Assembly (NCBI GenBank): GCA_945898015.1
Contig: CAMDGM010000016.1
Span: forward strand, 1 to 64,000
Origin: PVC group bacterium
Lineage (GTDB): Bacteria; Verrucomicrobiota; Kiritimatiellia; CAIKKV01
Direction of reading: 5' to 3'
DNA length: 64,000 nt
Shown here: positions 1 to 64,000 of the stretch, piece after piece
Position numbering within the stretch: the stretch's first letter is position 1
How the letters are laid out: every line of letters begins with the position of its first letter
Position numbers and translations under genes: made by a program
The notes under the pieces: generated by a model
Seen by the model: the letters and a program-made list of their open reading frames with translations, nothing else
What the model was told of the DNA's origin: nothing
The model's database searches: none

Positions 1-323
1 GTCCGCCCTTCGGGGCGGGAGGCGCTTGGCGGTGCCTCTGGGTGTTTTTTTTGTTCATGCCTGTAGGTTACAGGCAAGCCTCCGCCCGGCCAGCACTTTT
101 TCAAGGCGATTCGTTGCCGATTGACGAACGGACTATGGGATGGCAGTGACTTGGCTTTATTGATCGCTCCGCCCATGATCGGGCATATCGCCTGGCATTT
201 CACCCCAACCTGATTGGTCGGATTGGCAACCGGGCAGGCAACGGGACAGCCCTTTTCCTGAGCCGACGCCAAAACAGACAGGGAAACCAACGTAGCGAGA
301 ATCATGGCAACTTTCAACTTCAT
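1..323 (-). CDS. Small secreted cysteine-rich protein, partial (runs off left edge)
   Basis: The frame opens at an ATG at 323 and stays open to the window edge (at least 107 codons). It begins with a Sec-type signal peptide (MKLKVAMILATLVSLSVLAS, then AQ). The mature part has spaced cysteines (CPVACPV, then CQAICPIMGGAINK). The CPIMGG-INK stretch resembles the start of small YHS/heavy-metal-binding domains, but the usual second FCC-type cysteine pair is not visible in any frame. I therefore call it only a secreted, possibly metal-binding protein. The last 20 codons (EQKKHPEAPP...) look non-protein-like, and a second ATG at 59-57 in another frame also runs off the edge, so the true end of this gene and the start of the next cannot be resolved here. 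Confidence 0.45.
   Translation of the reverse strand, partial: MKLKVAMILATLVSLSVLASAQEKGCPVACPVANPTNQVGVKCQAICPIMGGAINKAKSLPSHSPFVNRQRIALKKCWPGGGLPVTYRHEQKKHPEAPPSASRPEGR
19..52 (+). terminator. Possible rho-independent terminator for a gene left of the window
   Basis: A seven-base-pair stem (GAGGCGC at 19-25 with GTGCCTC at 32-38, one G-T pair) is followed six bases later by eight T residues (45-52) on the plus strand. A second stem (TCCGCCC-TTCG-GGGCGGA type) lies just left of it. The gap before the T run is longer than ideal. Confidence 0.4.
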
Positions 324-523
324 GGCACGTCCTTCTTTTTCTGTTATTCGAACACCCGGAGTTTTCAACCCGCTTCATTCAGAAATAGATGGCCTCTCCT
401 TTCTGAAATTCTTTTTTCCGCGTCCTGAACACAGCCGCTCACGCTTTACTGAAAACCAGCTTACGCCGAATTTACGGAGGAACAAAGCCCTGATTTTCTC
501 CTCACCAGACGGTGAAGGCGGAA

Positions 524-577
524 TTGTCAACCCTATGCGTTTATCACGTTGACATTCAAGAGGGGCCGGATTACCGT
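524..577 (+). promoter_or_regulatory. BirA operator overlapping the birA promoter
   Basis: TTGTCAACC (524-532) and CGTTGACAT (547-555) form an inverted repeat separated by 14 bases. This matches the known bacterial BirA operator layout (TTGTnAACC-N14/15-GGTTnACAA) with two mismatches in the right arm. The right arm contains a perfect -35 box TTGACA (549-554). Seventeen bases later comes a weak -10 TACCGT (572-577), which would place the transcription start at or next to the ATG at 585. Biotinoyl-AMP-bound BirA would thus repress its own gene. Confidence 0.6.
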
Positions 578-584
578 ACGGATC

Positions 585-1592
585 ATGAACCTTGGTGCCA
601 CCCATGCCGCCCCCCTGCTGACGCGTCTGCGGGCCCATCCGCAGGGATGGATTTCGGGCCAGTCCCTGTGCGCCGACCTCCACTGCTCCCGCAATGCCAT
701 TTGGAAACAGGTCGAAGTCCTGCGCCGCTTCGGCTACACCATCGAAGCCCGGCCCCGCCTGGGCTATTGCCTCACGGGCGCACCCGAAGCCCCGATCCCG
801 GGCGAAGTCGAATCCCGACTGACCACCCGCGTGCTGGGTCGCGAACTCGCCTGGCTCCCCTCCGTCGATTCCACCAACCGGTGGCTTGCCGAAAAGGCCG
901 ACCACGGCGCCCGCGAGGGACTCGTCGTGACCGCCGACACCCAGACCGCCGGCCGCGGCCGCCTCGACCGCCTGTGGCACTCCCCCCCGGCACTGAACCT
1001 ATACCTCTCCATTCTGCTTCGACCCGCTGTTCCCCTTGATCGCGCCGCATCCCTGTCGCTCCTGCTCGGACTCGCCCTGCGCCGGGCCATCCGCGCCCTT
1101 GCGCCGGAACTCGACCCCCGCCTCAAATGGCCCAACGACATCTGGATCCAGGGCCGAAAAGTATGCGGGATCCTGTGCGACATGCGGGCGGAACCCGACC
1201 GCATTCACCATGTGGTGGCCGGCATCGGCCTGAACGTCAACACCACGGCCGGTGATTTTCCGGAAAAGCTCCGTCCAACCGCAACCTCTCTGCGTCTCGC
1301 CGCCGGCCGGTCTTTTCTGCGGGCCGGCGTTCTGGCAACCCTTCTTAACGAGCTGGAGCCTGCTTACCAGGAATGGAGCGCTCATGGCCTGGCCCCGTTC
1401 CTGGACGAACTGAACAAGGCCGATCTTCTCAAAGGCCGCCTTGTCACCCTCACGCAAGGCACACACCTCCTCGCCAGCCGGGCAAACGGTATCGCGCCGG
1501 ACGGGGCCCTGCTCCTTCAAACCCCCGCCGGCATCACCTCCGTTTACTCCGGTGATGTGTCCATCCGCTCCATCTCTGGCCTGCGGAACTAA
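585..1592 (+). CDS. birA: Bifunctional biotin--[acetyl-CoA-carboxylase] ligase / biotin operon repressor
   Basis: BirA activates biotin to biotinoyl-AMP and transfers it to the biotin carrier of acetyl-CoA carboxylase; two-domain forms also repress transcription. The N-terminal ~60 residues are a winged helix (SRNAIWKQVEVLRRFGY). The catalytic core shows the biotin loop TAGRGRLDR, then LKWPNDIWI, GRKVCGIL and GIGLNVN. A C-terminal SH3-like domain follows (GDVSIR near the end). The length of 335 residues is normal for this class. I chose the ATG at 585 because an in-frame TTG at 549 lies inside the operator. No Shine-Dalgarno sequence is visible, and the predicted start of transcription sits at the ATG, so the mRNA may be leaderless. 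Confidence 0.93.
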   Translation: MNLGATHAAPLLTRLRAHPQGWISGQSLCADLHCSRNAIWKQVEVLRRFGYTIEARPRLGYCLTGAPEAPIPGEVESRLTTRVLGRELAWLPSVDSTNRWLAEKADHGAREGLVVTADTQTAGRGRLDRLWHSPPALNLYLSILLRPAVPLDRAASLSLLLGLALRRAIRALAPELDPRLKWPNDIWIQGRKVCGILCDMRAEPDRIHHVVAGIGLNVNTTAGDFPEKLRPTATSLRLAAGRSFLRAGVLATLLNELEPAYQEWSAHGLAPFLDELNKADLLKGRLVTLTQGTHLLASRANGIAPDGALLLQTPAGITSVYSGDVSIRSISGLRN

Positions 1593-1606
1593 CAAGGATT
1601 CTGCAC

Positions 1607-3439
1607 ATGCCCCTTTCACACTCCGCCGGCCCGATCCTCGCCCTGGTGCTCGCCGGCGCCCGCTGGCTGCCGGCCGCGCCGGATGCCACGCCCGTCATCG
1701 ATGTCATCGCCAACCGCCCGGAAAACACCACCTACACCTCCCCCTACGCCGGACTCTCCGTGCCGGAGCGGGCCGCCTCGATTCCCGGCGTGCGCCTCAT
1801 CCACCAGGGGCTGGGTTCTCCACAAGCCGATCTGCGCATCCGCGGCGGGGCCTTCAGCTCCTCCGGTTTTGCGCTGGAAGGGCTGCCCCTCTTCAACCCC
1901 CAGACGGAACACTTTCACGCCGATCTGCCCCTCTCGCCCCTGCTCGCCGATTCCGTCCAACTCCTGACCGGTGTCGAGCAGTTCCGCCAGATGTCCGGCC
2001 ATGCCTCCGGAACCGTGGCACTGGAGCTGGCCGAACCGGAAGATCATGCCAAATTCGATCTCACCGCCGGAACCGATGGCTTCTTTGCGCCGGCCGCGTC
2101 AATCGGATGGAACCGCCCGGTCCCCGCCGGCGGAACCCGGGGCGGTACGGTATTTGTGGAGCATGACCAGATTGATCAGACCGATGGCTATGCCGACAAC
2201 AACCTGTCCCGCTGGACGGGGGGCGCACTCGTCGAGCAAACCGATGCGCAACGGACCGGCCGGGCCGAATGGCTGGGGGCCTTCTCCACCCGCCGGTTCG
2301 GAGCCCGGGGATTCTACGGGGCGCCCGCCTCCATGGCCTCTGAAGAGGAAGTGTCGTCCTCCCTCATCATGGCGGGAGCACGCAGCCTGTCCTCCGAATC
2401 GCCCCTGCGCGTGACAACCGCCTGGCAGCATGGCGACGATCGCTACTGGCTGGACCGGCACGACCGGGGTCTCTACTTCAACCATCACCGGACCGACGTC
2501 GTGGCCTTGCATGCCGATGCCATCCCGCGCGTTTCCCCCGAATGGACCCTCCCCTTACGGGGCGACATCCATGAAGAGTGGATCGCCAGCGACTATCAGG
2601 GCCGCATTCCCAGTGTCGGGCTTGGGAACCACTCCCGCTCCCGGCTGGCCCTGGGCGCCATTCCGGAATGGACGCGGGGTCCCGTCACCCTCTCGGCGGG
2701 CATGGCGGCCGAATGGTTCGACGCCGACAAGCCCGCCTGGCTGCCGGGCTTCGGCGCTGCCTGGCATCCGGCCGCGGGGCATACCGTCTTTGCCGGTCTC
2801 TCAACCGCCGTCCGCCAGCCTTCGTTTACGGAACTGAATTACGATTCACCGGGCAGCCTCGGCAACCGCAACCTCAAGCGCCAGGAATCCGTGCGCACCG
2901 AAACCGGATGGCAGGTCGAGGACCTGTGGAACAAACTCGGCCTGATGGTCTTCCAGGACGATGCGCACCGCGTGGTGGACTGGATCCGGCCGGACGCGGC
3001 CGCACGCTGGACCGCAATCAACCTGGACCAGGTTCGCACACGCGGCGTCCTGGTCCATGCCAGCCGGAAAATCAGCGAATCCTGGAACCTGAACGGGGAA
3101 TACCTGGGGCTCGAGAAAGAAAGCCAGGATCCCGTTTTCGCCAGTCGTTATGCGCTCGATTACGCGCGCCACGAACTGCGCGCCGGCCTCCGGTTCGCGC
3201 CCACCACCGACTGCCGGATCGGGTTGTGGCAGACCGCCGCTTTTTTCCGGGACAACCCCGCGCGCACCGACGGCAACACGGACCTGGAATCCAATCTCGA
3301 GGTCCAGCTCCGGCTCAGCCGCCTGGGCATGACCCTCTCCGGCGGCCTGGCCAATCTATGGGACCGCCATTTCCAACCGCTTCCCGGCCAGCCGCCCGCG
3401 GGCAGGCAGGCCTATCTCTCGGCCAGCGTCACCCTGTAA
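1607..3439 (+). CDS. TonB-dependent outer-membrane receptor
   Basis: A 610-residue protein with an N-terminal signal peptide (cleavage near LPAAPDA) and a likely TonB box (PVIDVIA). The plug domain follows (IPGVRLIHQGLGS, LRIRGGAFSS, VQLLTGVEQF), then a long beta-barrel. A C-terminal strand of the YLSASVTL kind is typical of barrel insertion. Such receptors use ExbB/ExbD/TonB energy to import large or scarce solutes. It follows birA after 14 bases and is probably co-transcribed. The substrate is unknown: no riboswitch or Fur-like box is visible and no ABC partner is adjacent. It is distinct from the cobamide receptor at 28-30 kb. Confidence 0.85.
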   Translation: MPLSHSAGPILALVLAGARWLPAAPDATPVIDVIANRPENTTYTSPYAGLSVPERAASIPGVRLIHQGLGSPQADLRIRGGAFSSSGFALEGLPLFNPQTEHFHADLPLSPLLADSVQLLTGVEQFRQMSGHASGTVALELAEPEDHAKFDLTAGTDGFFAPAASIGWNRPVPAGGTRGGTVFVEHDQIDQTDGYADNNLSRWTGGALVEQTDAQRTGRAEWLGAFSTRRFGARGFYGAPASMASEEEVSSSLIMAGARSLSSESPLRVTTAWQHGDDRYWLDRHDRGLYFNHHRTDVVALHADAIPRVSPEWTLPLRGDIHEEWIASDYQGRIPSVGLGNHSRSRLALGAIPEWTRGPVTLSAGMAAEWFDADKPAWLPGFGAAWHPAAGHTVFAGLSTAVRQPSFTELNYDSPGSLGNRNLKRQESVRTETGWQVEDLWNKLGLMVFQDDAHRVVDWIRPDAAARWTAINLDQVRTRGVLVHASRKISESWNLNGEYLGLEKESQDPVFASRYALDYARHELRAGLRFAPTTDCRIGLWQTAAFFRDNPARTDGNTDLESNLEVQLRLSRLGMTLSGGLANLWDRHFQPLPGQPPAGRQAYLSASVTL

Positions 3440-3446
3440 CCCGGCG

Positions 3447-5498
3447 TCACCGGTCCGGCCTGGCCTTGACCGGCTCCCGGAAATAGATTCGCCCCGGCTG
3501 AAGCGGCTCGGAGGGATCGGCTCGCTTGCACGCCACGACATCCGTGAACACATTTCCATCACCCAGGCTCCCGGCTGGCAAGGGCTTCCAGGGAAAAACC
3601 ACTTGGTGGCCCAGCTTGTCGCTCCACGCCGTGCCCGCGTCATCCGGCAGCACCTGCAACGCACCCAGATAGGGCTCCACCCGGGCATACCCCTCGATCA
3701 GCGGAACAAATCGCTCGGGATCCCACCATTCTGAATAGGCGCTCTTGTCGGGGAACCGATTGATCTCCACCCCCACTTGGTAAATCAAACGGCAGGAGAG
3801 CCCGCGATGATAGGCGGTCAACGCATCCAGGCCCCGCTCCCGCACCTGCGCAAGATCCAGGTCGGCGGTCTCGACGTCTTGATACATCAGTTCCTGCCCG
3901 TGAATAAAATCATAGGCCGTCCCGGCCATGGGCGTCCCGAAAATGCCACCCGCATCCACGTAGTAGAGCAGGCCAATGGTTTCCTGGAACCGCCGCTGGA
4001 TGACCAGCTCCGCGTCGTGCATGGACTCGATCCGGAGACCCTTTTCATCGTGCTGGAAGTTCAGGCTGTCGCACGCCATGTTGAAATGACCATCCCGGAA
4101 AACCCCGCTGATGCCGCACGCCTTGAGCTGGCGAAACCGGTCGAACAGGTAATCCTGGTAGGCCTTGTTCCGCTGGTTGACCGCAAACAGGATATGCCCA
4201 TATTGATTGCGATCGCACTGGCCGGATGGATCCCGCACAAACAGGTCAGGGATCATCTTCTCCAGCGGACTGAAGGAGGAGAAATGCGACCCGCACCACA
4301 TGAACGCGTCTATCTCGAGGTCGACGGCCTTGGCGATCGCCTTCTTGAGCCCCGCCCACCCCCCGTAGCAATCCGCGATTTCCAAGTCAATCGGGCAGCT
4401 CATGTTGCCCATGAAATTGAACTGGTTGCGATCCTTGCGGAATCGGGGCGCAATATCCGTCTCGTTGCTTCGCCACAAGGGCATCAAATAGGCCCGATGG
4501 AGGTGCCACTCGTAAAGCTTTTCCCAAATCCCAGGAAGGTTGTTGAGGTTGGCAATCTCCCAGGTTTCGACATGCGCGGAAGGACGCGGAATATCAAACC
4601 GGAGAATGCCGGCATGGGCCCTGAGCTTCGTCTGGACCGCCTGCCGCAACGCCAGGAAATGATTTTGAACCGCCGTTTCTCCACCGGTCGGCCGCCGGGC
4701 GGCCATCACCTTCCGTTCAGGCGTGGTGACCGAATCGGTCAGGTCAAAACAGAACTGGTGAAAATGCAGCAACTGAGAGCCGCCCGCCTCCTTGTGGAAA
4801 AGCGCCCTCACATGCGACGGCCTTTCGTGGACCGTCAGCAACAGCGTCGAGGCATCATATTGAAAAGTGAACCCCTGCAGCTGGGCATAGAGCGGAAGAT
4901 GCTGAAACAAACAGGGATTGGAAATGCCCGGCACCGTCCACCCGGAATCGTACGCCGCCTCCCGCGTCAACCGCTGGACCGGGGCTCCGAAAAAATTACG
5001 CATCAGGAACGTATTACCGTCCGCGTTTCCACCCAGCTCCCAGGTGGCCCGGTCTTCAATCTGGAAAATCCGAAACCCCGGCGCCACATACCGGAACCCG
5101 TAGGAAAAGCCCTCGTAAGCGACACCCGCCACCGTCTCGCTCACCGCCCGGATCACCCAATCCAACCGACCCTCCTCCGACACCACCGGCTTCCCCCACG
5201 AGGCGGTGCTCACCCTCGCCTTTAACGTGGAGTCCGAAAAGGCCATCCGCGGCGCCTGCCGGAAGTGCGGCTTCGTGTGGACCACCACGGCCCCCCCGAT
5301 AATCTCTTCAATTCCCAGAAATTCCAGTCGGTCCAGCATCCACCCATCCGCCGTGGCAATCATGGGAAAGATCGGCTCATCCGGCGCCCGCAACAGAACC
5401 CCGCGCCACACCACATCGCGCAGTCCACAAAAAAATCCGTCCTGCACATCCAACCGGATTTCCATGCCTACATCAGGAAAACGAATCCACTGACTCAT
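3447..5498 (-). CDS. Putative TIM-barrel glycoside-hydrolase-like protein, family unassigned
   Basis: A 683-residue protein without a signal peptide. The N-terminal ~280 residues look like a beta-sandwich (short strands, WELGGNADGNTF, LLLTVHERP). The C-terminal ~400 residues look like a TIM barrel with strand-end acidic residues (DLEIDAFMWCGSHF, GISGVFRDGHFN, LLYYVDAGGIFG). This layout resembles GH36/GH-D-type alpha-glycosidases or GH42-like enzymes, but I see no diagnostic signature, so the reaction is not named. The presence of RDGHF and of D/E residues after predicted strands is what I see; glycan hydrolysis is inference. It is convergent with the receptor gene (7-base gap) and divergent from the epimerase gene. 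Confidence 0.55.
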   Translation of the reverse strand: MSQWIRFPDVGMEIRLDVQDGFFCGLRDVVWRGVLLRAPDEPIFPMIATADGWMLDRLEFLGIEEIIGGAVVVHTKPHFRQAPRMAFSDSTLKARVSTASWGKPVVSEEGRLDWVIRAVSETVAGVAYEGFSYGFRYVAPGFRIFQIEDRATWELGGNADGNTFLMRNFFGAPVQRLTREAAYDSGWTVPGISNPCLFQHLPLYAQLQGFTFQYDASTLLLTVHERPSHVRALFHKEAGGSQLLHFHQFCFDLTDSVTTPERKVMAARRPTGGETAVQNHFLALRQAVQTKLRAHAGILRFDIPRPSAHVETWEIANLNNLPGIWEKLYEWHLHRAYLMPLWRSNETDIAPRFRKDRNQFNFMGNMSCPIDLEIADCYGGWAGLKKAIAKAVDLEIDAFMWCGSHFSSFSPLEKMIPDLFVRDPSGQCDRNQYGHILFAVNQRNKAYQDYLFDRFRQLKACGISGVFRDGHFNMACDSLNFQHDEKGLRIESMHDAELVIQRRFQETIGLLYYVDAGGIFGTPMAGTAYDFIHGQELMYQDVETADLDLAQVRERGLDALTAYHRGLSCRLIYQVGVEINRFPDKSAYSEWWDPERFVPLIEGYARVEPYLGALQVLPDDAGTAWSDKLGHQVVFPWKPLPAGSLGDGNVFTDVVACKRADPSEPLQPGRIYFREPVKARPDR

Positions 5499-5717
5499 AA
5501 AACAAGCCCACCCTCACTCTGGTTTCTCTTTTTCTAGAATGCCAGAAAACCGCACCCTGTATTGGCACTGTTCGGCGCTGATTATCCCCTCTTCATGAAA
5601 AGGTATTCCATATTGTCGATATAGCATAATGTGTGCTAACTTAAAATAGTTCAGAATGATAACGCCAATCCTGCGTATCGCGGTACGTCAAACGCCATTA
5701 ACACACGGAGTTTCACC

Positions 5718-6641
5718 ATGAAGTTGCTCATCCTCGGCGGCAGCGGCCACGTCAGCGGCGCCCTCTCCCGGGCCGCAGTTGCCGCCGGCCACGCTGTCTA
5801 CGCCGTCACACGCGGCCAGCGGCCCCTCCCTTCCGGCGTCATCGGCATCACCGCCGATCGCAAACAGCCCGGCTCGCTCGAAACCGCCCTCGCGGGGCTC
5901 ACGCAATCCTGGGATCTGGTCGTGGACTGCATTGCCTACGACGCGCCCGACCTGGCCCAGGATCTCGCCTGCTTCCGAAACCGGGCCGCCCACCTGGTCT
6001 TCATCTCCACCGACTTTGTCTACGATCCGGTCCGCCGCCGCTTTCCCCAGCCCGAGTGGCCCGCCGCCTTCGTGGAAGGCACGCCCGGCCTGATGGAATA
6101 CGGGCGCAAGAAGAGGCTCGCGGAGCGGGTGCTGCTGGAAGGCGACACCACCCCCCTCGCCTGGACAGTCTTCCGCCCCTGCCACATCTACGGGCCGACG
6201 TCGGAACTGGGCTGTCTGCCCCTGCACGGGCGAGACAAGACCCTGATCGAGAAGCTGCGGGCCGGCGAAGCGCTCAGGCTGGCCGGCGGCGGACATTTTC
6301 TCCAACAACCCATCCTGGCCGACGATCTGGCCCGGCTGATCCTCAGTGCGGCAGGAAACGCAAAAGCCCGGAACCGGGTCTTCAATGCCGCCGGACCGGA
6401 CATTTGCGAGTCCCGCGCCTATTACCAGATCATCGCCGACGTGCTGGGCGTTCCGCTCAAGGTGGACGAGGTGCCGGTGACCGGCCTGCTGGCCGAGCAC
6501 CCCGACATGCTGCCGTTCCTCTGCCACCGGATCTACGATCTCTCCAGCCTGAAGAGTGCGGGACTCCAGGCGCCGGACACGCCGATCGCTGCGGGCCTTA
6601 AACTCCACACCGAAGGGCTCCTGGCCCGCCGAGAGCACTAA
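5718..6641 (+). CDS. NAD(P)-dependent epimerase/dehydratase family protein (extended SDR)
   Basis: A 307-residue Rossmann-fold protein. The N terminus has the dinucleotide motif GGSGHVSG (in place of the commoner GGTGFIG). The catalytic pair appears as YGRKK (YxxxK), with upstream FISTDFVYD supplying the usual Ser/Thr. HIYGPTSELG and the late substrate-binding region (FNAAGPDICESRAYYQIIADVLG) fit nucleotide-sugar epimerases and dehydratases. The exact substrate is not predictable. GGAG at 5706-5709 is placed correctly for the ATG at 5718. The 219-base upstream gap is AT-rich and divergent from the glycosidase-like gene. Confidence 0.8.
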   Translation: MKLLILGGSGHVSGALSRAAVAAGHAVYAVTRGQRPLPSGVIGITADRKQPGSLETALAGLTQSWDLVVDCIAYDAPDLAQDLACFRNRAAHLVFISTDFVYDPVRRRFPQPEWPAAFVEGTPGLMEYGRKKRLAERVLLEGDTTPLAWTVFRPCHIYGPTSELGCLPLHGRDKTLIEKLRAGEALRLAGGGHFLQQPILADDLARLILSAAGNAKARNRVFNAAGPDICESRAYYQIIADVLGVPLKVDEVPVTGLLAEHPDMLPFLCHRIYDLSSLKSAGLQAPDTPIAAGLKLHTEGLLARREH

Positions 6642-6676
6642 CTCTATCCTCCTCTCACGCGTCACAAGTAACGTCA

Positions 6677-7639
6677 TTATTCCTGCGAATCCGTTCGGGA
6701 CGCGAGCGCATCCCGGATCGTCTCGAGCAACGCCTCACGAGCGGGTCCGGCTTCCATGCCGTCGGCGCAATACAACTCGAGTTTTTCAGCCAGCGCACAC
6801 ATGGGATAAATGGCGGGGAACGGACAGGACTGGAGCTTTTTATGGAGTGCCAAGACTTTCACCTTCTCTTCAAGCTCGTAGGCAAGTAGCCGCTCGCACC
6901 GGCGAATCACATCCTGGGAATAGGCCTTGACCTGGTGATAACTCAGCCGATGGACAACCGGTTCACGTGGCGGCTGCGCGGCCTTCCGTTTATTCGGCCC
7001 GGATTGAGCCACCGGCACATAATCCGGATCGAGCGAGTTTCGAATGTGCGCGAGACAGCAGGCGACCGGCGTTTTACGGGAAAATCGGGCCACGGAATCG
7101 AACCCCACAATGCCCGAGGGTTCCAGCCGCTCCCGGAAAACACCCCGGAACAACGCCACCACGGACATCACGTCATTCAACCCGCGGTGCGAAGGGCCGG
7201 ACGAGAACTTGAAGTGGTTCTTGAGGGTTTCCAACCGGTGATTGCCGGTTTCATGAATCACCCGGCGCGCCAGCGTCATGGCGCAAAAGCCTCTCGCTCC
7301 CGCGATGGGCACCCGGAGCCTCCGATATTCGGGCAGCAGCACCCGGTCCCAGTCGAAGGAAACATTATACGCGACCAGGGGGAGATCGCCGGCATACGCA
7401 TGGAAGGCCTTGTGCGCCAGGAGCGGATCTTCGCCCTCTTCGCGCAGAAATTCGCGTGAATACCCGTGAACCGCCTGCGCCGCCGGATCGATGGGCACAT
7501 CGTGATTCAGCAAAATTCGGAACGGCTCCCCGGCGGGCTCCCAGCCTATCATCCGCTGCGCCGCGATCTCCAAGGTGAAAATGGGCGGACAGAGCCCGTT
7601 CGTCTCGGTATCCACAACCAGCCATTCTTCGTTCTTCAT
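6677..7639 (-). CDS. DEDD-family 3'-5' exonuclease domain protein (DnaQ-like)
   Basis: The N-terminal ~180 residues are a DnaQ/RNase T-type exonuclease domain: exo I VVDTETNG (DxE), exo II VAYNVSFDWDRV, and exo III around SGPSHRGLNDVMSVVALF (HxxxxD). These residues bind the two catalytic metals. The C-terminal ~130 residues are helical and charged with no recognised domain, ending in DALASRTDSQE. It could act in proofreading, repair or RNA maturation; the sequence does not decide. I chose the ATG at 7639 because the frame upstream starts only with TTG. It lies 9 bases from the ugd stop and may be the last gene of that transcription unit. Confidence 0.75.
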   Translation of the reverse strand: MKNEEWLVVDTETNGLCPPIFTLEIAAQRMIGWEPAGEPFRILLNHDVPIDPAAQAVHGYSREFLREEGEDPLLAHKAFHAYAGDLPLVAYNVSFDWDRVLLPEYRRLRVPIAGARGFCAMTLARRVIHETGNHRLETLKNHFKFSSGPSHRGLNDVMSVVALFRGVFRERLEPSGIVGFDSVARFSRKTPVACCLAHIRNSLDPDYVPVAQSGPNKRKAAQPPREPVVHRLSYHQVKAYSQDVIRRCERLLAYELEEKVKVLALHKKLQSCPFPAIYPMCALAEKLELYCADGMEAGPAREALLETIRDALASRTDSQE

Positions 7640-7669
7640 CGTCGCGTTCTTGGCGGACAAACCGGCCGG

Positions 7670-9061
7670 TTAAAGATGACTCAACGGTGTCCGCCCGATC
7701 GGATGCACATTAAATCCGATTTTGTGAAGGGCCCTGGCATCCAGCAGGTTGCGACCGTCGAACACAAACGCAGGCTGAACCATGCCGCGATAAATACGGC
7801 CATAATCCAATTCGCGGAACTGGGGCCATTCGGTGAGCACGGCAATCGCATGCGCGCCGGCGGCGGCCGCATACGGGTCCGGCTCGAACACGACCTGGCC
7901 GGACAGGTCCGCCAAATCCCGCTTCGCATTCTCCAACGCCTTGGGGTCCGAAATCACAACCTCCGCACGCTCCGCGATCAACTTGCGGGCCACATGAATG
8001 GCGGGGCTTTCCCGCGTATCGCCGGTGTCCGCCTTGAAGGCAAACCCGAACAGGGCGATCCGTTTTCCGGCCACCGTGTTGAACAGTTGCGCCACCATGT
8101 TGGTCACAAAACGCTGCCCCTGATAGTCGTTAATCTTGAGCACGGCCTGCCAGTACTCGGCCACTTCCTTCAACCCATAATGCTCGCAAAGGTAAACCAG
8201 ATTCAGGATGTCTTTCTTAAAGCAAGACCCGCCAAACCCGACGCTGGCATTCAAAAACTTCGGTCCGATCCGCGAATCCATTCCCACGGCACGCGAAATC
8301 TCGGAAACATCCGCTTCCGTGGCCTCGCACAACGCCGACAGGCTGTTGATGGAGCTGATCCGCTGCGCCAGGAATGCGTTGGCCGCGAGCTTGGACAACT
8401 CGCTGGACCACACGTTGGTGGTCAGTATCTTTTCGCGCGGAACCCAGTGGGCGTAGATGTCCGCCAGCGTTTTCGCCGCAGCCCGACCGTCCTCGGTCTC
8501 CCGCCCCCCCACGAGAATGCGATCCGGCTTCTCAAGGTCGCGTACCGCCGTGCCTTCGGCCAGGAATTCCGGATTGGAGAGCACATCGAAGCGCACCGTG
8601 CCCTTCCGGGAATAGAGTATCCGCTCCATTGCCTCGGCTGTCCGGACCGGAAGCGTGCTTTTTTCGACGACGATCTTGTCCGAGCCGGCATGATCAAGAA
8701 TCTGGCGGGCCGTCTTCTCCCAATATTGAAGATCCGCCGCCCGCCCGGCCCCGATACCGAAGGTTTTGGTCGGCGTATTCACGCTCACAAAAATGATGTC
8801 GGCATCCCGGATTCCGGCGGCAATATCCGTGGAAAAAAACAGGTTCCGGTTTCGACAGGTCCGGACCAACTCCAGCAGCCCGGGTTCGTAAATCGGAAGC
8901 TCATCGGACAACCAGGCCTTGATGCGTTTCTCGTCAATATCGACCACAATCACCCGATGTTCGGGGCACTTCGCCGCAATCATGGCCATGGTCGGTCCGC
9001 CCACATAACCGGCGCCAATACAAAGAATCGTCTTCCCGGCCGTCGACGTTTTATTCGTCAT
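7670..9061 (-). CDS. ugd: UDP-glucose 6-dehydrogenase
   Basis: This enzyme oxidises UDP-glucose to UDP-glucuronate with two NAD+, for surface polysaccharides and lipid A modification. The N-terminal Rossmann motif is [12 protein letters not shown]. The catalytic cysteine is C280 in [11 protein letters not shown]. The C-terminal domain carries [16 protein letters not shown]. The length (463 residues) and details such as YEPGL and VNTPTK place it with the longer, eukaryote-like UGDH group. The start is ATG at 9061. The 190-base region upstream also holds the divergent fmdB promoter. Confidence 0.93.
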
Positions 9062-9209
9062 GCGTTTCCGCCTTTCGCTCCCTTGCCGCTACACATAGCC
9101 CCCACTCCGGCCAACTTAATAAACTGCCGTCGATTCATGTATGACTCCATCAGTCTTGACGACATGCTCGCACTTTCAGCACCTTTTGTCGAGAGTTCGT
9201 CCTTTGCCA

Positions 9210-9238
9210 TTGAACCCCCGACTATAAAAAGCTATAAA
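9210..9238 (+). promoter_or_regulatory. Sigma-70-type promoter of the FmdB-family gene
   Basis: TTGAAC (9210-9215) and TATAAA (9233-9238) are separated by exactly 17 bases in an AT-rich stretch. The site lies just upstream of a good ribosome-binding site (GAGGGG, 9245-9250) and the ATG at 9256. Confidence 0.65.
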
Positions 9239-9255
9239 CAAAAAGAGGGGACGCC

Positions 9256-9507
9256 ATGCCAACTTACGAATATGAAGCCCACGATCCGGAAACGGGTTGC
9301 GCCCATTGCCGGCAACCCTTTGAGGTCACGCAACGGATCGCCGATCCGCCCCTGACGGCCTGTCCCGCCTGCGGAAAACCGGTTCGTAAAATTATTTCGC
9401 TGCCCGCCATCGGCGCCTCTGCCTCCGGCTTTGACGACCACGCCAAGAAAAAAGGATTCCACAAGTTGAAACGGCTCGGCAAGGGCGAATACGAGGTCAA
9501 ATACTAG
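9256..9507 (+). CDS. FmdB-family zinc-ribbon protein
   Basis: An 83-residue protein beginning MPTYEYEAHD, the standard FmdB start. It has two CxxC pairs (CAHC and CPAC) that would form one zinc ribbon, followed by VRKIIS and a short basic tail. FmdB-type proteins are often called regulators, but their role is unproven. The insertion between YEYEA and the first CxxC is slightly longer than usual. The 3' end overlaps the convergent radical SAM gene by 11 bases. A second family member lies at 60.9-61.3 kb. Confidence 0.85.
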   Translation: MPTYEYEAHDPETGCAHCRQPFEVTQRIADPPLTACPACGKPVRKIISLPAIGASASGFDDHAKKKGFHKLKRLGKGEYEVKY

Positions 9508-11140
9508 CCGAAGGCCCTTCAAACACGGCCGCTAACCGGCGTTGCCCATTCGGCTCCACGCGAAACGCATAATACCGCGCCGGCGGCCCATCCACCATCA
9601 CCACCCGGTCAAAGACTCCCGCCTCACCCTCCACGAGTCGAACCCCTTCCGGCACCGGCCCCCGCCACATCCGCGCAGGAGCCAACTCCTCATCGATCCC
9701 GTTGTCGCGCCGATACCAGGCTGCCACCAGTTCCGGCACCAAGTCCGGTTGCCGGGCCTCCAAAAACCGCTTGAACAGGCGAAACCGCTTTCGCAAGCTC
9801 AGCCCCTCCCGCACGCCACCGTCCGCATCAACCGCATCGGCCAGTCCCGCCCAAAACCCCGGAATCATCATGCACGCCTTGCGCACCATGGGCCGCAACG
9901 CCGTCTGGTTATGAAACCCATCCACCACCCGCGACAACCGTGCCGCTCGCCACAAGTCCTCCGCAGGAAAGCTCGCCGTGCTCATCACTTCATAAGGCGG
10001 AACCGGCGAAGCCACCAAGGACCACCGCTGTCTTATTGACGCCAGTCGTGTTCCGGGCAGAAGCTTCAACACTTCCAATTGGATTTCCGCCACGCCCAGC
10101 AGGGTGAGCAGCGTCAAATCCTGAACCACGCCGTCCCACGTCCCGCCCGGCAGCCCCGCGATCAGGTCCACATGCACCTCCAGGCCCCACACGCCCGCCA
10201 AGCGCTGCAACCCCGTCACCACCTGCGCCGAGGTGCCGCGCCGCCCCACCTGACGCATCACCGCTTCGTCCAGGGATTGAACGCCGGCCTCCACGTGAAG
10301 CCGGCCCGGCATGAAACGGCACATCGCTTCCACCAGGCGGTCCGACACCGCCGCCGGCTCGATTTCCAAATGAAACCGGGCGTCCGGACACTCCATCCGA
10401 AACAGATCCAGCAACTCAACGGCCCGGGTGTCTTCGTCGTTAAACGTGCGATCCAGCACACGCACCTCGCGGATCCCGGCGGCGCGAATGGCCTGAAGAT
10501 CGCCGCGCACACGCTCCGGAGGTAATACCCGGACACCACCCCCACGTCCGCTGGTGCAAAACAGGCAGGCGCCCCGACAACCCCGCGAGGTTTCCAGCAG
10601 CACAAACGGTTTCTCGAACCCGACGCATTCCCGCGTATAAGGCGAAGGAATCGATTCAGGAGCCGGCCGCTCGGCCTCCTCCCCGGGATCCCGCAACCGC
10701 CCCTGCTCCATCCGAACCACCCCGGGGATGGCGTTCCATTCAACGGGTTGGTCCCAGACTTTCAACCATTGACGAAAAGCCAACTCGCCTTCCCCCCGGA
10801 TACCCGCATCCACCAGCGGTCGCGGTTCAAAAAAGGCGGTGCAATCGCCCAGCCACTCCGGGCCGCCCCCGATCACACAGGTGCGGGGCGACAAGGCCCG
10901 GAACCGGGCCAGGAATTCGTTCAGCCAGGGACGGTTGAAGAGATAAAAAGTGACCGCCAGAACATCCGGCTTCAACGCGCAAACCCGCTCCAGAACGGCC
11001 GGCACCGCATCCGGAACCGCCGTCTCCACCGTGTGCCAGTCCCAGTCTGCGGGATCCGCCGACGCCTTCAGCAACCAGGCCGCCAGGCTGGTGTGGGCAT
11101 ACGACGCATTAACGGCAAGGAAGACGAGACGAGTTTTCAT
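9497..11140 (-). CDS. B12-binding-domain radical SAM protein
   Basis: A 547-residue protein. The N-terminal ~150 residues look like a cobalamin-binding Rossmann domain (LVFLAVNASYAHTSLAAWLL, CVIGGGPEW). The radical SAM cluster motif CRGACLFC lies at C188, C192 and C195. A TIM-barrel core follows (VDLIAGLPGGTWD, LLPGTRLA), then a C-terminal helical region of the type attached to DUF4080-like family members. The reaction is unknown; members modify unactivated carbons or act in methylation. The start is ATG at 11140. It sits 14 bases after the M42 peptidase and probably shares its transcript. Its cobalamin need links it to the cobamide operon in this window. Confidence 0.82.
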   Translation of the reverse strand: MKTRLVFLAVNASYAHTSLAAWLLKASADPADWDWHTVETAVPDAVPAVLERVCALKPDVLAVTFYLFNRPWLNEFLARFRALSPRTCVIGGGPEWLGDCTAFFEPRPLVDAGIRGEGELAFRQWLKVWDQPVEWNAIPGVVRMEQGRLRDPGEEAERPAPESIPSPYTRECVGFEKPFVLLETSRGCRGACLFCTSGRGGGVRVLPPERVRGDLQAIRAAGIREVRVLDRTFNDEDTRAVELLDLFRMECPDARFHLEIEPAAVSDRLVEAMCRFMPGRLHVEAGVQSLDEAVMRQVGRRGTSAQVVTGLQRLAGVWGLEVHVDLIAGLPGGTWDGVVQDLTLLTLLGVAEIQLEVLKLLPGTRLASIRQRWSLVASPVPPYEVMSTASFPAEDLWRAARLSRVVDGFHNQTALRPMVRKACMMIPGFWAGLADAVDADGGVREGLSLRKRFRLFKRFLEARQPDLVPELVAAWYRRDNGIDEELAPARMWRGPVPEGVRLVEGEAGVFDRVVMVDGPPARYYAFRVEPNGQRRLAAVFEGPSASI

Positions 11141-11154
11141 ACGCGCCGATCCCA

Positions 11155-12222
11155 TCACCGGGAACGCGGCGTGAAATCCTCATCCCCGGCCAACCCCTCG
11201 ATGAAGGCGGCCAGAAGCCGGGAACACGCGTCCAGATCCTCCAGCGACACCATTTCCACCGGACTGTGAATGTACCGGGTCGGGATGCTGATCAGCGCCG
11301 CCGCCACCCCGCCTCGTGACAACTGGATGGGATTGGCATCCGTGGGCGTGGCGCGGGGTTCGGCCCCGATTTGTACCGGAATCTTCTGCTTTTTCGCCGT
11401 CGCTTCAAGTCGGTCGCCCAACACCGGATTGATGTTTGGCCCCCGGTGCAACTGGGGCCCCTTCCCAAGCGTACAGATGCCGATTTTGCGCGAATCCATC
11501 CCGGGACAATCCGTGGCAAATCCCATGTCCACGGCAATGCCCACCTTCGGATTTACGGAATACGCGCTGGTCGTGGCCCCCCGCAGGCCAATCTCCTCCT
11601 GAACCGTGGTGACTCCATACACCCCCACGTTCAGCTTTTTCCCCTTCAGGCGTCGCAGCGTTTCCAGCACCACAAAAGCGCCGGCGCGGTCATCAAAGGC
11701 GCGCCCGACTACTAAATTGTTTGGCATTTCCTCGAGATACATGTCAATCGTGGCATAATCGCCCACGGCAATGCGCGTTTCGGCGTCCTTCTTGTTCTTG
11801 GCGCCAACATCGATCCACAACTCATGGAATTTGGCCGCCTTGCCCCGCTCCTCCATCTCCGTCAGATGAATCGGCTTGCGGCCGATCACGCCCAGAACGG
11901 GCCCCTTCCGGGTATGGATCCGGACCCGCTGGCTGATCGCCACCACCGGATCCGTGCCGCCCACATTGGTGAAATAGGCGAACCCCTTGTCATCGATATG
12001 CACAATCATATACCCGCACTCATCGCAATGGCCCGCCAGCATGACCCGGTAGGGCGCCTTGGGGTTGATCACCCCGATGACGTTGCCGTGCACATCCGTA
12101 TGCAGTTCATCACAACTGGCCTTCATCCGGGCGCGGACCGCATCCTGGATCCCCATCTCATAACCGGACGGACTGGGTGTGTTCAACAGGCTTCTCAACA
12201 ACTCAAGCGAATCCTTGTTCAT
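11155..12222 (-). CDS. M42-family metallo-aminopeptidase (glutamyl aminopeptidase/TET type)
   Basis: A cytosolic di-metal aminopeptidase, usually a dodecameric TET particle that trims peptides after proteasome or Lon action. Visible signature residues include AGHCDECGYM (first metal His and catalytic Asp), FDDRAGAFVVLE (bridging Asp), VQEEIGLRGA (catalytic and metal Glu), AVDMGFATDCPG and TRYIHSPVEM (final His). All expected ligands are present and the length (355) is normal. The start is ATG at 12222. The same family includes endoglucanase-like annotations, which are historical. Confidence 0.9.
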   Translation of the reverse strand: MNKDSLELLRSLLNTPSPSGYEMGIQDAVRARMKASCDELHTDVHGNVIGVINPKAPYRVMLAGHCDECGYMIVHIDDKGFAYFTNVGGTDPVVAISQRVRIHTRKGPVLGVIGRKPIHLTEMEERGKAAKFHELWIDVGAKNKKDAETRIAVGDYATIDMYLEEMPNNLVVGRAFDDRAGAFVVLETLRRLKGKKLNVGVYGVTTVQEEIGLRGATTSAYSVNPKVGIAVDMGFATDCPGMDSRKIGICTLGKGPQLHRGPNINPVLGDRLEATAKKQKIPVQIGAEPRATPTDANPIQLSRGGVAAALISIPTRYIHSPVEMVSLEDLDACSRLLAAFIEGLAGDEDFTPRSR

Positions 12223-12304
12223 GCGCGCTTTCTCCCATCTCCCGGACGGGTTTTCAGGTAACGTAAATCAAATGAGCCACCCTGTCCACTGCACAGATCG
12301 CCGG

Positions 12305-14134
12305 TCACGGAGTGAACAGATTCGCGAACTCGCCATGTCCGGACCGCAACGCCTCGAAGGGGCCCTCTTCCACCACGGCGCCCTCCCGCAACACAATCAC
12401 GCGCTGGGTCCAGGCCAGCATCTCGGGACGGTGACTCACCACCAGCGCGGCGCGGCCGGCGGCGGCCGTCTGGAGAAGGCGGACCACCTCCCGCTGGGTG
12501 CGGGCATCCAGGGCGCTGGTGGGCTCATCCATGATCAACAGATCGGCATCGCGCAGCATGGCGCGCGCCAGCGCAATCCGCTGCCACTGGCCGGCGCTCG
12601 GCTCCGTGCCCTCGCGCAGCCAGCGCCCCAGCGGCGTGGCGAGTCCCTGCGTCCAATGCGACACAACCTCGTCCAGCCCGGTGCGTTGCGCCACATCGGC
12701 AATGCGTGCATCGCCAGGCGCGCCTCGCGGATCGCCAAGCCAGATATTCTCGGCCACCGTCAGCTGATACCGGCCGAAATCCTGAAATAGCACGCCGATC
12801 CGGCGGCGCCAGGCCGCCGGGTCAAGGTCGCGCAAGTCCACGCCGTCCACCAGGATGCGGCCGGCGGTCGGATCGTACAACCGGCAAAGCAGCTTGACGA
12901 TGGTCGACTTGCCCGCGCCATTGGCACCCACCAGCGCCAGGCGTTCGTCGGGTCGAAAAGCGAAATTGAGGCCGCGCAAGACCGGACGATCCGTGCCCGG
13001 ATAAGTGAACTCGACACGCTCAAACACAATGCCCTCCCGCATCGGGACAGGCACGGCGCGCGGAACGGCAGGGGCGACAACCCGCTCGGGCAGAACCATC
13101 AGCTCATCAAACGCCTGAAGGAACAACGCAGACTGGTACACCTCCACCACCGAGCTTACCAGCAGGCCAAGCTGGCCCTGCCCCCGCTGCACCGCCTGCG
13201 CATACATCACCAGCGCGCCCAGCGTGAGCGCCCCGGCAAACAGCCGGCCTGTCATCCACAGGATCAACGCCGCCACCACAACCAGCAGAACGGCCTGCAT
13301 CGCCAGCTCACGAGAAAGCACATAGCGCCGCCAGACCAGCCGTTCATTGCGGAGACGGGCCCGCACAGCCTCAAAACGCGTACGGCAGAAGGCGCCATGC
13401 CCCTGCAGCCGCAATTCCTTGGCGTAATCCCCATCGGTCAGCAGGTGATGGAAATAGCCGGCCTCGCGTTCCAGCGGGGCAAGATCGCGCCGCCACTCGT
13501 AAAGACGTTGCCCGCGCTGGAGGCGGAAGAAAAGCGCCGGAACACCGGCCAGCGCCAACACCAAGGCCACGAGAGGATGCAGGGTGGCCAACATCAAGAA
13601 TATCCCCAGCAGACCCACCGCGCTCTGGAGGATCAGGAACAGGCTGTCCAGCACGCTGATGGGCCGGGTCATGGCCTGCTCCTGCGCCAGATGCAGGCGA
13701 TTCTGGTCGGCGCTGTTCTCGAAAAAGGCCAAATCCACCGCCAGCATTTTAGCGTGCAGCCGGGCATGCACCAGATCGCTCACCGCCATGGCATGCTGTT
13801 CGCTGATCCACGCCGCCGCAATGCGCAGGCAGGCGTTTGCGCCCAGCGCCGCCGCGCCGACGACAAACCAAACAGCCACCTCCCCGCCCCCGGAATGGAA
13901 CAGCCATGCATACCATCCCCCCTCGGTCACCATGCCGCCCGCGGGAATCGCCTGCACCACCGCCGTCGCCGCGTCGACCGCCCGTTTGAGCGCATACAGC
14001 ATCACCAGCGGCAACAACGCCTGGGCCATGGCCAGCATCGTTTGCGCCAGGGCCAGGCGCGGCGAACTGCTCCACACCAGCCGCAACGCCCGCCCAAGCG
14101 AGGACGCCAGGACACGGATCGGTTCGCGTTTCAT
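12305..14134 (-). CDS. ABC exporter, fused permease-ATPase, RiPP/lasso-transporter-like
   Basis: A 609-residue half-transporter that would work as a homodimer in the inner membrane. Residues ~20-310 hold six predicted membrane helices (for example LAMAQALLPLVMLYALKRAV, AVWFVVGAAALGANACL). The ATPase follows: Walker A GANGAGKST, Q-loop VLFQDFGRY, Walker B ADLLIMDEPTSALD, switch VVSHRPE. The signature is EPSAGQWQR rather than LSGGQ; the GQWQ form recurs in McjD/lasso- and RiPP-type exporters. No C39 peptidase domain is present, so it would not cleave a leader itself. The ATG at 14134 overlaps the kinase stop as ATGA. It is the last gene of the peptide operon and its likely cargo is the 57-residue peptide or its product. 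Confidence 0.8.
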   Translation of the reverse strand: MKREPIRVLASSLGRALRLVWSSSPRLALAQTMLAMAQALLPLVMLYALKRAVDAATAVVQAIPAGGMVTEGGWYAWLFHSGGGEVAVWFVVGAAALGANACLRIAAAWISEQHAMAVSDLVHARLHAKMLAVDLAFFENSADQNRLHLAQEQAMTRPISVLDSLFLILQSAVGLLGIFLMLATLHPLVALVLALAGVPALFFRLQRGQRLYEWRRDLAPLEREAGYFHHLLTDGDYAKELRLQGHGAFCRTRFEAVRARLRNERLVWRRYVLSRELAMQAVLLVVVAALILWMTGRLFAGALTLGALVMYAQAVQRGQGQLGLLVSSVVEVYQSALFLQAFDELMVLPERVVAPAVPRAVPVPMREGIVFERVEFTYPGTDRPVLRGLNFAFRPDERLALVGANGAGKSTIVKLLCRLYDPTAGRILVDGVDLRDLDPAAWRRRIGVLFQDFGRYQLTVAENIWLGDPRGAPGDARIADVAQRTGLDEVVSHWTQGLATPLGRWLREGTEPSAGQWQRIALARAMLRDADLLIMDEPTSALDARTQREVVRLLQTAAAGRAALVVSHRPEMLAWTQRVIVLREGAVVEEGPFEALRSGHGEFANLFTP

Positions 14135-15072
14135 GGGCCCGCTCCCGCCGCCAGGCGGCACACGTCAGCCCGAATTACCTCCACCACCGCCGGCGTAGGT
14201 CGAAAAGAGAGGACCGCACACGGCATCGACTGCAGAAGCCGGCCGACCGTCTCCAGGCAGGGATCCAGGATTTCCGGATCCTGCCAGGGAATAGTCGCCA
14301 CCTGGATCAACCGGTTGAACGCCTCGCGAGGCGTCAGGGGGGTTACCCGGTCCGTCTCGCCATGTTCGATAAAATACACGCGCCGGAGCGGCGCCCACGC
14401 ATTTCGGGCAAACCCGGCGGAACTGGGCCATGGCGAACCGTACACGCGAAAGGCCGCCGCCGGAAGAGCCTCGCCGGACCCGGGCGCCGGCCACTGCCGA
14501 AGAACCGGGCGCTCATCCGTCAACACCGTGGCGCCGGCCGCATCAAACAAACGTGAAAGAGTGCTCTTCCCGGTACCTGAAATCCCCAGGAAAAGGACGC
14601 CGTGCCCATCCACGTCCACAGCCGCGCCGTGAAACACCAGCCCGCCTTGCCGGCACAGCCGCAAGACCAACAACGACAACCCAAGCCCCGTGCCCCAGGC
14701 TCTTTCATAGGAGCCATAAAACTCCGAAAAACGAGCCGGGTTCCAGCTGACCGTGGCACGGTTGAATAACAGAGGGCCGACGATCTGCCAAAGCGCGACC
14801 CCTTCCTGATTGCGCCGGACCACTTCGCATATCCCCTCGCTGACGGTAAAAGACCAAGGCTTGTCAGGGGCTGGCGGTTGCAACGCCAAAGCATGATCCG
14901 GCCCGGAACAGAACACCTCGCACCCGAGATCCGTCACGCCATCACCGGAGCGAAAAGACTGAAAAGGGAGTGGAAAAGCCGGGCTTTCGTTGGGACCGGA
15001 TAACAAAAAACGCACACCCGCGATGGTTAAGCGACTCAACCCTGAGCTGCGTTCACGCTCCGCATTCTTCAA
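14131..15072 (-). CDS. HPr-kinase-like protein of a PqqD-associated peptide system
   Basis: A 313-residue protein. The C-terminal half is an HprK-type P-loop kinase: HGAAVDVDGHG, Walker A GISGTGKST, then VLTDERPVLR (acidic Walker-B-like step) and FRVYGSPWPSS. The N-terminal half has no recognised domain. Related kinases in lasso-peptide loci (paeninodin type) phosphorylate the precursor, and 'HPr-rel' systems pair such kinases with PqqD-like proteins. It lacks the full HPr kinase/phosphorylase context: no HPr is nearby. It starts 3 bases after the peptide gene and overlaps the exporter by 4 bases, so the three are clearly co-translated. Kinase activity on the peptide is inference. Confidence 0.75.
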   Translation of the reverse strand: MKNAERERSSGLSRLTIAGVRFLLSGPNESPAFPLPFQSFRSGDGVTDLGCEVFCSGPDHALALQPPAPDKPWSFTVSEGICEVVRRNQEGVALWQIVGPLLFNRATVSWNPARFSEFYGSYERAWGTGLGLSLLVLRLCRQGGLVFHGAAVDVDGHGVLFLGISGTGKSTLSRLFDAAGATVLTDERPVLRQWPAPGSGEALPAAAFRVYGSPWPSSAGFARNAWAPLRRVYFIEHGETDRVTPLTPREAFNRLIQVATIPWQDPEILDPCLETVGRLLQSMPCAVLSFRPTPAVVEVIRADVCRLAAGAGP

Positions 15073-15075
15073 AGG

Positions 15076-15249
15076 TTACTCGATAACGCTATTACCCAGC
15101 GTACGGGGAGTGGCCGGCGGTTGAGTATTCTCGGCACTCGCGGATGCCGGACTGACATAATTGCCGCCTTGATCCAACGGTTGCTCAGAAACTGTTGGCG
15201 CCTCATAAGACTGAATTTTAGGGCTTTTGCCTGATGTTACTTTGCTCAT
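15076..15249 (-). CDS. Candidate RiPP precursor peptide (57 aa)
   Basis: A short peptide directly between the PqqD-like and kinase genes. The start MSKVTSGK is set by a near-perfect Shine-Dalgarno sequence (GGGAGGTGGG at about 15252-15262). Residues 15-20 read YEAPTV, matching the YxxPxL/V leader motif that lasso-type PqqD/RRE domains bind. A GG follows at 28-29 (LDQGG). The rest is Ser/Thr/Pro/Ala-rich and ends in LGNSVIE, with five serines and three threonines as possible phosphorylation sites. There is no acidic residue 7-9 positions after the GG and no cysteine, so a lasso ring or lanthionine is unlikely. It has its own promoter. Peptide identity is inferred from motif, size and context. 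Confidence 0.65.
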   Translation of the reverse strand: MSKVTSGKSPKIQSYEAPTVSEQPLDQGGNYVSPASASAENTQPPATPRTLGNSVIE

Positions 15250-15287
15250 CTGCCCACCTCCCACGCATCATCATGCGACTATTGATA

Positions 15288-15316
15288 ATACTATCCCGCT
15301 CATGCCGCGAAATCAA
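15288..15316 (-). promoter_or_regulatory. Internal promoter of the precursor peptide gene
   Basis: Reading the minus strand, TTGATT (15316-15311) and TAGTAT (15293-15288) are 17 bases apart. They lie in the 88-base gap between the PqqD-like gene and the peptide start. A small hairpin (CGCAT-GATG-ATGCG) lies between the likely transcription start and the ribosome-binding site. A dedicated promoter would let the peptide be made in excess over its enzymes, as in known RiPP loci. Confidence 0.55.
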
Positions 15317-15337
15317 CACCTAAATATACAAAGACGC

Positions 15338-15607
15338 TTAGGCCTGTTCCTCGACCAACCCTAGGCGCATCAGGTCGTCTATAAAAGCCTGCACATCGCG
15401 CCGGGCGGTCTCCATGGCTACTTGATACTGCTCCACCAGCGCTCCGGCAAGTTCATCCTGTGACTTCGGTTCCACGATCAACTCCCAAAGCCCGGCGCCA
15501 ACGTCATTCAACGTATACACACTGCGCGTGCACCCGTGAACCGGCACCAGCACGTTCACCCCGGCCACGGTCCGAGCCACCACATCTTTTTTACAACAAT
15601 ATTTCAT
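15338..15607 (-). CDS. PqqD-like peptide-recognition protein (RRE)
   Basis: An 89-residue winged-helix-like PqqD-family protein. The pattern KKDVVARTVAGVNVLVP, then YTLNDVGAGLWELI, then ELAGALVEQY and FIDDLMRLGLVEE follows the family from first strand to last helix. PqqD/RRE proteins bind leader peptides and present them to modifying enzymes. The upstream reading frame overlaps the C25 peptidase stop (GTG at 15646, ATG at 15637), so the protein may be up to 13 residues longer; I chose the ATG at 15607, where the family alignment begins. Its neighbours on either side are the peptidase and the candidate precursor. Confidence 0.82.
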   Translation of the reverse strand: MKYCCKKDVVARTVAGVNVLVPVHGCTRSVYTLNDVGAGLWELIVEPKSQDELAGALVEQYQVAMETARRDVQAFIDDLMRLGLVEEQA

Positions 15608-15642
15608 GACCCTTTTGCCCTGCTCACGTGTCGCCATGCCGC

Positions 15643-18600
15643 TCACAGCCCCACATCCCTCACCCGGTAAAGCCGTTGAGTCGAAGCGCCTTCATCCAAA
15701 TCCAACCATAGGAGATAATTTGCGGTGGCCCGGAGCCCTGACGCGCTCAACGTCCAGACAGCCCCTCCGTTGTCCGAATACTCGACCGAGTACAGTCGGT
15801 TCCGATTGGCAGGAAACCCCAACAGCCAAAGCCCGTCATACAAAACCTTCTGCGAAATCGCCATCGCCCTGTTCACCGGGAACGCCCCCTCCACCGGAGT
15901 CATAACGGCCCACGCCTCATACGCCACCGGCCGGGCCTTGGCCTGCGCCTGATACGCAAGATTGTAAACCAACCGCACCACCACCTGTGCCCCCGTCGGC
16001 AGCACACACGGAAGCTCGCGGATCGCCGCCCCGCTGACCGGATCGAGCCCGGTCCGATTGATCAGCCAAGTCGCCTGATCCAACCCCAACGCCCGCACCC
16101 GAACTCCATACACCAGCCCGCCAGTCCGATTTTCCAGGATTAAGTCCTGCGTCACGCGAGCTCCAGCGTTGACCACCCGAGACGTCGCGATAATTGCCAC
16201 GGAACCGTAGGCCCTGCTCAACGCGGTCCCATACGATACTTTATAACCCGTTTCAGGGCGAGACAGGGTCATTGTCACCGTCGCATGGCTGGCGCCCTTC
16301 CACACATACTGGAGCTTCATCGTCCCATCCATCAGCCCCACATTCACCGCATTCGTATTAGAGGATTTAACACTGAAAACACCACTTCCGGACATCAGGT
16401 TGGTTATGACGAAGGCCTGGGAAACACCCTTCGACACCGGACCCTCGCTCAACAGCCGGCTGAAGGCCGGCATTCCCTTCCCTGTCTTGACCTTCATCGC
16501 GGAGAACCAGGGGCTGACGCTGCCATCCGGCATCCGCCGCCGGATCCTGTACCAATAATCTCGACCGGCGATCAGGTTCGTCACGACACACTCCGCCACG
16601 TTCACGATATAGCGCGACTCGTATCCCGGCACCAGCGGCGTGAATCCAATTCCCGACGCCACGCTCAGTTCCCCTTCCGGCGCGCCATCTTCCGCCCATT
16701 TCCATCGGGCCGTAAAACTCTTCGAGCCAATCGCCCGGGGTGGCAGCACCACGAGGGGCGCAGCGCAATGCGCAGTCACGCTCTTATTGGCATTCACTCT
16801 CACGTAAACTGGGTTGTTCGTTCCGGTAAGAGACCCCGTCCACCCTGCAAAGAAATACAGGGGGCGGGGCAACACCGTCAGAACAACCTTGGTTCCTCTG
16901 TCGTAATAGGGCAAGTCAGGCGTCTTGGTCACGACGCCGTTAACGGCCGTCGCCGTCAGCGTGTAATCATCGTCCATTTCGACGGCTTCAACCGTCGCCG
17001 GCGTGACGCCCACGCCTTGGAACGTGATGGTGGCGCCGCCATTAACGTTGTCGCTGTTGTCCTCTGCGGCCGTCAGGGTTACAGACTGATAAACAGGCCA
17101 ATTCACTGTTGAAAAGGACAAGTTGGCCCCCCCACTAACCGTAATGTCCGTATCCCCGGAAGTCCGCGCCACCGCCACCACCGTGTCACCTGTAGGCTGA
17201 GCGCTCAACCGTACGCGAATATTGGTGCTGCCGCCTTCCGGGACTGAAACAGAGGCCCTATCGGTCAAAACGGTAATGACATTCAAGGCAAAACTGGCAA
17301 CCACCTGCTTGTCGGCATCCATGGTGATGACCACCGGATTGGTGCTTCCGGAAACATCCCCGCTCCAGCCCGCAAAATGGCGCCCGGTGTTCGCGGACGC
17401 GATTAGCGTCACCCCCATGCCGTTATCATAAAAAGCCGAATCGGGATCCTTGGCAACCACCCCGGTCACGGCGGTCACGATCAATGAATAGTCGTCATCC
17501 CGTTCAACGGCCTCCACCGCAGCATCGACCCACCCGTCACCATGGCAGGTTATGGAGGCCAGTCCGTTGGAGTTGTCCGCATTGTCCTCGGCTGCCGCCA
17601 GGGTTACTGACTGAAAGGCAGCCCAGTTGGTCGTCGAAAAGGTCAACAGGGCGCCCTCGCTGACGGTGATGTCCGTATCCCCGGACGTTCGCGCCACCGC
17701 CACCACCGTGTCCCCCGTGGGCTGGGCGCTCAACTTGACCTGGAAATTGGTGAGCCCCCCTTCAGGAACCGATATACTGGCATGGTCTACCAACACCGTG
17801 ATCAGGTTCATTGCAAAACCAGCCGTGACGCTCATGTTCTGAGTGACAATCACGCTAACGGGATTATTCGTGCCGGTAGCATCACCGCTCCAACCCGTAA
17901 AATAATAGCCCGCCTCTGGCACGGCCGTGAGTGTGACGGATGCGTTGTTGTCATAATTGGTCGCATCGGGAGTCCGGGTCACCGTGCCGTTAACAGCCGT
18001 CGCCGTCAAGGTGTATGGCCCGTTGTCTTCATTAAACACCAACGCCGGGTCGCCAATGAGGCTGTAACAGTGAAGCCGTTCGGGCGGCATCGCTCCCGCC
18101 ATAAGCTGCAACCCGCGCCGCCAGACATCCCCCATCCGCAACAGCCCCGACACGTTCCCCACAGAATATAGGTTGACCGCAAGATTCTCGCCTTCATCCC
18201 CCAGCATGTAGCCGGTGGCGCCTAATCCCGCCACAAATCCGGCATCGGCCGAGAACAACCCGTATGGAATAAGGCAGGTCGTGGTGGTCAGCGACTGCCA
18301 GCGGTTGGGCCGGCAGCCCATGACCACCAGGATCGTGGCTTTCTTCCAATTATTGCTGGTCACATCGCCGTTGCTCAGAAGCTTGCCGCTACCGCCGCCC
18401 AGGTTTTGCTCGTCTGTATGCCCGAAAAAGTGGAACAGCCCCGCGCCCGCGCTCAACGCCGGAAACAGGCTGCCAATCTTCACCGGGGTCAAATTGCCCG
18501 TGTCATCGATGGGATAATGCTTCACGGTGGTCCGGCCGTCTTTCTCAAGGGGCTCGATCAGGCGGTCCGTGCCGGTGCTGAACGGGTAGGCCTTGCTTCC

Positions 18601-20682
18601 CACGTTGTCCCAATCCGCAGCAACCGAAACCGGCCGTTGCCAGCGCAACCCGTCTTCATAAGCGATCGTCTTCTGCACCACCACGGCCAGATCCTGCGTC
18701 TTCGTGGTCGGCAACCGGCCGATCGCCACCTCCGGAACACCATCCTCGTTCACATCGCCCAGCGCCGCATCGATCGCAACCGTCATGCCCTCGCCGGTGG
18801 AAAACCGCTGCCCGGCAATCAGGGTGGGAATCAGGCAGGCGGTGTAATCGTTGACGGACAACCGTTGCTGCTTGAAATCCAGCGCGCCGGCGCCCGCCAG
18901 CAACACATACCGCAACGGATGCCCCGCCCAATTCGTGACGCCATCCGCGCAAAAGGCCCGAATCGCAAGGGGGTCGACCAATCCGTAACTGTACCGGTTA
19001 TAGAGGGATTCGACATCCACGATCCTGACGGTCAAACCATGCGCCGCGCGATAATCAGCCAGCGGCTGCAGGACCGCGCGAAAATCGCCGCGCCAGGCCT
19101 CCGGGGGAATGAGAATGACATAGTCAGCCGAATTCGTGGGCAACGACCAGTCCACGTCACCCACGCCCCGCACCGCCGGCTGCAACGTTCCCGCCGATTT
19201 GGAAAAGACCTGATACACCTGCCCGCTGCCGCCGCAGGGAAATGCGGCGGTCCACGTGTTCGACGCGCTGTCGTAGGTGATCGTGACCGGCGACACCACG
19301 CACGGATGGTTCGTCACGGTCACGTCCAGCACCGCAACATCGTTGGAGGCGAACCTGGAAACGGCCACGGTATTGCCGGCTCCGCCCGTGCAACGCAATC
19401 CGCCATTCCGCGCGCGATACTGCTTCGGGTACGAAAAGCCATAGGACATGCAGAGAAAACGGGTCGAGTCCGTGGCCGGGACGGGAGGCGCCGTGCCAAT
19501 ATTCACCACGTTCAATGTCGCCGTGCCGCCAGTGATGTTGGTGGATGAAAAGGGATACGTGAAAGACACATACTGTTCACTCGACCAACTCGGAGTTCCG
19601 AGCGGCGTGCCGCCGACCGACACGCGCACCGCATGATCGTCCGTATCCACCTCGTAATACGACAGGAGGTTGACGGTCACCACACCGGCCCAAAGACCAG
19701 TGGCACAATCCGACAGGGTCTCGGTATACGACTTGGAACTGCCGGACAAAATCGGGCCCGCGAAGGCAATATACGGCGCCGGCGCATCGGCCAGCGTGCT
19801 ATAGGATACCCGGGCCAGATAATCCGTGCCCTGATGCGTGATGCGATTCACAAAACAGCCGTTAGTAATCGCCGGAACCGGAGGGGTCATCACCTGGCTC
19901 ACCATGGCAACGCCCGTTTCCCGCGCAACCCAGTAGACGTTCTCAGGAGCAAACCGGGATTCGGCCGGAACCCCGTAAAAAAGAAGGTTGTCGCCATCCG
20001 CGGACCAGGCCACGGGAAGGCCCTGGCAACTCAGGCTCAAATTGGTAGTATTGATGGCGTCGGATACGCCGGACACCTCCCACCCCGAGGCATCCGCGAG
20101 CTCCTGGGCGGATACGCGGTAAACTCCCTCCTCCCGCAAGCTCAGGCGAACACGGTCCGCCGGCACGCTATTGGTCCAAAGGCGGACACGGGCGCCGGAT
20201 CCAATCCAAACCTGGGCCGCCCCCGCCGGAGCAGCCCCCCCCTGACTTGGCGGAACCGCAACAGACTGAATCTGAATGGAAGGCGGTTCCTTTTTCACAG
20301 TGCCCGCCCAGTCCGCCACGTGTTGGTCCGGCACGCCAGGGGATGCAATCAGCAATTCATAACGCACCGGATCTCCAGCCTGCACGAGGGGATCCGCCAA
20401 TTCATAGACGGCGCCTTCCTCGTTTCCTTGGGACCGTACAAAACCAACCGATTCCCACGCGCCACCATTCCGCTGACGCATCACACGGAACGCCTCCACG
20501 CCAAGTTCAACGGTGGTCTGCCAGCGAACCCGCACCAGTCCATCCTCGCTCGAGGCCGAGGCCTCGAACCGGCTCAAGGTGGTGGAGGGCGTATAAAGCA
20601 TCACCCCGGGTGCCGCGCCCGCGCATGCCCCTGCAACAACCAGAAACAGCGCAAACAAAAGCCGTTTGGCGCGTCCTGTCAC
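15643..20682 (-). CDS. Giant secreted C25 (gingipain-fold) cysteine peptidase with surface repeats
   Basis: A 1679-residue exported protein. It has a signal peptide (RLLFALFLVVAGACAGAA), an N-terminal fibronectin-like module (~30-140), and a propeptide-like region. The C25 domain spans about 520-880: DYVILIPPEAW, ALGDVNEDGVPEVAIGRLPT, catalytic His755 in FHFFGHTDEQ and catalytic Cys790 in VVMGCRPNRW. The 35-residue His-Cys spacing is close to that of gingipains. Residues ~890-1305 alternate three InlB-type repeats (YYFTGWSGDATGTNNPV) with two Calx-beta-like modules (SVPEGG...RTSGDTDITVS). A last ~60-residue module ends in RLYRVRDVGL. The GTG start at 20682 uses a GGGAG that overlaps the previous gene's stop, so translation is coupled. 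C25 relatives include PorU, the type IX sortase; here no type IX genes are seen. Confidence 0.85.
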   Translation of the reverse strand: MTGRAKRLLFALFLVVAGACAGAAPGVMLYTPSTTLSRFEASASSEDGLVRVRWQTTVELGVEAFRVMRQRNGGAWESVGFVRSQGNEEGAVYELADPLVQAGDPVRYELLIASPGVPDQHVADWAGTVKKEPPSIQIQSVAVPPSQGGAAPAGAAQVWIGSGARVRLWTNSVPADRVRLSLREEGVYRVSAQELADASGWEVSGVSDAINTTNLSLSCQGLPVAWSADGDNLLFYGVPAESRFAPENVYWVARETGVAMVSQVMTPPVPAITNGCFVNRITHQGTDYLARVSYSTLADAPAPYIAFAGPILSGSSKSYTETLSDCATGLWAGVVTVNLLSYYEVDTDDHAVRVSVGGTPLGTPSWSSEQYVSFTYPFSSTNITGGTATLNVVNIGTAPPVPATDSTRFLCMSYGFSYPKQYRARNGGLRCTGGAGNTVAVSRFASNDVAVLDVTVTNHPCVVSPVTITYDSASNTWTAAFPCGGSGQVYQVFSKSAGTLQPAVRGVGDVDWSLPTNSADYVILIPPEAWRGDFRAVLQPLADYRAAHGLTVRIVDVESLYNRYSYGLVDPLAIRAFCADGVTNWAGHPLRYVLLAGAGALDFKQQRLSVNDYTACLIPTLIAGQRFSTGEGMTVAIDAALGDVNEDGVPEVAIGRLPTTKTQDLAVVVQKTIAYEDGLRWQRPVSVAADWDNVGSKAYPFSTGTDRLIEPLEKDGRTTVKHYPIDDTGNLTPVKIGSLFPALSAGAGLFHFFGHTDEQNLGGGSGKLLSNGDVTSNNWKKATILVVMGCRPNRWQSLTTTTCLIPYGLFSADAGFVAGLGATGYMLGDEGENLAVNLYSVGNVSGLLRMGDVWRRGLQLMAGAMPPERLHCYSLIGDPALVFNEDNGPYTLTATAVNGTVTRTPDATNYDNNASVTLTAVPEAGYYFTGWSGDATGTNNPVSVIVTQNMSVTAGFAMNLITVLVDHASISVPEGGLTNFQVKLSAQPTGDTVVAVARTSGDTDITVSEGALLTFSTTNWAAFQSVTLAAAEDNADNSNGLASITCHGDGWVDAAVEAVERDDDYSLIVTAVTGVVAKDPDSAFYDNGMGVTLIASANTGRHFAGWSGDVSGSTNPVVITMDADKQVVASFALNVITVLTDRASVSVPEGGSTNIRVRLSAQPTGDTVVAVARTSGDTDITVSGGANLSFSTVNWPVYQSVTLTAAEDNSDNVNGGATITFQGVGVTPATVEAVEMDDDYTLTATAVNGVVTKTPDLPYYDRGTKVVLTVLPRPLYFFAGWTGSLTGTNNPVYVRVNANKSVTAHCAAPLVVLPPRAIGSKSFTARWKWAEDGAPEGELSVASGIGFTPLVPGYESRYIVNVAECVVTNLIAGRDYWYRIRRRMPDGSVSPWFSAMKVKTGKGMPAFSRLLSEGPVSKGVSQAFVITNLMSGSGVFSVKSSNTNAVNVGLMDGTMKLQYVWKGASHATVTMTLSRPETGYKVSYGTALSRAYGSVAIIATSRVVNAGARVTQDLILENRTGGLVYGVRVRALGLDQATWLINRTGLDPVSGAAIRELPCVLPTGAQVVVRLVYNLAYQAQAKARPVAYEAWAVMTPVEGAFPVNRAMAISQKVLYDGLWLLGFPANRNRLYSVEYSDNGGAVWTLSASGLRATANYLLWLDLDEGASTQRLYRVRDVGL

Positions 20683-20685
20683 ACG

Positions 20686-23619
20686 CTACTCCCGCATGCC
20701 AATCTTGAAAAACCCGACAGGAAGGGACGGATCCACAGGCACAAAGGTTTCGGTCCGGGCCTGCGTGGCCACAACCGTGGCAATCACGTCCCAGGGACCG
20801 CTCAGCTGCACGGTGCGATACACGTTGTACGTGCGGCCGGGAATGCTGTCCCACTGCAGTTTCACGCCATTCTTGTCCATGCTCACCATGGCGGCGGAAA
20901 AGCTGCCAATGGCCACATTGTAGGCTGTGTGATAAACGCCTTCGTCATCCCGCACCATCAGGCTCACGACATCGGCGGCGGTCAACCCCGGCACCACGAA
21001 CCGGTACGCGTGATTCCCCTCGCCCGTGGCCTCCTGCCGCCCGACTTCCACCCACTGGCCGGCGCGGCGCAGGTACACCACAATGTCGTTCTGCCCCGCT
21101 TCTTCAATCGTCTGGAATTCCACCACCACACCCTCGGCGGTCTCGTACGCGCGGAGGCGCACCTCCGCCGCGTTCGGGGTCGAGTTCAAGTTCAACACAA
21201 CGAACCCGCCGGTGGGATCATTGACGTAATGGATGTAGTAATTGGTGTTTCCGCCGCCAATGTGCAGGGCCGTGTTGTTCTCCAAAATATTCCCGGCTGT
21301 ATCCCGGAAATAGCCGGTCACGCCCGTCCAGACCACGTTGCTGGCAATCGTGCAGCCCTCACCGCTGAGCGTGCCGATATCCAGAATGGAAACTCCGTTG
21401 TTCAGCGCCAGGCTTCCCTGCATCAGGATGTCCATCTTGTCGCACACATTGCCATCGGGACTGGGACTGACCTCAACCTTGTACGTCGAGCCCGACTCGA
21501 AAACCGTGTTGCTGCCGATCAGCAGCTTTCCCACGCCGTCCACACCCGGAGCCACGGTCCCGCCGCTCTTCGCCGTCACCGTGCCGCTAACCGTTCCCGT
21601 GCCCCCCAGCGTTCCCGTGTTGTTCACCGTCACCGCGCCCGACCCCGTGCCCGAGCCACTGGTATTGACCACCAACAGCGTGCCGGCATTGACCGCCGTC
21701 GGGCCGGAATACGTGTTGGCGCTGTTCAGGATAACCGTCCCGCTGCCGTTCTGGGCCACGCCGCCGGTCCCGGAAATGAGGCCGTTGAATTCGACCCCTT
21801 CCGTGACCGTGTCGGTCTGATTGAAGGCCAGCGTGCCATTATCCGTAATGACGCTGTTCACGTTGAGCGAACCTGTGTCGCCACCGTTCCCAAGCTGCAA
21901 CGTTCCCCCTGAAATCGTGGTGGTGCCGCTGTAGGTGCTGGCGCCGGAAAGGGCAAGCACACCCGAACCCGCCTTGACCAAGCTGCCGGTTCCTATGACG
22001 TTATTGGCGATGATCCCCGAATAGTCCACAACACAATTCGTCTGGACCTGAAGGGTCCCGGTACCAGCCCACAGCGTTGGGCCCAGCGCAATGCCACGAT
22101 AGCCGTCAAGCGTGAAACTGGCGGTGCCCATCAGCGTTCCACCATTGAGCACAATCCGACCAGCCGTCGCCGCCGCCGGCGCGGCTCCCAGATTAAGGTC
22201 TGAACTGACCGAGACCACTCCGCTGTTCACGATGGTCCGGCCCGAATAGGCGTTCTCGCCGGAAAGCGTCAATGTGCCGGATCCATCCATCACCACATCC
22301 CCGTGCCCCACCAGATAACTACCGGCGCCATCCGTGCCGTCCCCGTCAATCGCCCCTGAAATCAAAATGTTACCGGCCCCCGCCACATAAAGATTTTCAA
22401 ACCCATTAAGCGGTACGGTTTCTGTGTCCGTATTAATGAAAGTGGAACCGGACAGCGTCAGTGTGGTGCCGGCCTCAGCACTGACAACCGACTTGCCAGA
22501 CGAATTGATGGCGATCTCCAGTCCGCCAGAACACGTGTTGCTGCCCGACATATTGACCAGATAAGAATAGTCCAAGGACAACGGCTTGGGCATCGTGATC
22601 CCACCCGACAGTTCCAACGTTGAAAGATTGTTCACTACCACAGGTGTTGCAGCATAGGTGCCAAAAGCCTTCCCACTTGTAATTTTCACAATGTAGGCAT
22701 AAATCATAGTGCTTCCATTATACGTATTGGTACCGAAAAGCGAAATTGTTCCTTCACCGTCCAACCTTAATCCATATGTCGGCTGCGTATTCATCGCGCT
22801 AATCACGCCGCCGTATGTAAGCGTAACACCACTGACAGCCCAGAAACCAGTATCACCGCCCGACGCTATGATTTTGGTCAATCTTTTGCTGTTGAGCGTA
22901 AATGAGGATGTGGCCTCCAGATATCCGCCGTTCAGTTCAATATTCAAGCCCGCTGTTCCCGGGACCGTTCCCAGATTGCTATCCTTGCTGACGGCAAGAA
23001 AACCCTGCGTGAGCGTGTTTTTCCCGCTATAAGTGTTATCGCGGGTTAGCGTCACCGTTCCCGAGCCATCCTTGATCAACCCACCTGAACCGGAAACAAT
23101 GCCGGAGACCACAATAGGGCCATCGGCCCCGATGGCATAATTTGCTTTGAGCGTCACCGTATTGCCGGCATTGGTGATGTTTCCGCTCAGGGTGAGCGTG
23201 CCGATATAACTTTCGAAAAACTTGCCCTCTGCTGTAAGTGTGAGCGGAATTCCCCATGCATTATTCCCCGTATTTCCAAACGTTCCGTTAAGGGTAATCG
23301 CATTGCCGGACAGATTGAAACCGCTCTCGCTAATGACGACAGTCCCCACGCTCGTGAGCAGATCGTTGTAATTCGTCTGCTGGGTCGTGCCGCTGAAGGT
23401 AAGCCCATCTCCATCGCTGGGCAATCCACCCGTCCAGTTGGCAGCATCGCTCCAATTCGAAGTACTCCCGAGTCCCGTCCACGTGTGATTGGTCTCCGCA
23501 TAGGCAGGCAAGGCCACCGCCAGCATCGCGAGAATCAGGCCCGACAACCACATTTTCGGGAAAGCCATGGCTTCAGTAAAGACGTCTTTCTCTCGCATCG
23601 AGACCACTGTTTTTTTCAT
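20686..23619 (-). CDS. Secreted autotransporter-associated beta-strand repeat protein with shared C-terminal module
   Basis: A protein of about 977 residues with an extended N terminus and signal peptide (KMWLSGLILAMLAVALPAYA). Most of it consists of beta-helix repeats of the autotransporter-associated type (GSGTVTLTRDNTYSG, GSGVLALSGASTYSG, GGTLQLGNGG, GTVILNSANTYSG). There is no C-terminal autotransporter barrel. Instead the last ~160 residues form two sandwich-like modules ending in LQWDSIPGRTYNVY ... GFFKIGMRE, closely similar to the end of the neighbouring 442-residue protein. I take it as a surface or secreted adhesin-like protein. The start is uncertain: ATGs at 23619, 23598 and 23568 are all possible. 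Its stop lies 3 bases before the C25 peptidase start. Confidence 0.75.
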   Translation of the reverse strand: MKKTVVSMREKDVFTEAMAFPKMWLSGLILAMLAVALPAYAETNHTWTGLGSTSNWSDAANWTGGLPSDGDGLTFSGTTQQTNYNDLLTSVGTVVISESGFNLSGNAITLNGTFGNTGNNAWGIPLTLTAEGKFFESYIGTLTLSGNITNAGNTVTLKANYAIGADGPIVVSGIVSGSGGLIKDGSGTVTLTRDNTYSGKNTLTQGFLAVSKDSNLGTVPGTAGLNIELNGGYLEATSSFTLNSKRLTKIIASGGDTGFWAVSGVTLTYGGVISAMNTQPTYGLRLDGEGTISLFGTNTYNGSTMIYAYIVKITSGKAFGTYAATPVVVNNLSTLELSGGITMPKPLSLDYSYLVNMSGSNTCSGGLEIAINSSGKSVVSAEAGTTLTLSGSTFINTDTETVPLNGFENLYVAGAGNILISGAIDGDGTDGAGSYLVGHGDVVMDGSGTLTLSGENAYSGRTIVNSGVVSVSSDLNLGAAPAAATAGRIVLNGGTLMGTASFTLDGYRGIALGPTLWAGTGTLQVQTNCVVDYSGIIANNVIGTGSLVKAGSGVLALSGASTYSGTTTISGGTLQLGNGGDTGSLNVNSVITDNGTLAFNQTDTVTEGVEFNGLISGTGGVAQNGSGTVILNSANTYSGPTAVNAGTLLVVNTSGSGTGSGAVTVNNTGTLGGTGTVSGTVTAKSGGTVAPGVDGVGKLLIGSNTVFESGSTYKVEVSPSPDGNVCDKMDILMQGSLALNNGVSILDIGTLSGEGCTIASNVVWTGVTGYFRDTAGNILENNTALHIGGGNTNYYIHYVNDPTGGFVVLNLNSTPNAAEVRLRAYETAEGVVVEFQTIEEAGQNDIVVYLRRAGQWVEVGRQEATGEGNHAYRFVVPGLTAADVVSLMVRDDEGVYHTAYNVAIGSFSAAMVSMDKNGVKLQWDSIPGRTYNVYRTVQLSGPWDVIATVVATQARTETFVPVDPSLPVGFFKIGMRE

Positions 23620-23690
23620 TTTAGGCGCGCTCCAATCCGTATGACAAATCAAAAAGGAAATACGTCTCCAACACTACCAAAGATATAATA

Positions 23691-23720
23691 AGCCTATCAT
23701 AAATCGGGGCTGCCCGTCAA
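23691..23720 (-). promoter_or_regulatory. Possible promoter of the secreted-protein/peptidase/peptide operon
   Basis: On the minus strand TTGACG (23720-23715) is followed after 18 bases by TAGGCT (23696-23691), and then an AT-rich TATTATATC stretch. This is the only promoter-like pair in the gap upstream of the 977-residue gene. The match is moderate. Confidence 0.35.
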
Positions 23721-23747
23721 TAAATACCACGACGATCATGCCGGCGA

Positions 23748-23855
23748 GGCGCATCTCTGAGTTTTGGCAAAAAGAAGGCCATTCAACGGGCTGTTCTTGG
23801 GGAACCAGCTCAACCGGCAAAACAACCGAAAAACACCAAAACTCAGAGTGGCGCC
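23748..23855. repeat. Long inverted repeat in the gap between two secreted-protein genes
   Basis: Arms of 20 bases (23748-23767 and 23836-23855) pair at 18 of 20 positions, with a 15-base perfect core around CTCTGAGTTTTGG. They enclose 68 bases that themselves contain short partial complements (GGCTGTTC / GGAACCAGC). The right arm ends 5 bases from the stop of the 442-residue gene. It could be a large bidirectional transcription end, an RNA element or a remnant of a small mobile element. Confidence 0.6.
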
Positions 23856-23860
23856 CTCTT

Positions 23861-25189
23861 CTATTTCAGCAAAACCCTGAAAAATCCAGACGACGCCTTC
23901 GGATCAGGATAGGCCACAAACACACGGGTCGCGGTGGCGACTGCCACCACCTGGGTCACGGTCTGCCAGGGAGCGCCCAAACGCTCCACCCACTGGACGG
24001 CATACTCCCGGGCCGGAAGACTGTTAAACGACAACGTCGCGCCAGTCGCAGACATATGGATCATCTCCGCGGCAAAGGGCGTGACCGTGACCCCCGGAGC
24101 AGACCACCCTGTCCCCGCTTCGTCCCGGACCGCGAAGTTATAGGTGCCGCCCACCGCCAGATCGGGAACCAAAAACCGGCACGTCAGCCGCGCACAGGCC
24201 GTCACATTCGTCTCACCCGTCCAGACAACCTGGCCGGCGGCATCCAGCACGGACAGCAGCATGACACCCTCGTTCGCCACATCATACGCCACAAATTCCA
24301 CGTAGGTGCCGCCCATCGCCTGATAGGCATGCAAAGCCATGCCCGAACTCGTGGGCGTGCTGTAAACCGTCGACCACCCCTGCGTCACCAGACTGGACGG
24401 CGTGGCGCCACCGGCGATGTCGGTCGTTAGCGGATTATGATCGGTCGCATTGTCAATCGACGCCAAGGCCACCCGCCACTGCTGATTGCTGGTCAACCCC
24501 GTATATGTCTGCAAATAGGACCACTTGACCGCATAGTCAATAACCGTCGTCATGCCAAAGTTGGTGGTGCCCGCTTGATCAATGGTGCGCACATACCCAT
24601 CCGTGGTGCGATACGTCGATCCGCTTATAAGGCCATTGATATCGTTCGTCCCTTTCTTGCCCGCATCTCCATCCACATCGTCCATCCGGGTGCTTTTCCA
24701 ATCGACGCCGATCACCGACCGGACCGACATTTCCAAGCCATGCTTCGTATTGTCGTTCGACTTGCTGTCCCACGTAAACGCGTAATCCGGGTTCCCGTCA
24801 TCCGTGCCGGCCTGGAGTGCCCCCGAGACATAATTACTGCCGATCAGATTGATCAACACGAAATGTGCATTGTGGAAGGTAGTGCCGGGAATCACGGTGT
24901 CAATCTGAACGCGCATCCGAAAAAACAGATAGTCACTATTACGAGCATAATAGGCGCCTGAATTAGTCGTATCGCCGACAAAATCCGACTCGGGATGTGC
25001 CACCCCATCGGTGGGATCATTCAGTGAATTCAATGCGACCCAATTCGTCGGCCAACTGGCATACGTGCCGATGACGTTGTTGGTCGTCGATGCAAACCCC
25101 GTGGATATTCCAAGAAGACCATATACCGCCATGAAAAAGATAACCATTCCATGCCGGTTAAGCGAAATTTTTGTCGATCCATACCGCAT
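23861..25189 (-). CDS. Secreted protein of unknown function with shared C-terminal module
   Basis: A 442-residue exported protein (signal segment MVIFFMAVYGLLGISTGFAS). The N-terminal ~280 residues are a beta-rich domain (RNSDYLFFRMRVQIDTVIPG, NPDYAFTWDSKSND, DYAVKWSYLQTYTG), reminiscent of carbohydrate-binding or surface-display domains, but I do not recognise a family. The last ~160 residues parallel the C-terminus of the 977-residue neighbour: YVEFVAYDV ... CRFLVPDLAVGGTYNFAVRDEAG, then LSFNSLPAREYAVQW ... GFFRVLLK. That suggests a common secretion, anchoring or processing signal. The ATG at 25189 has only a weak ribosome-binding site. A palindrome lies in its promoter spacer. Confidence 0.65.
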   Translation of the reverse strand: MRYGSTKISLNRHGMVIFFMAVYGLLGISTGFASTTNNVIGTYASWPTNWVALNSLNDPTDGVAHPESDFVGDTTNSGAYYARNSDYLFFRMRVQIDTVIPGTTFHNAHFVLINLIGSNYVSGALQAGTDDGNPDYAFTWDSKSNDNTKHGLEMSVRSVIGVDWKSTRMDDVDGDAGKKGTNDINGLISGSTYRTTDGYVRTIDQAGTTNFGMTTVIDYAVKWSYLQTYTGLTSNQQWRVALASIDNATDHNPLTTDIAGGATPSSLVTQGWSTVYSTPTSSGMALHAYQAMGGTYVEFVAYDVANEGVMLLSVLDAAGQVVWTGETNVTACARLTCRFLVPDLAVGGTYNFAVRDEAGTGWSAPGVTVTPFAAEMIHMSATGATLSFNSLPAREYAVQWVERLGAPWQTVTQVVAVATATRVFVAYPDPKASSGFFRVLLK

Positions 25190-25249
25190 AAATTTCTCGG
25201 CTTCTTCCGAACGTGCCCACAAATTAAATCAGGCTCACGCCTCAAACAG

Positions 25250-25277
25250 AATCTATTTGTAAAAATATTACAAACAA
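25250..25277 (-). promoter_or_regulatory. Promoter with embedded palindrome upstream of the 442-aa secreted protein
   Basis: On the minus strand TTGTTT (25277-25272) and TAGATT (25255-25250) are 16 bases apart. The perfect palindrome TTTGTAA-N5-TTACAAA (25256-25274) fills the spacer and overlaps the -35 element, the position expected for a repressor operator. It also lies 3' of btuD, so it could instead end that transcript, although no T run follows. Confidence 0.4.
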
Positions 25278-25316
25278 GCATGTCTGTCCATATCTATCTT
25301 TTAACAAATTTTAGCA

Positions 25317-26105
25317 CTATTTTCGAATGACGGGAAAAAACGCCATAGCGCCGTCTTCGGGATCACGTCGCACGCGAATATCGCAATGGTACACCTCTCG
25401 GAGCCGGGCTTCGGTCAGCACCTCTTCCGGAGAACCCTGGGCGACCAACCGGCCATGATCCATGAGCAAAATACAGGGGCAAAAACTGGCGGCCAGGTTC
25501 AAATCGTGGCTCGTGAGCAGCACGGTGACCCCCTGCTCCCGATTCAACCGCTCCACAATCCGCATGATATCCAACCGATGATTGATGTCGAGGTGCGAGG
25601 TCGCTTCGTCCAGCAGGATCAACCTCGGCTCCTGCGCCAACGCCATGGCCACCACCGCGCGCTGCCGCTCCCCGCCGCTCAACTCGGTGATCGACCGATT
25701 CCGCAAATCCGTCACATCCGTCTGGGCCATCGCCCTCTCCACGGCCTCGTGGTCGGCCCGCGAGGCCCCCGCCCACCGACTGATCCGGGCCGTACGCCCC
25801 ATCATGACGAAGGCCTCCACGGAAAAAGGCATCGGCACTTCCATTTCCTGGGGCACCACGCCCACCAGTCCCGCACGTTCTGCCGCCGAAAACGATTCCA
25901 ATTCCCTTCCGAAAAGACGAACCGTGCCCGCACGCGGTGTCAACAAGCCTGTGATGACGCGGAACAGCGTGCTCTTGCCGGCCCCGTTGGGGCCCAGCAG
26001 GGCCGCCATGCCGCCTTCCTCGAGCTCAAAATCAACCCCGTTCAAAACGGTCCGGGTTCCATACCCCGCGGTCACGCCCGACAAACTGATGGCACCCGGT
26101 TTCAT
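25317..26105 (-). CDS. btuD: Cobamide ABC importer ATP-binding protein
   Basis: The 262-residue ATPase powers import of cobamides through BtuC. Walker A is GPNGAGKST, the signature is ELSGGERQR, Walker B is PRLILLDEATSHLD and the switch is LTSHDL. The family is shared with iron-siderophore importers (FecE/FhuC), so the B12 assignment rests on the operon: riboswitch, btuF, cob genes and btuB upstream. The ATG at 26105 overlaps the btuC stop (ATGA). An upstream in-frame start at 26144 would lie deep in btuC and is less likely. It is the last gene of the operon. Confidence 0.87.
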   Translation of the reverse strand: MKPGAISLSGVTAGYGTRTVLNGVDFELEEGGMAALLGPNGAGKSTLFRVITGLLTPRAGTVRLFGRELESFSAAERAGLVGVVPQEMEVPMPFSVEAFVMMGRTARISRWAGASRADHEAVERAMAQTDVTDLRNRSITELSGGERQRAVVAMALAQEPRLILLDEATSHLDINHRLDIMRIVERLNREQGVTVLLTSHDLNLAASFCPCILLMDHGRLVAQGSPEEVLTEARLREVYHCDIRVRRDPEDGAMAFFPVIRK

Positions 26106-27076
26106 CCGATCCACCCGGCCTTCCGCCGCTGCCGGAGTATCCACAGGAAAAACGGGCCACCCACCAGCGCCGTGATCACGCCCACCGGAATTTCACGCGG
26201 CGCCAGCACCGTCCGAGCCAGCGTGTCGCAGGCGGCCAGGAACAAACCGCCGGCCAGGGCCGCCCCCGGCAACAGGCGGCGATGATCCGGCCCGATCAGG
26301 GAACGCACCACGTGGGGCACCACCAGCCCCACGAACCCGATCAGCCCGGCCGTGGCCACGGCCGACGCCGTGATCACCGTGGCCAGCAACAGGCCCGCCG
26401 CCACCGCCGCCTTCGTCCGCACGCCCAGATGGTGGGCCGTGTCGCTCCCCAGCGTCAAGGCGTTCCACTCCGGGGCCAGGGCCATGGCCGCCGCCAGGCC
26501 CGCCAGCACCAGCGCCGAACAGGCGGCCAGCAGCGGACGGGACGGCATCTGGAGATTCCCGAGCATCCACCAGAGCACATTGTGAATCCCCTCAGCCGGC
26601 GCGATGGACAGCATGAACATGAGCAATCCGGAGCACACCGAACTGACGATCACGCCGCTCAACAGAAGGCCATAGATCGACGGCACGCCCTGATCGTCCT
26701 GCGCCAGCCGCACCACCAGCGCCAGCGTCGCGGCGCCCGCCGCAAACGCGGCGAAAGGAACGGTCCACACGCCACCGGCCGCGCCAAACAGAATCGCGGC
26801 CGCGGCGCCCAGCGCCGATCCGCCGCTCACGCCCAGCACATACGGTTCCGCCAGCGGATTCCGCAACAGCGCCTGAAGCACCACCCCCGCGGCCGCCAAG
26901 GCCGCGCCCACGATCAGCCCGGCCCAGACCCGCTCCAACCGGAGGGCCAGCAACGCCCGGCCCGTTTCCGTATGCCAGTCGGGCAATCCAAGCCCGGAAG
27001 AGCCCGCCAGCAGCCCCAGCAACGGCACCACCGGCGTCAAGGCCAGCAGGACAATCCAGAATGTTTTTGCTTTCAT
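26102..27076 (-). CDS. btuC: Cobamide ABC importer permease (FecCD family)
   Basis: A 324-residue inner-membrane protein with about ten hydrophobic helices, including LVVGAALAAAGVVLQALLRN-type and VLGVSGGSALGAAAAILFG segments and GLIGFVGLVVPHVVRSLIG. These are the conserved helix-coupling and pore motifs of the FecCD/BtuC family. BtuC dimerises and docks BtuF on its periplasmic face. FecCD members also carry haem and siderophores; the riboswitch-led operon makes cobamides the best substrate. Spacing to tonB is 20 bases. Confidence 0.88.
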   Translation of the reverse strand: MKAKTFWIVLLALTPVVPLLGLLAGSSGLGLPDWHTETGRALLALRLERVWAGLIVGAALAAAGVVLQALLRNPLAEPYVLGVSGGSALGAAAAILFGAAGGVWTVPFAAFAAGAATLALVVRLAQDDQGVPSIYGLLLSGVIVSSVCSGLLMFMLSIAPAEGIHNVLWWMLGNLQMPSRPLLAACSALVLAGLAAAMALAPEWNALTLGSDTAHHLGVRTKAAVAAGLLLATVITASAVATAGLIGFVGLVVPHVVRSLIGPDHRRLLPGAALAGGLFLAACDTLARTVLAPREIPVGVITALVGGPFFLWILRQRRKAGWIG

Positions 27077-27096
27077 ACCGACCCGACCCTCACACG

Positions 27097-27921
27097 TTAC
27101 GGATCTTTCAGTTGGAAACGAATCGTCAACTCGGCCCGATACGACTCCGGCGGCGCGCCGGAACCCGGCGGCGCAAACCGCGCGCCCTTCACCGCCTTCT
27201 CCGCCGCTGCGTCCAACGCAAAAAAACCGCTCGACCTCAACACGGCAACCTCCACCGGCCTCCCGCGAACATCGACCCGGGTGCCCAGCAAAACAGAGCC
27301 CTCCTCGCCACGGATACGGGAGCCCATCGGGTAACGGGGATGAATCGTGGAAAGCGGCGCGGCCCCGCCCGGAAGCCCGGACGAAAGCGAATCGGCCTTC
27401 CGCTTTCCCGGTTCCAAGGCGACCGCCCCTGACAAACCGTTCGTCACCGCATCCGGCTCCCCTCCCCGGGCATCCCGTCCCGCCATCCCCTCCGTCTTCT
27501 CTATCACGTTCGACGAAGCCTTCGATTCAGGCCCTTGCTCCTTTGCCTCCACCACAGCCGCTATCGGTTCCGGCTCTGCCGCCGGCGCCGGCTTCGGGTC
27601 GGGCACCACCACCGGCTTCACCTCAGGCTCCGGAGCCGGCTCCGGCGGCCGGACCGGGGGCGCCGGGGCAACTACCCGCTCCTCCCGGGGCGGCTCGGCC
27701 GGAGGAGGCACCGGTGCCGGAACAGCGGGCGCACCTTCTCCCCCCACGGGAGAATCGACTTCCAGCCGCCATTCCATGACCACCTCTCCTCCCAATGCCA
27801 CCTCGGGGGCGAGTAACCGGAACGGTAGATCCTTCCAAAACCTGGCGAACAGAACAATCCCCATATGCGCGGCCAGCGCCAGCGCAAAGGCAATCATTCG
27901 ACGTCGCCGGTGCGGATTCAT
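27097..27921 (-). CDS. tonB: TonB energy-transducing protein
   Basis: A 274-residue protein: short cytoplasmic basic stretch (MNPHRRRRM), one membrane helix (IAFALALAAHMGIVLFA), a periplasmic Pro/Ala/Glu/Val-rich spacer, and a C-terminal TonB domain. The domain shows YPMGSRIRGEEGSVLL, VDVRGRPVEVAVLRSSGFFA, LDAAAEKAVKGARFAPP and YRAELTIRFQL, which is a full-length match to the family. It would couple ExbB/ExbD to the receptor next door. No exbBD lies in this operon; a separate exbBD pair is at 56-57 kb. Confidence 0.9.
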   Translation of the reverse strand: MNPHRRRRMIAFALALAAHMGIVLFARFWKDLPFRLLAPEVALGGEVVMEWRLEVDSPVGGEGAPAVPAPVPPPAEPPREERVVAPAPPVRPPEPAPEPEVKPVVVPDPKPAPAAEPEPIAAVVEAKEQGPESKASSNVIEKTEGMAGRDARGGEPDAVTNGLSGAVALEPGKRKADSLSSGLPGGAAPLSTIHPRYPMGSRIRGEEGSVLLGTRVDVRGRPVEVAVLRSSGFFALDAAAEKAVKGARFAPPGSGAPPESYRAELTIRFQLKDP

Positions 27922-27971
27922 GACTCATTCCATTCCATGGGGCTTCATCCCCGATTATGCTTCGGCGTCTT

Positions 27972-29966
27972 TCAGAAAGTCCGGTTCACGCCCACCCGCC
28001 AGTTCCGGCCGGGCGACGGATAATATCCGTCTTCACTGAACCCCTTGTAGGCCAGGGTCGCATAATTCTCGTCCGTCACATTTTCCACACCCAGAAAAGC
28101 GGACATAGCCTTCCCCACCGGCCGGTAATGAACCATCATATCCAGCGTGGTATGCGCGGCCAAACGGTCACCCTCGCCCGCCACGTCACCGCCCAGACGG
28201 CAGGAACTGGCATGACGAACGGTGGTGTCGAGCGCCAGGTCGAGCGGCAGGCCAACCTTGACCGTCCCCTCGGCAAGCTGGCCGGGCACCAGCGGCACCT
28301 GGTTGCCGTCGTTCGGGCCCGTGGTGAATGCCGCATCGGTATACGTGTAGCTGGCCAGCACCTCGACACGCTCGACCGGCTTCCAGGAACCGGACAATTC
28401 GGCGCCTTGCCGGCGGGTCTCATCGAGATTCGCATTGCGGTTCGCGATCGGGTCCCAGGCCACTTCATCCCGCATGTCGAGCCGGTAAAGGGTCACGGCC
28501 GCGCGCCAGGCGGGACTGGAGCCCAGTTCCAGGCCCGTCTCGGTGTTGATCCCCTTTTCGGCGTCAAGTTCGCGATAAAACCCGTCGGATCCGTATCCGT
28601 AATAGCTGATCTGCTCGTCCACAAACGGATACCGGTACACGCTGGTCACGCGGGCGAAAACCTTGGACCCCTTTTCAAAGGCATACGTCAGCCCGCCTTC
28701 CCAGGCCGTGCCGTGATGCGTCTGCGCCTCGTCGAGCACCCGGGCGCCGCCGGCATCGGCAGCCACGGACAGGCGGGCCTGCTCCACACGACCCCCTCCA
28801 TTCAGGATCCACCGGGGCGTAAGCTCGACCTGGTGCCGCGCGTAGACGCCCAGCGTTTCCTTTTCCAGGTTGGCGGCAATCGTCTTCATCGTCCGCGATT
28901 GGTCCCCATACCGGTCCACGTCGAGCTGGTCCAGATACGCGTCCAATCCAAGGGTCGTACTCTGGGCCAGGCCCGCCCAGTCGCCTTCCAGAGTGGCCTT
29001 GGGTTGGGCCGAGAAACTGTTCAGCTCCGTATCGCTGAACATGAACCAGCTTGCGACGTCGCTTGCCGTCTTCTTGCCCGACCAGCCCAGGTTGGCGTCC
29101 AGCTGGATCCCCTCGTGCGGTTCGGAGTAGAAATCAAGGCCGGCATTAAGATAATCGTTATCGGCCTGGTCGCCCGGATTGTGGCTCTGCGTGGGATCGT
29201 CCTTCATCTCCGCCAAGGTCAGGTAGCCCGGCAATTCGTAATCGCTCCTGTACCAGGAACCGGCCATGGATAATCCCGCCACGCTGGAAAAGTCGTATCC
29301 CAGCCGGCCGCCCGCGCCATAGGATTCGTACCCGCTGCGGTCGCGATACCCGTCCGAGGTTTCCCACTCGGCATTGGCGGCGTAAGTCACCGGACCCGCT
29401 TTCCCAGCCGATCCGGAGGTTCCCGCCCGAGCCACAAACGTGTCGTAACTGCCGGCGATCAGGGACAGTTCGGACCTCGGCTCCACGGCTCCCTTCTTGG
29501 TAATGATGTTGAGAACCCCTTGGGATGCAAAATCGCCATATAAGGCGTTCTGGGATCCGCGCAACACTTCGACGCGATCCACGAGATTGAGGGGAATCTG
29601 CAGCCAGTTCATGGCGGCCATGTCAGGATTGTTCAGCCGATGTCCGTCCAGCAGCACCAGCACGCGGCCCTGGCTGTTCTCGCCGCCGCCCCGCATGGAC
29701 ACCTCGGCAACAGGGCCGCCGCTCAGGCTGCGGACATACACGCCGGGCACGTCGCGCAACACGTCGGAAAGATTATTCGCGCCCTTCTGCTCGATCTCCT
29801 GACTGGTGACCACGGAGACGCTCACCGGCGTTCGCGCGGCCTCGGTCCATTGCCGGGTGGCCAGCACCACGATTTCAGTCGCATTCGTCTTCGCCGGCTC
29901 CCCCGCCGACACGGACAGGACCACACCCAACGCCATCACGCCACCTATCAAACCCGTTTTTTTCAT
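27972..29966 (-). CDS. btuB: BtuB-like TonB-dependent cobamide receptor
   Basis: A 664-residue outer-membrane receptor. The signal peptide ends near SVSAG, the TonB box is TEIVVLAT, and the plug motifs are VLRDVPGVYV, VSMRGGG, VLVLLDGHRLN and VEVLRGSQNALYGDFA. A 22-strand barrel ends with WRVGVNRTF (terminal Phe). It imports cobamides or cobinamide across the outer membrane. The ATG at 29966 has GGAG 7 bases upstream; the GTG at 29978 is a poorer choice. It sits between cobU and tonB in the B12-controlled operon, which is the main reason for the BtuB assignment. Confidence 0.87.
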   Translation of the reverse strand: MKKTGLIGGVMALGVVLSVSAGEPAKTNATEIVVLATRQWTEAARTPVSVSVVTSQEIEQKGANNLSDVLRDVPGVYVRSLSGGPVAEVSMRGGGENSQGRVLVLLDGHRLNNPDMAAMNWLQIPLNLVDRVEVLRGSQNALYGDFASQGVLNIITKKGAVEPRSELSLIAGSYDTFVARAGTSGSAGKAGPVTYAANAEWETSDGYRDRSGYESYGAGGRLGYDFSSVAGLSMAGSWYRSDYELPGYLTLAEMKDDPTQSHNPGDQADNDYLNAGLDFYSEPHEGIQLDANLGWSGKKTASDVASWFMFSDTELNSFSAQPKATLEGDWAGLAQSTTLGLDAYLDQLDVDRYGDQSRTMKTIAANLEKETLGVYARHQVELTPRWILNGGGRVEQARLSVAADAGGARVLDEAQTHHGTAWEGGLTYAFEKGSKVFARVTSVYRYPFVDEQISYYGYGSDGFYRELDAEKGINTETGLELGSSPAWRAAVTLYRLDMRDEVAWDPIANRNANLDETRRQGAELSGSWKPVERVEVLASYTYTDAAFTTGPNDGNQVPLVPGQLAEGTVKVGLPLDLALDTTVRHASSCRLGGDVAGEGDRLAAHTTLDMMVHYRPVGKAMSAFLGVENVTDENYATLAYKGFSEDGYYPSPGRNWRVGVNRTF

Positions 29967-30006
29967 TGTATACTCCACTTCTACACCCTTGGATTAAAAC
30001 AGCCGG

Positions 30007-30597
30007 TCACCCTTTAAGTCGAATCGGAAGGCCCGCCACCATGAGCACCACTTCATCCGCGGCCGCGGCCATCCGCTGATTCACACGGCCCAGCGCATCC
30101 CGGAACACGCGGCCCAGCTTATAGGGCGGAACCAGGCCCAGCCCCACCTCATTGCTGACCACAATCAGATCGGCGGACCGGTTCCGCATGACGTTGATCA
30201 AGCCGTCGATTTCCAGGGCCGCCTTCGCCTCCGCTTCAGCAGAGGGCGCATCCTCGCCCAACGCGCAGGTCACATTGCTGACCAGCAACGTCAAACAGTC
30301 CAGCAGCACCACTTTTTCGCTGCCCGTGAGGGCCTCTTCCAGCCGGCAGCCCACCTGGCTTGGCGCCTCCAGCGTCTTCCATCCGAACGCCGCGCGATCC
30401 GCCTGATGCCGGTGAATCCGCTCCGTCATCTCCGCGTCCAGCGCCTGGCCCGTGGCCAGGAACAGAACGTCCTGTCCGCCCCGTTCCCGGGCCATCCGTT
30501 CCGCCAGTGAACTCTTGCCGCTCCGGGACCCCCCCAGAATCAGCACCCACTTGCCCCGGCCTGCCCGGGGCACAGTCGTTTTTCCGATTTCGCTCAT
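30007..30597 (-). CDS. cobU: Adenosylcobinamide kinase / adenosylcobinamide-phosphate guanylyltransferase
   Basis: CobU phosphorylates adenosylcobinamide and then adds GMP to give AdoCbi-GDP, the substrate of CobS. Its 196 residues show the P-loop ILGGSRSGKSS, the guanylyl-acceptor region with RIHRHQADR (His site), VVLLDCLTLLVSN and VVSNEVGLGLVPPYKLGRVF (B-type and family motif). The length is close to that of known CobU. The ATG at 30597 overlaps the cbiR stop as ATGA. Confidence 0.93.
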   Translation of the reverse strand: MSEIGKTTVPRAGRGKWVLILGGSRSGKSSLAERMARERGGQDVLFLATGQALDAEMTERIHRHQADRAAFGWKTLEAPSQVGCRLEEALTGSEKVVLLDCLTLLVSNVTCALGEDAPSAEAEAKAALEIDGLINVMRNRSADLIVVSNEVGLGLVPPYKLGRVFRDALGRVNQRMAAAADEVVLMVAGLPIRLKG

Positions 30598-31379
30598 CCT
30601 GTCTCCCTGACCCCGCGAACCACGTCCAGCGATTCCGCCAGGTCCCGCTCGTTGAATACTTCCAATGTCAGAATCCCGTCAAATCGCTCTTTCAGCAACC
30701 GCACCACCGGGTCCCGTTTTTCCGCTGGCATCAACAACAGGGACTGGTGGTCCCGTGTCCCGATGCCATGCAAGTGCACCACCCGGGTGCGCGGCAGCCA
30801 CTTCTCCAAGATCGGCAACGGCTCCTTGCCCTCCAGCCACAAATGACCGATGTCCGCGGTCCGGCTGACTGGCACGCGGTCCAGCACCGACTCAAAAGCA
30901 TCCGGATTCCATTTCTCCAGATTCTCCACACACAGCAGGCGGGGATCCGGAATCCAGGCCGACACGGTTTCCAGGGCCCGGACCGCCTGATCCTGCCACA
31001 CCGCCAGGGAAAGCGGCCGCTCGCGGCAGGCGCCCCACGGCGGCGGCAACCGGCCGGCATCGAGATGCAGCGTGTAGGCGACCGGGTTCAACTCCCGCGT
31101 CGCCTCGATCACGCGCCGGGCCTTGACCAGCGACTCGTGCTCCGCCGCGCCGCCATCGGCGAGCCGGAGATCCAGCGGCAAATGAATGGTGTACGTGAGG
31201 TCATGCCGGGCGGCCCGATCGATCAAAGCCCGCCGCAAGTCCGCGTCCGGCAGATTGCTCCCGTGAGAGTCGGTTTCGAACAGGACCAGCTGGATGTCCG
31301 AGACGCGGCCGGCCAGATAATCCACATTGGGAAGGATGTCGGCCGGAATGATATAAGATGTGGTGCCGATTCGAAACAT
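30594..31379 (-). CDS. cbiR: Cobamide-remodelling phosphodiesterase-like protein CbiR
   Basis: A 261-residue protein with a xylose-isomerase/AP-endonuclease-type TIM barrel. Metal-ligand-like residues occur at strand ends: YTLHLDAGRL, LLCVENLEKW, SRTADIGHLWLEG, RVVHLHGIGTRDHQ and ILTLEVFN. CbiR, characterised in Akkermansia muciniphila, hydrolyses the nucleotide loop of cobamides to yield cobinamide, so that the lower ligand can be exchanged. Location between cobS and cobU under a cobalamin riboswitch strongly supports this role over a generic sugar isomerase. The sequence alone would not separate the two. Confidence 0.8.
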   Translation of the reverse strand: MFRIGTTSYIIPADILPNVDYLAGRVSDIQLVLFETDSHGSNLPDADLRRALIDRAARHDLTYTIHLPLDLRLADGGAAEHESLVKARRVIEATRELNPVAYTLHLDAGRLPPPWGACRERPLSLAVWQDQAVRALETVSAWIPDPRLLCVENLEKWNPDAFESVLDRVPVSRTADIGHLWLEGKEPLPILEKWLPRTRVVHLHGIGTRDHQSLLLMPAEKRDPVVRLLKERFDGILTLEVFNERDLAESLDVVRGVRETG

Positions 31380-31392
31380 GGACTCCCCGCCG

Positions 31393-32253
31393 TTAGTAAC
31401 TGGCGTCTCCCAGGTTCAAGGAGAGGGCGACCAACGCGGCCGTTTCCGCAATTTCAACCACCGCCCCCAGCACATCGCCTGTCAGCCCGCCAATCCGTTG
31501 CCGGGCAAAAAACGCAAAGCTGATCCCCGCCAGCGACGCCGCCAGGAGCATCGTCACACCCAGAGTGCCGCCCGCCAGCGCCACCACCACGGCGGTGACC
31601 GCCGCCCGCAGAACGTCCCGCATTCCCAGTCCGTCGCGCACCTTCGCACCCATGCCCTCCGCCTTGGCCAGCGGAATCCGCACATCCGCCAGAACAGCCA
31701 CCATGACCGCCCGCGCGGCCACGGGCGCCATCACCAGGGGCCACAGGCAAGCCACCTGACGCCAGCCCCCGGAAACGGTCATGACTTTTGTCATGACCAC
31801 ACAGATCCCCGCGTATTTGAGCAGCAGCAGCAGGATTAAACCCATCGTGCCAAAGGCGCCCAGCCGGGGATCCGCCATAATCTCCAGGCGCCGCTCGCGG
31901 GACACCGGGGCGTAAAACGCATCCGAACAATCCGCCCAGCCATCCAGATGCAGCCCGCCGGTCAAGCCCGTCCACAGGATCAAAATCAACGCGGCACTGA
32001 TGAGCGGGCACGGATTCGCCACCCAGCCCCACATCCAGACGAACGCCATCAGCAGCAAGCCAATCAAGACGCCCACGCCCGGAAACCAGCCGGTCAAGGC
32101 GCCCCACTTCAGATCCGGCGCCCAGGCCACACGCACTGGAATCCGGGTCAGCAGGCACAACGCCTGGCGGTATTCCCGCCAGGCCTCCACCAGTCGGAAC
32201 CGGACGCGCTGCGCACGCGGATGATTGAACATGGCGACAATTCGGGCGTTCAT
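31393..32253 (-). CDS. cobS: Adenosylcobinamide-GDP ribazoletransferase (cobalamin synthase)
   Basis: CobS joins AdoCbi-GDP and alpha-ribazole(-phosphate) in the inner membrane. The 286-residue protein is polytopic, with ALCLLTRIPV near the N terminus, the catalytic GGLHLDGWADCSDAFY segment (DxxxD metal site), and ERRLEIMADPRLGAFG. All are hallmark CobS motifs. The ATG at 32253 follows the cobT stop directly; a shorter start at 32235 is possible because the first ~20 residues are not conserved in type. Confidence 0.92.
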   Translation of the reverse strand: MNARIVAMFNHPRAQRVRFRLVEAWREYRQALCLLTRIPVRVAWAPDLKWGALTGWFPGVGVLIGLLLMAFVWMWGWVANPCPLISAALILILWTGLTGGLHLDGWADCSDAFYAPVSRERRLEIMADPRLGAFGTMGLILLLLLKYAGICVVMTKVMTVSGGWRQVACLWPLVMAPVAARAVMVAVLADVRIPLAKAEGMGAKVRDGLGMRDVLRAAVTAVVVALAGGTLGVTMLLAASLAGISFAFFARQRIGGLTGDVLGAVVEIAETAALVALSLNLGDASY

Positions 32254-32254
32254 C

Positions 32255-33295
32255 TCAGTCCACCTTGACGCCGGCTTCGGCAAAGGTCGCCATGTCCTGG
32301 AGCACCGCCGCCGAACTCTCCACCAGCGCCATGGCCAGCACCGCGCCGGTCCCCTCGCCCAGGCGCATGCCCAGATCCAGCAGAGGCTTCAACCCCAGCC
32401 AGCCAAGGGCCAGGTCATGCGCCGGTTCGGCCGACCGGTGACCCGCAATCAAGTACCCCTTGACCGCGGGATTGATCACCACCGCCACCATGGCCGCGGC
32501 AGTGGCAATAAAGCCGTCCACCATCACGGGCACACGCAGCGTCGCCGCACGGAGCATGGCGCCGGTCATGGCCGCAATCTCGTAGCCGCCCACCTTGGCC
32601 AGGAGCGCGAGGCCGTCCGCGGGATCCGGCTTGTTGACCGCCAGCGCCGCCTCGATCAGTGTAATTTTCCGCGTCAGGGCTTCGCCGGAAATGCCTGTGC
32701 CGGGCCCCGTGATGCCGCGGGGCGGACACCCGGTCAACACGCTGACCAGGGCCGTGGCCGGAGTGGTGTTGCCGATCCCCATCTCGCCGCAGGCCAACAG
32801 ATCAAGCCCACACTCCATTTCCGTCTCCACGCAAAGCGCGCCCAGCGCAACCGCCGATTGCGCCTGCGCCAGCGTCATGGCCGGCCCCTTGGAAATGTCG
32901 GCCGTGCCCGGGCCCACCTTGCCGCGCACCAGATGCCGGAGCGCCGGCAGCTCGGTCATCACCCCCGCATCCACCACCGTGACGCGGGCGCCGGCCCGGC
33001 GGGCGATCACGTTGATCGCCGCCCCGCCGGAAACAAAATTGAACACCATCTGCCGGGTCACATCGGACGGAGCAATGCTCACCCCATGCGCGGCCACGCC
33101 GTGATCGCCCGCAAACACCAACACCGCCTTGCGCAGCGGAATCGGCGGTGGACATTTGCCGGTGATGCCGGCGAGCTGCACGCCCACATCCTCCAGGCGC
33201 CCCAGGCTGCCGCGGGGCTTGGTCAACTGGTCGTGGCGGACACGGGCCGCCGCCATCGCCGGTTCATTCAAGGCAGGAATTTCGAAATGTGTCAT
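32255..33295 (-). CDS. cobT: Nicotinate-nucleotide--dimethylbenzimidazole phosphoribosyltransferase
   Basis: CobT activates the lower-ligand base to its alpha-ribotide. The 346-residue protein begins MTHFEIPALNEPAM and has TKPRGSLGRLE, VFAGDHGVAAHGVS, GEMGIGNTTPATAL (nucleotide/base site) and LGMRLGEGTGAVLAM with the conserved catalytic Glu. These are complete family motifs. The ATG at 33295 overlaps the btuF stop (ATGA). The base it prefers cannot be read from the sequence. Confidence 0.94.
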   Translation of the reverse strand: MTHFEIPALNEPAMAAARVRHDQLTKPRGSLGRLEDVGVQLAGITGKCPPPIPLRKAVLVFAGDHGVAAHGVSIAPSDVTRQMVFNFVSGGAAINVIARRAGARVTVVDAGVMTELPALRHLVRGKVGPGTADISKGPAMTLAQAQSAVALGALCVETEMECGLDLLACGEMGIGNTTPATALVSVLTGCPPRGITGPGTGISGEALTRKITLIEAALAVNKPDPADGLALLAKVGGYEIAAMTGAMLRAATLRVPVMVDGFIATAAAMVAVVINPAVKGYLIAGHRSAEPAHDLALGWLGLKPLLDLGMRLGEGTGAVLAMALVESSAAVLQDMATFAEAGVKVD

Positions 33296-34161
33296 GGGCG
33301 CTCCCCGGGGTTGGTGGTCATCAAACATCGACGCAGGTCAGCCACGCTCTTCATCACGCGCGGACCGGGCCTTAACGTCTGGTTCAAATCGAAGCCGGCA
33401 TACACACGGCGCCCGCGGACCGCGGAAAGCGAGGCAAAGGCGGGAAGGGCATAAATCCTGGTTTGGGCTTGATCGGAAGCCCCCTCGAAGAGGCAGAGGA
33501 TCACCTCGGGATTCTGCTCGATCACCCATTCGGGCGACGCCTGGAAATAGGGGCTGTCCACGGCATCCCCGATATTCTGGCCGCCAGCCAGGGCCACGAG
33601 TTCGGACACAAAGGAGCCGCGCCCCACCGTGTAGAGGGGGTCGGTCCACAACACCACAAAAACACGGGGCCGGGGCGCGTTGGAAACCGAGGCCCGGGCG
33701 GCTTCAATTTCAGCCCGCAGGCCACGGGCCAGGGCTTCTCCCTGTTCCCGGCGGTGAGTCGCCTCGCCCACCGCCACAAGGGCGGCGGGGATATCATCCA
33801 GATGGAGGCAGGGAATATGCCGGACGGACAGGCCGCGCTCTTCCAGGCGACCGGGAAAATCCTTATTGAGCATATCCACATAGAGAATGGCGGTGGCCTG
33901 GAGCGCAAGCAGCATTTCAAAGGAGGGGTCGCCATACCCGCCCACGGAGGGCACGGTCCGCGTCTCGGCCGGAAGATCGCAGGCCGAGGTGCGGCCGACC
34001 AGATTCGACCCGGCCCCCACGGCCCAGATCATCTCGGTGAGGTTGGGCGCGAGCGAAACAAGCCGGGGCGCGGAAGACGGATGGGAGGCGGGCCGAACCC
34101 GCTCACGACAACCGGTTGCCGCCAAGAGGGCAACTGCTATTAATAATTTGAAAGCCGTCAT
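33292..34161 (-). CDS. btuF: Cobamide ABC importer substrate-binding lipoprotein
   Basis: A 289-residue periplasmic binding protein of the BtuF/FepB class. The N terminus MTAFKLLIAVALLAATGC is a lipoprotein signal with the lipobox AATGC. The mature protein has RLVSLAPNLTEMIWAVGAG, ACDLPAETRTVPSVGGYGDP and EWVIEQNPEVILCL, giving the two-lobed fold with a central helix. It is the first gene after the cobalamin riboswitch. The ATG at 34161 is chosen because its ribosome-binding site (AGAAGAG) lies inside the riboswitch-linked hairpin; a longer frame start at 34218 would be inside the riboswitch leader. Confidence 0.9.
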   Translation of the reverse strand: MTAFKLLIAVALLAATGCRERVRPASHPSSAPRLVSLAPNLTEMIWAVGAGSNLVGRTSACDLPAETRTVPSVGGYGDPSFEMLLALQATAILYVDMLNKDFPGRLEERGLSVRHIPCLHLDDIPAALVAVGEATHRREQGEALARGLRAEIEAARASVSNAPRPRVFVVLWTDPLYTVGRGSFVSELVALAGGQNIGDAVDSPYFQASPEWVIEQNPEVILCLFEGASDQAQTRIYALPAFASLSAVRGRRVYAGFDLNQTLRPGPRVMKSVADLRRCLMTTNPGERP

Positions 34162-34162
34162 T

Positions 34163-34183
34163 CTCTTCTTTCGCGAAAGAGAG
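34163..34183 (-). promoter_or_regulatory. Hairpin hiding the btuF ribosome-binding site
   Basis: On the minus strand CTCTCTTTCGCGAAAGAAGAG folds into a stem with a 12-base palindromic core (CTTTCGCGAAAG) extended to the CTCT/AGAG ends. The AGAAGAG ribosome-binding site of btuF is in the 3' arm, two bases from the ATG. This is the expected expression platform for translational control by the riboswitch just upstream. Confidence 0.6.
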
Positions 34184-34202
34184 CCCGGCCAGAGGCCGGC
34201 AC

Positions 34203-34365
34203 TGAGGCGTGTGAACAAAAGCGTCTTCTGGCTTCCGGCTTCAAACCCGGCCCTCTCCTTCCCATCCGCACTCGCGGACAGTGGATGCTGAGGGCCAGTA
34301 GCCGGTTACAGCGGCGCGACCGCGTCCGATTTTCACGGACTTCCGTTTTCCCGTTCACTCGGTTA
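34203..34365 (-). ncRNA. Cobalamin riboswitch (B12 element)
   Basis: The minus strand shows the conserved order of a B12 element: GGGAAAACGGAAGTCCGTGAAAA-type 5' core near 34355-34330, the CGCCGCTGTAACCGG core near 34310-34295, a CCACTGTCCGCGAGTGCGGATGGGAAGG arm near 34283-34258, and the B12 box AAGCCGGAAGCCAGAAGAC near 34241-34223. Binding of cobalamin would lower expression of the nine-gene operon that starts with btuF. A strong GCCGGCC-TCT-GGCCGG hairpin (about 34184-34202) separates it from the Shine-Dalgarno hairpin. Boundaries are approximate. Confidence 0.9.
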
Positions 34366-34390
34366 AAGGGTCAATCAACAGACTAAAATG

Positions 34391-34432
34391 ATTATCAAAC
34401 GGCCTTGGCAAAAGAAAGTTTTTTTTTTTTTT
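34391..34432 (-). promoter_or_regulatory. Possible promoter of the cobamide operon with A-tract
   Basis: Upstream of the riboswitch on the minus strand is a run of 14 A (34432-34419), which could act as an UP element. It is followed by a poor -35 (TTTCTT, 34417-34412) and a good -10 (GATAAT, 34396-34391) only 15 bases apart. Position fits; the -35 and spacing do not fit well. Confidence 0.3.
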
Positions 34433-34447
34433 CGTCTAGCTTATGAC

Positions 34448-34478
34448 TTGCCATATATATGATTAAGCTATATGCTTA
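34448..34478 (+). promoter_or_regulatory. vapBC promoter with autoregulatory palindrome
   Basis: TTGCCA (34448-34453) and TATGCT (34471-34476) are 17 bases apart. A perfect palindrome TAAGC-N5-GCTTA (34464-34478) covers the -10 box, the usual place for VapB binding. Transcription would start at about 34483, essentially at the vapB ATG, and no Shine-Dalgarno sequence is present, so the mRNA is probably leaderless. Confidence 0.5.
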
Positions 34479-34483
34479 TATGT

Positions 34484-34720
34484 ATGAGAACGACTTTGAT
34501 ATTGGATGATCAACTGTTGCGGCAGGCGAAAGCGCGCGCGGCCGAGGCTGGCAGCACGCTAACGCGCATGGTGCAGGAGGCCTTGCGCGAAAAACTGAAT
34601 CGCCCCCCGGCGGCGAGTGGCCAACCGCTGCAGCTCCGGACGTTCCGGGGTAAAGGGGTGCGCCCGGGCATCAACCTGGACAGTCATATTGAATTACTCG
34701 ATCGCATGGAACAGCCATGA
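34484..34720 (+). CDS. vapB: VapB-type antitoxin (ribbon-helix-helix)
   Basis: A 78-residue protein: MRTTLILDDQLLRQAKARAA gives the DNA-binding strand and first helix of the ribbon-helix-helix fold, and the C-terminal tail (VRPGINLDSHIELLDRME) would plug the toxin's active site. Antitoxins of this kind repress their own promoter, and a palindrome lies over the -10 box. An ATG at 34472 is in frame but lies inside the promoter. It overlaps vapC by 4 bases (ATGA). Confidence 0.85.
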   Translation: MRTTLILDDQLLRQAKARAAEAGSTLTRMVQEALREKLNRPPAASGQPLQLRTFRGKGVRPGINLDSHIELLDRMEQP

Positions 34721-35178
34721 AACTGGTGGATATCAATGTGCTGATCTATGCACACCGTGAGGAGGCGGAGCGGCATCAGGAATACAAGTCCTGGCTGGAG
34801 CGGACGATCCTGGATGAAGGGATCGCCGTCACGGATCTGGTGCTGTCCGGATTTCTGCGTGTCGTCACGCATCCCCGCATTCTCGTCCCGCCGTCGCCCA
34901 CGGCAACCGCCATGGCGTTTGTGGAACAACTCCGGCAACACCCCGCCTGCACGGTCATCCATCCCGGCGCGCGGCAGTGGATCGTTTTCCTGCGCCTGGT
35001 GCATCAGGCCGGATGCAAGGGCAATCTCATCGCCGACGCGTTTCATGCGGCAACGGCGATCGATGCAGGATGCGAATGGATCACCACCGACCGTGACTTT
35101 GCCCGTTTTCCCGGCTTGCGCTGGCGCCATCCGCTGGATGACACCGATGCGGTGGACCCTGGGGCCAAGCATTCATAG
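34717..35178 (+). CDS. vapC: VapC-family PIN-domain ribonuclease toxin
   Basis: A 153-residue PIN protein. Acidic site residues are D5 (KLVDINVLIYAHREEAERH), the D of NLIADAFHAATAI and the DRDF pair near the C terminus (WITTDRDFARFPGLRW). The LVLSGFLRVVTHPRI segment is typical for this VapC subgroup. VapC toxins cut tRNA or rRNA when freed from VapB. The pair stands alone between the cobamide promoter and an unrelated phosphatase-like gene, as is common for mobile stability modules. Confidence 0.87.
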   Translation: MKLVDINVLIYAHREEAERHQEYKSWLERTILDEGIAVTDLVLSGFLRVVTHPRILVPPSPTATAMAFVEQLRQHPACTVIHPGARQWIVFLRLVHQAGCKGNLIADAFHAATAIDAGCEWITTDRDFARFPGLRWRHPLDDTDAVDPGAKHS

Positions 35179-35405
35179 TGTGTGGGTCGCACAGAGGCAA
35201 GCGCAGGTCAAGCCGCCGCACTCCAAAACGCTCCCTTCACAAAGGAGCAACTCCCCGACGAAGCGGCAAGGCGCCCGATAAACACGGGCGGCTCTTCGGA
35301 ATGGTAATCCGCACCACCCGCCGCTGGTCAGACGCCATGCGGCGGCGCAGCGCTCCGCCATGTCAGACACCGCATGTATGACTTGCGCTCAGCAGCAAAA
35401 AATTC

Positions 35406-36266
35406 CTAAGGATAAAGATCCAGCAAGGCGGGCGTAACATCCGTGATGGAACGGACCGTCTGCAACAGACGCTCGCTGCCAGACCCCAGCGCAATAAAGG
35501 GCACCGGGTTGGCCGTATGTTGGCGGCTTGACATGTCCTCCATGTTCCCGTGATCACTCGTCACCACCAGCAGCTCCCGCTCCGGATCCAGCCCGCGCTC
35601 CAGCTCCGCCGCAAACCGGTCAAGCTTGCGCGCCACCGCCCGCGCGTCCTCCAGCGTGCCCCGATGCCCCGCCAGATCACTCTCAAAATACTCGAACAAG
35701 GTGAAGTCATGCTCCCGGGCGATCCCCAGCAAATGGCGGGCCGCCTCCTCCGGCGCGATCACCGGCCCCTCATAGCCCCGCTCCAGAAGCGCCTGCCGGG
35801 TCAGGTCGTGATACACGGCCCGACCCGCCCGCATGGCAGCCCCGTCCCGCACCGTCCCGAACGCCTTTAACGCCGCCACCGTCGTGACCGACGGCCGCCG
35901 CCGGGCAAGCAGGTCCGGCATGGACTCCAGGTAATAGGCATTGGCAAAGGTCGCCCGATAGCCGCGCGCCTGCAACCGGTCGTAAAGATTATGCTCCCGG
36001 ATAAGGACCGTCAGCTCGGGCCCCGGAAAGCCCTGCACATGGCTTCCCAGTTGTTCCGCCGCATTCAGACCCGTCAACAACGCCGTCTGCCCCGTGGCGC
36101 TCTGGGGCAATCCGGGAACTCCCATGGTCGCCTCCATGGGCGCGGCATGCTGTGTGATCCAGGCCTCCAGGACCGGAGCGGTTCCGCCCATGAAGGGGTT
36201 CACGTCCGGATCGGCGGGCCCGATTCCGAATCCATCGATAAAGACCAGGAGTGTTCGAGGTGTCAT
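35406..36266 (-). CDS. Alkaline-phosphatase-superfamily metalloenzyme (phosphoglycerate-mutase-like)
   Basis: A 286-residue protein. MTPRTLLVFIDGFGIGPADP supplies the first metal Asp, SATGQTALLTGLNA the nucleophile Ser/Thr region, YFESDLAGHRG the second metal site and VVTSDHGNMEDMSS the third (DHGN is diagnostic of this superfamily). It is much shorter than cofactor-independent phosphoglycerate mutase (~510), so it is a compact relative; the substrate is unknown. The nearest partners are vapBC (convergent) and the glycosyltransferase (divergent). The 227 bases between vapC and this gene show nothing recognisable. Confidence 0.75.
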   Translation of the reverse strand: MTPRTLLVFIDGFGIGPADPDVNPFMGGTAPVLEAWITQHAAPMEATMGVPGLPQSATGQTALLTGLNAAEQLGSHVQGFPGPELTVLIREHNLYDRLQARGYRATFANAYYLESMPDLLARRRPSVTTVAALKAFGTVRDGAAMRAGRAVYHDLTRQALLERGYEGPVIAPEEAARHLLGIAREHDFTLFEYFESDLAGHRGTLEDARAVARKLDRFAAELERGLDPERELLVVTSDHGNMEDMSSRQHTANPVPFIALGSGSERLLQTVRSITDVTPALLDLYP

Positions 36267-36353
36267 TCAGCCCGAATAATACCCCCTTTTTCGGTTGTTT
36301 CCAAGGGGCTTCCGTGGCAAAGTCTACGACATGCGCCCTCTCAGGAACGATCC

Positions 36354-38171
36354 ATGACAAACACCCTTCCGGAGAACCTACCGGGAAGCGCCATCGCCCG
36401 CCTCACTCAGGCCGAGGGTCTGGTTTCCATCCTCATGCCGGCCCACAATCTGCAGGACGTGATCGAGGCCAATATCCGGCGGGTCCATGCGGTGTTCGCG
36501 GGCCGCGTCCCGTTCGAAATCCTGCCCATCGACGACGGAAGCACCGACCACACCGCCGCCCGCATCCTCCACATCGCCCGGGAACTGCCTGAAGTCAAGC
36601 CGGTCATCCTGGAACGAAACACCGGCAAGGGCGGCGCGCTTCGCCACGGTTTCGAAAGAGCCAGCGGCGCTTTCCTCGTTTTCCTCGACGGGGATCTGGA
36701 TCTGCCGCCCGACCAGATTGTCTCATTTTTCGAACGCCTGGAATCCACCGGCTCCGATATTGTCATCGGCTCCAAGATGCATCCCGACTCCGAACTCGAC
36801 TATCCCCCCCTGCGCCGGTTCATCAGCCTGACCTATTTTCTGTTTATCAAACTCGCCTTTGGCCTGCCCATTCACGACACGCAGACCGGCTTGAAACTGT
36901 TCCGGCGCAAGCCCCTCGAGTATGCCTTCCCCCGCATGCTGGTCAAGGCCTTTGCCTTCGATCTCGAACTGCTGGCCATCGCCCACTCCCGGGGCTTCTC
37001 CATTGCCGAGGCCCCCATCCGCGTGGAATACCACGGAGACTGGGGCCGTATTCCGGTCAAGGCCGCGAAATCGGTGCTGATCGACACCCTGGCCATCTTC
37101 TATCGCATTCACATTCTGCGCTACTACAAATCCATTCCCGATGTGCGCCTCCCGGATCCACCGCCGCTCGCCAGTATCGTCATCGCCTATCCCGCTGAAA
37201 CCGACTACCTGCGCCAGGCCCTGGCCGGCATCGCCGCGCAAACCTATCCGCATTACGAGGTCATCCTGCTGCCGGATGAACCCGGCGGCCATCCCTGGCC
37301 CGCGAACATCCGGGAAATCCCCACCGGCCGTCTCCGCCCCGCTGAAAAGCGCAACATCGGAATCCGGGAAGCCCGCGGAAACATCGTGGCATTTCTGGAT
37401 GACGATGCCGCGCCCGCCCCGGACTGGCTGGACCGGGCGCTCGTTTATTTCACCATCCCCGGCGTGGTCGCCGTCGGCGGACCCGGCGTGACCCCCCCGG
37501 ACGATCCGTTTCTGGCCCAGATGAGCGGGCTCGTTTACGCCTGCCCCCTCGTCTCCGGATCCGCCCGCCACCGGTATGAGCCGGAACGGGTGCTGGAGGT
37601 GGACGACTTCCCCAGTTGCAATCTGTTCGTGACCACCGCGGCCCTCCGGCAGGCGGGCGGATTCCGAACCGATTACTGGCCCGGCGAAGACACGCTCCTG
37701 TGCCTCGACCTCGTGCATACGCACGGCGGGCGCATCCTGTATGAACCGCGGGCGCTGGTCTATCATCACCGGCGCAAGCTCTTCCTGCCGCATCTCCGCC
37801 AGGTCGGTCGCTACGGTTTTCACCGGGGCCTGTTTGCCCGCCGGTTCCCCCGGAATTCGCACCGGGTGGCCTACTGGCTGCCGTCGCTCTTCGTCCTGGG
37901 GCTGACCGCAGGCCCCGCGCTGGTTGTGCTCCACCCGTGGCTCCGGACCACCTGGCTGGCCACCGTGGGAGCCTACCTCGGCCTGACGTTTCTCTATGCC
38001 TTCCACCGTCACCTGCGCACCTGGCTCATCGTCTGGCTGGGCATCATGGCCACCCATCTGGTCTACGGCGTCCGTTTTCTGCAGGGCTTCCTGTCCCGCC
38101 TCGCTCCGCAAACCGTCCAAACCTTTGACCACCCCTCCGAGCCCTCTTCAACCGGAGCCTCCCCCTCATGA
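36354..38171 (+). CDS. Double GT2-family glycosyltransferase with C-terminal membrane segments
   Basis: A 605-residue fusion. The first GT2 domain is dolichol-phosphate-mannose-synthase-like: VSILMPAHN, EILPIDDGSTD, NTGKGGALRHG, VFLDGDLDLPPDQ (DGD metal motif) and DTQTGLKLFRR. The second GT2 domain begins near residue 280 (ASIVIAYPAETDYL), with AEKRNIGIREARG, VAFLDDDAAPAPDWL and PGEDTLLCLDL. Three hydrophobic helices near the C terminus (VAYWLPSLFVLGLTAGPALV onward) anchor it to the membrane. AGGA upstream of the ATG at 36354 fixes the start. The gene overlaps the radical SAM gene by 4 bases, so both probably build one surface glycan or glycolipid. Confidence 0.85.
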   Translation: MTNTLPENLPGSAIARLTQAEGLVSILMPAHNLQDVIEANIRRVHAVFAGRVPFEILPIDDGSTDHTAARILHIARELPEVKPVILERNTGKGGALRHGFERASGAFLVFLDGDLDLPPDQIVSFFERLESTGSDIVIGSKMHPDSELDYPPLRRFISLTYFLFIKLAFGLPIHDTQTGLKLFRRKPLEYAFPRMLVKAFAFDLELLAIAHSRGFSIAEAPIRVEYHGDWGRIPVKAAKSVLIDTLAIFYRIHILRYYKSIPDVRLPDPPPLASIVIAYPAETDYLRQALAGIAAQTYPHYEVILLPDEPGGHPWPANIREIPTGRLRPAEKRNIGIREARGNIVAFLDDDAAPAPDWLDRALVYFTIPGVVAVGGPGVTPPDDPFLAQMSGLVYACPLVSGSARHRYEPERVLEVDDFPSCNLFVTTAALRQAGGFRTDYWPGEDTLLCLDLVHTHGGRILYEPRALVYHHRRKLFLPHLRQVGRYGFHRGLFARRFPRNSHRVAYWLPSLFVLGLTAGPALVVLHPWLRTTWLATVGAYLGLTFLYAFHRHLRTWLIVWLGIMATHLVYGVRFLQGFLSRLAPQTVQTFDHPSEPSSTGASPS

Positions 38172-39616
38172 AAATCATGATCGGCTATCCGCCCATCCCC
38201 TCCCCCAAGGGCGTCCCGCTGTTGTCCCAGAACCGCCAGTTCCAGTGGTTCAACAAGCCCACCTACGTCTACCCCATGGTGCCCGCCTATGCCGCCTCGC
38301 TCGCCGCCCGCGAGGGCCATGAGGTGCGATGGGCCGACGGCATCGCCGAGAACTGGACGCCCGCCCGCTTCGAGCAGGAATACCAGACCTTCGATCCCGA
38401 GGTGCTGCTGATCGAATGCAAAACCCCCATCGTGAAGCGCTACTGGGAAACCGTGCGGCGCCTCAAATCCCTCGGCGGCCGCGCGCGCATCGTCCTCTGC
38501 GGCGACCACGTCACCGCCCTGCCCGAGGAATCCCTGGCCGCCTGCCCGGCGGACTACATCCTCACCGGCGGCAATTATGACTTCCGCCTGCGCGACCTGG
38601 CCCGCCACCTGGAGGGCCGGGGCGCCCTGCCGCCCGGAATCTGGCTCCGGGACGGCGACCGGACGGCCTCCACCGGCCCCTTCACGCTGGACGACGACCT
38701 GAACGATCTGCCGTTCATCGATCGGGATCTCACAAAATGGAAGCTGTATGCCGTCGAAAATGGCAATTTCCGCTTCACGCCCGGCACCTACACCATGGTC
38801 GGCCGCGATTGCTGGTGGGGGAAGTGCGCCTTCTGCTCCTGGACCACGCTCTACAATAAGTGGCGCTGCCAGACGCCGGAACGCCTCGTCGATGAGATCG
38901 GCATGCTCATCGACCGCTACGGGGTCAAGGAAGTGTTCGACGATTCCGGCTGCTTCCCGGCCGGCCACTGGCTCCGCCGCTTCTGCGAGCTGATCGTGGA
39001 ACGGGGGTATCACAAAAAAGTGGTGCTGGGCTGCAACATGATCCCCGGCGTCCTGAGCCAGGAACACTACGACCTCATGGCCCGCGCGAATTTCCGATTC
39101 CTTCTATTCGGCCTGGAATCCGCCAGCCCGGACACGCTCGCGCGCATCCGGAAGTGCAGCAAGGCCAACGACATCGAAAATTCCATGCGCATGGCCAAAA
39201 AGGCCGGCCTTCAACCCCACGTCACCTGTATGGTGGGATATCCCTGGGAAACGGAGGCCCAGGCCCGGGCCACGGTGAACATGACGCGCTCGCTGTTTGA
39301 CAAGGGTTCTATCGACACGCTCCAGGCCACCGTGGTCATCCCCTACCCCGGCACCCCCCTGTTCAAGGAATGCCGGGAAAAAGGCTGGCTCAAGACGGAG
39401 GACTGGGACCGGTACGACATGCGCGAGCCGATCATGAAAACGGAGATGCCGGACGACACGATCCTGTCCCTGACGCGGGAGATCTACCGTTCGTTCCTCA
39501 CGCCCCGCTTCGTCTGGCGCAAGATCCGCTCCATCCGCTCCTTCGCCGACGTGCAGTTCTTCTGGCGCGCCGGCTTGCGCGTGATCGGCCACCTGCTCGA
39601 TTTCAGCAGGAAATAA
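38168..39616 (+). CDS. B12-binding radical SAM protein with CX4CX2C cluster motif
   Basis: A 482-residue protein. The N-terminal ~150 residues resemble a cobalamin-binding domain (MKIMIGYPPIPSPKGVP, VLLIECKTPIVKRYWETV, RIVLCGDHVTALPEE). The cluster motif is DCWWGKCAFCSW (C215, C220, C223): one residue longer than the common CX3CX2C. The barrel follows with FDDSGCFPAGHW, FGLESASPDTL and MVGYPWETEAQ. The product is unknown; methylation or carbon rearrangement of a lipid or sugar is possible. It is translationally coupled to the double glycosyltransferase. Confidence 0.8.
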   Translation: MKIMIGYPPIPSPKGVPLLSQNRQFQWFNKPTYVYPMVPAYAASLAAREGHEVRWADGIAENWTPARFEQEYQTFDPEVLLIECKTPIVKRYWETVRRLKSLGGRARIVLCGDHVTALPEESLAACPADYILTGGNYDFRLRDLARHLEGRGALPPGIWLRDGDRTASTGPFTLDDDLNDLPFIDRDLTKWKLYAVENGNFRFTPGTYTMVGRDCWWGKCAFCSWTTLYNKWRCQTPERLVDEIGMLIDRYGVKEVFDDSGCFPAGHWLRRFCELIVERGYHKKVVLGCNMIPGVLSQEHYDLMARANFRFLLFGLESASPDTLARIRKCSKANDIENSMRMAKKAGLQPHVTCMVGYPWETEAQARATVNMTRSLFDKGSIDTLQATVVIPYPGTPLFKECREKGWLKTEDWDRYDMREPIMKTEMPDDTILSLTREIYRSFLTPRFVWRKIRSIRSFADVQFFWRAGLRVIGHLLDFSRK

Positions 39617-39623
39617 GGCCGCC

Positions 39624-40421
39624 TTACAGCCCCAGCCCGGCAAGATGATCAAAACTCGACTTCAAGCAGTCGAACGGATCCCGCCGGCAGGCATCCTGCT
39701 CCACGCAGAACCAGCGGACACCGGCCGCCAGACAGGCGGGAACGATATGGGGCCAATCCATGTTGCCTTCGCCAATCGGCGCCATCACCGGCCCCTCCGG
39801 CGCCACTTCCTTGTCTTTGAGATGAATCACCGGAATCCGTCCGTGACAGCGTTCCACCACGCGTTCGCAGTGATAACCCGCGTGCTCAATCCAATACAGG
39901 TCAAGCTCCAGCATCAAATCCGCCCCGCCCTCTTCAACCAGAATAGAATGAAGATTGGCCCGCCCGTCACCCGGACAGCGCATGAACTCAAGGCTGTGAT
40001 TGTGATGACCGAACTGGATGCCCGCCGCCTTGAGCTTGGCAATCACCGGCTTGGCGTCCGCCAGCCACCGGCGATAGCCTTCCGGCGTGTGGCCGTAAGG
40101 CTGCGGAATGCCGCCGATCGCCGCGTAATCACACCCCAGCTCCTGGTGGAAAACGATCTCCTGCGCGGTCTTGGTCATCAAGTCAGACCAACCGCGATGC
40201 GTGGCGACACACGTCAGCCCATTGGCATCCAGCATCTTCCGGGCTTCACGGGCGGACACCTCCGGCTTCTCCCCGTTCATGCAGCCCACGGCCGAAAACT
40301 GCACCGCCGGATAGCCCATGCGGGCGACCTTGGCCAGCGTATCCGCCAGGTCCTTGCCGGTCTTCGTGTACTCCCGTACCGTATATAACTGAACAGCCTG
40401 CTTGGCGCCCCTCTTGCTCAT
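39624..40421 (-). CDS. Sugar phosphate isomerase/epimerase-like TIM-barrel protein
   Basis: A 265-residue xylose-isomerase-like protein. It begins MSKRGAKQAVQLYTVREYTK, typical of the family, and has FGHHNHSLEF, LMLELDLYWIEHAG, VIHLKDKEV and WFCVEQDAC, which supply His/Glu/Asp metal ligands. Many members are keto-sugar or inositol isomerases; this substrate is unknown. An AGGAG (40426-40430) ahead of the ATG at 40421 decides the start over the longer frame. It is convergent with the radical SAM gene. Confidence 0.78.
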   Translation of the reverse strand: MSKRGAKQAVQLYTVREYTKTGKDLADTLAKVARMGYPAVQFSAVGCMNGEKPEVSAREARKMLDANGLTCVATHRGWSDLMTKTAQEIVFHQELGCDYAAIGGIPQPYGHTPEGYRRWLADAKPVIAKLKAAGIQFGHHNHSLEFMRCPGDGRANLHSILVEEGGADLMLELDLYWIEHAGYHCERVVERCHGRIPVIHLKDKEVAPEGPVMAPIGEGNMDWPHIVPACLAAGVRWFCVEQDACRRDPFDCLKSSFDHLAGLGL

Positions 40422-40537
40422 GACTTCTCCTGCGTTTTTTTTATGGTCATAGCACCTTTTCCCTGCGAGATCAAGCCGGGTTAAAATAAAAGCCACTAAG
40501 CCGGCTGGGGTCTTCCGTTTTTTTCACCGCCCCATCC

Positions 40538-40567
40538 TTGACATCGTCCTGATCGCTGGGGTATATT
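40538..40567 (+). promoter_or_regulatory. Promoter of tRNA-Val
   Basis: TTGACA (40538-40543) is followed after 18 bases by TATATT (40562-40567), 12 bases before the tRNA. The perfect -35 suits a stable-RNA gene; folE probably reads through from it. Confidence 0.6.
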
Positions 40568-40579
40568 TCAACTTCTTTC

Positions 40580-40655
40580 GGGCGATTAGCTCAGTTGGTA
40601 GAGCACTACCTTGACATGGTAGGGGTCACAGGTTCAAGTCCTGTATCGCCCACCA
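40580..40655 (+). tRNA. tRNA-Val (anticodon GAC)
   Basis: A complete cloverleaf: acceptor GGGCGAT paired with ATCGCCC, D arm AGCTCAGTTGGTAGAGC, anticodon stem CTACC/GGTAG with loop TTGACAT, and T arm CAGGTTCAAGTCCTG. CCA is encoded. The anticodon GAC reads GUC/GUU valine codons. Confidence 0.95.
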
Positions 40656-40668
40656 TCCTTTTATTCTT

Positions 40669-41238
40669 ATGAACAAAACCCGCATCGCCTCACTGATCCG
40701 CCAGCTCCTCGTGGAAATCGGCGAAGACCCGAAACGCGAGGGACTCCTGAAAACCCCGGAGCGCGTGGCCGCCTCGTGGGAACAGCTGACCGAAGGCTAC
40801 CGCATGACGCCCAAAGGGGTCATCAACAACGCCATCTTCTCCTCCGAATCCAACAACATGATCATTGTGAAGGACGTGGAGGTCTACAGCCTCTGTGAGC
40901 ACCATATGCTCCCCTTCATCGGCCGCTGTCATATCGGATACATCTCCAAGAACAAAGTGATCGGTGTCAGCAAGCTGGCACGAATTGTGGACCTGTATGC
41001 CCGCCGCCTCCAGATCCAGGAGCGACTGACCGCCGAAATCGCCCGGGCCGTCATGAAGGCCGTGGGCGCCGAAGGCGTGGGCGTGGTCATGACCTGCCGC
41101 CATCTTTGCATGATGATGCGGGGGGTCGAAAAACACCGCTCCATGATGACCACCTCCTCGGTCCTCGGCAGCTTTCACCGCGACCAGGCCACCCGCATGG
41201 AATTCCTGACCCTCGTCGGGCGCCCCGACGAAGTCTAA
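40669..41238 (+). CDS. folE: GTP cyclohydrolase I
   Basis: FolE makes 7,8-dihydroneopterin triphosphate from GTP, the first step of folate synthesis (also feeding preQ0 or biopterin). The 189-residue protein has [20 protein letters not shown], the zinc site CEHHMLPF (C76, H79), [20 protein letters not shown] and [14 protein letters not shown] (C147, third zinc ligand). The length is that of bacterial FolE. It follows tRNA-Val by 13 bases and probably shares its transcript; tRNA-Thr faces it on the other strand. Confidence 0.95.
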
Positions 41239-41245
41239 TCACTGA

Positions 41246-41321
41246 TGGAGCCGACAGTCGGGTTCGAACCGACGACCTGCTGATTACAAATCAGCTGCTC
41301 TACCAACTGAGCTATATCGGC
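41246..41321 (-). tRNA. tRNA-Thr (anticodon TGT)
   Basis: On the minus strand: acceptor GCCGATA with TGTCGGC, D arm AGCTCAGTTGGTAGAGC, anticodon stem CTGAT/ATCAG with loop TTGTAA, T arm GTCGGTTCGAACCCGAC, and encoded CCA. The TGT anticodon reads ACA and other threonine codons. Confidence 0.95.
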
Positions 41322-41369
41322 AAAAACGATGGGGTATACTGCCCCAAGCCGGGCGACGCTTCAAGCCCT

Positions 41370-42278
41370 TTATCCTGGCGCCAGGCACCGCGCCTGCCGG
41401 GCGGGATGATAATGCACGTAGGCCCGTTGAACCAGGCCGATCTTCGTGCAAAGCAGATGCTCCACCTCCGTCGCGATCCGGTCGCCCTCGGCCACCGTGA
41501 TGCCCCCATCCAACCCCACGCTGATGTGCAGGACCAGATAGGGACCGAACCGGTGAGCCTGAACCTCCTCGACCTCCTCCAGCCCCTGAACATCCTTCAA
41601 CACCGCGCGGGCTTCCGCCTCCAGTTCTTTGCTGGGCACCGTGTCCATCAAATCCGCCGCCGCTTCCCGTAAAATCTGGATGCCCGTATACAACACCACC
41701 AGCGCCACCGCAGCGCCCAGCAGCGGGTCGCCCCAGGGCCACCCCATCCGGGTGATCAGGATGCCGACCGCCGCACCTGCCGCTGAAAAAATATCATTCC
41801 GATGATCCCGCGCCAGCGCCAGGATTGCCGAATTTCCCGTGACTTTCGCCACCCGCTTCGTGTAATACGCCAGCACCAGCTTGGCCGCCACCGTCAACAA
41901 CGCCACCCACAGAGCGATCAACCGGATCGGGTCTGCCGCGGAGCCCGTCGAAAAAATATCGAACACTTTATTGATCGCGTCCCAGAAAAGGGCAATGGCC
42001 GTCGTGATGACAAAGGCGCCCACGGTCAAAGCCGCAATGCTTTCCAGCTGCCGATGCCCGTAGGGATGCTCATGATCGGGCGGTTTGTGGGCAAAAAACA
42101 CACAGATCTTAACCACGATGTAATAGGCCACGTCAGATGTGGAATTGACGCCATCGGCCAGCAAGGCATTCGAATGCCCGAAAATGCCGAAAAACGTTTT
42201 CATCACCGCCAGCAGGAAATTGGCCGCCAGCCCGGTGTTGATGGCCCGGTTTACCGCTTGTTTTTGAGGCATGCTCAT
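41370..42278 (-). CDS. Cation diffusion facilitator (CDF) efflux protein
   Basis: A 302-residue inner-membrane metal/proton antiporter. It has five to six predicted helices; the transport site is HSNALLADGVNSTSDV (first pair) and HPYGHRQLESIAAL, with a second acidic site in LALARDHRNDIFSA. The C-terminal cytoplasmic ferredoxin-like domain is HRFGPYLVLHISVGLDG. The usual cargo is Zn, Fe, Co, Ni or Mn; the D-D/H-D ligands here suggest zinc or iron but do not decide. It follows the GT9 gene by 57 bases in the same direction. Confidence 0.87.
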   Translation of the reverse strand: MSMPQKQAVNRAINTGLAANFLLAVMKTFFGIFGHSNALLADGVNSTSDVAYYIVVKICVFFAHKPPDHEHPYGHRQLESIAALTVGAFVITTAIALFWDAINKVFDIFSTGSAADPIRLIALWVALLTVAAKLVLAYYTKRVAKVTGNSAILALARDHRNDIFSAAGAAVGILITRMGWPWGDPLLGAAVALVVLYTGIQILREAAADLMDTVPSKELEAEARAVLKDVQGLEEVEEVQAHRFGPYLVLHISVGLDGGITVAEGDRIATEVEHLLCTKIGLVQRAYVHYHPARQARCLAPG

Positions 42279-42317
42279 CGTTTTCTTTTACCCGTTTTAC
42301 CCGTAGATTGAAAGGAC

Positions 42318-42345
42318 GATCTTACCGATCCGATCTTACCGATCC
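42318..42345. repeat. 14-base tandem duplication across the GT9 stop codon
   Basis: GATCTTACCGATCC occurs twice without a gap (42318-42331, 42332-42345). The minus-strand stop TAA of the GT9 gene is in the second copy and an extra TAA is in the first. Just left, TTTTACCCG is also duplicated (about 42288-42305). Confidence 0.85.
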
Positions 42346-43298
42346 GCTTGTTCCGCCTGAACATCTCGAAGCATGGATCCCACCGTCTCCAACACCGTTT
42401 CAACCGGTAGCGCCGCCAGGGATTCGGTCGTGGGCAGCGCTGCGCGCACCACGCGCACCCGCGGCGCCCGAGAGGCCCAGAGCACCGGATCGGACGGGCC
42501 AAAAAGAACCGTCACCGGGATGCCAACCGCCGCCGCCACATGCGTCACGCCCGAATCGTTGCCCACATACCCGCAACACGCGCCAAACGTTTCAGCCAGC
42601 CCGTCCAGCGACAGGGGCGACAGCACGCCAAACCCCGGATTCAGCCGGTCAAAGGTCCGGCGCACGTCGTCATCGGCTTCCCCAAAGCTGAACACCGGGG
42701 TAAAGCCCAGGCCTTTCACCCCTTCCGCCACGCGCATAAAACCGGCCAGGGGCCAGTTCTTCTTCTCGCTTCCGCTGCCCGGATGAAACACCACGGTCCG
42801 CCCGCCCCAAACCGCCAACCGGTCCCGACCCCGCGCCACCGCCTCGGATGCCAAACTCAACCGCGGATAGGGCTCGCCATCCGGATACACGGCCAACTCC
42901 GCCAACGGCTTCATGAAATGACGGGCCGCCGGTTCGGCACCCATCCGGGGCGTGATGCCCAGCACCTGCCGGGCGCCCGCCTGTTCCAGGCTCGTGCGCA
43001 CCGACTCGTCCGGATCGTATAAATAATTGATGATGACGTCGAACGACTGCACAAACAGGGCCGTCTCCGCCGGCAACGGCTGCTCCGGAACGAACAGGAG
43101 CGCCGCCGAGGCCCGGTCCAGCGACTTCACCTCGTCGGCCAGCCGGCCAGCCAGCGCCAGCGCCGCGATGTGCGGATAGCCCAGCACGGAAATATGACAT
43201 TCCGGCCAGCGCCGCCGCAACGCCTCCAGCACCGGAAGCGTCATCACAAAATCGCCGATCGCCCCGCCCCGGATGACTAAAAAACGCGGCTTGCCCAT
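42336..43298 (-). CDS. GT9-family glycosyltransferase (heptosyltransferase-like)
   Basis: A 320-residue GT-B enzyme. The N-terminal FLVIRGGAIGDFVMTLPVL is the hallmark of ADP-heptose:LPS transferases, and HPGSGSEKKNWPL plus YVGNDSGVTHVAAAVGIPV form the sugar-nucleotide site. It probably adds heptose or another sugar to the lipopolysaccharide core. The donor cannot be read directly. The start MGKPRF lies 13 bases from the end of the membrane-protein gene upstream. Confidence 0.87.
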   Translation of the reverse strand: MGKPRFLVIRGGAIGDFVMTLPVLEALRRRWPECHISVLGYPHIAALALAGRLADEVKSLDRASAALLFVPEQPLPAETALFVQSFDVIINYLYDPDESVRTSLEQAGARQVLGITPRMGAEPAARHFMKPLAELAVYPDGEPYPRLSLASEAVARGRDRLAVWGGRTVVFHPGSGSEKKNWPLAGFMRVAEGVKGLGFTPVFSFGEADDDVRRTFDRLNPGFGVLSPLSLDGLAETFGACCGYVGNDSGVTHVAAAVGIPVTVLFGPSDPVLWASRAPRVRVVRAALPTTESLAALPVETVLETVGSMLRDVQAEQADR

Positions 43299-43311
43299 GC
43301 GCTCCCCCGGA

Positions 43312-43854
43312 TCAATAGATCCACACGCCCAGCGCCATCAGAACCAGCCCGATCACCACCCCCGCCGCAGACGTCAGCCGACAGCGAATATCCGTGGCCA
43401 TCAACGGATCCGTCAACTTGCGGAACCACCAGGGACTGGCGACCAGCAGCATGCCCAAAAACACCCATAGATAGGCCAGCACCACCACCACCAGACGGAC
43501 CTCAGACGGATGAAACCGGGCCACCTCGAGCACGGGCGCCGCCGCCAGCAGAAGCAACCCGCCCAAGGCCCGCGACGCCAGCAGTTCGTCCACAAACAGG
43601 CCGACCAGGACAATCGCAACAGGCGCCAGCACCAGCAGGCTGGCACGCCAGGGGGTGAACCAGCTGTCGGGCAAAGTCCAGAGCAGGACCGTTACAATCG
43701 CCATATCCAGGCTGGTCAGGAGCCAGGCCCAGGTTCGGTTGCGCGGAAAACTCTTCACAAACGCGCGCGCCGCCGCCGGCGCCACCACTCCCGGAGCCTT
43801 GAGCATCACCGCGGCAACACCCATTGCCACCGCTATCATCGCCAATGCGTTCAT
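43312..43854 (-). CDS. Membrane protein of unknown function
   Basis: A 180-residue protein made almost entirely of hydrophobic segments: about five to six helices (MNALAMIAVAMGVAAVML, MAIVTVLLWTLPDSW, LLVLAPVAIVLVGLFVDELL, LVVVVLAYLWVFLGMLLVA, AAGVVIGLVLMALGVWIY). No family is recognised. I chose the ATG at 43854 because upstream codons overlap miaB with a charged, unlikely N terminus. It sits between miaB and the GT9 gene at the end of the long minus-strand operon. Confidence 0.65.
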   Translation of the reverse strand: MNALAMIAVAMGVAAVMLKAPGVVAPAAARAFVKSFPRNRTWAWLLTSLDMAIVTVLLWTLPDSWFTPWRASLLVLAPVAIVLVGLFVDELLASRALGGLLLLAAAPVLEVARFHPSEVRLVVVVLAYLWVFLGMLLVASPWWFRKLTDPLMATDIRCRLTSAAGVVIGLVLMALGVWIY

Positions 43855-43885
43855 CGCCTGTTCCTTTCTTCTCCCCTGCCCATCA

Positions 43886-45232
43886 TCACGCCACCCAATC
43901 CCCATAAAGGGTCTGCGGCAACACCTTCGTAATCCGGATCCGGGCCAGATCCCCCACGCCCAACGAACCGGGATTTACAAAAAACACAATCTTGTTGGTC
44001 CTCGTCCGCCCGCACCAGCGGCTCCCGTTGCGCAGGCTGGCCCCTTCGGCCAGCACCTCCAGCTCACGGCCGATCAGAGGCCCGTGAATCTCCATCCCCC
44101 GCCGGTCCTGGTCCTCCAGGAGGATCTTGTTCCGCCGCACTTTCTCGGCCACAGGCACATCGTCCGGCCAGGCCGCCGCCGGCGTGCCGGATCGGGGCGA
44201 ATATTTAAAGATGAAGGCATTGTCGAACCGCATCTCATCCATAAACGCGCGGGTGCTCTCAAAATCCGCGTCCGTCTCGCCCGGAAACCCCACAATCACA
44301 TCCGTGGTCAGGGCGAAATCCGGCATCGCCGTCCGCAACCGCGCCGCGGCCTGGCGATACGCCTCCACGCCGTACCCCCGCCGCATCCGCTCCAGGATGC
44401 GGTCCGACCCCGATTGCACCGGCATGTGAAGATGTTCGCAGATCTCAGAGGTCAACCCCATGATCCGGGCCAGCTCGTCCGAGCAGCCGGAAGGGTGCCC
44501 CGACGTGAACCGCACACGGGCTATCCCCGTTTTCGCCACAGACTCCAACAACCGGGGCAACGGCTCCAGAAACCCGCTGGAAGAGCACTCGCCCTCCGGC
44601 CAAACCGGATTTTTCCGTCCGTACGACATCACACTCTGCCCCAGAAGCGTCACCTCCCGGACCCCCGCCCCAACCAGTCGCCTCACTTCTTCCAGAACGT
44701 CAAACGCCGGCCGGCTCCACTCCCGACCGCGCACATCCGGCACAATACAATACGCACATCGTCGGTCGCACCCATACAAGATATTCACAAAGGCGATCGG
44801 CGAGCCCGGTAAATGCCCGTCCATGGCGGGCCCCTCCTCCCGGACCTCTCCCGCATCCAGGATCGGCCCCTCCCCCGCCTGGACCGCCTCAATCACCTGA
44901 GGCAAACGGGCCAGCCGGTGAGGGCCCAGGGCGAAATCCAGCCCTTTGACCGACTTTAACACTTCACGCCCCATGCGCTGCACCATGCAGCCGATCGCGC
45001 CCACGATCCGGCCGGGCCGTTCCTGCTTCGAAAAAATCATCAGGGCCAGCTTGCCCCGGGCCTTGTCCTCCGCCTTGCCCCGGATGCTGCACGTGTTGAC
45101 GATCAGGATGTCGGCCTCGGACTCAACATCCGTCAAGCGGTATCCGCGCGATTCCAAAAGCGCCGCCGCCGCCTCGCTGTCTCGCACGTTCATCTGACAC
45201 CCATACGTGCGAATATGCACCAACCCGCTCAT
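43886..45232 (-). CDS. miaB: tRNA-2-methylthio-N6-dimethylallyladenosine synthase (MiaB family)
   Basis: MiaB adds a methylthio group to i6A37 of tRNAs reading UNN codons. The 448-residue protein has the N-terminal auxiliary-cluster cysteines C12, C48 and C82 (RTYGCQMNVRDSE, VNTCSIR, GAIGCMV), the radical SAM motif CDRRCAYC (C155, C159, C162) and a C-terminal TRAM domain (GRTRTNKIVFFVNPGS). QMN-SE-NTCS matches MiaB rather than RimO or MtaB. Its ATG at 45232 overlaps the AsmA-like gene (ATGA). Confidence 0.92.
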   Translation of the reverse strand: MSGLVHIRTYGCQMNVRDSEAAAALLESRGYRLTDVESEADILIVNTCSIRGKAEDKARGKLALMIFSKQERPGRIVGAIGCMVQRMGREVLKSVKGLDFALGPHRLARLPQVIEAVQAGEGPILDAGEVREEGPAMDGHLPGSPIAFVNILYGCDRRCAYCIVPDVRGREWSRPAFDVLEEVRRLVGAGVREVTLLGQSVMSYGRKNPVWPEGECSSSGFLEPLPRLLESVAKTGIARVRFTSGHPSGCSDELARIMGLTSEICEHLHMPVQSGSDRILERMRRGYGVEAYRQAAARLRTAMPDFALTTDVIVGFPGETDADFESTRAFMDEMRFDNAFIFKYSPRSGTPAAAWPDDVPVAEKVRRNKILLEDQDRRGMEIHGPLIGRELEVLAEGASLRNGSRWCGRTRTNKIVFFVNPGSLGVGDLARIRITKVLPQTLYGDWVA

Positions 45233-47208
45233 CGCTCCGGCCCGCCTTCCCCAACAGCCCCTTTTTCAGCCCCAAGCCCCTTCTCTCGCGAACTCCGCCC
45301 GCTTCGGGATATCCGGTCAAACACGTCCGCAGAAAAATTAACGGGATACCAGCGCGGCGCATCGGTCGACCCCTTCAGCCGGAACTCGAACAGCTTGCTC
45401 ACCGGCAACGTCAGCGTACGAACCGCTTTCCCGAACAGCGTGTCCGTTTTCATCAGCTTGAGCTGGATGTCAAACGCCAGGCTGTTGGTCAGGGCATACG
45501 AGCCATGCCCAAGCAGATTCACCACATCTCCCCCCACCACGATGGAATCCGACGCCAATACACCCTCTTCTAGCTTCCACTCGGCGGACGCATTTGTCAG
45601 GCTGGCCTCGGGATCCAACCCGGGAATGAACCGCGCCAAAAAATCGGACAACGGACCGAACAGGGGCAGACGGAACAGCCGCCCCTCCCGGAATCGCACC
45701 CCCCCTGCGCCCCGCAGCTTGGAAAGGGGCACCTCTCCGCCCAACACGCCACTGACCCTGCCGGCCACATCGAAACGACCGGCATATTTCTCCGGCGCCT
45801 TCCGCCCGAACGCGGCGGCCAACGCCTGCCCGTCGAGATTCTGCACGCCGCCTTCCACCGCAAACTGGAGCTGGTCGAACTTCTTCTCCGGCGTCCAACC
45901 GGCCACCACGTCCACGGCCCCCGTAAAGCCCCCCCCATAGCACTCGCCCGCGATATCGTGAATCTCCCACGACGTACCGCTCAGCCGCGCGGTACAGGCA
46001 ATGCGGTCCGCCAAAAAAGCCTTCACGCCGATTTTCTGGCCCTCCAGGAAGAGCGTCACCGACTGGCGGGTGAAATCACGGGAATTCAAGGTTCCGCCCG
46101 CGTGAATTCGCATCGGCCCTTCCACCCGCACCTCCGTCAGGAGGGTCTCCACCGACGGCGCAATCAACCGGGCGAGCGTCCCGGGATGGCAGGTCGAATA
46201 TCCGTCAAACCGGATATCTCCGGTGGCGAAATCCACGGAAAACCCGCCGGCGGTCAGCCCATCCTCGCGAATTAAAACAATCGGGTCAAAGGACAACACG
46301 GGGCTCTGTCCCGCCCCTGCCTGAACTTGCATATTGAGAAAAATCTGGCGGATATCGACCCCCCGGAACGCACAGTCCCGGGCCGAACCTGAAAGCTTCA
46401 ACCCTAAACTCCACGCTTCTCCAAAGGCCCCCTCAAGCTCCATATCGCCATTCGGCGCTTTGGGGCCGGGCCGGAAATCCCGCAAAAACGCCAGCGTCCC
46501 GGGCTTATTCAGCTCCGTCAACAGGGCTTCGGCGGCCAGGATTTGGCCGCTCCAATTCAGGTTGGCCGAATACCGCCGGCCGGCGGCGTCCAGCAGCAGA
46601 CGACCCTGAATCCGGGCACGGGGTCCCTCTTTTTCGCCAATTTCTCCATCCGCCCGGCTCAGGCGGATTTGTCCGCCGTCCAGCAAAACGTCGGCAAAAC
46701 CCGTTTCGACACGCTCCCCGAAAATCCGGGTGTTCTCCACGTTCAAGCGAAACGCCCAACTCCCCCAATCCGTGACCTTGGCATCCTTTCCGGTCGGGAC
46801 GGCCTCCAAGCGCCGGATCACCCCGTCCGAAATCCAAACATCCCTCAGCCAATCCCGGCCCATCAACGCGGCCAGCGGATCAATGCCCAGCCGCACCATC
46901 CCGGCCGCCACCATCGGACGCCCCACATCGCCCTTTCGATAAATCCGGGCATCTCGCAACAGCACACCGCGAAACAGGTCGTAGCTGACGGTCTCGGCCT
47001 CGGCCACAAATGGACTTTCAGGAAGGCGCGCCTCGATCTCCCGGATCCAGGAGGACGGGATACCCATGGCCAAAACCGTCAACACCCAGGCCACCGCCAA
47101 AAGCAGCACCATCCCGGTCATCCGGATCAGGAATACAAAAAAAGAAGGCCCGCGGTCGCGATGGGGAAAATGAAAAATGGGACGTTTAAACTTCATGGCA
47201 GGCGTCAT
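45229..47208 (-). CDS. AsmA-like envelope protein
   Basis: A 659-residue protein with a short cytoplasmic start, one membrane helix (MTGMVLLLAVAWVLTVLAMG) and a long periplasmic beta-rich part. The last third matches the AsmA/TamB-type end: LRGAGGVRFREGRLFRLPLF, FIPGLDPEASLTNASAEWKL, VVGGDVVNLLGHGSYALTNS. AsmA-like proteins bridge the inner and outer membranes and are thought to move phospholipid or aid outer-membrane assembly. The start at 47208 is an ATGA overlap with the DUF4340-like gene. It closes an envelope operon before miaB. Confidence 0.7.
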   Translation of the reverse strand: MTPAMKFKRPIFHFPHRDRGPSFFVFLIRMTGMVLLLAVAWVLTVLAMGIPSSWIREIEARLPESPFVAEAETVSYDLFRGVLLRDARIYRKGDVGRPMVAAGMVRLGIDPLAALMGRDWLRDVWISDGVIRRLEAVPTGKDAKVTDWGSWAFRLNVENTRIFGERVETGFADVLLDGGQIRLSRADGEIGEKEGPRARIQGRLLLDAAGRRYSANLNWSGQILAAEALLTELNKPGTLAFLRDFRPGPKAPNGDMELEGAFGEAWSLGLKLSGSARDCAFRGVDIRQIFLNMQVQAGAGQSPVLSFDPIVLIREDGLTAGGFSVDFATGDIRFDGYSTCHPGTLARLIAPSVETLLTEVRVEGPMRIHAGGTLNSRDFTRQSVTLFLEGQKIGVKAFLADRIACTARLSGTSWEIHDIAGECYGGGFTGAVDVVAGWTPEKKFDQLQFAVEGGVQNLDGQALAAAFGRKAPEKYAGRFDVAGRVSGVLGGEVPLSKLRGAGGVRFREGRLFRLPLFGPLSDFLARFIPGLDPEASLTNASAEWKLEEGVLASDSIVVGGDVVNLLGHGSYALTNSLAFDIQLKLMKTDTLFGKAVRTLTLPVSKLFEFRLKGSTDAPRWYPVNFSADVFDRISRSGRSSREKGLGAEKGAVGEGGPER

Positions 47209-49001
47209 TGGAGCAAATCGCACATCAGGATCTCTGCCATGGCCGGGGAAATGAGGAAGAGGAGATCCTGCCCCTGCACCTGCACATACCGGTTCCCCTC
47301 CGCGTCCGAAAGGCCGATGATCAATGTCTTTTGAATGCCCTCTCCGCCGCCCAACCCGAAGCCAATCCGGGCCGCCGGCGTCTGAAAGCCATACCCATCC
47401 GCCCGCCCGGGGTCCGGGTTCTCCAGCCGGATCGCCCGCAGGGCCGCTGCCGCCCCCGCCATCGACTCAACCGCCTCGTTCCTCACCGCACGCCCATCAT
47501 GCGCCAGCCAACGCCCCTTGTCGTCTCGATCAACCCGTTGCTCCACCTCGCCACGGGTCAGCGTGATCCGCTTGATCGACTCCCGGTTCAACGACAGCAT
47601 CTCCCGGTCGCGAAAACGAAGCGGCTCCCAAAACGGCTCCGGCCCGAAAATCCGGCGGACCTCGGCTCCCGCCACAAAAAAAACAACGCCCGTCCCCGTG
47701 TCCGCGCGATACCGGTCTTCCCCTGAAACCGCCCCCAGAACACGAAGCGTCAAACCGGATGCCGCCGGAGACGAGGTCGGCGATACGTCGCCCGTCCACA
47801 ATCGCGCCTGACAAAGAGGCGGAGCCTCCACCAGCAGTCCCGCGCCTTCTTCAAAGCCCGTAGCCATAAGCCCCGTCAGGCCATTCAGAAACGTCCGGAT
47901 GCGCTCCGCATCGCCCCGGGCCTGAATCGGCTCCGTCAACTGCCACAGCACCCCTTCGGCGCGACGGGCCGCCATCCGGAGTTCCCCGGCTTCAAGCGAA
48001 ACCCCCCGGATCGCATCCGGATCGAACCGGAGCCTGCTCCGATCGCGAAAATCCTGCCCCCGGAAAGACAACAATCCAAACAAATTGGTATCCGCCACCA
48101 AAATGGGACCCGTTCCGCCAATCCGGGCACAAACCCGGCGATGACCCGGATCCGCCGCACGGCCCAATTCAACGCGCGTGCCCGTCTCCTCGCCGGACAT
48201 CCAAATCGTCAAGGTCGATTCCACGGCGTCGGGCCCCAATCCATACGCGGCAGGATCGAGATGCTCGGCCGATATCACATCCTCCACTTCCGTGGCCAAC
48301 AGGTCTCGCAAGAGGGCCTGGACTCGAAGCCCGTCGGCCCGGTCCGCAAAAGGTTGACGGATACGCCATTCGCCATTCTCCAACGCCATCTGCACAAACC
48401 CGCCATTGCGTCGTTCCAGATCGACCCGCACCACGGATCCGACATCGCCCTCGAATAACCGGCGATCCCGAAACAACACCACGTCCCGGGGAAGAGCGGC
48501 CAGGATGTTGGTCCGGGTGGTGATCACGTCCGGCTCATCCACCCGTTTGACAAAAAGAGAAGAAGGGAACGGCGCCAGCGCTCCCACCAACACGGTCACC
48601 GGCAATGCCGACCCGGAACGAACGGTAATCCGGGCGGAAGGCGCGTCAAGTCCATAACTGGTCAACGTCAGGCCGCGAAGCCGGATCTGGGCCGGGGTTG
48701 CCACCTCCTCACGGGGCAACAATGACAATTCCACCAGAATCCGTTCCACGACGCCAACATCGGCTGCGCCCTGTAAAGGCGACACGAGACGCCAGTGCCC
48801 CTTGACCTTGCGGCATTCCACCTGCCACGCGGCGGTTTCCACCTTGAGCAGGTCGGTCGTATCCGGGTCCAGCTTCAGGAGCAACACGCCTTCAGCCGGC
48901 GACCCGCTGCTGGAGGCCCGGTCCCGGAACACCACGAACGCGTAAAACGCGCCCGTGAACAGGACCGCCACCAGAAGCCAGAATGTGGTTCGCATGCGCA
49001 T
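47205..49001 (-). CDS. DUF4340-like protein of the GldG-type ABC operon
   Basis: A 598-residue protein with one N-terminal membrane helix (MRMRTTFWLLVAVLFTGAFY), followed by repeated modules. Each module runs 'W..V..... L.. L..L', as in VECRKVKGHWRLVSPLQGAADVG-type, NGEWRIRQPFADRADGLRVQ and GVLWQLTEPIQARGDAERI; DUF4340 proteins show this pattern. The periplasmic role is unknown. It lies immediately downstream of the GldG-like gene, the usual pairing in Verrucomicrobia, Planctomycetes and others. GGGAG upstream of the ATG at 49001 decides the start. Confidence 0.72.
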   Translation of the reverse strand: MRMRTTFWLLVAVLFTGAFYAFVVFRDRASSSGSPAEGVLLLKLDPDTTDLLKVETAAWQVECRKVKGHWRLVSPLQGAADVGVVERILVELSLLPREEVATPAQIRLRGLTLTSYGLDAPSARITVRSGSALPVTVLVGALAPFPSSLFVKRVDEPDVITTRTNILAALPRDVVLFRDRRLFEGDVGSVVRVDLERRNGGFVQMALENGEWRIRQPFADRADGLRVQALLRDLLATEVEDVISAEHLDPAAYGLGPDAVESTLTIWMSGEETGTRVELGRAADPGHRRVCARIGGTGPILVADTNLFGLLSFRGQDFRDRSRLRFDPDAIRGVSLEAGELRMAARRAEGVLWQLTEPIQARGDAERIRTFLNGLTGLMATGFEEGAGLLVEAPPLCQARLWTGDVSPTSSPAASGLTLRVLGAVSGEDRYRADTGTGVVFFVAGAEVRRIFGPEPFWEPLRFRDREMLSLNRESIKRITLTRGEVEQRVDRDDKGRWLAHDGRAVRNEAVESMAGAAAALRAIRLENPDPGRADGYGFQTPAARIGFGLGGGEGIQKTLIIGLSDAEGNRYVQVQGQDLLFLISPAMAEILMCDLLQ

Positions 49002-49011
49002 ATCGTCTCCC

Positions 49012-50463
49012 TTACCGCCGCCGGGCCAGGGCCACCAGGAAAGCCAGAAACAGGGCTGCACCCGGCAGCCCCGCCACCACGAAGAGGAAAAGGCGGGTCC
49101 GTTGCCGTCCATCCAGATCCATCCGAATTTCATCCGGAATCCGGGGCGACACCGCGGCCAGGTAGTCCCGCTCCAGCAACCAGTTGAGCGCACTCATGAA
49201 AAAGTCTTCATTCCCGCCCGCCAGCGTACCGTTGGCGATAAAATCAGCGTCTCCAATCACCACCAGGCGGGTGGCCGGCAGGGGCATTTTCAACCCCGCG
49301 GGGATCCCGCGCTCCACCGCCGCGGCAACCGAAACAGGCCCCGATTTGTCGACGCCGGCATCAAAATGGGGCGGATCTTCTGCGGGATCCGTTTCGACCC
49401 AGCTCGTGGCCGGACTGAACGCCAGCGGAGTCACCTGCAACCGGTCGGATAGACTGCCTCCGGAAAGCACGTCCACGGGATGCGGCGCATAAAACGAGCA
49501 GGCCATATTATGCAGCCTGCGCGTCACCGGATGGTCGGCGAAGTCGGACACCAGAAGCTCCCGGCCCGTCAACGCGGGACCCGCCACCTGCGCTTCTCCC
49601 ACGCGAATGCCCCACGCTTCCAGAAACGCCGCGAGCCCCGGGTCCGGCCCTTTTTCAAGAAGAAACAGGACCCGCCCCCCTCGTTCCAGGTACGCGCGCA
49701 ACGCCGCCAGCGCCGACGGGAGGAACTGCTTGCCCGGCCCCAACACCACCACCGCCGCGCAATCGTCCGGCACCGCATCACCGGGCGCAAGCATGACCGT
49801 GCAGATCGCATCCCGCCTCACGGCCATGCCAAGACGGGAATAGCCCGACATCGCAAACTGTTCGAGATTCCCTTCCCCCTGGCCCGTCGTGAACGCCACC
49901 CGGGGAAGGCGCGGCTGGATCAGGCCCTGAATGGCGGTGGACAGCATCTGCTCGCCGCGAAACGCCGCCTTCGCCTTGGACCGTCCTTCGACCATGGGCC
50001 AATAATTGTACTCCATCATTTTACGGGCTTCGATCACGGCATACCGGCCGCCGAGATCCAGGATCACCGAATTGGCTTCGGCTAATCCGTACCGAGCGAC
50101 CAGAGAACGGGCTTCGCCCAAATCGCGGTCCGGATCCACGAATCGGATCTTCAGCCGGGAATTGGCCGCCTCATATTCACGCAACAGGCTCCGGATATCC
50201 TGGAATAATTCAAAATCCGTCTTCACCACGGCCGTCAGGGTGATCGGCTGATGAACTTCCCGGAGCATGGACAACGTTTTGTCGGAAAGCGAATAATAGC
50301 GCGCCCGGCTGAAATCGTGACGGATCGAAAACCGGGCGGCCAGCGCATTCATCAGGACGGCCAGGAGAATGGCCAAGCCCACGGCCACGCCCGAATTGAG
50401 CGTTGCCGCCGCGCGCCAGGCCCGCCTTTTCCATACGCTCCGGATTGCGTCCTTGTCCGCCAT
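49012..50463 (-). CDS. GldG-like component of an ABC export system
   Basis: A 483-residue protein: one N-terminal helix (VAVGLAILLAVLMNALAA), a large periplasmic domain (FSRARYYSLSDKTLSMLREV; VAFTTGQGEGNLEQF; VVVLGPGKQFLPSAL) and a C-terminal helix (LFLFVVAGLPGAALFLAFLV). This is the architecture of GldG/'ABC-type uncharacterised transport' proteins, with a degenerate glutamine-amidotransferase-like middle. The partners are the permease and ATPase just upstream. In Bacteroidetes GldAFG supports gliding; here no gliding genes are seen, so the cargo is open. Confidence 0.75.
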   Translation of the reverse strand: MADKDAIRSVWKRRAWRAAATLNSGVAVGLAILLAVLMNALAARFSIRHDFSRARYYSLSDKTLSMLREVHQPITLTAVVKTDFELFQDIRSLLREYEAANSRLKIRFVDPDRDLGEARSLVARYGLAEANSVILDLGGRYAVIEARKMMEYNYWPMVEGRSKAKAAFRGEQMLSTAIQGLIQPRLPRVAFTTGQGEGNLEQFAMSGYSRLGMAVRRDAICTVMLAPGDAVPDDCAAVVVLGPGKQFLPSALAALRAYLERGGRVLFLLEKGPDPGLAAFLEAWGIRVGEAQVAGPALTGRELLVSDFADHPVTRRLHNMACSFYAPHPVDVLSGGSLSDRLQVTPLAFSPATSWVETDPAEDPPHFDAGVDKSGPVSVAAAVERGIPAGLKMPLPATRLVVIGDADFIANGTLAGGNEDFFMSALNWLLERDYLAAVSPRIPDEIRMDLDGRQRTRLFLFVVAGLPGAALFLAFLVALARRR

Positions 50464-50474
50464 CGTTCCCCTCC

Positions 50475-51215
50475 CTACCGCCACCGCCGGGCCTCCACCA
50501 CCTTGACCGTCAAAAACAGCATCAGCCCGATGCCCGACCCGTAATACACCACCGCCCGGGTATCCACGATCCCCCGGGAAAAGTCCATCGCATGCTGGAT
50601 GGCCGACACATAGTCCACCGCATGCTGAAACGCCCCGGAGGGCCCCACATACCAGAATGCATCCATGAAAAACAACAGATTCAGCGCGGCAAACGTGCCA
50701 ATGGCCGCCAGCACAGGCCCGCGCGACAAGGCCGATATCAACACGCCTACGGCTGTGTAAAAAGCGCCCATCAGGAAGACCCCCGCCACCCCCGTCACCA
50801 CCTGAGCTTTGTCCACCGTCCAAATCCCCGTGCTGCAGGCCTTGAGGATCCAGGGATACCCGGCCACGGGAAGAAGCGCACAGGCAAACAAGGTCAGCGC
50901 CGCCAGGAACTTCCCCGCCACCACATCAACATCCCGCAAGGGCGCCGTCATCAGCAGTTCCAGCGACCCGCTCCGCTTCTCCTCCGCAAAGGTCCTCATG
51001 GTCAGGGCCGTAATCAACGACAGCGTGATGATCCAGAAAAACATAGGACCAAACAACAGCACGCTCAACGCCGTGGGGGCGCCCGCGCTCTCCAGCGACA
51101 ACTTCCAGAAATTCAAGCCTGTCACCGCCAGAAAAACAGCCACGATCCCGTACAGGGACGGCGAAACGAGTTGCAAGGTCATTTCCTTGCGCCAAACGGC
51201 AGAAATCTTATCCAC
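50475..51215 (-). CDS. ABC-2-type permease (GldF-like)
   Basis: A 246-residue inner-membrane protein with six predicted helices (MFFWIITLSLITALTMRTFA, FLAALTLFACALLPVAGYP, VVTGVAGVFLMGAFYTAVGV). The segment MRTFAEEKRSGSLELLMTAP is the typical cytoplasmic loop of ABC-2 permeases of the NosY/GldF type. It overlaps the ATPase gene by 8 bases and precedes the GldG-like gene by 11. Confidence 0.83.
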   Translation of the reverse strand: MDKISAVWRKEMTLQLVSPSLYGIVAVFLAVTGLNFWKLSLESAGAPTALSVLLFGPMFFWIITLSLITALTMRTFAEEKRSGSLELLMTAPLRDVDVVAGKFLAALTLFACALLPVAGYPWILKACSTGIWTVDKAQVVTGVAGVFLMGAFYTAVGVLISALSRGPVLAAIGTFAALNLLFFMDAFWYVGPSGAFQHAVDYVSAIQHAMDFSRGIVDTRAVVYYGSGIGLMLFLTVKVVEARRWR

Positions 51216-52146
51216 GCGTGTCCTCCCGCGTCAGGGCCACAAAAACATCTTCCAGCGTGTGAGGATCGGCCCGGAGTTCCCGGATGACCCAATTCTCGCG
51301 GACACCCAGCTGGAAGAGGTCGGGTCGCAAATCGGTGTCCTCCCGGCTCATGATCCGGACCTTGACCCACTCACCCGCCGCCTCCGCCTCCACCTGTTCA
51401 ACAAAAAGCAGGGCCGCGCATTTTTCACGCACGGACTCGATCGGCGCCCGGATTTCGGCCACGATCCGAGCACACCCCAGGCACCGGCGCCGCAGATTCG
51501 CAGGCGTATCCAGCGCCATCAGCCGGCCCTGGTGCAAAATAAGGGCACGATGGCACAAGTTTTCCGCCTCGGAGAGCGAATGCGTGGACAGGAGAATGGT
51601 CCGGGACCCCGCCAGGCCGCGGATCACGTCGCGGATGGCGCGGCGCTGATTGGGATCCAAACCCGCCGTCGGTTCGTCCAAAATCAGCACATCCGGATCG
51701 TGCAGGAGCGCCGCCGCCAATCCCACCCGCTGCCGGTACCCCCGCGACAACTGGCCAATGATCCGGTCCGCCGCATCGGCCAGCCCGCAGGCGCCCAAAA
51801 CCCACTCCATCCTCTGGAGCCGCTTCCGCAAAGACATCCCATACAGGCCGCCCATCAACTCCAGATGCTCGCGCACCCGTAATTCGGGATAAACCGGCGC
51901 GTTTTCGGGCAAGTAGCCGATGTGACGACGGATCTCAACCGCATCCCGGTCCAGATCGAGCCCGCCCAGGGTCACCGTTCCACCCGTGGGCTGAAGATAG
52001 CCGGACAGCAGCCGCACGGTCGTGGTTTTGCCCGCCCCATTCGGCCCCAATAATGCCGTCACTTCTCCGGCGTCGACCGAAAACGAGAGATCGTCCACGG
52101 CCGTCACGCCGGCGAACCGCCGGGTCAGATGTTTGACCTCGATCAT
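51208..52146 (-). CDS. ABC transporter ATP-binding protein (GldA/CcmA-like)
   Basis: A 312-residue ATPase: Walker A GPNGAGKTT, Q-loop IGYLPENAPVYPELRVREHL, signature QLSRGYRQR, Walker B PDVLILDEPTAGLD and switch LSTHSL. The LSRGYRQR form of the signature and the long C-terminal domain (EVEHL-type EVKVRIMSREDTDL region) fit the GldA/NatA export class. It energises the permease and GldG-like partner next to it. Confidence 0.88.
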   Translation of the reverse strand: MIEVKHLTRRFAGVTAVDDLSFSVDAGEVTALLGPNGAGKTTTVRLLSGYLQPTGGTVTLGGLDLDRDAVEIRRHIGYLPENAPVYPELRVREHLELMGGLYGMSLRKRLQRMEWVLGACGLADAADRIIGQLSRGYRQRVGLAAALLHDPDVLILDEPTAGLDPNQRRAIRDVIRGLAGSRTILLSTHSLSEAENLCHRALILHQGRLMALDTPANLRRRCLGCARIVAEIRAPIESVREKCAALLFVEQVEAEAAGEWVKVRIMSREDTDLRPDLFQLGVRENWVIRELRADPHTLEDVFVALTREDTRG

Positions 52147-52147
52147 G

Positions 52148-53977
52148 TCATTTCAACTCGTCGGCATACGGCACCTGGATGCCGTAGGATTTGGCCACTT
52201 TTTTGATGTCCCTCACCACGCCCGGATCCCGCGTCCGGGTGTGCTCCCCGATCAGCGCATACACCTTGTGCCAGGCCCATTCCTCGCGGATGGAGGCATC
52301 CCCTTTCACAGCGGACGCCATCTTCAAATCAAACACCATGTCGCAGCCCTGCGCCCCGGACCGGCCCACGACCTGAAAGATCACGCGCTCCGCATGCCGG
52401 GGAAACCGGCCGTACAGGACCAGGGCGCGATCCAGGTACAGGTTCGGCGTCAGGGCCGGGACCATTTCCGCGCCCGGCTCCGTGAACCGGAAGCGCATAT
52501 CGCTCAACACCGGCCGGCTGACACCGGAAAACTGTCCGTCCATGACGTCGGGAATCGACCACCGGCCCCGGCGGGCGGCCGTGGAGTCGCCCCGGTTCAT
52601 GTAGCTCAACATATCCAGCAGGTACAGGTTGGCCTGATCGAACGTGGCCATGGCAAACACGGACACGGCGCCCGTATTCTCCCGCGTGAACGCGGAAATG
52701 ATTTCCGCGCTGTCCCGCATCCCGGCAGTGGGAAGTCCGTCGCTCACGAGAATCACCACCACCGGGCGCACCGGCTTGCGGTCCATGGCCAGTAATTCGC
52801 GCAGGGAGGCATAAATATCCGTGTTGCCCCGCGACTCCATGGCACGCACAAACGTCCGGCCCGTTTCAAGCGCCGCAGGTGACGCCTCGGTCCAATCGGG
52901 AAAACACCGTTGCGGAACATCCCGGAAGCCCACCACATTGAACCGGTCACGAGGCCCCAGCTGGGACAGGCAGCGGAGCAACCCCTCGCGGCAGAACGCC
53001 AGACGCTGCTCCGTAATGCTGGCCGAACAATCCTGGATCAGCAGCACATCCTTGGGTAGCACCGGCAGGGCTTCCGCGCCCGCCCGCGCAATGTCGACTC
53101 GTACATAGACATACTCCGGATCGGCCTTGTCCGCATACACGCTCAACCCGGCTTTCAGAAGGCCCTCTACCGGCTTGAGAGACTCCCCGGCCACCGGCGC
53201 CAGCGCCGCGACCGGCAACGCCGCCCGCGCGCCAGGATCCGCGAACCCTGAGCCTAGGACAGGCCCCGGCACGGGCTTCAAAAGGTCTTCCAGTTTCTCC
53301 CACTGCGTATCCGCCGACCGGACCGATGGCGGCCGCGCCTCGGCCACGTTGCGGCGCGCGGCCTCGGAAAGACCACTGGCCCCGATTCCGGAGGCCAGCT
53401 TGCGCGGCGATTCCACCGGCAGCGCCACATCTGCGGCGCCCTTGACCCGGTCCACATCCGGGATCAACCGGCGGGGCCGGTCGGGAATCTCCTCCTTCAC
53501 CAGGCGCTCCTCCACCTTGAGAATCTCCTCGCGCGGGGACCAGCTTTCCATGTCCCGCGCCGCCGGAACAACGGGAGCGCCAGACGCCTGCTCCAGAGCA
53601 CCGGACGGCAGCGGCTGCGACGCCAGCTTGACCTCATCCACGGCGCGTTTCAGCGAAATCCGGTCGGAAAGGACATTAAAACCCGGCCCCGGTTTGCCCG
53701 CGGTAGCCCGTTCCGGCCGCGCAGGTTCAACCGCCCGGGGCACGGGAGACACCTCGTCCACGTGGAACGGCCGGAACGTCTGAGGTCGGATTGTTTCGAC
53801 AATCTGAGGGAAAATCAGGGCCGCGAACCGGGTGGCAATGAACACGTGGAGCAGGACCGAAAGCGTGCCCGCCACGAAAGCAACCCAGACGTTCTGCCGG
53901 TGACGCCGGTAGTTCCGAAGCTCGACTTCCGCCAGATCGCCGGCATCGCTCTTGGGAAGGAATTGGTTCCGTCTCAT
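52148..53977 (-). CDS. TonB-like N terminus fused to a von Willebrand A domain
   Basis: A 609-residue protein. Residues 1-30 are cytoplasmic and basic, 31-55 form one membrane helix (VWVAFVAGTLSVLLHVFIA), and the next ~230 residues are a Pro/Ala/Val/Glu-rich periplasmic spacer as in TonB. From about residue 300 a VWA domain follows with a full MIDAS: DCSAS (D316, S318, S320), the Thr in RGNTDIYAS and the Asp in LVSDGLPTAG. A C-terminal stretch has a beta-sandwich look. It directly follows exbB-exbD-TPR. I infer that a VWA domain takes the place of the TonB receptor-contact domain. Confidence 0.75.
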   Translation of the reverse strand: MRRNQFLPKSDAGDLAEVELRNYRRHRQNVWVAFVAGTLSVLLHVFIATRFAALIFPQIVETIRPQTFRPFHVDEVSPVPRAVEPARPERATAGKPGPGFNVLSDRISLKRAVDEVKLASQPLPSGALEQASGAPVVPAARDMESWSPREEILKVEERLVKEEIPDRPRRLIPDVDRVKGAADVALPVESPRKLASGIGASGLSEAARRNVAEARPPSVRSADTQWEKLEDLLKPVPGPVLGSGFADPGARAALPVAALAPVAGESLKPVEGLLKAGLSVYADKADPEYVYVRVDIARAGAEALPVLPKDVLLIQDCSASITEQRLAFCREGLLRCLSQLGPRDRFNVVGFRDVPQRCFPDWTEASPAALETGRTFVRAMESRGNTDIYASLRELLAMDRKPVRPVVVILVSDGLPTAGMRDSAEIISAFTRENTGAVSVFAMATFDQANLYLLDMLSYMNRGDSTAARRGRWSIPDVMDGQFSGVSRPVLSDMRFRFTEPGAEMVPALTPNLYLDRALVLYGRFPRHAERVIFQVVGRSGAQGCDMVFDLKMASAVKGDASIREEWAWHKVYALIGEHTRTRDPGVVRDIKKVAKSYGIQVPYADELK

Positions 53978-53986
53978 CGTTCCTCC

Positions 53987-56278
53987 CTACTCTTTGGCCG
54001 CCCACGGACTTTTCGGGTACAACTTCCGGAGCTCTGCAACCAGGTCGGCCGCTTCCCGCGTCCGGCCCTGGCGCTTGAATCCTGCAGCCGCCTTATACAG
54101 GCATTCCGGAGTCAGTTCGGGATCGTGATAGAGCAACGCCACATTCATATAGAAACGCACCGCGCCGTCCGCATCGCCCTTCGCCTCAAGCGCCCGGGCC
54201 GTCCCGGCCGTGGCATACGCGCGCACGGACTCATTATTTCCAGCCCGTTGCGCCGCCTCGCCATACGCCTTCTCCGCGCCTGTGAAATCGGATGCCGCCA
54301 GAGCCAGGTCACCCAGCTTCAGCCAGGCCCGCGGCTCGGCCGGAGTGTGAACGTCCACCGCCACGGCGGCTTCGTATTCCGCTTTCGCCGCCGCCGTCTG
54401 ACCCTGCCCGCTCAACGCCTCACCTGCCAAAGTTCGCCCGATCTGAATCCAGGCGGGCTCGCGTTTTCCCGAAGCCAGAAGGCGCGCCGCCTCAAGCGCC
54501 TTGGGAAACTCGCGGGCCTGGGTCCGATACTCCGCCAGCCATTCGAGGAGGCCGGGCGGCAGATCGTCGCGCAAGGGCGTGGCGATCGCGCCCTGGGCCA
54601 ATTCCGCCGCTTCGGGATATTGGGCCAGGCGGAAAAGCACGATGCCCAGGCGCATCCGCGCCAGCCGGGCGGTATTGTCGGAAGGCTCCGCAGCCAGCGC
54701 GGCGCGCAATTCCCGGGCGGCATCCTCGAACTTGCCGGACGTCTCCAGCAGGACCCCACTCCAGAAACGGGCATCGGCGGCGTAGGCCGTGCGGGGAAAA
54801 CGCCGCAACAGAAGTCCATAGGTTTCGAGCGCCTGCTCGTTCCGCCCCAGTTGGGCCTCGGCCACGGCCTTCTGGAACAGGGCGTCCGGCGCCAGCTCAT
54901 GATCGGGAAAAGCGGCCAGAAACTGCCCCCAGTCCCGAGCCGCATCCTCGCGCCGGCCAGCCTTGGCGGCGCCATACGCAGCCGCGAACAGCCCCTTGGC
55001 CGCCAGCGGGGAATCCGGATAGCGGAGAAACACCGTCCGGTACGCTTCAGCCGCGTTCCAGTCTTCGCCCCTCTTTTTCAGCACCTCCCCGATCCGGTAT
55101 AACGCCTCCGGGGCCAGCGCCGAGCGGGGATGCCGGTCGGCAATCAGCCGGTAATACTGGAGCGCCTTGTCCTCATCCTGAAGCGCCATCGCCGATTCGG
55201 CCAGCAGCCAGCACACCTGGTCGGCCATCGCGCTGTCGGGAGGGATCACGCGAGCCTGCTCCACCGTCCCGGTATACTGACCCGCCGTAAAAAGCGCCAG
55301 CGCACGTTCATAGGCGGCCCGCCCCGCATAAACACTGTCTGGAAATTCCTTCATCAACAGGGCGTACCGGGCGGCCGACGCCGCGCCACGCTGCAACTGC
55401 CGGTCACTGTTGGCGGCCAGATACAGCCAGCCATCCCGGGGCGGGTCGCCCGCAGCCAGGGCCCGGTCGGCCAGCGCAACCGCATCGGCATGCCGCCCGG
55501 AGCGCTGGTACGCCCAGGCGGCCTGAAGCCGGGCCGGCCCCACCCGGGTGTCGGATCCGAACCGGGTGAACAGCTGATCGAACGCATAGGCGCTCTTCAC
55601 ATAATTCGAGCCTCGATAATACAAGTTGCCCAGCTGATACCAGGCCTCGGCGCCCACCCGTAAATCCGTGGATTTCTCCGCCGCCTTGAGGAACAACGCC
55701 TCGGCCCGGGCATCCCCCCCGCCGGACGTTCCCGTCGCCAGCCCTCCCAGGGCCAGCCACGCATAAGGCAGAAACGGGGACTCCGGATAGTCGCGCGTGA
55801 GTCGCTCATAAACGGGGATCGCCTCAGCCGGACGGTTCAGCTTCTCCAACGCGCTCGCGAGGCGGAAGCTGGCGTCCGCCGCGATGTCGGCCGGCGTCTT
55901 TTGCCCCAGCAACGCCCGGAGCATCGTGACCGCGGCATCGCCCTGTCCCGAATCCATCGACAACTCCGCGCGGCGCAGGCTGGCGCGAAACCGGTGGGGA
56001 CTGGCGGGCAGGGCCTGAACCCGGGAATAGGCCCGGTCGGCCGCCACGCGGTTGCCCATCTCGCGGTAACATTCCCCGCTGCGGAACCACACGGCATCCA
56101 CCGCCGCATTGGAGGGAAAGGTGTCCAGGAAAACCATGTATTCCTTCAAGGCCATGTCATAGATGCCACGCCGCAGCAACCCGTCCGCAAACTGGAGTTG
56201 GGCGGTTTCATCCGGGGCCGAGGCGGGCGCCTCCAGCGTCAGGACTAGCAGCGCGAGCGTGGACCAGCCGAACTTCAT
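53987..56278 (-). CDS. Secreted TPR-repeat protein
   Basis: A 763-residue protein with a signal peptide (STLALLVLTLEAPASA) and about fifteen to eighteen tetratricopeptide-like helix pairs (DALFQKAVAEAQLGRNEQAL, EALYRIGEVLKKRGEDWNAA, YPESPFLPYAWLALGGLA). Such YbgF/BamD-like repeats hold envelope complexes together. The ATG at 56278 overlaps the exbD stop (ATGA), so it is produced with the proton motor and is probably its periplasmic partner. Confidence 0.8.
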   Translation of the reverse strand: MKFGWSTLALLVLTLEAPASAPDETAQLQFADGLLRRGIYDMALKEYMVFLDTFPSNAAVDAVWFRSGECYREMGNRVAADRAYSRVQALPASPHRFRASLRRAELSMDSGQGDAAVTMLRALLGQKTPADIAADASFRLASALEKLNRPAEAIPVYERLTRDYPESPFLPYAWLALGGLATGTSGGGDARAEALFLKAAEKSTDLRVGAEAWYQLGNLYYRGSNYVKSAYAFDQLFTRFGSDTRVGPARLQAAWAYQRSGRHADAVALADRALAAGDPPRDGWLYLAANSDRQLQRGAASAARYALLMKEFPDSVYAGRAAYERALALFTAGQYTGTVEQARVIPPDSAMADQVCWLLAESAMALQDEDKALQYYRLIADRHPRSALAPEALYRIGEVLKKRGEDWNAAEAYRTVFLRYPDSPLAAKGLFAAAYGAAKAGRREDAARDWGQFLAAFPDHELAPDALFQKAVAEAQLGRNEQALETYGLLLRRFPRTAYAADARFWSGVLLETSGKFEDAARELRAALAAEPSDNTARLARMRLGIVLFRLAQYPEAAELAQGAIATPLRDDLPPGLLEWLAEYRTQAREFPKALEAARLLASGKREPAWIQIGRTLAGEALSGQGQTAAAKAEYEAAVAVDVHTPAEPRAWLKLGDLALAASDFTGAEKAYGEAAQRAGNNESVRAYATAGTARALEAKGDADGAVRFYMNVALLYHDPELTPECLYKAAAGFKRQGRTREAADLVAELRKLYPKSPWAAKE

Positions 56279-56706
56279 GGAGCCGCCAATTCGGGTTCCG
56301 ACAGCGCCGTGGCGAACGACACATTCCACACGTCGCACCGGCGGCAGATATCCAGCACCCGCACGACATGCTCGTACGCGGTCTTCCGGTCGGCCCGGAT
56401 CAGCACCGGCTGGCCGGGATACACCGTCACCAGGCGCTTGAGCACAACCCCCAGCCGGTCGTCGTCCAACTGCTGGCCGCTCACCATGACCACGCCTTCG
56501 CGCGACACGTTGAGGATGATCTCGCCGGGCGACCGGGGCTTTTCCTCGGCGGTTTTGGCGGTGGGCAGGTTAATCCCGATCTCGGCCTCCCATTGCGCGT
56601 AAATCTGGGTGGTGACGAAGAACATGAGCAGCACGAGCACCACGTCCAGCATGGGGGCGATCTGGAACCCCACCGACGCCGTTTTCAGCTTGCCCGAAAA
56701 GTTCAT
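56275..56706 (-). CDS. exbD: ExbD/TolR-family proton-motor subunit
   Basis: A 143-residue protein: cytoplasmic start, one helix with the proton-relay Asp (IAPMLDVVLVLLMFFV), and a periplasmic domain (INLPTAKTAEEKPRSPGEII, DRLGVVLKRLVTVYPGQPVL). It works with ExbB to harvest proton motive force. ATGA overlaps join it to exbB before and the TPR gene after. Confidence 0.9.
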   Translation of the reverse strand: MNFSGKLKTASVGFQIAPMLDVVLVLLMFFVTTQIYAQWEAEIGINLPTAKTAEEKPRSPGEIILNVSREGVVMVSGQQLDDDRLGVVLKRLVTVYPGQPVLIRADRKTAYEHVVRVLDICRRCDVWNVSFATALSEPELAAP

Positions 56707-57467
56707 GCGTTCCTCTTGCGGATCAGGGCGTTCAACACGTCGGCGGAAGCGGCTTCCAGGGAGGCGACCAGCTGGGCCGAGCGCGACCGGAAATAACCGT
56801 AAAACATCATCGCGGGAATACCGATGAGGAGACCGAAGGCGGTGTTGATCAGGACTTCGGAGACGCCGCCGGCGAGCAGGAGGGGCTTGGCCTTGGCCAG
56901 GTCCAGCGCCACCACCTGGAAGGCATTCATCAATCCCAGGACCGTGCCGAACAGCCCCATCATGGGAGAAATCACCGCAATATCCAACAGGTACTGCGTG
57001 GGCCCGGCAATGGCCAGCGCCTGGCGCTCGCCCTCGCCCTGCATCGAATCCTTGAGCTGCGACACGGCGGTTTGCGGATCCGCCTCCAGGAAATCGAGCG
57101 CGCAAAGCGTCACCTCCCCGAGCGGATTGGGCTTGTCATTGCAGGCTTCCCGCAAGCCTTCAAAATCACCGTCATGAATCCGGGCCAGCACATCCTTCCG
57201 GAACAGCCGGGGCACCACCTGCTCCTGGCGCAGCACGGCGAACAGGTACAGGACAAACGCCACCGCCAGCACGGAGACAAGCAGCATGGGGTATATGGTC
57301 CAGCCGCCCTTCTGCAAAATCTCGCCCATCGACAGGGATAAGCGTTCCGCGCTGGCCGCGCCCGCCGCCGCCCCGGGAGCCTGGGCCAGGCAGACACCGG
57401 ACATAAACGCTGTCACGACAACTCCTGCCAACATCCGCAACCGACCGCTTCGTATCATGGAATTCAT
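56703..57467 (-). CDS. exbB: ExbB/TolQ/MotA-family proton-channel subunit
   Basis: A 254-residue protein with an N-terminal signal-like segment (MLAGVVVTAFMSGVCLAQA), then three helices: GGWTIYPMLLVSVLAVAFVL, ISPMMGLFGTVLGLMNAFQ and TAFGLLIGIPAMMFYGYF. The last two line the channel. It is the first gene of a ten-gene minus-strand operon. A strong ribosome-binding site (GGGGAGGTG, about 57474-57482) precedes the ATG at 57467. It could also serve the distant tonB at 27 kb, which has no exbBD of its own. Confidence 0.88.
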   Translation of the reverse strand: MNSMIRSGRLRMLAGVVVTAFMSGVCLAQAPGAAAGAASAERLSLSMGEILQKGGWTIYPMLLVSVLAVAFVLYLFAVLRQEQVVPRLFRKDVLARIHDGDFEGLREACNDKPNPLGEVTLCALDFLEADPQTAVSQLKDSMQGEGERQALAIAGPTQYLLDIAVISPMMGLFGTVLGLMNAFQVVALDLAKAKPLLLAGGVSEVLINTAFGLLIGIPAMMFYGYFRSRSAQLVASLEAASADVLNALIRKRNA

Positions 57468-57571
57468 CCGACACCTCCCCGCGTGTTTGACAATCGCCTG
57501 TTGTTGGCTCGTGATACATTAGGGCATTCCGGGCACAAAGCCAAGGAAAAGCCGGACAGGGAAGCGGTTTT

Positions 57572-58960
57572 TCAGACCACCGGATAGCGCGTTCCAAGAA
57601 GCCGGGACAGGGCCGCATGGGCGGAGCGGCATCGGCGTTTCCCGGCCGCGCGTACGGCGCTCAACTCGCGGGCGAGCCAGGCAAAGTCCAACCCCGCCGG
57701 CGCGCCGTAATGGGTCTTGCGCCGCAGGGCCTCGGCCGGATCCCGGTGGCCCAGTTCATCGAGATGCGTCTTGACGTAATGATAGGCATCGCGAAAAGGC
57801 ACGCCGGCGGAAACCTGCTCCAGCGCCACATCCGTGGCAAAGACGTCCGGCGTGAATCCCTTGCGCAACGCCGCCGGATCCGCCTTCATTCCCCGCACCA
57901 GCGGCAGGAAAGCGCGCAAGCTCCCGCGGGTCACCGCCAGCCCGTCCATGAGCTCGCCCTTGGTGTCCTGCAGATCCCGGTTATACCCGCTCGGAAGTCC
58001 GCGGGCGATCTCCGCCGCGCACACGGTCCGGGACCACACGCGCGCCGCCCGCGAACGGACCAGCTCGCACACGTCGGGATTGCGCTTCTGGGGCATGATA
58101 CTGCTGCCGGTGGTGCAATCCTCGGGCAGCTGGAAATAACCGAATTCCGGCATGGTAAAAAGAATCAGGTCCTCCGCTGCACGAGCCAGGGTCAGCATCA
58201 CCTGGCCGCAGGCGGCCAGCACGCGGGCTTCGTGCTTGCCCCGGACGTTATTGGCATAAAGGACGTTATGAACAGGCCGTTTGAACCCCAGCAGGCGGGC
58301 GGTCAGGCGCCGGTCGATCGGAGCCGGCACGCCGTAGCTCGCGGCGGAACCCAGCGGGCACTGATCGTTGAGGTCCAGCACGGACGCCAGTTCGCGCAAA
58401 TCGTCCAGCAGGCTTTCGGCATGCGCGGAGGCCCACAGGCCCACGGATGACGGCATCGCGGGCTGGAGATGGGTCCGGCCCGCCATAGGAATGGCGGCAT
58501 GACGGCGGGCAAAGGCAAGAAACGCCCCGGCCAGCTCCGCGGCCTCATCCATCAACCCGAACAATTCTTCACGGATGAACAGGCGCAGATCGACCGCCAC
58601 CTGGTCGTTCCGGCTGCGGAATGTGTGCACCTTCTTGCCCGTGTCGCCCAATTTTTCCGTGAGCGTCCGCTCCACGGCCAAATGAACATCCTGGTCGGCC
58701 AACGTAATGGAAAACGTGCCCGCCCGGGCGGACCGCATGACAGCCACCAGCTCCCGAATCACAGACCGGCATTCGGCAGACGACAGGATATGGCCGGGCA
58801 TGCGCGACAGCATCACGGCATGCGCCGCCGACCCCGCGCAATCCGCATCAATCAGGGCAAGGTCCAGCGTCGGATCGTCGCCGACCGTATAATCCAGCAC
58901 ATCGGAACCGATTAAGCCGACGGTGGTTTTAAGCGTTTTTCGGGACATTCCCATGGTCAC
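57572..58960 (-). CDS. argH: Argininosuccinate lyase
   Basis: ArgH splits argininosuccinate to arginine and fumarate, the last step of arginine synthesis. The protein of up to 462 residues has FRSRNDQVAVDLRLF, AGRTHLQPAMPSSVGLW (catalytic His region) and the superfamily signature GSSIMPQKRNP with the catalytic serine near 286-287. The ATG at 58960 overlaps the upstream stop (ATGA), though MSRKTLK four codons later is equally plausible. Other arg genes are not in the window. Confidence 0.93.
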   Translation of the reverse strand: MTMGMSRKTLKTTVGLIGSDVLDYTVGDDPTLDLALIDADCAGSAAHAVMLSRMPGHILSSAECRSVIRELVAVMRSARAGTFSITLADQDVHLAVERTLTEKLGDTGKKVHTFRSRNDQVAVDLRLFIREELFGLMDEAAELAGAFLAFARRHAAIPMAGRTHLQPAMPSSVGLWASAHAESLLDDLRELASVLDLNDQCPLGSAASYGVPAPIDRRLTARLLGFKRPVHNVLYANNVRGKHEARVLAACGQVMLTLARAAEDLILFTMPEFGYFQLPEDCTTGSSIMPQKRNPDVCELVRSRAARVWSRTVCAAEIARGLPSGYNRDLQDTKGELMDGLAVTRGSLRAFLPLVRGMKADPAALRKGFTPDVFATDVALEQVSAGVPFRDAYHYVKTHLDELGHRDPAEALRRKTHYGAPAGLDFAWLARELSAVRAAGKRRCRSAHAALSRLLGTRYPVV

Positions 58961-60225
58961 TCCTTGGGTTGGGCCGCCGACTCGGCGTCCATCCGGGTTT
59001 CCGCGTCATCCACATACTGCTCGAGGGAGGAGCGGGCAAAGATGGCGGACCGCTCGGAATCGGGGAAATCCCCGTTCGACTCGAACTGATTCATCCACAC
59101 CGTGCGAGCGGAAACGGCATCTTCCAGCTCCCGCAAGGCACGATCCGCCTGACGCAGTCGGCGGCGGAGCCAGAAGGCGGGCATATGGCCTGCAACACCC
59201 TGGAAAAAGTGGGCATACCGGAGCGCCACCGCGGTCAACTCCGGCGCCGATCCGACCGCGAGCTTCTTCACATCCTCCGCCCGGAGCCGGGCCGCCTGGC
59301 GCGCCTCCGGCGAGCCCCGAACCGCCAGCAATTGATACGGTGACAGGGCGGTCAGCTCCGAGCCCCCGTCCAACCCCAGCGCGGCGGCCGGCGTTTGCAA
59401 CGCGGCATAAAACTGGCGGAAGAGCACCGGAGAAAGAGGACGGATGCCACCCGCAATCACATCCCGCTTGGCCGCCGCGGCGCGCCAGAGCAACTCGGGA
59501 TCCTCGGGGGTATCCCCAGCCAATCGGGGCAGCAACCAGCCGGCCGTCACACGATCGCCCCGTTTCAACTGATCCAACAGAGCACCCAGGACATCCCTCT
59601 GCCCGGGAAGGGATAGCATCCACCCCACAGCCTGCCCGCATGCCGCTTTTTCCATCATGGGTCCGTCGGGGATGCGGTTCCACGTCAGGATCGTCCCCAG
59701 CGTCGGCAACCGCCCCTCCTCGGCCAAGGCCATCACCCACTCCCGGTTCTGGGCCTTGACCGTGGGAAACAGGTTTTCCGCCAACCCCACAGCCAGCCAA
59801 TCCGCGCGCGACAGGGGCGCGCCCGACGACCCGGTCCAAAGGGACAGAACCAGACGCGCCAGCTGGGCGTTGAAATCCGCATCTGCCGCCTCCCAAGGTC
59901 CCTGGACGACGATCCGCCAGGGAAGTCCGTTCGTGGCGGGACAGGCCTCCACGGAAGCGGATCCCCATGAGGACTCGGGAAGACAAACCCGCACCAGCGG
60001 TTTGGAAGGCGTAGCCAACGGACGGCCCCCGAGGGCCTCCAGGCGGTGCAGCACATCCTCCGCCTGCCGGGCCACATCGCGGGCTTCCCGGTAGGATCCG
60101 CCCGTCACGCGCACCAGGCCAAGCGGCCCCTCCACGTCGGAGGGCCGCGTGGCGGCCGACGCCGCAACGGACAGGAAAACGGCCACGAGGGCCAGACTAG
60201 GGTCCCACCGCGAACTCAAGAGCAC
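58957..60225 (-). CDS. Secreted protein of unknown function
   Basis: About 420 residues with a signal peptide (SLALVAVFLSVAASA, then ATRPS). The mature part is mainly helical: EDVLHRLEALGGRPLATP, an ADWLAVGLAENLFPTVKAQN stretch that recalls gluzincin-like 'secreted peptidase' folds without an HExxH motif, and a helical end (RRLRQADRALRELEDAV). I do not recognise a family. The start is uncertain (GTG 60225, or a TTG at 60219 or 60261). It overlaps the upstream zinc-ribbon gene by about 30 bases and argH by 4, so it is co-translated with both. Confidence 0.6.
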   Translation of the reverse strand: MLLSSRWDPSLALVAVFLSVAASAATRPSDVEGPLGLVRVTGGSYREARDVARQAEDVLHRLEALGGRPLATPSKPLVRVCLPESSWGSASVEACPATNGLPWRIVVQGPWEAADADFNAQLARLVLSLWTGSSGAPLSRADWLAVGLAENLFPTVKAQNREWVMALAEEGRLPTLGTILTWNRIPDGPMMEKAACGQAVGWMLSLPGQRDVLGALLDQLKRGDRVTAGWLLPRLAGDTPEDPELLWRAAAAKRDVIAGGIRPLSPVLFRQFYAALQTPAAALGLDGGSELTALSPYQLLAVRGSPEARQAARLRAEDVKKLAVGSAPELTAVALRYAHFFQGVAGHMPAFWLRRRLRQADRALRELEDAVSARTVWMNQFESNGDFPDSERSAIFARSSLEQYVDDAETRMDAESAAQPKE

Positions 60226-60898
60226 CGTCCTTGATGGTGATTCCGCCCAACTGTTTTTCAATGGCCTGCTCGACCGGCGTCAACACAAACGCCGCCACAA
60301 TCGGATCCGCGATCAACCCGGCCAGCGGGCCCGGAAGGGGAAAATGGCCAAACTGGCCGGATCTGATTTTTAACGTCCGCCCGACGGCTTCGCAGGTCAA
60401 GGCCCGGGTAAAACGGAACGGGCCCACAGTCCGCTCCCCGATCGCAAACGGGCCGAAAAATACCTGCTGGAGAACCATCATCCGGGTGCCGTCGAGGCGA
60501 ATCTGCAAGGGCGGCGAATGGATGGCGGACACGGCGGCACGGGATTCCAGATAAACGCCCAATTCTTGGTCATTAAATAAGCCCCTCGCAGCCCTTTTCC
60601 CGCGGGCCGCAGAAACCAGATTGTTGACTTTGGCCACCGTCCGGAGTCGCACCTCAGCCTTGTCGCCATCGCTCAAGGTGGAAACAACCTGTTTTTGGGG
60701 CCAGGCGGCAGCCAGAAGCACCGCCAGGACAACCAGCATGACCACGGGCTTCACCAGCGTTCTCGGATCAAAGGCCTGCTTCTCCGCGACGGCCTGATCC
60801 ACATGGGCGCTGGTAATCGACATTTTCTTGCCGCAGACCATGCAAAAAATCCGACCCAGGTCGTTTTTCGCCCCGCAATGGTTACACGACACCTTCAT
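60197..60898 (-). CDS. Zinc-ribbon membrane protein of unknown function
   Basis: A 233-residue protein. An N-terminal zinc ribbon (CNHCGAKN ... FCMVCGKKM) is followed by one membrane helix (VVMLVVLAVLLAAAWP) and a periplasmic beta-rich domain (DGTRMMVLQQVFFGPFAIGE, EKQLGGITIKDGALEFAVG). The outer domain has no recognised family. The neighbours are an FmdB-family zinc ribbon upstream and the secreted unknown downstream, suggesting a small unit of coupled unknowns. Confidence 0.68.
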   Translation of the reverse strand: MKVSCNHCGAKNDLGRIFCMVCGKKMSITSAHVDQAVAEKQAFDPRTLVKPVVMLVVLAVLLAAAWPQKQVVSTLSDGDKAEVRLRTVAKVNNLVSAARGKRAARGLFNDQELGVYLESRAAVSAIHSPPLQIRLDGTRMMVLQQVFFGPFAIGERTVGPFRFTRALTCEAVGRTLKIRSGQFGHFPLPGPLAGLIADPIVAAFVLTPVEQAIEKQLGGITIKDGALEFAVGP

Positions 60899-60927
60899 AA
60901 CGACACCGCTCTCCCAAAATCGTTCGG

Positions 60928-61254
60928 TTACTTCTTTTTCGGCTGCGCCGGGGCCGGGGGTGCGGCCGGAGCCGGGGTGGATGACGCCGTCGCGGAAGTC
61001 GGGGCGGGTGAGGCCGCCGAGGAAGCTGGGGCGGCAGACGACGCGCTTTCACTCTTGGCCGATTTCCGGTAATTATCGCTGCGGTAATCGGTCTGGTAGA
61101 AACCGCTTCCCTTGAAAATCACGCCCGCTCCGGTGCCGATCTGCCGCTTCACCTTGCTGCGGCAGGTCGGGCACTTGACCAGAGGCGCATCTTTCATGCT
61201 CTGAAACAAGTCGAACATGCCGCATTTCGGACATGCATATTCATAGGTCGGCAT
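60928..61254 (-). CDS. FmdB-family zinc-ribbon protein with Ala/Pro/Ser tail
   Basis: A 108-residue protein. MPTYEYACPKCGMFDLFQ and CPTCRSKVKRQIGTGAGVIF form the FmdB ribbon (CPKC, CPTC), and KGSGFYQTDYRSDNY is the conserved family tail. The last ~40 residues are a low-complexity Ser/Ala/Pro stretch ending in PAQPKKK. The ATG at 61254 is chosen because MPTYEY is the fixed family start. Confidence 0.88.
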   Translation of the reverse strand: MPTYEYACPKCGMFDLFQSMKDAPLVKCPTCRSKVKRQIGTGAGVIFKGSGFYQTDYRSDNYRKSAKSESASSAAPASSAASPAPTSATASSTPAPAAPPAPAQPKKK

Positions 61255-61380
61255 GGCTGTGGGATCCTTTCCGCTCGCAATCACGAATCCCTCTGAAGAT
61301 ACTCCAGCCAGCCGCTCAAGTCAATTGACGAAAGCAGGCGCGCCCCCATCCAGCCGGCGCGCTGAGGATCAACAAGTCCG

Positions 61381-61842
61381 CTAGCGGGAATACTTGCGAA
61401 TGATGACCCCGGCTTCCTGCAACAGGTCCCGGGTCTGGGCGCTGAACTGGTATTCCGTTTCAAAGACCACTTCCTGGATGCCCGAATTGATGATCATCTT
61501 GGCGCAGATCAGACAGGGGCTGAGCGTGGAATAAAGCACCGAGTCCCGCACCACAATGCCATGAAAAGCGGCCTGGGTGATGGCGTTCTCCTCGGCATGG
61601 CAGCAGACGCATTCGCCGAGATCGGCGCCCGAGGGCGCATCCCCCGCACAACGCTTGCACCCACCCTCAAAACAGTTCTTCACCCCGCGGGGCGTGCCGT
61701 TATACCCCGTGGAAATGATCCGGCGGTCCTTCACAAGCAAGGCGGCCACCTGCCGCCGGCGGCAGTTGCCCCGCCGCGCCACCACATGGGCGATGTCCAT
61801 GAAATAGGTATCCCAATCAGGTCTTTTGAAAACGGACTCCAC
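61381..61842 (-). CDS. dCMP/cytidine deaminase family protein
   Basis: A 153-residue zinc deaminase. The active site is CHAEENAI (zinc His and catalytic Glu) with PCLICAKMII (two zinc Cys). RRRQVAALLVKDRRIISTGYNGTPRG and the extra Cys/His set around CFEGGCKRC ... ECVCC are typical of dCMP deaminases, which make dUMP for thymidylate. I prefer the GTG at 61842, behind GGAGG (about 61849-61853), where the family alignment begins; an ATG at 61878 would add 12 residues. It overlaps ftsW by 26 bases. Confidence 0.88.
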   Translation of the reverse strand: MESVFKRPDWDTYFMDIAHVVARRGNCRRRQVAALLVKDRRIISTGYNGTPRGVKNCFEGGCKRCAGDAPSGADLGECVCCHAEENAITQAAFHGIVVRDSVLYSTLSPCLICAKMIINSGIQEVVFETEYQFSAQTRDLLQEAGVIIRKYSR

Positions 61843-63001
61843 GGGAAACCTCCGGTGCTTTTTCGAGGGCGTAGACATCCTTGTCCTTGATCGACCTCAT
61901 ATGCTCGTCCGCCGTTTCGATGTGGCGCGCCACGTTCAGCAGCACCCCCACCGCCACCATGGAACTGACCATGCTCGAGCCGCCCGCGCTCATGAACGGA
62001 AGCGCCAGCCCCTTGGTGGGCAGACACCCCGTCACCACGCCGATATTGATGAACGCCTCCAGGGACAGCAGCATGGTCATGCCAAACGCCAGCAGGCTGC
62101 CGAACCGGTCCGGCGCGCGGCGGGAAATACTGAACCCGAAAAGCATGAGCAGCACGAACAGGAACAGGACGCCCAGCGTGGCGATCAGCCCCCGCTCCTC
62201 GCCCAGGATGGCAAAAATAAAATCGTTATGCGCCTCGGGAAGGAAATAAAGCTTCTGCATGCTCTTCATGTAGCCCACCCCCCACACGCCCCCGAGCGCA
62301 AAGGAGGTCTCGGACTGGGTCAGCTGGTAGGCGGCATCCGGGTACGCGTCCCGGAACACGAACGACAGGAACCGCATCAGGCGGACGGGGTTGTGCATGA
62401 CCGCGAGCACGAAGAGCATCAGCCCCAACGTTCCGGAAGCCACAAGGTGCGACGTCCGCGTGCCGCCCAGGAACATGATGCCGGCGCCTACTCCGGCCAG
62501 CAAAAAGGTGGTTCCATAATCGGGTTCCAGAAAGATCAACCCCAACATGGCAGCCAGGGCAAAAAGCGGAACGGCCAACCCCTGCTTGATGTTGGTTGCA
62601 AACCGGCCCTTCAGCGTCATCCACGTGGACAGCATGATCACAATCGTCAGCTTGGCGAATTCGGAGGGCTGAATGCTCAAGGGCCCCACTTGAATCCAGC
62701 GGTGACTTCCCTTGATGCACTTCCCGATGTGGGGGGCGAACACCAGCATCAACAAAATCGCCGTACAGGCAATCAGGAAAAGGTTCAGCTTGACCTTGTG
62801 CAGCCAGTGATAATCGAAAAGCGCGGCGCCAATAGCCCCTAAAACGCCAAGAAACAGCCAGAAGAGCTGTTTCTTGACGTAGAAAAAGATATCCCCGGCC
62901 TCATCCATGCCCTTGACACTGCTGGCGCTGGCAAGCAACAGGAAGCCAATACCCAGCAAAAGAAGGACAATGATAACCAGGGCTTTCCCGGCATTTCGCA
63001 T
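61817..63001 (-). CDS. ftsW: FtsW/RodA/SpoVE-family peptidoglycan glycosyltransferase
   Basis: A 394-residue polytopic SEDS protein that polymerises lipid II with a class B PBP. Ten hydrophobic segments are visible. Conserved stretches: GSHRWIQVGPLSIQPSEFAK, FLEPDYGTTFLL (catalytic Asp), AYQLTQSETSFALGGVWGVG, FLPEAHNDFIFAILGEERG and GLALPFMSAGGSSMV. The QSE-ALG-G-G and PEAHNDFIFA forms favour FtsW over RodA. The C-terminal ~40 residues are a cytoplasmic tail. It follows a LysM protein gene by 6 bases. Confidence 0.92.
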   Translation of the reverse strand: MRNAGKALVIIVLLLLGIGFLLLASASSVKGMDEAGDIFFYVKKQLFWLFLGVLGAIGAALFDYHWLHKVKLNLFLIACTAILLMLVFAPHIGKCIKGSHRWIQVGPLSIQPSEFAKLTIVIMLSTWMTLKGRFATNIKQGLAVPLFALAAMLGLIFLEPDYGTTFLLAGVGAGIMFLGGTRTSHLVASGTLGLMLFVLAVMHNPVRLMRFLSFVFRDAYPDAAYQLTQSETSFALGGVWGVGYMKSMQKLYFLPEAHNDFIFAILGEERGLIATLGVLFLFVLLMLFGFSISRRAPDRFGSLLAFGMTMLLSLEAFINIGVVTGCLPTKGLALPFMSAGGSSMVSSMVAVGVLLNVARHIETADEHMRSIKDKDVYALEKAPEVSRGVRFQKT

Positions 63002-63007
63002 CGGGAA

Positions 63008-64000
63008 CTACTGGGCCGGCGGAATATTCAACGACTGTCCAGGCGCCACGGTCTCGCTCGTCATCCCATTGGCCCGCATGATGTCATTCACCGTCACCGT
63101 GTACAGCATCGCGATGTCCTTCAGGGTTTCACCGGGGGCCACCAAGTGCTTCTGCATCACTGTGTTTTTCAGCGCGGGCGCCAGAGCGGCCGGCCCCACC
63201 ACCGGCTTCGCGCCGGGAACCGTAGGCTTCACGCCAGGAGCGGCCGGAGCCATCGGGGCGATCGGGGCGATCGGACGCAACTCGCCGGCCGGCTCCAAGG
63301 GAGCCAACGGCGCTATCGGGGCCACGCCCGGGACAGAAGAGGTCGGGCCAAACGGAGTGATCGGAGCGGGCTCGAAAGCCCCTGCCGGAGCAACCGCCTC
63401 AACCGCCGCCCCAGGGACCACCAGTTTCTGCCCGATCTTCAACTTCTTAGGATCGGCGATCTGGTTGACCTTCAGGAGATCCGCCAGTTTCACGCCACAC
63501 TTTTTGGCAATTTTCTCGGGGAAATCGCCGTTCACCACCACATACTCGCCCGCCGCCACGACGGGGGTCGGCGTTCCGCCAAACACAGGAGCCAGGGCGT
63601 CAACCGGCTTCTCGACCGGTTTCGGCTTGATGTGGCGCTTGGGAGCCGGCGCATTCAGGTTCACATAGGCCGGAAGCTTGATCGTCTGGCCTTCGCGAAT
63701 CTTGGCAATATTCTTGATCGTCGGGTTAAGTTCTTTGATTTCATTAACCGTGACCTTGAACCGCTGGGCGATATACCCCACCGAATCACCGCTCTTGACC
63801 TTGTAGCTCTTGGTGGCCAGATCGGCGGACTTTTCAGCCTTGTCAATCTTCGCCGTCTTCTCGGCCTTCGCGGGCTTGTCAATCGGAGCGACTTCGCTAG
63901 CCTCTGTTTCGTCCGCCTTCACGAAAGGCTTGGGATGGGGCTTGGCCACCTTGTCGGGCATCACTTCCCTGACGGCAGGCCGCGGAAGCACCGCCGGCTT
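63008..64000 (-). CDS. LysM-repeat cell-wall-binding protein, partial (runs off right edge)
   Basis: The frame is open to the window end (at least 330 codons); the upstream start is outside. Three LysM repeats are visible: SYKVKSGDSVGYIAQRFKVT ... IKLP, GEYVVVNGDFPEKIAKKCGV ... LVVP, and KHLVAPGETLKDIAMLYTVT ... LNIP. Lys/Ala-rich and Pro/Ala/Val-rich linkers separate them. The N-terminal visible part is Lys/Glu-rich, without a signal peptide in view. LysM domains bind glycan strands of peptidoglycan; pairing with ftsW suggests a division or wall-growth role. Confidence 0.82.
   Translation of the reverse strand, partial: KPAVLPRPAVREVMPDKVAKPHPKPFVKADETEASEVAPIDKPAKAEKTAKIDKAEKSADLATKSYKVKSGDSVGYIAQRFKVTVNEIKELNPTIKNIAKIREGQTIKLPAYVNLNAPAPKRHIKPKPVEKPVDALAPVFGGTPTPVVAAGEYVVVNGDFPEKIAKKCGVKLADLLKVNQIADPKKLKIGQKLVVPGAAVEAVAPAGAFEPAPITPFGPTSSVPGVAPIAPLAPLEPAGELRPIAPIAPMAPAAPGVKPTVPGAKPVVGPAALAPALKNTVMQKHLVAPGETLKDIAMLYTVTVNDIMRANGMTSETVAPGQSLNIPPAQ

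Follow-up and report, generated by a model that had tools for sequence, protein, structure and literature searches.

A secreted C25 peptidase conserved beside a candidate phosphopeptide cassette in Kiritimatiellae

Introduction

The window analysed here, a stretch of 64,000 nucleotides from a PVC group bacterium (contig CAMDGM010000016.1, assembly GCA_945898015.1), carries on its minus strand, at 12305-23619, six genes for a beta-repeat protein, a C25 peptidase, a PqqD-like RiPP recognition element (RRE), a 57-aa peptide, an HprK-like kinase and an ABC exporter. The question that this locus raises is what a secreted C25 peptidase does beside genes that would recognize, phosphorylate and export a short peptide. 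Linear Polyphosphorylated Peptides (LPP), described in Bacillota (Nat Commun 2026, PMC13381572), come from a set consisting of an RRE, an HprK-like kinase, an NTP transferase, an MsbA-like transporter, a SipW-like SpI and a YxxP peptide; the LPP kinase adds several phosphates to one Ser, the set occurs in capsule loci, and LPP was reported as restricted to Bacillota (PMC13381572). The kinases of paeninodin-type lasso pathways modify a C-terminal Ser (PMC9266682). As set out below, the operon probably belongs with the LPP and paeninodin-kinase systems as a phosphopeptide operon of RiPP type, and the C25 peptidase would be its fixed extracytoplasmic partner.

Results

Gene content of the operon

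All six genes were located where the first-pass annotation of this DNA had placed them, and searches with Pfam and NCBIfam bear out the families PATR, Peptidase_C25, PqqD and ABC_tran. The gene for the secreted beta-strand-repeat (PATR) protein (20686-23619, minus strand as are all genes of the operon; Pfam PATR, 1.5e-27) is separated by a 3-base gap, between its end at 20686 and the C25 gene start at 20682, from the gene for a secreted C25 peptidase of 1679 aa (15643-20682; Pfam Peptidase_C25, 165.6 bits, 2.6e-48), which in turn overlaps the gene for the PqqD-like RRE (15338-15646; Pfam PqqD, 60.9 bits) by 4 bases. The gene for the 57-aa precursor peptide (15076-15249) has an ATG start, a GGAGGT ribosome site and a conserved block shared by seven loci, and is followed by the HprK-like peptide kinase (14131-15072; weak HprK/PEPCK and ScmC profile matches and an AlphaFold model). 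The exporter gene (12305-14161; Pfam ABC_tran, 4e-31) may instead start at an internal ATG at 14134, in which case it overlaps the kinase gene by 4 bases. Just upstream of the operon, at 23861-25222 on the same strand, lies the gene for a secreted 453-aa protein without a Pfam family. A promoter had been placed in the 88-base gap of the operon; our scan finds none there, and promoter-like sites in the region are fewer than in shuffled sequences. Elsewhere in the window, a FecCD/ABC/TonB/TonB-dependent-receptor uptake set (25317-29978) and a cobalamin riboswitch (34201-34390) are ordinary operon neighbours.

The peptide, its recognition element, kinase and exporter

The window peptide consists of a leader motif YEAPTV, a GGNYVSPA block and a C-terminal TLGNSVIE. 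The block YxAPxVxxxxLDxGGNYV is common to seven loci, and mismatches in it number 94, 83 and 228 at codon positions 1, 2 and 3, respectively. Because the leader block recurs in seven loci and its third codon positions vary most, this substitution pattern indicates that the peptide gene is real and translated and that the block is under purifying selection. A C-terminal motif of the LGxS[IV]I type, or a close variant, is co-conserved in 5 of the 7 loci (the window, L111, L112, L113 and L115). The window-type peptides have no terminal Ser; the Ser of the motif lies 4 from the end in most of them and is missing in L114. YxxP is present in 45 of 45 peptides, which is not an independent result because the peptide lists were assembled with a YxxP filter.

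In the PDB, the RRE profile matches TbiB1 and TfuB1, both RREs of lasso pathways, and the RRE also matches lasso PqqD models. In the window RRE, N47 and D84 are 37 residues apart, the same spacing as N33 and D70 of LppB, and may be their equivalents, judging from this spacing rather than from an alignment.

The kinase matches profiles (HprK/PEPCK and ScmC) only weakly, and its AlphaFold model (pLDDT 93) has HprK/P and PEPCK as fold neighbours in the PDB. Its conserved residues are H148, K169, D186 and E187, the first three of which are invariant in 30 relatives. Within the His-Lys-Asp-Asp motif, the His, the Lys and the first Asp are kept, and the second Asp is a Glu in the window type. The named relatives of the window-type kinase come from Kiritimatiellae, Lentisphaerae, Verrucomicrobia and PVC-group MAGs. 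Related kinases are also encoded in L101, L107 and L116-L122, where no PqqD, C25 or YxxP peptide was detected nearby; those of L116-L122 are 38-43% identical to the window kinase.

The exporter had been called McjD-like, a label that turns out not to be specific: it is of the general MsbA/P-glycoprotein type, its sequence matches in the PDB are P-gp/MsbA, and NCBIfam MsbA-type models score below their cut-off. No C39 peptidase domain was found in it. An ABC exporter gene likewise follows the kinase gene in L059, L060, L071, L096 and L098.

Linkage of C25 to the cassette across the class

Across 240 genomes of the class, a C25 gene is found no more than 10 kb away from about 40 of the 75 kinase genes. 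C25 counts and genome sizes would lead one to expect 1.05, an excess of about 40-fold; the count of about 40 is approximate and probably low because contig coordinates of two lists, one of them incomplete, were matched by hand, with three more added via a local profile. The first-pass annotation had stated that its proposal would fall if the linkage were not conserved in relatives, and the set of C25, RRE, peptide and kinase genes is conserved in the class. The same was seen when every kinase match in 17 genomes of the order was taken: C25 is on the same stretch in 9 of 12 kinase loci, two others (G012 and G016, the latter genome having no C25 match) are cut by contig ends, and one (G014) is without C25. 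All genomes examined are fragmented MAGs, and many later-fetched loci were selected for being linked, so that fractions among them are not frequencies.

The order C25-PqqD-(radical SAM)-peptide-kinase recurs in more than 30 loci. In many loci the C25 gene overlaps the PqqD gene or all but abuts it, a pairing that spans many families of the class. In rearranged loci, the peptide gene is just upstream of C25 (L111) or just downstream of it with no PqqD there (L143); such peptide genes directly adjoining C25, with no RRE between, are a new observation. Cassettes with no C25 nearby were found in L069, L097, L102, L104, L108 and L110. A C25 domain tree places 34 cassette C25s apart from every unlinked C25 with a support of 98/95 and five other cassette C25s on the unlinked side; those of the window type form one clade (100/100) that covers five families. 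Three giant C25 genes stand in tandem in L179:1-19901 (G127:C70), and in L184, from the same genome, a C25 gene is followed by genes for a SipW-like peptidase, an NTP transferase and an ABC exporter.

Two sub-types of the cassette

The window cassette is a minority sub-type: a radical SAM enzyme is encoded in most of the related cassettes and a SipW-like peptidase in many of them. In the common sub-type, the order is C25, PqqD, radical SAM, peptide and kinase, often accompanied by genes for a SipW-like peptidase (adjoining the kinase gene, and near it in most such loci), for an NTP transferase and for polysaccharide export. The window type (the window, L059/L112, L060/L113, L071/L111, L096 and L098/L114) has neither radical SAM enzyme nor SipW-like peptidase, and an ABC exporter follows its kinase; in L097/L115 the cassette consists of PqqD, peptide and kinase only. 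An NTP transferase gene is not in the window cluster and comes after the ABC gene in L111 and L114. The locus L092 has both a SipW-like peptidase and C25.

The peptides differ accordingly. Cys occurs in all 35 peptides that adjoin a radical SAM gene, for the most part within a GCK-like motif, and the very last residue is Ser in 31 of the 35, while none of the 10 peptides of the window or L092 type, from loci without a radical SAM gene, contains Cys. The Fisher p of 3e-10 for this association is overstated because the window type counts as a single clade and L092 as another, which leaves about two independent events. L068 and L103 encode Cys peptides with no radical SAM gene next to them. That the Cys tracks the radical SAM gene (35/35 versus 0/10) predicts it to be the modified residue. 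These two sub-types, one with radical SAM, usually a SipW-like peptidase and peptides that contain Cys and end in Ser, and the other with neither enzyme but with an ABC exporter, are new.

Relation to known systems

The first-pass annotation knew of no described system with this gene set. This no longer holds for the core, in that RRE, kinase, exporter and YxxP peptide make up the published LPP set (PMC13381572). Like LPP, the operon has a discrete RRE, an HprK-like kinase, an MsbA-like transporter, a short linear precursor with a YxxPx[V] leader and no cyclase, and, as in LPP, an NTP transferase is present in some loci and polysaccharide genes are often near. It differs from LPP in its attached C25 peptidase and in not being from Bacillota; the window type is without the archaeal-type SpI (SipW-like), the window locus is without the NTP transferase, most relatives of the cassette add a radical SAM enzyme, and the window peptide has YxxPxV but not the rest of the LPP motif YxxPxVLxHQxIxFETxxS. 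We also found LPP-like clusters without C25, comprising RRE, kinase and YxxP peptides, in other classes of the phylum (L123:6908-8848 and L126:6975-8276); a SipW-like peptidase and a tandem pair of peptides are encoded in L123, and no SpI was detected in L126. Because an SpI-RRE-kinase/YxxP cluster occurs without C25 in another class of the phylum, the LPP-like core seems to be wider than Bacillota, with C25 seemingly an addition in this class. What is new is that a C25 peptidase with intact His/Cys and a PorU-like fold is tied to this core. Our literature search returned nothing specific on the combination of C25 with a phosphopeptide cassette and no published description of the pairing.

The sister sub-type, with genes for PqqD, a radical SAM enzyme and a ScmC-like kinase, also resembles SynChlorMet (NCBIfam ScmA-F), but nearly all of its loci have one radical SAM gene, not two, and C25 is present. 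A SynChlorMet cassette was rejected in that ScmC, ScmD, ScmE and ScmF equivalog scores are all far under their cut-offs. Anti-phage defence was also discarded, the PADLOC matches reflecting generic ATPase similarity.

Discussion

A candidate phosphopeptide pathway with a C25 partner

The natural reading of the core is that the RRE recognizes the peptide, which is then phosphorylated. In our proposal, the RRE would bind the 57-aa peptide through its YEAPTV leader, the kinase would phosphorylate a Ser near the C-terminus of the peptide, here presumably that of LGNSVIE, and the ABC exporter would carry the peptide out of the cytoplasm, where the exported C25 peptidase may act on or with it by cutting it, by joining it to another molecule or by being governed by it. 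That such a phosphopeptide operon has C25 as its fixed extracytoplasmic partner is the reading that we consider probable. We count for it the C-terminal Ser of the radical SAM-type peptides, as in paeninodin substrates, and the peptide staying by C25 despite reordering. Against it we count the window-type peptide without a terminal Ser, the Glu in place of the second Asp of the kinase, the cassettes free of C25 and the second, smaller group of cassette C25s among the unlinked ones. If the reading holds, the LPP/paeninodin-kinase peptide chemistry extends beyond Bacillota and is coupled to C25, a family absent from the review of RiPP leader proteases that was searched. The cassette thereby gives the C25 peptidases of this class a testable role in a widespread, little-studied pathway that appears to yield a small phosphorylated peptide, the tie to C25 spanning the whole class.

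Possible roles of the C25 peptidase

Processing of the peptide, transpeptidation, regulation and mere neighbourhood each still fit the data. In the first, C25 would take off the leader or trim the peptide after its export, at the outer face of the inner membrane, a role like that of the SipW-like peptidase in LPP. The catalytic domain of the window C25 covers about residues 532-881, and His755 and Cys790 are intact, confirming the catalytic positions that had been named before; both are kept in every cassette C25 with an aligned catalytic region. Since a SipW-like peptidase is missing from window-type loci and the exporter lacks a C39 domain, C25 is the sole peptidase in the operon, which favours processing. 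In the radical SAM sub-type, however, a SipW-like peptidase adjoins the kinase in cassettes that also have C25, so that C25 would need another or a further role there; L092, too, has both peptidases. Processing is a possible role but not a likely one. The earlier suggestion that C25 stands in place of a cyclase and B2 protease is too simple, as C25 also occurs in cassettes with their own SipW-like peptidase.

A second possibility, which we judge rather unlikely, is that C25 is a PorU-like transpeptidase that cuts a C-terminal domain shared by surface proteins and links these proteins with either the modified peptide or a polysaccharide. While searching the PDB by sequence with the window C25 alone gave no match, the fold search with a model of residues 1-900 did, with PorU as the best match, extending over domains beyond the catalytic one, and the gingipains RgpB and Kgp next. 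The PorU-like fold is thus established, and the window C25 shares with PorU and the gingipains the catalytic domain and His/Cys dyad, and with PorU also additional N-terminal domains. In contrast to PorU, it is encoded with an RRE, a kinase and a peptide, and its PorU equivalog score is 91 bits against a cut-off of 420; moreover, the next best matches, the gingipains, are plain proteases. The proposed substrates are also close at hand: the two proteins directly upstream, the PATR protein (domain at 20692-21033) and the 453-aa protein (23864-24208), have a C-terminal domain in common. The domain abuts C25 in L071 and, within a protein resembling the 453-aa one, in L140, and an orthologue of the PATR protein adjoins C25 in L059. 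The view that secreted neighbours are C-terminally tagged therefore stands for these two proteins, within a set of three carriers in this genome, and a genome-wide C-terminal sorting tag is rejected since there are only three. The rarity of the domain, which is not general to the cassettes, argues against transpeptidation, as may the outcome for the T9SS translocon, namely no SprA_N match in 17 genomes of the order in a search in which no positive control was recovered either. Transpeptidation is favoured somewhat by the resemblance to PorU and by the C-terminal domains that the surface proteins share, and polysaccharide export genes follow many cassettes. In a more specific form that we regard as distinctly unlikely, the phosphopeptide, possibly sugar-bearing, would serve a secreted C25 transpeptidase of the PorU kind as its dedicated partner and would be attached to, or exchanged on, a few co-encoded surface proteins; if true, this would be a T9SS-independent anchoring or modification of proteins in Kiritimatiellae. 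In L140:7263-10862, a C25 copy without the catalytic-His region lies directly behind the protein with the shared domain.

Alternatively, C25 may be a mere neighbour that belongs to the same surface/polysaccharide regulon as an independent LPP-like pathway. LPP-like clusters free of C25 exist both in other classes (L123 and L126) and in this class (L102, L104, L108 and L110), and LPP itself is found in capsule loci (PMC13381572). A fairly unlikely account in our view, it is opposed by the overlapping or nearly touching C25 and PqqD genes and by a pairing that outlasts reordering across many families. We consider it improbable that the peptide regulates C25 as an exported inhibitor, activator or assembly factor: the peptide gene adjoins C25 on either side in rearranged loci, but the peptide bears marks of a modified RiPP precursor (the YxxP leader, the Cys tracking radical SAM and the C-terminal Ser) that an inhibitor does not need.

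A lasso cluster with a lost or misplaced cyclase and B2 protease is very improbable and close to refuted: the RRE matches lasso PqqD models, the leader motif also occurs in lasso peptides, kinase and exporter are shared with paeninodin-type loci and the C-terminal Ser of radical SAM-type peptides with kinase-bearing lasso precursors, but the core is not lasso-like, most window-type peptides lacking Asp/Glu at ring positions 7-9 after GG, and neither enzyme is near. On this last point the first-pass annotation was right: no macrolactam cyclase (asparagine-synthetase-like) or B2 protease is among the Pfam-scanned neighbours within ~10 kb, neither is among neighbour families recurring in at least three related loci, and the sole B2 (PF13471) match in the genome is sub-threshold and on another contig. 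Among the genes that do recur near cassettes is one for a conserved protein of ~650 aa (L067:11532-13484, with relatives in ten loci) that matches no Pfam or NCBIfam family and is found with Wza/Wzc-type polysaccharide export genes.
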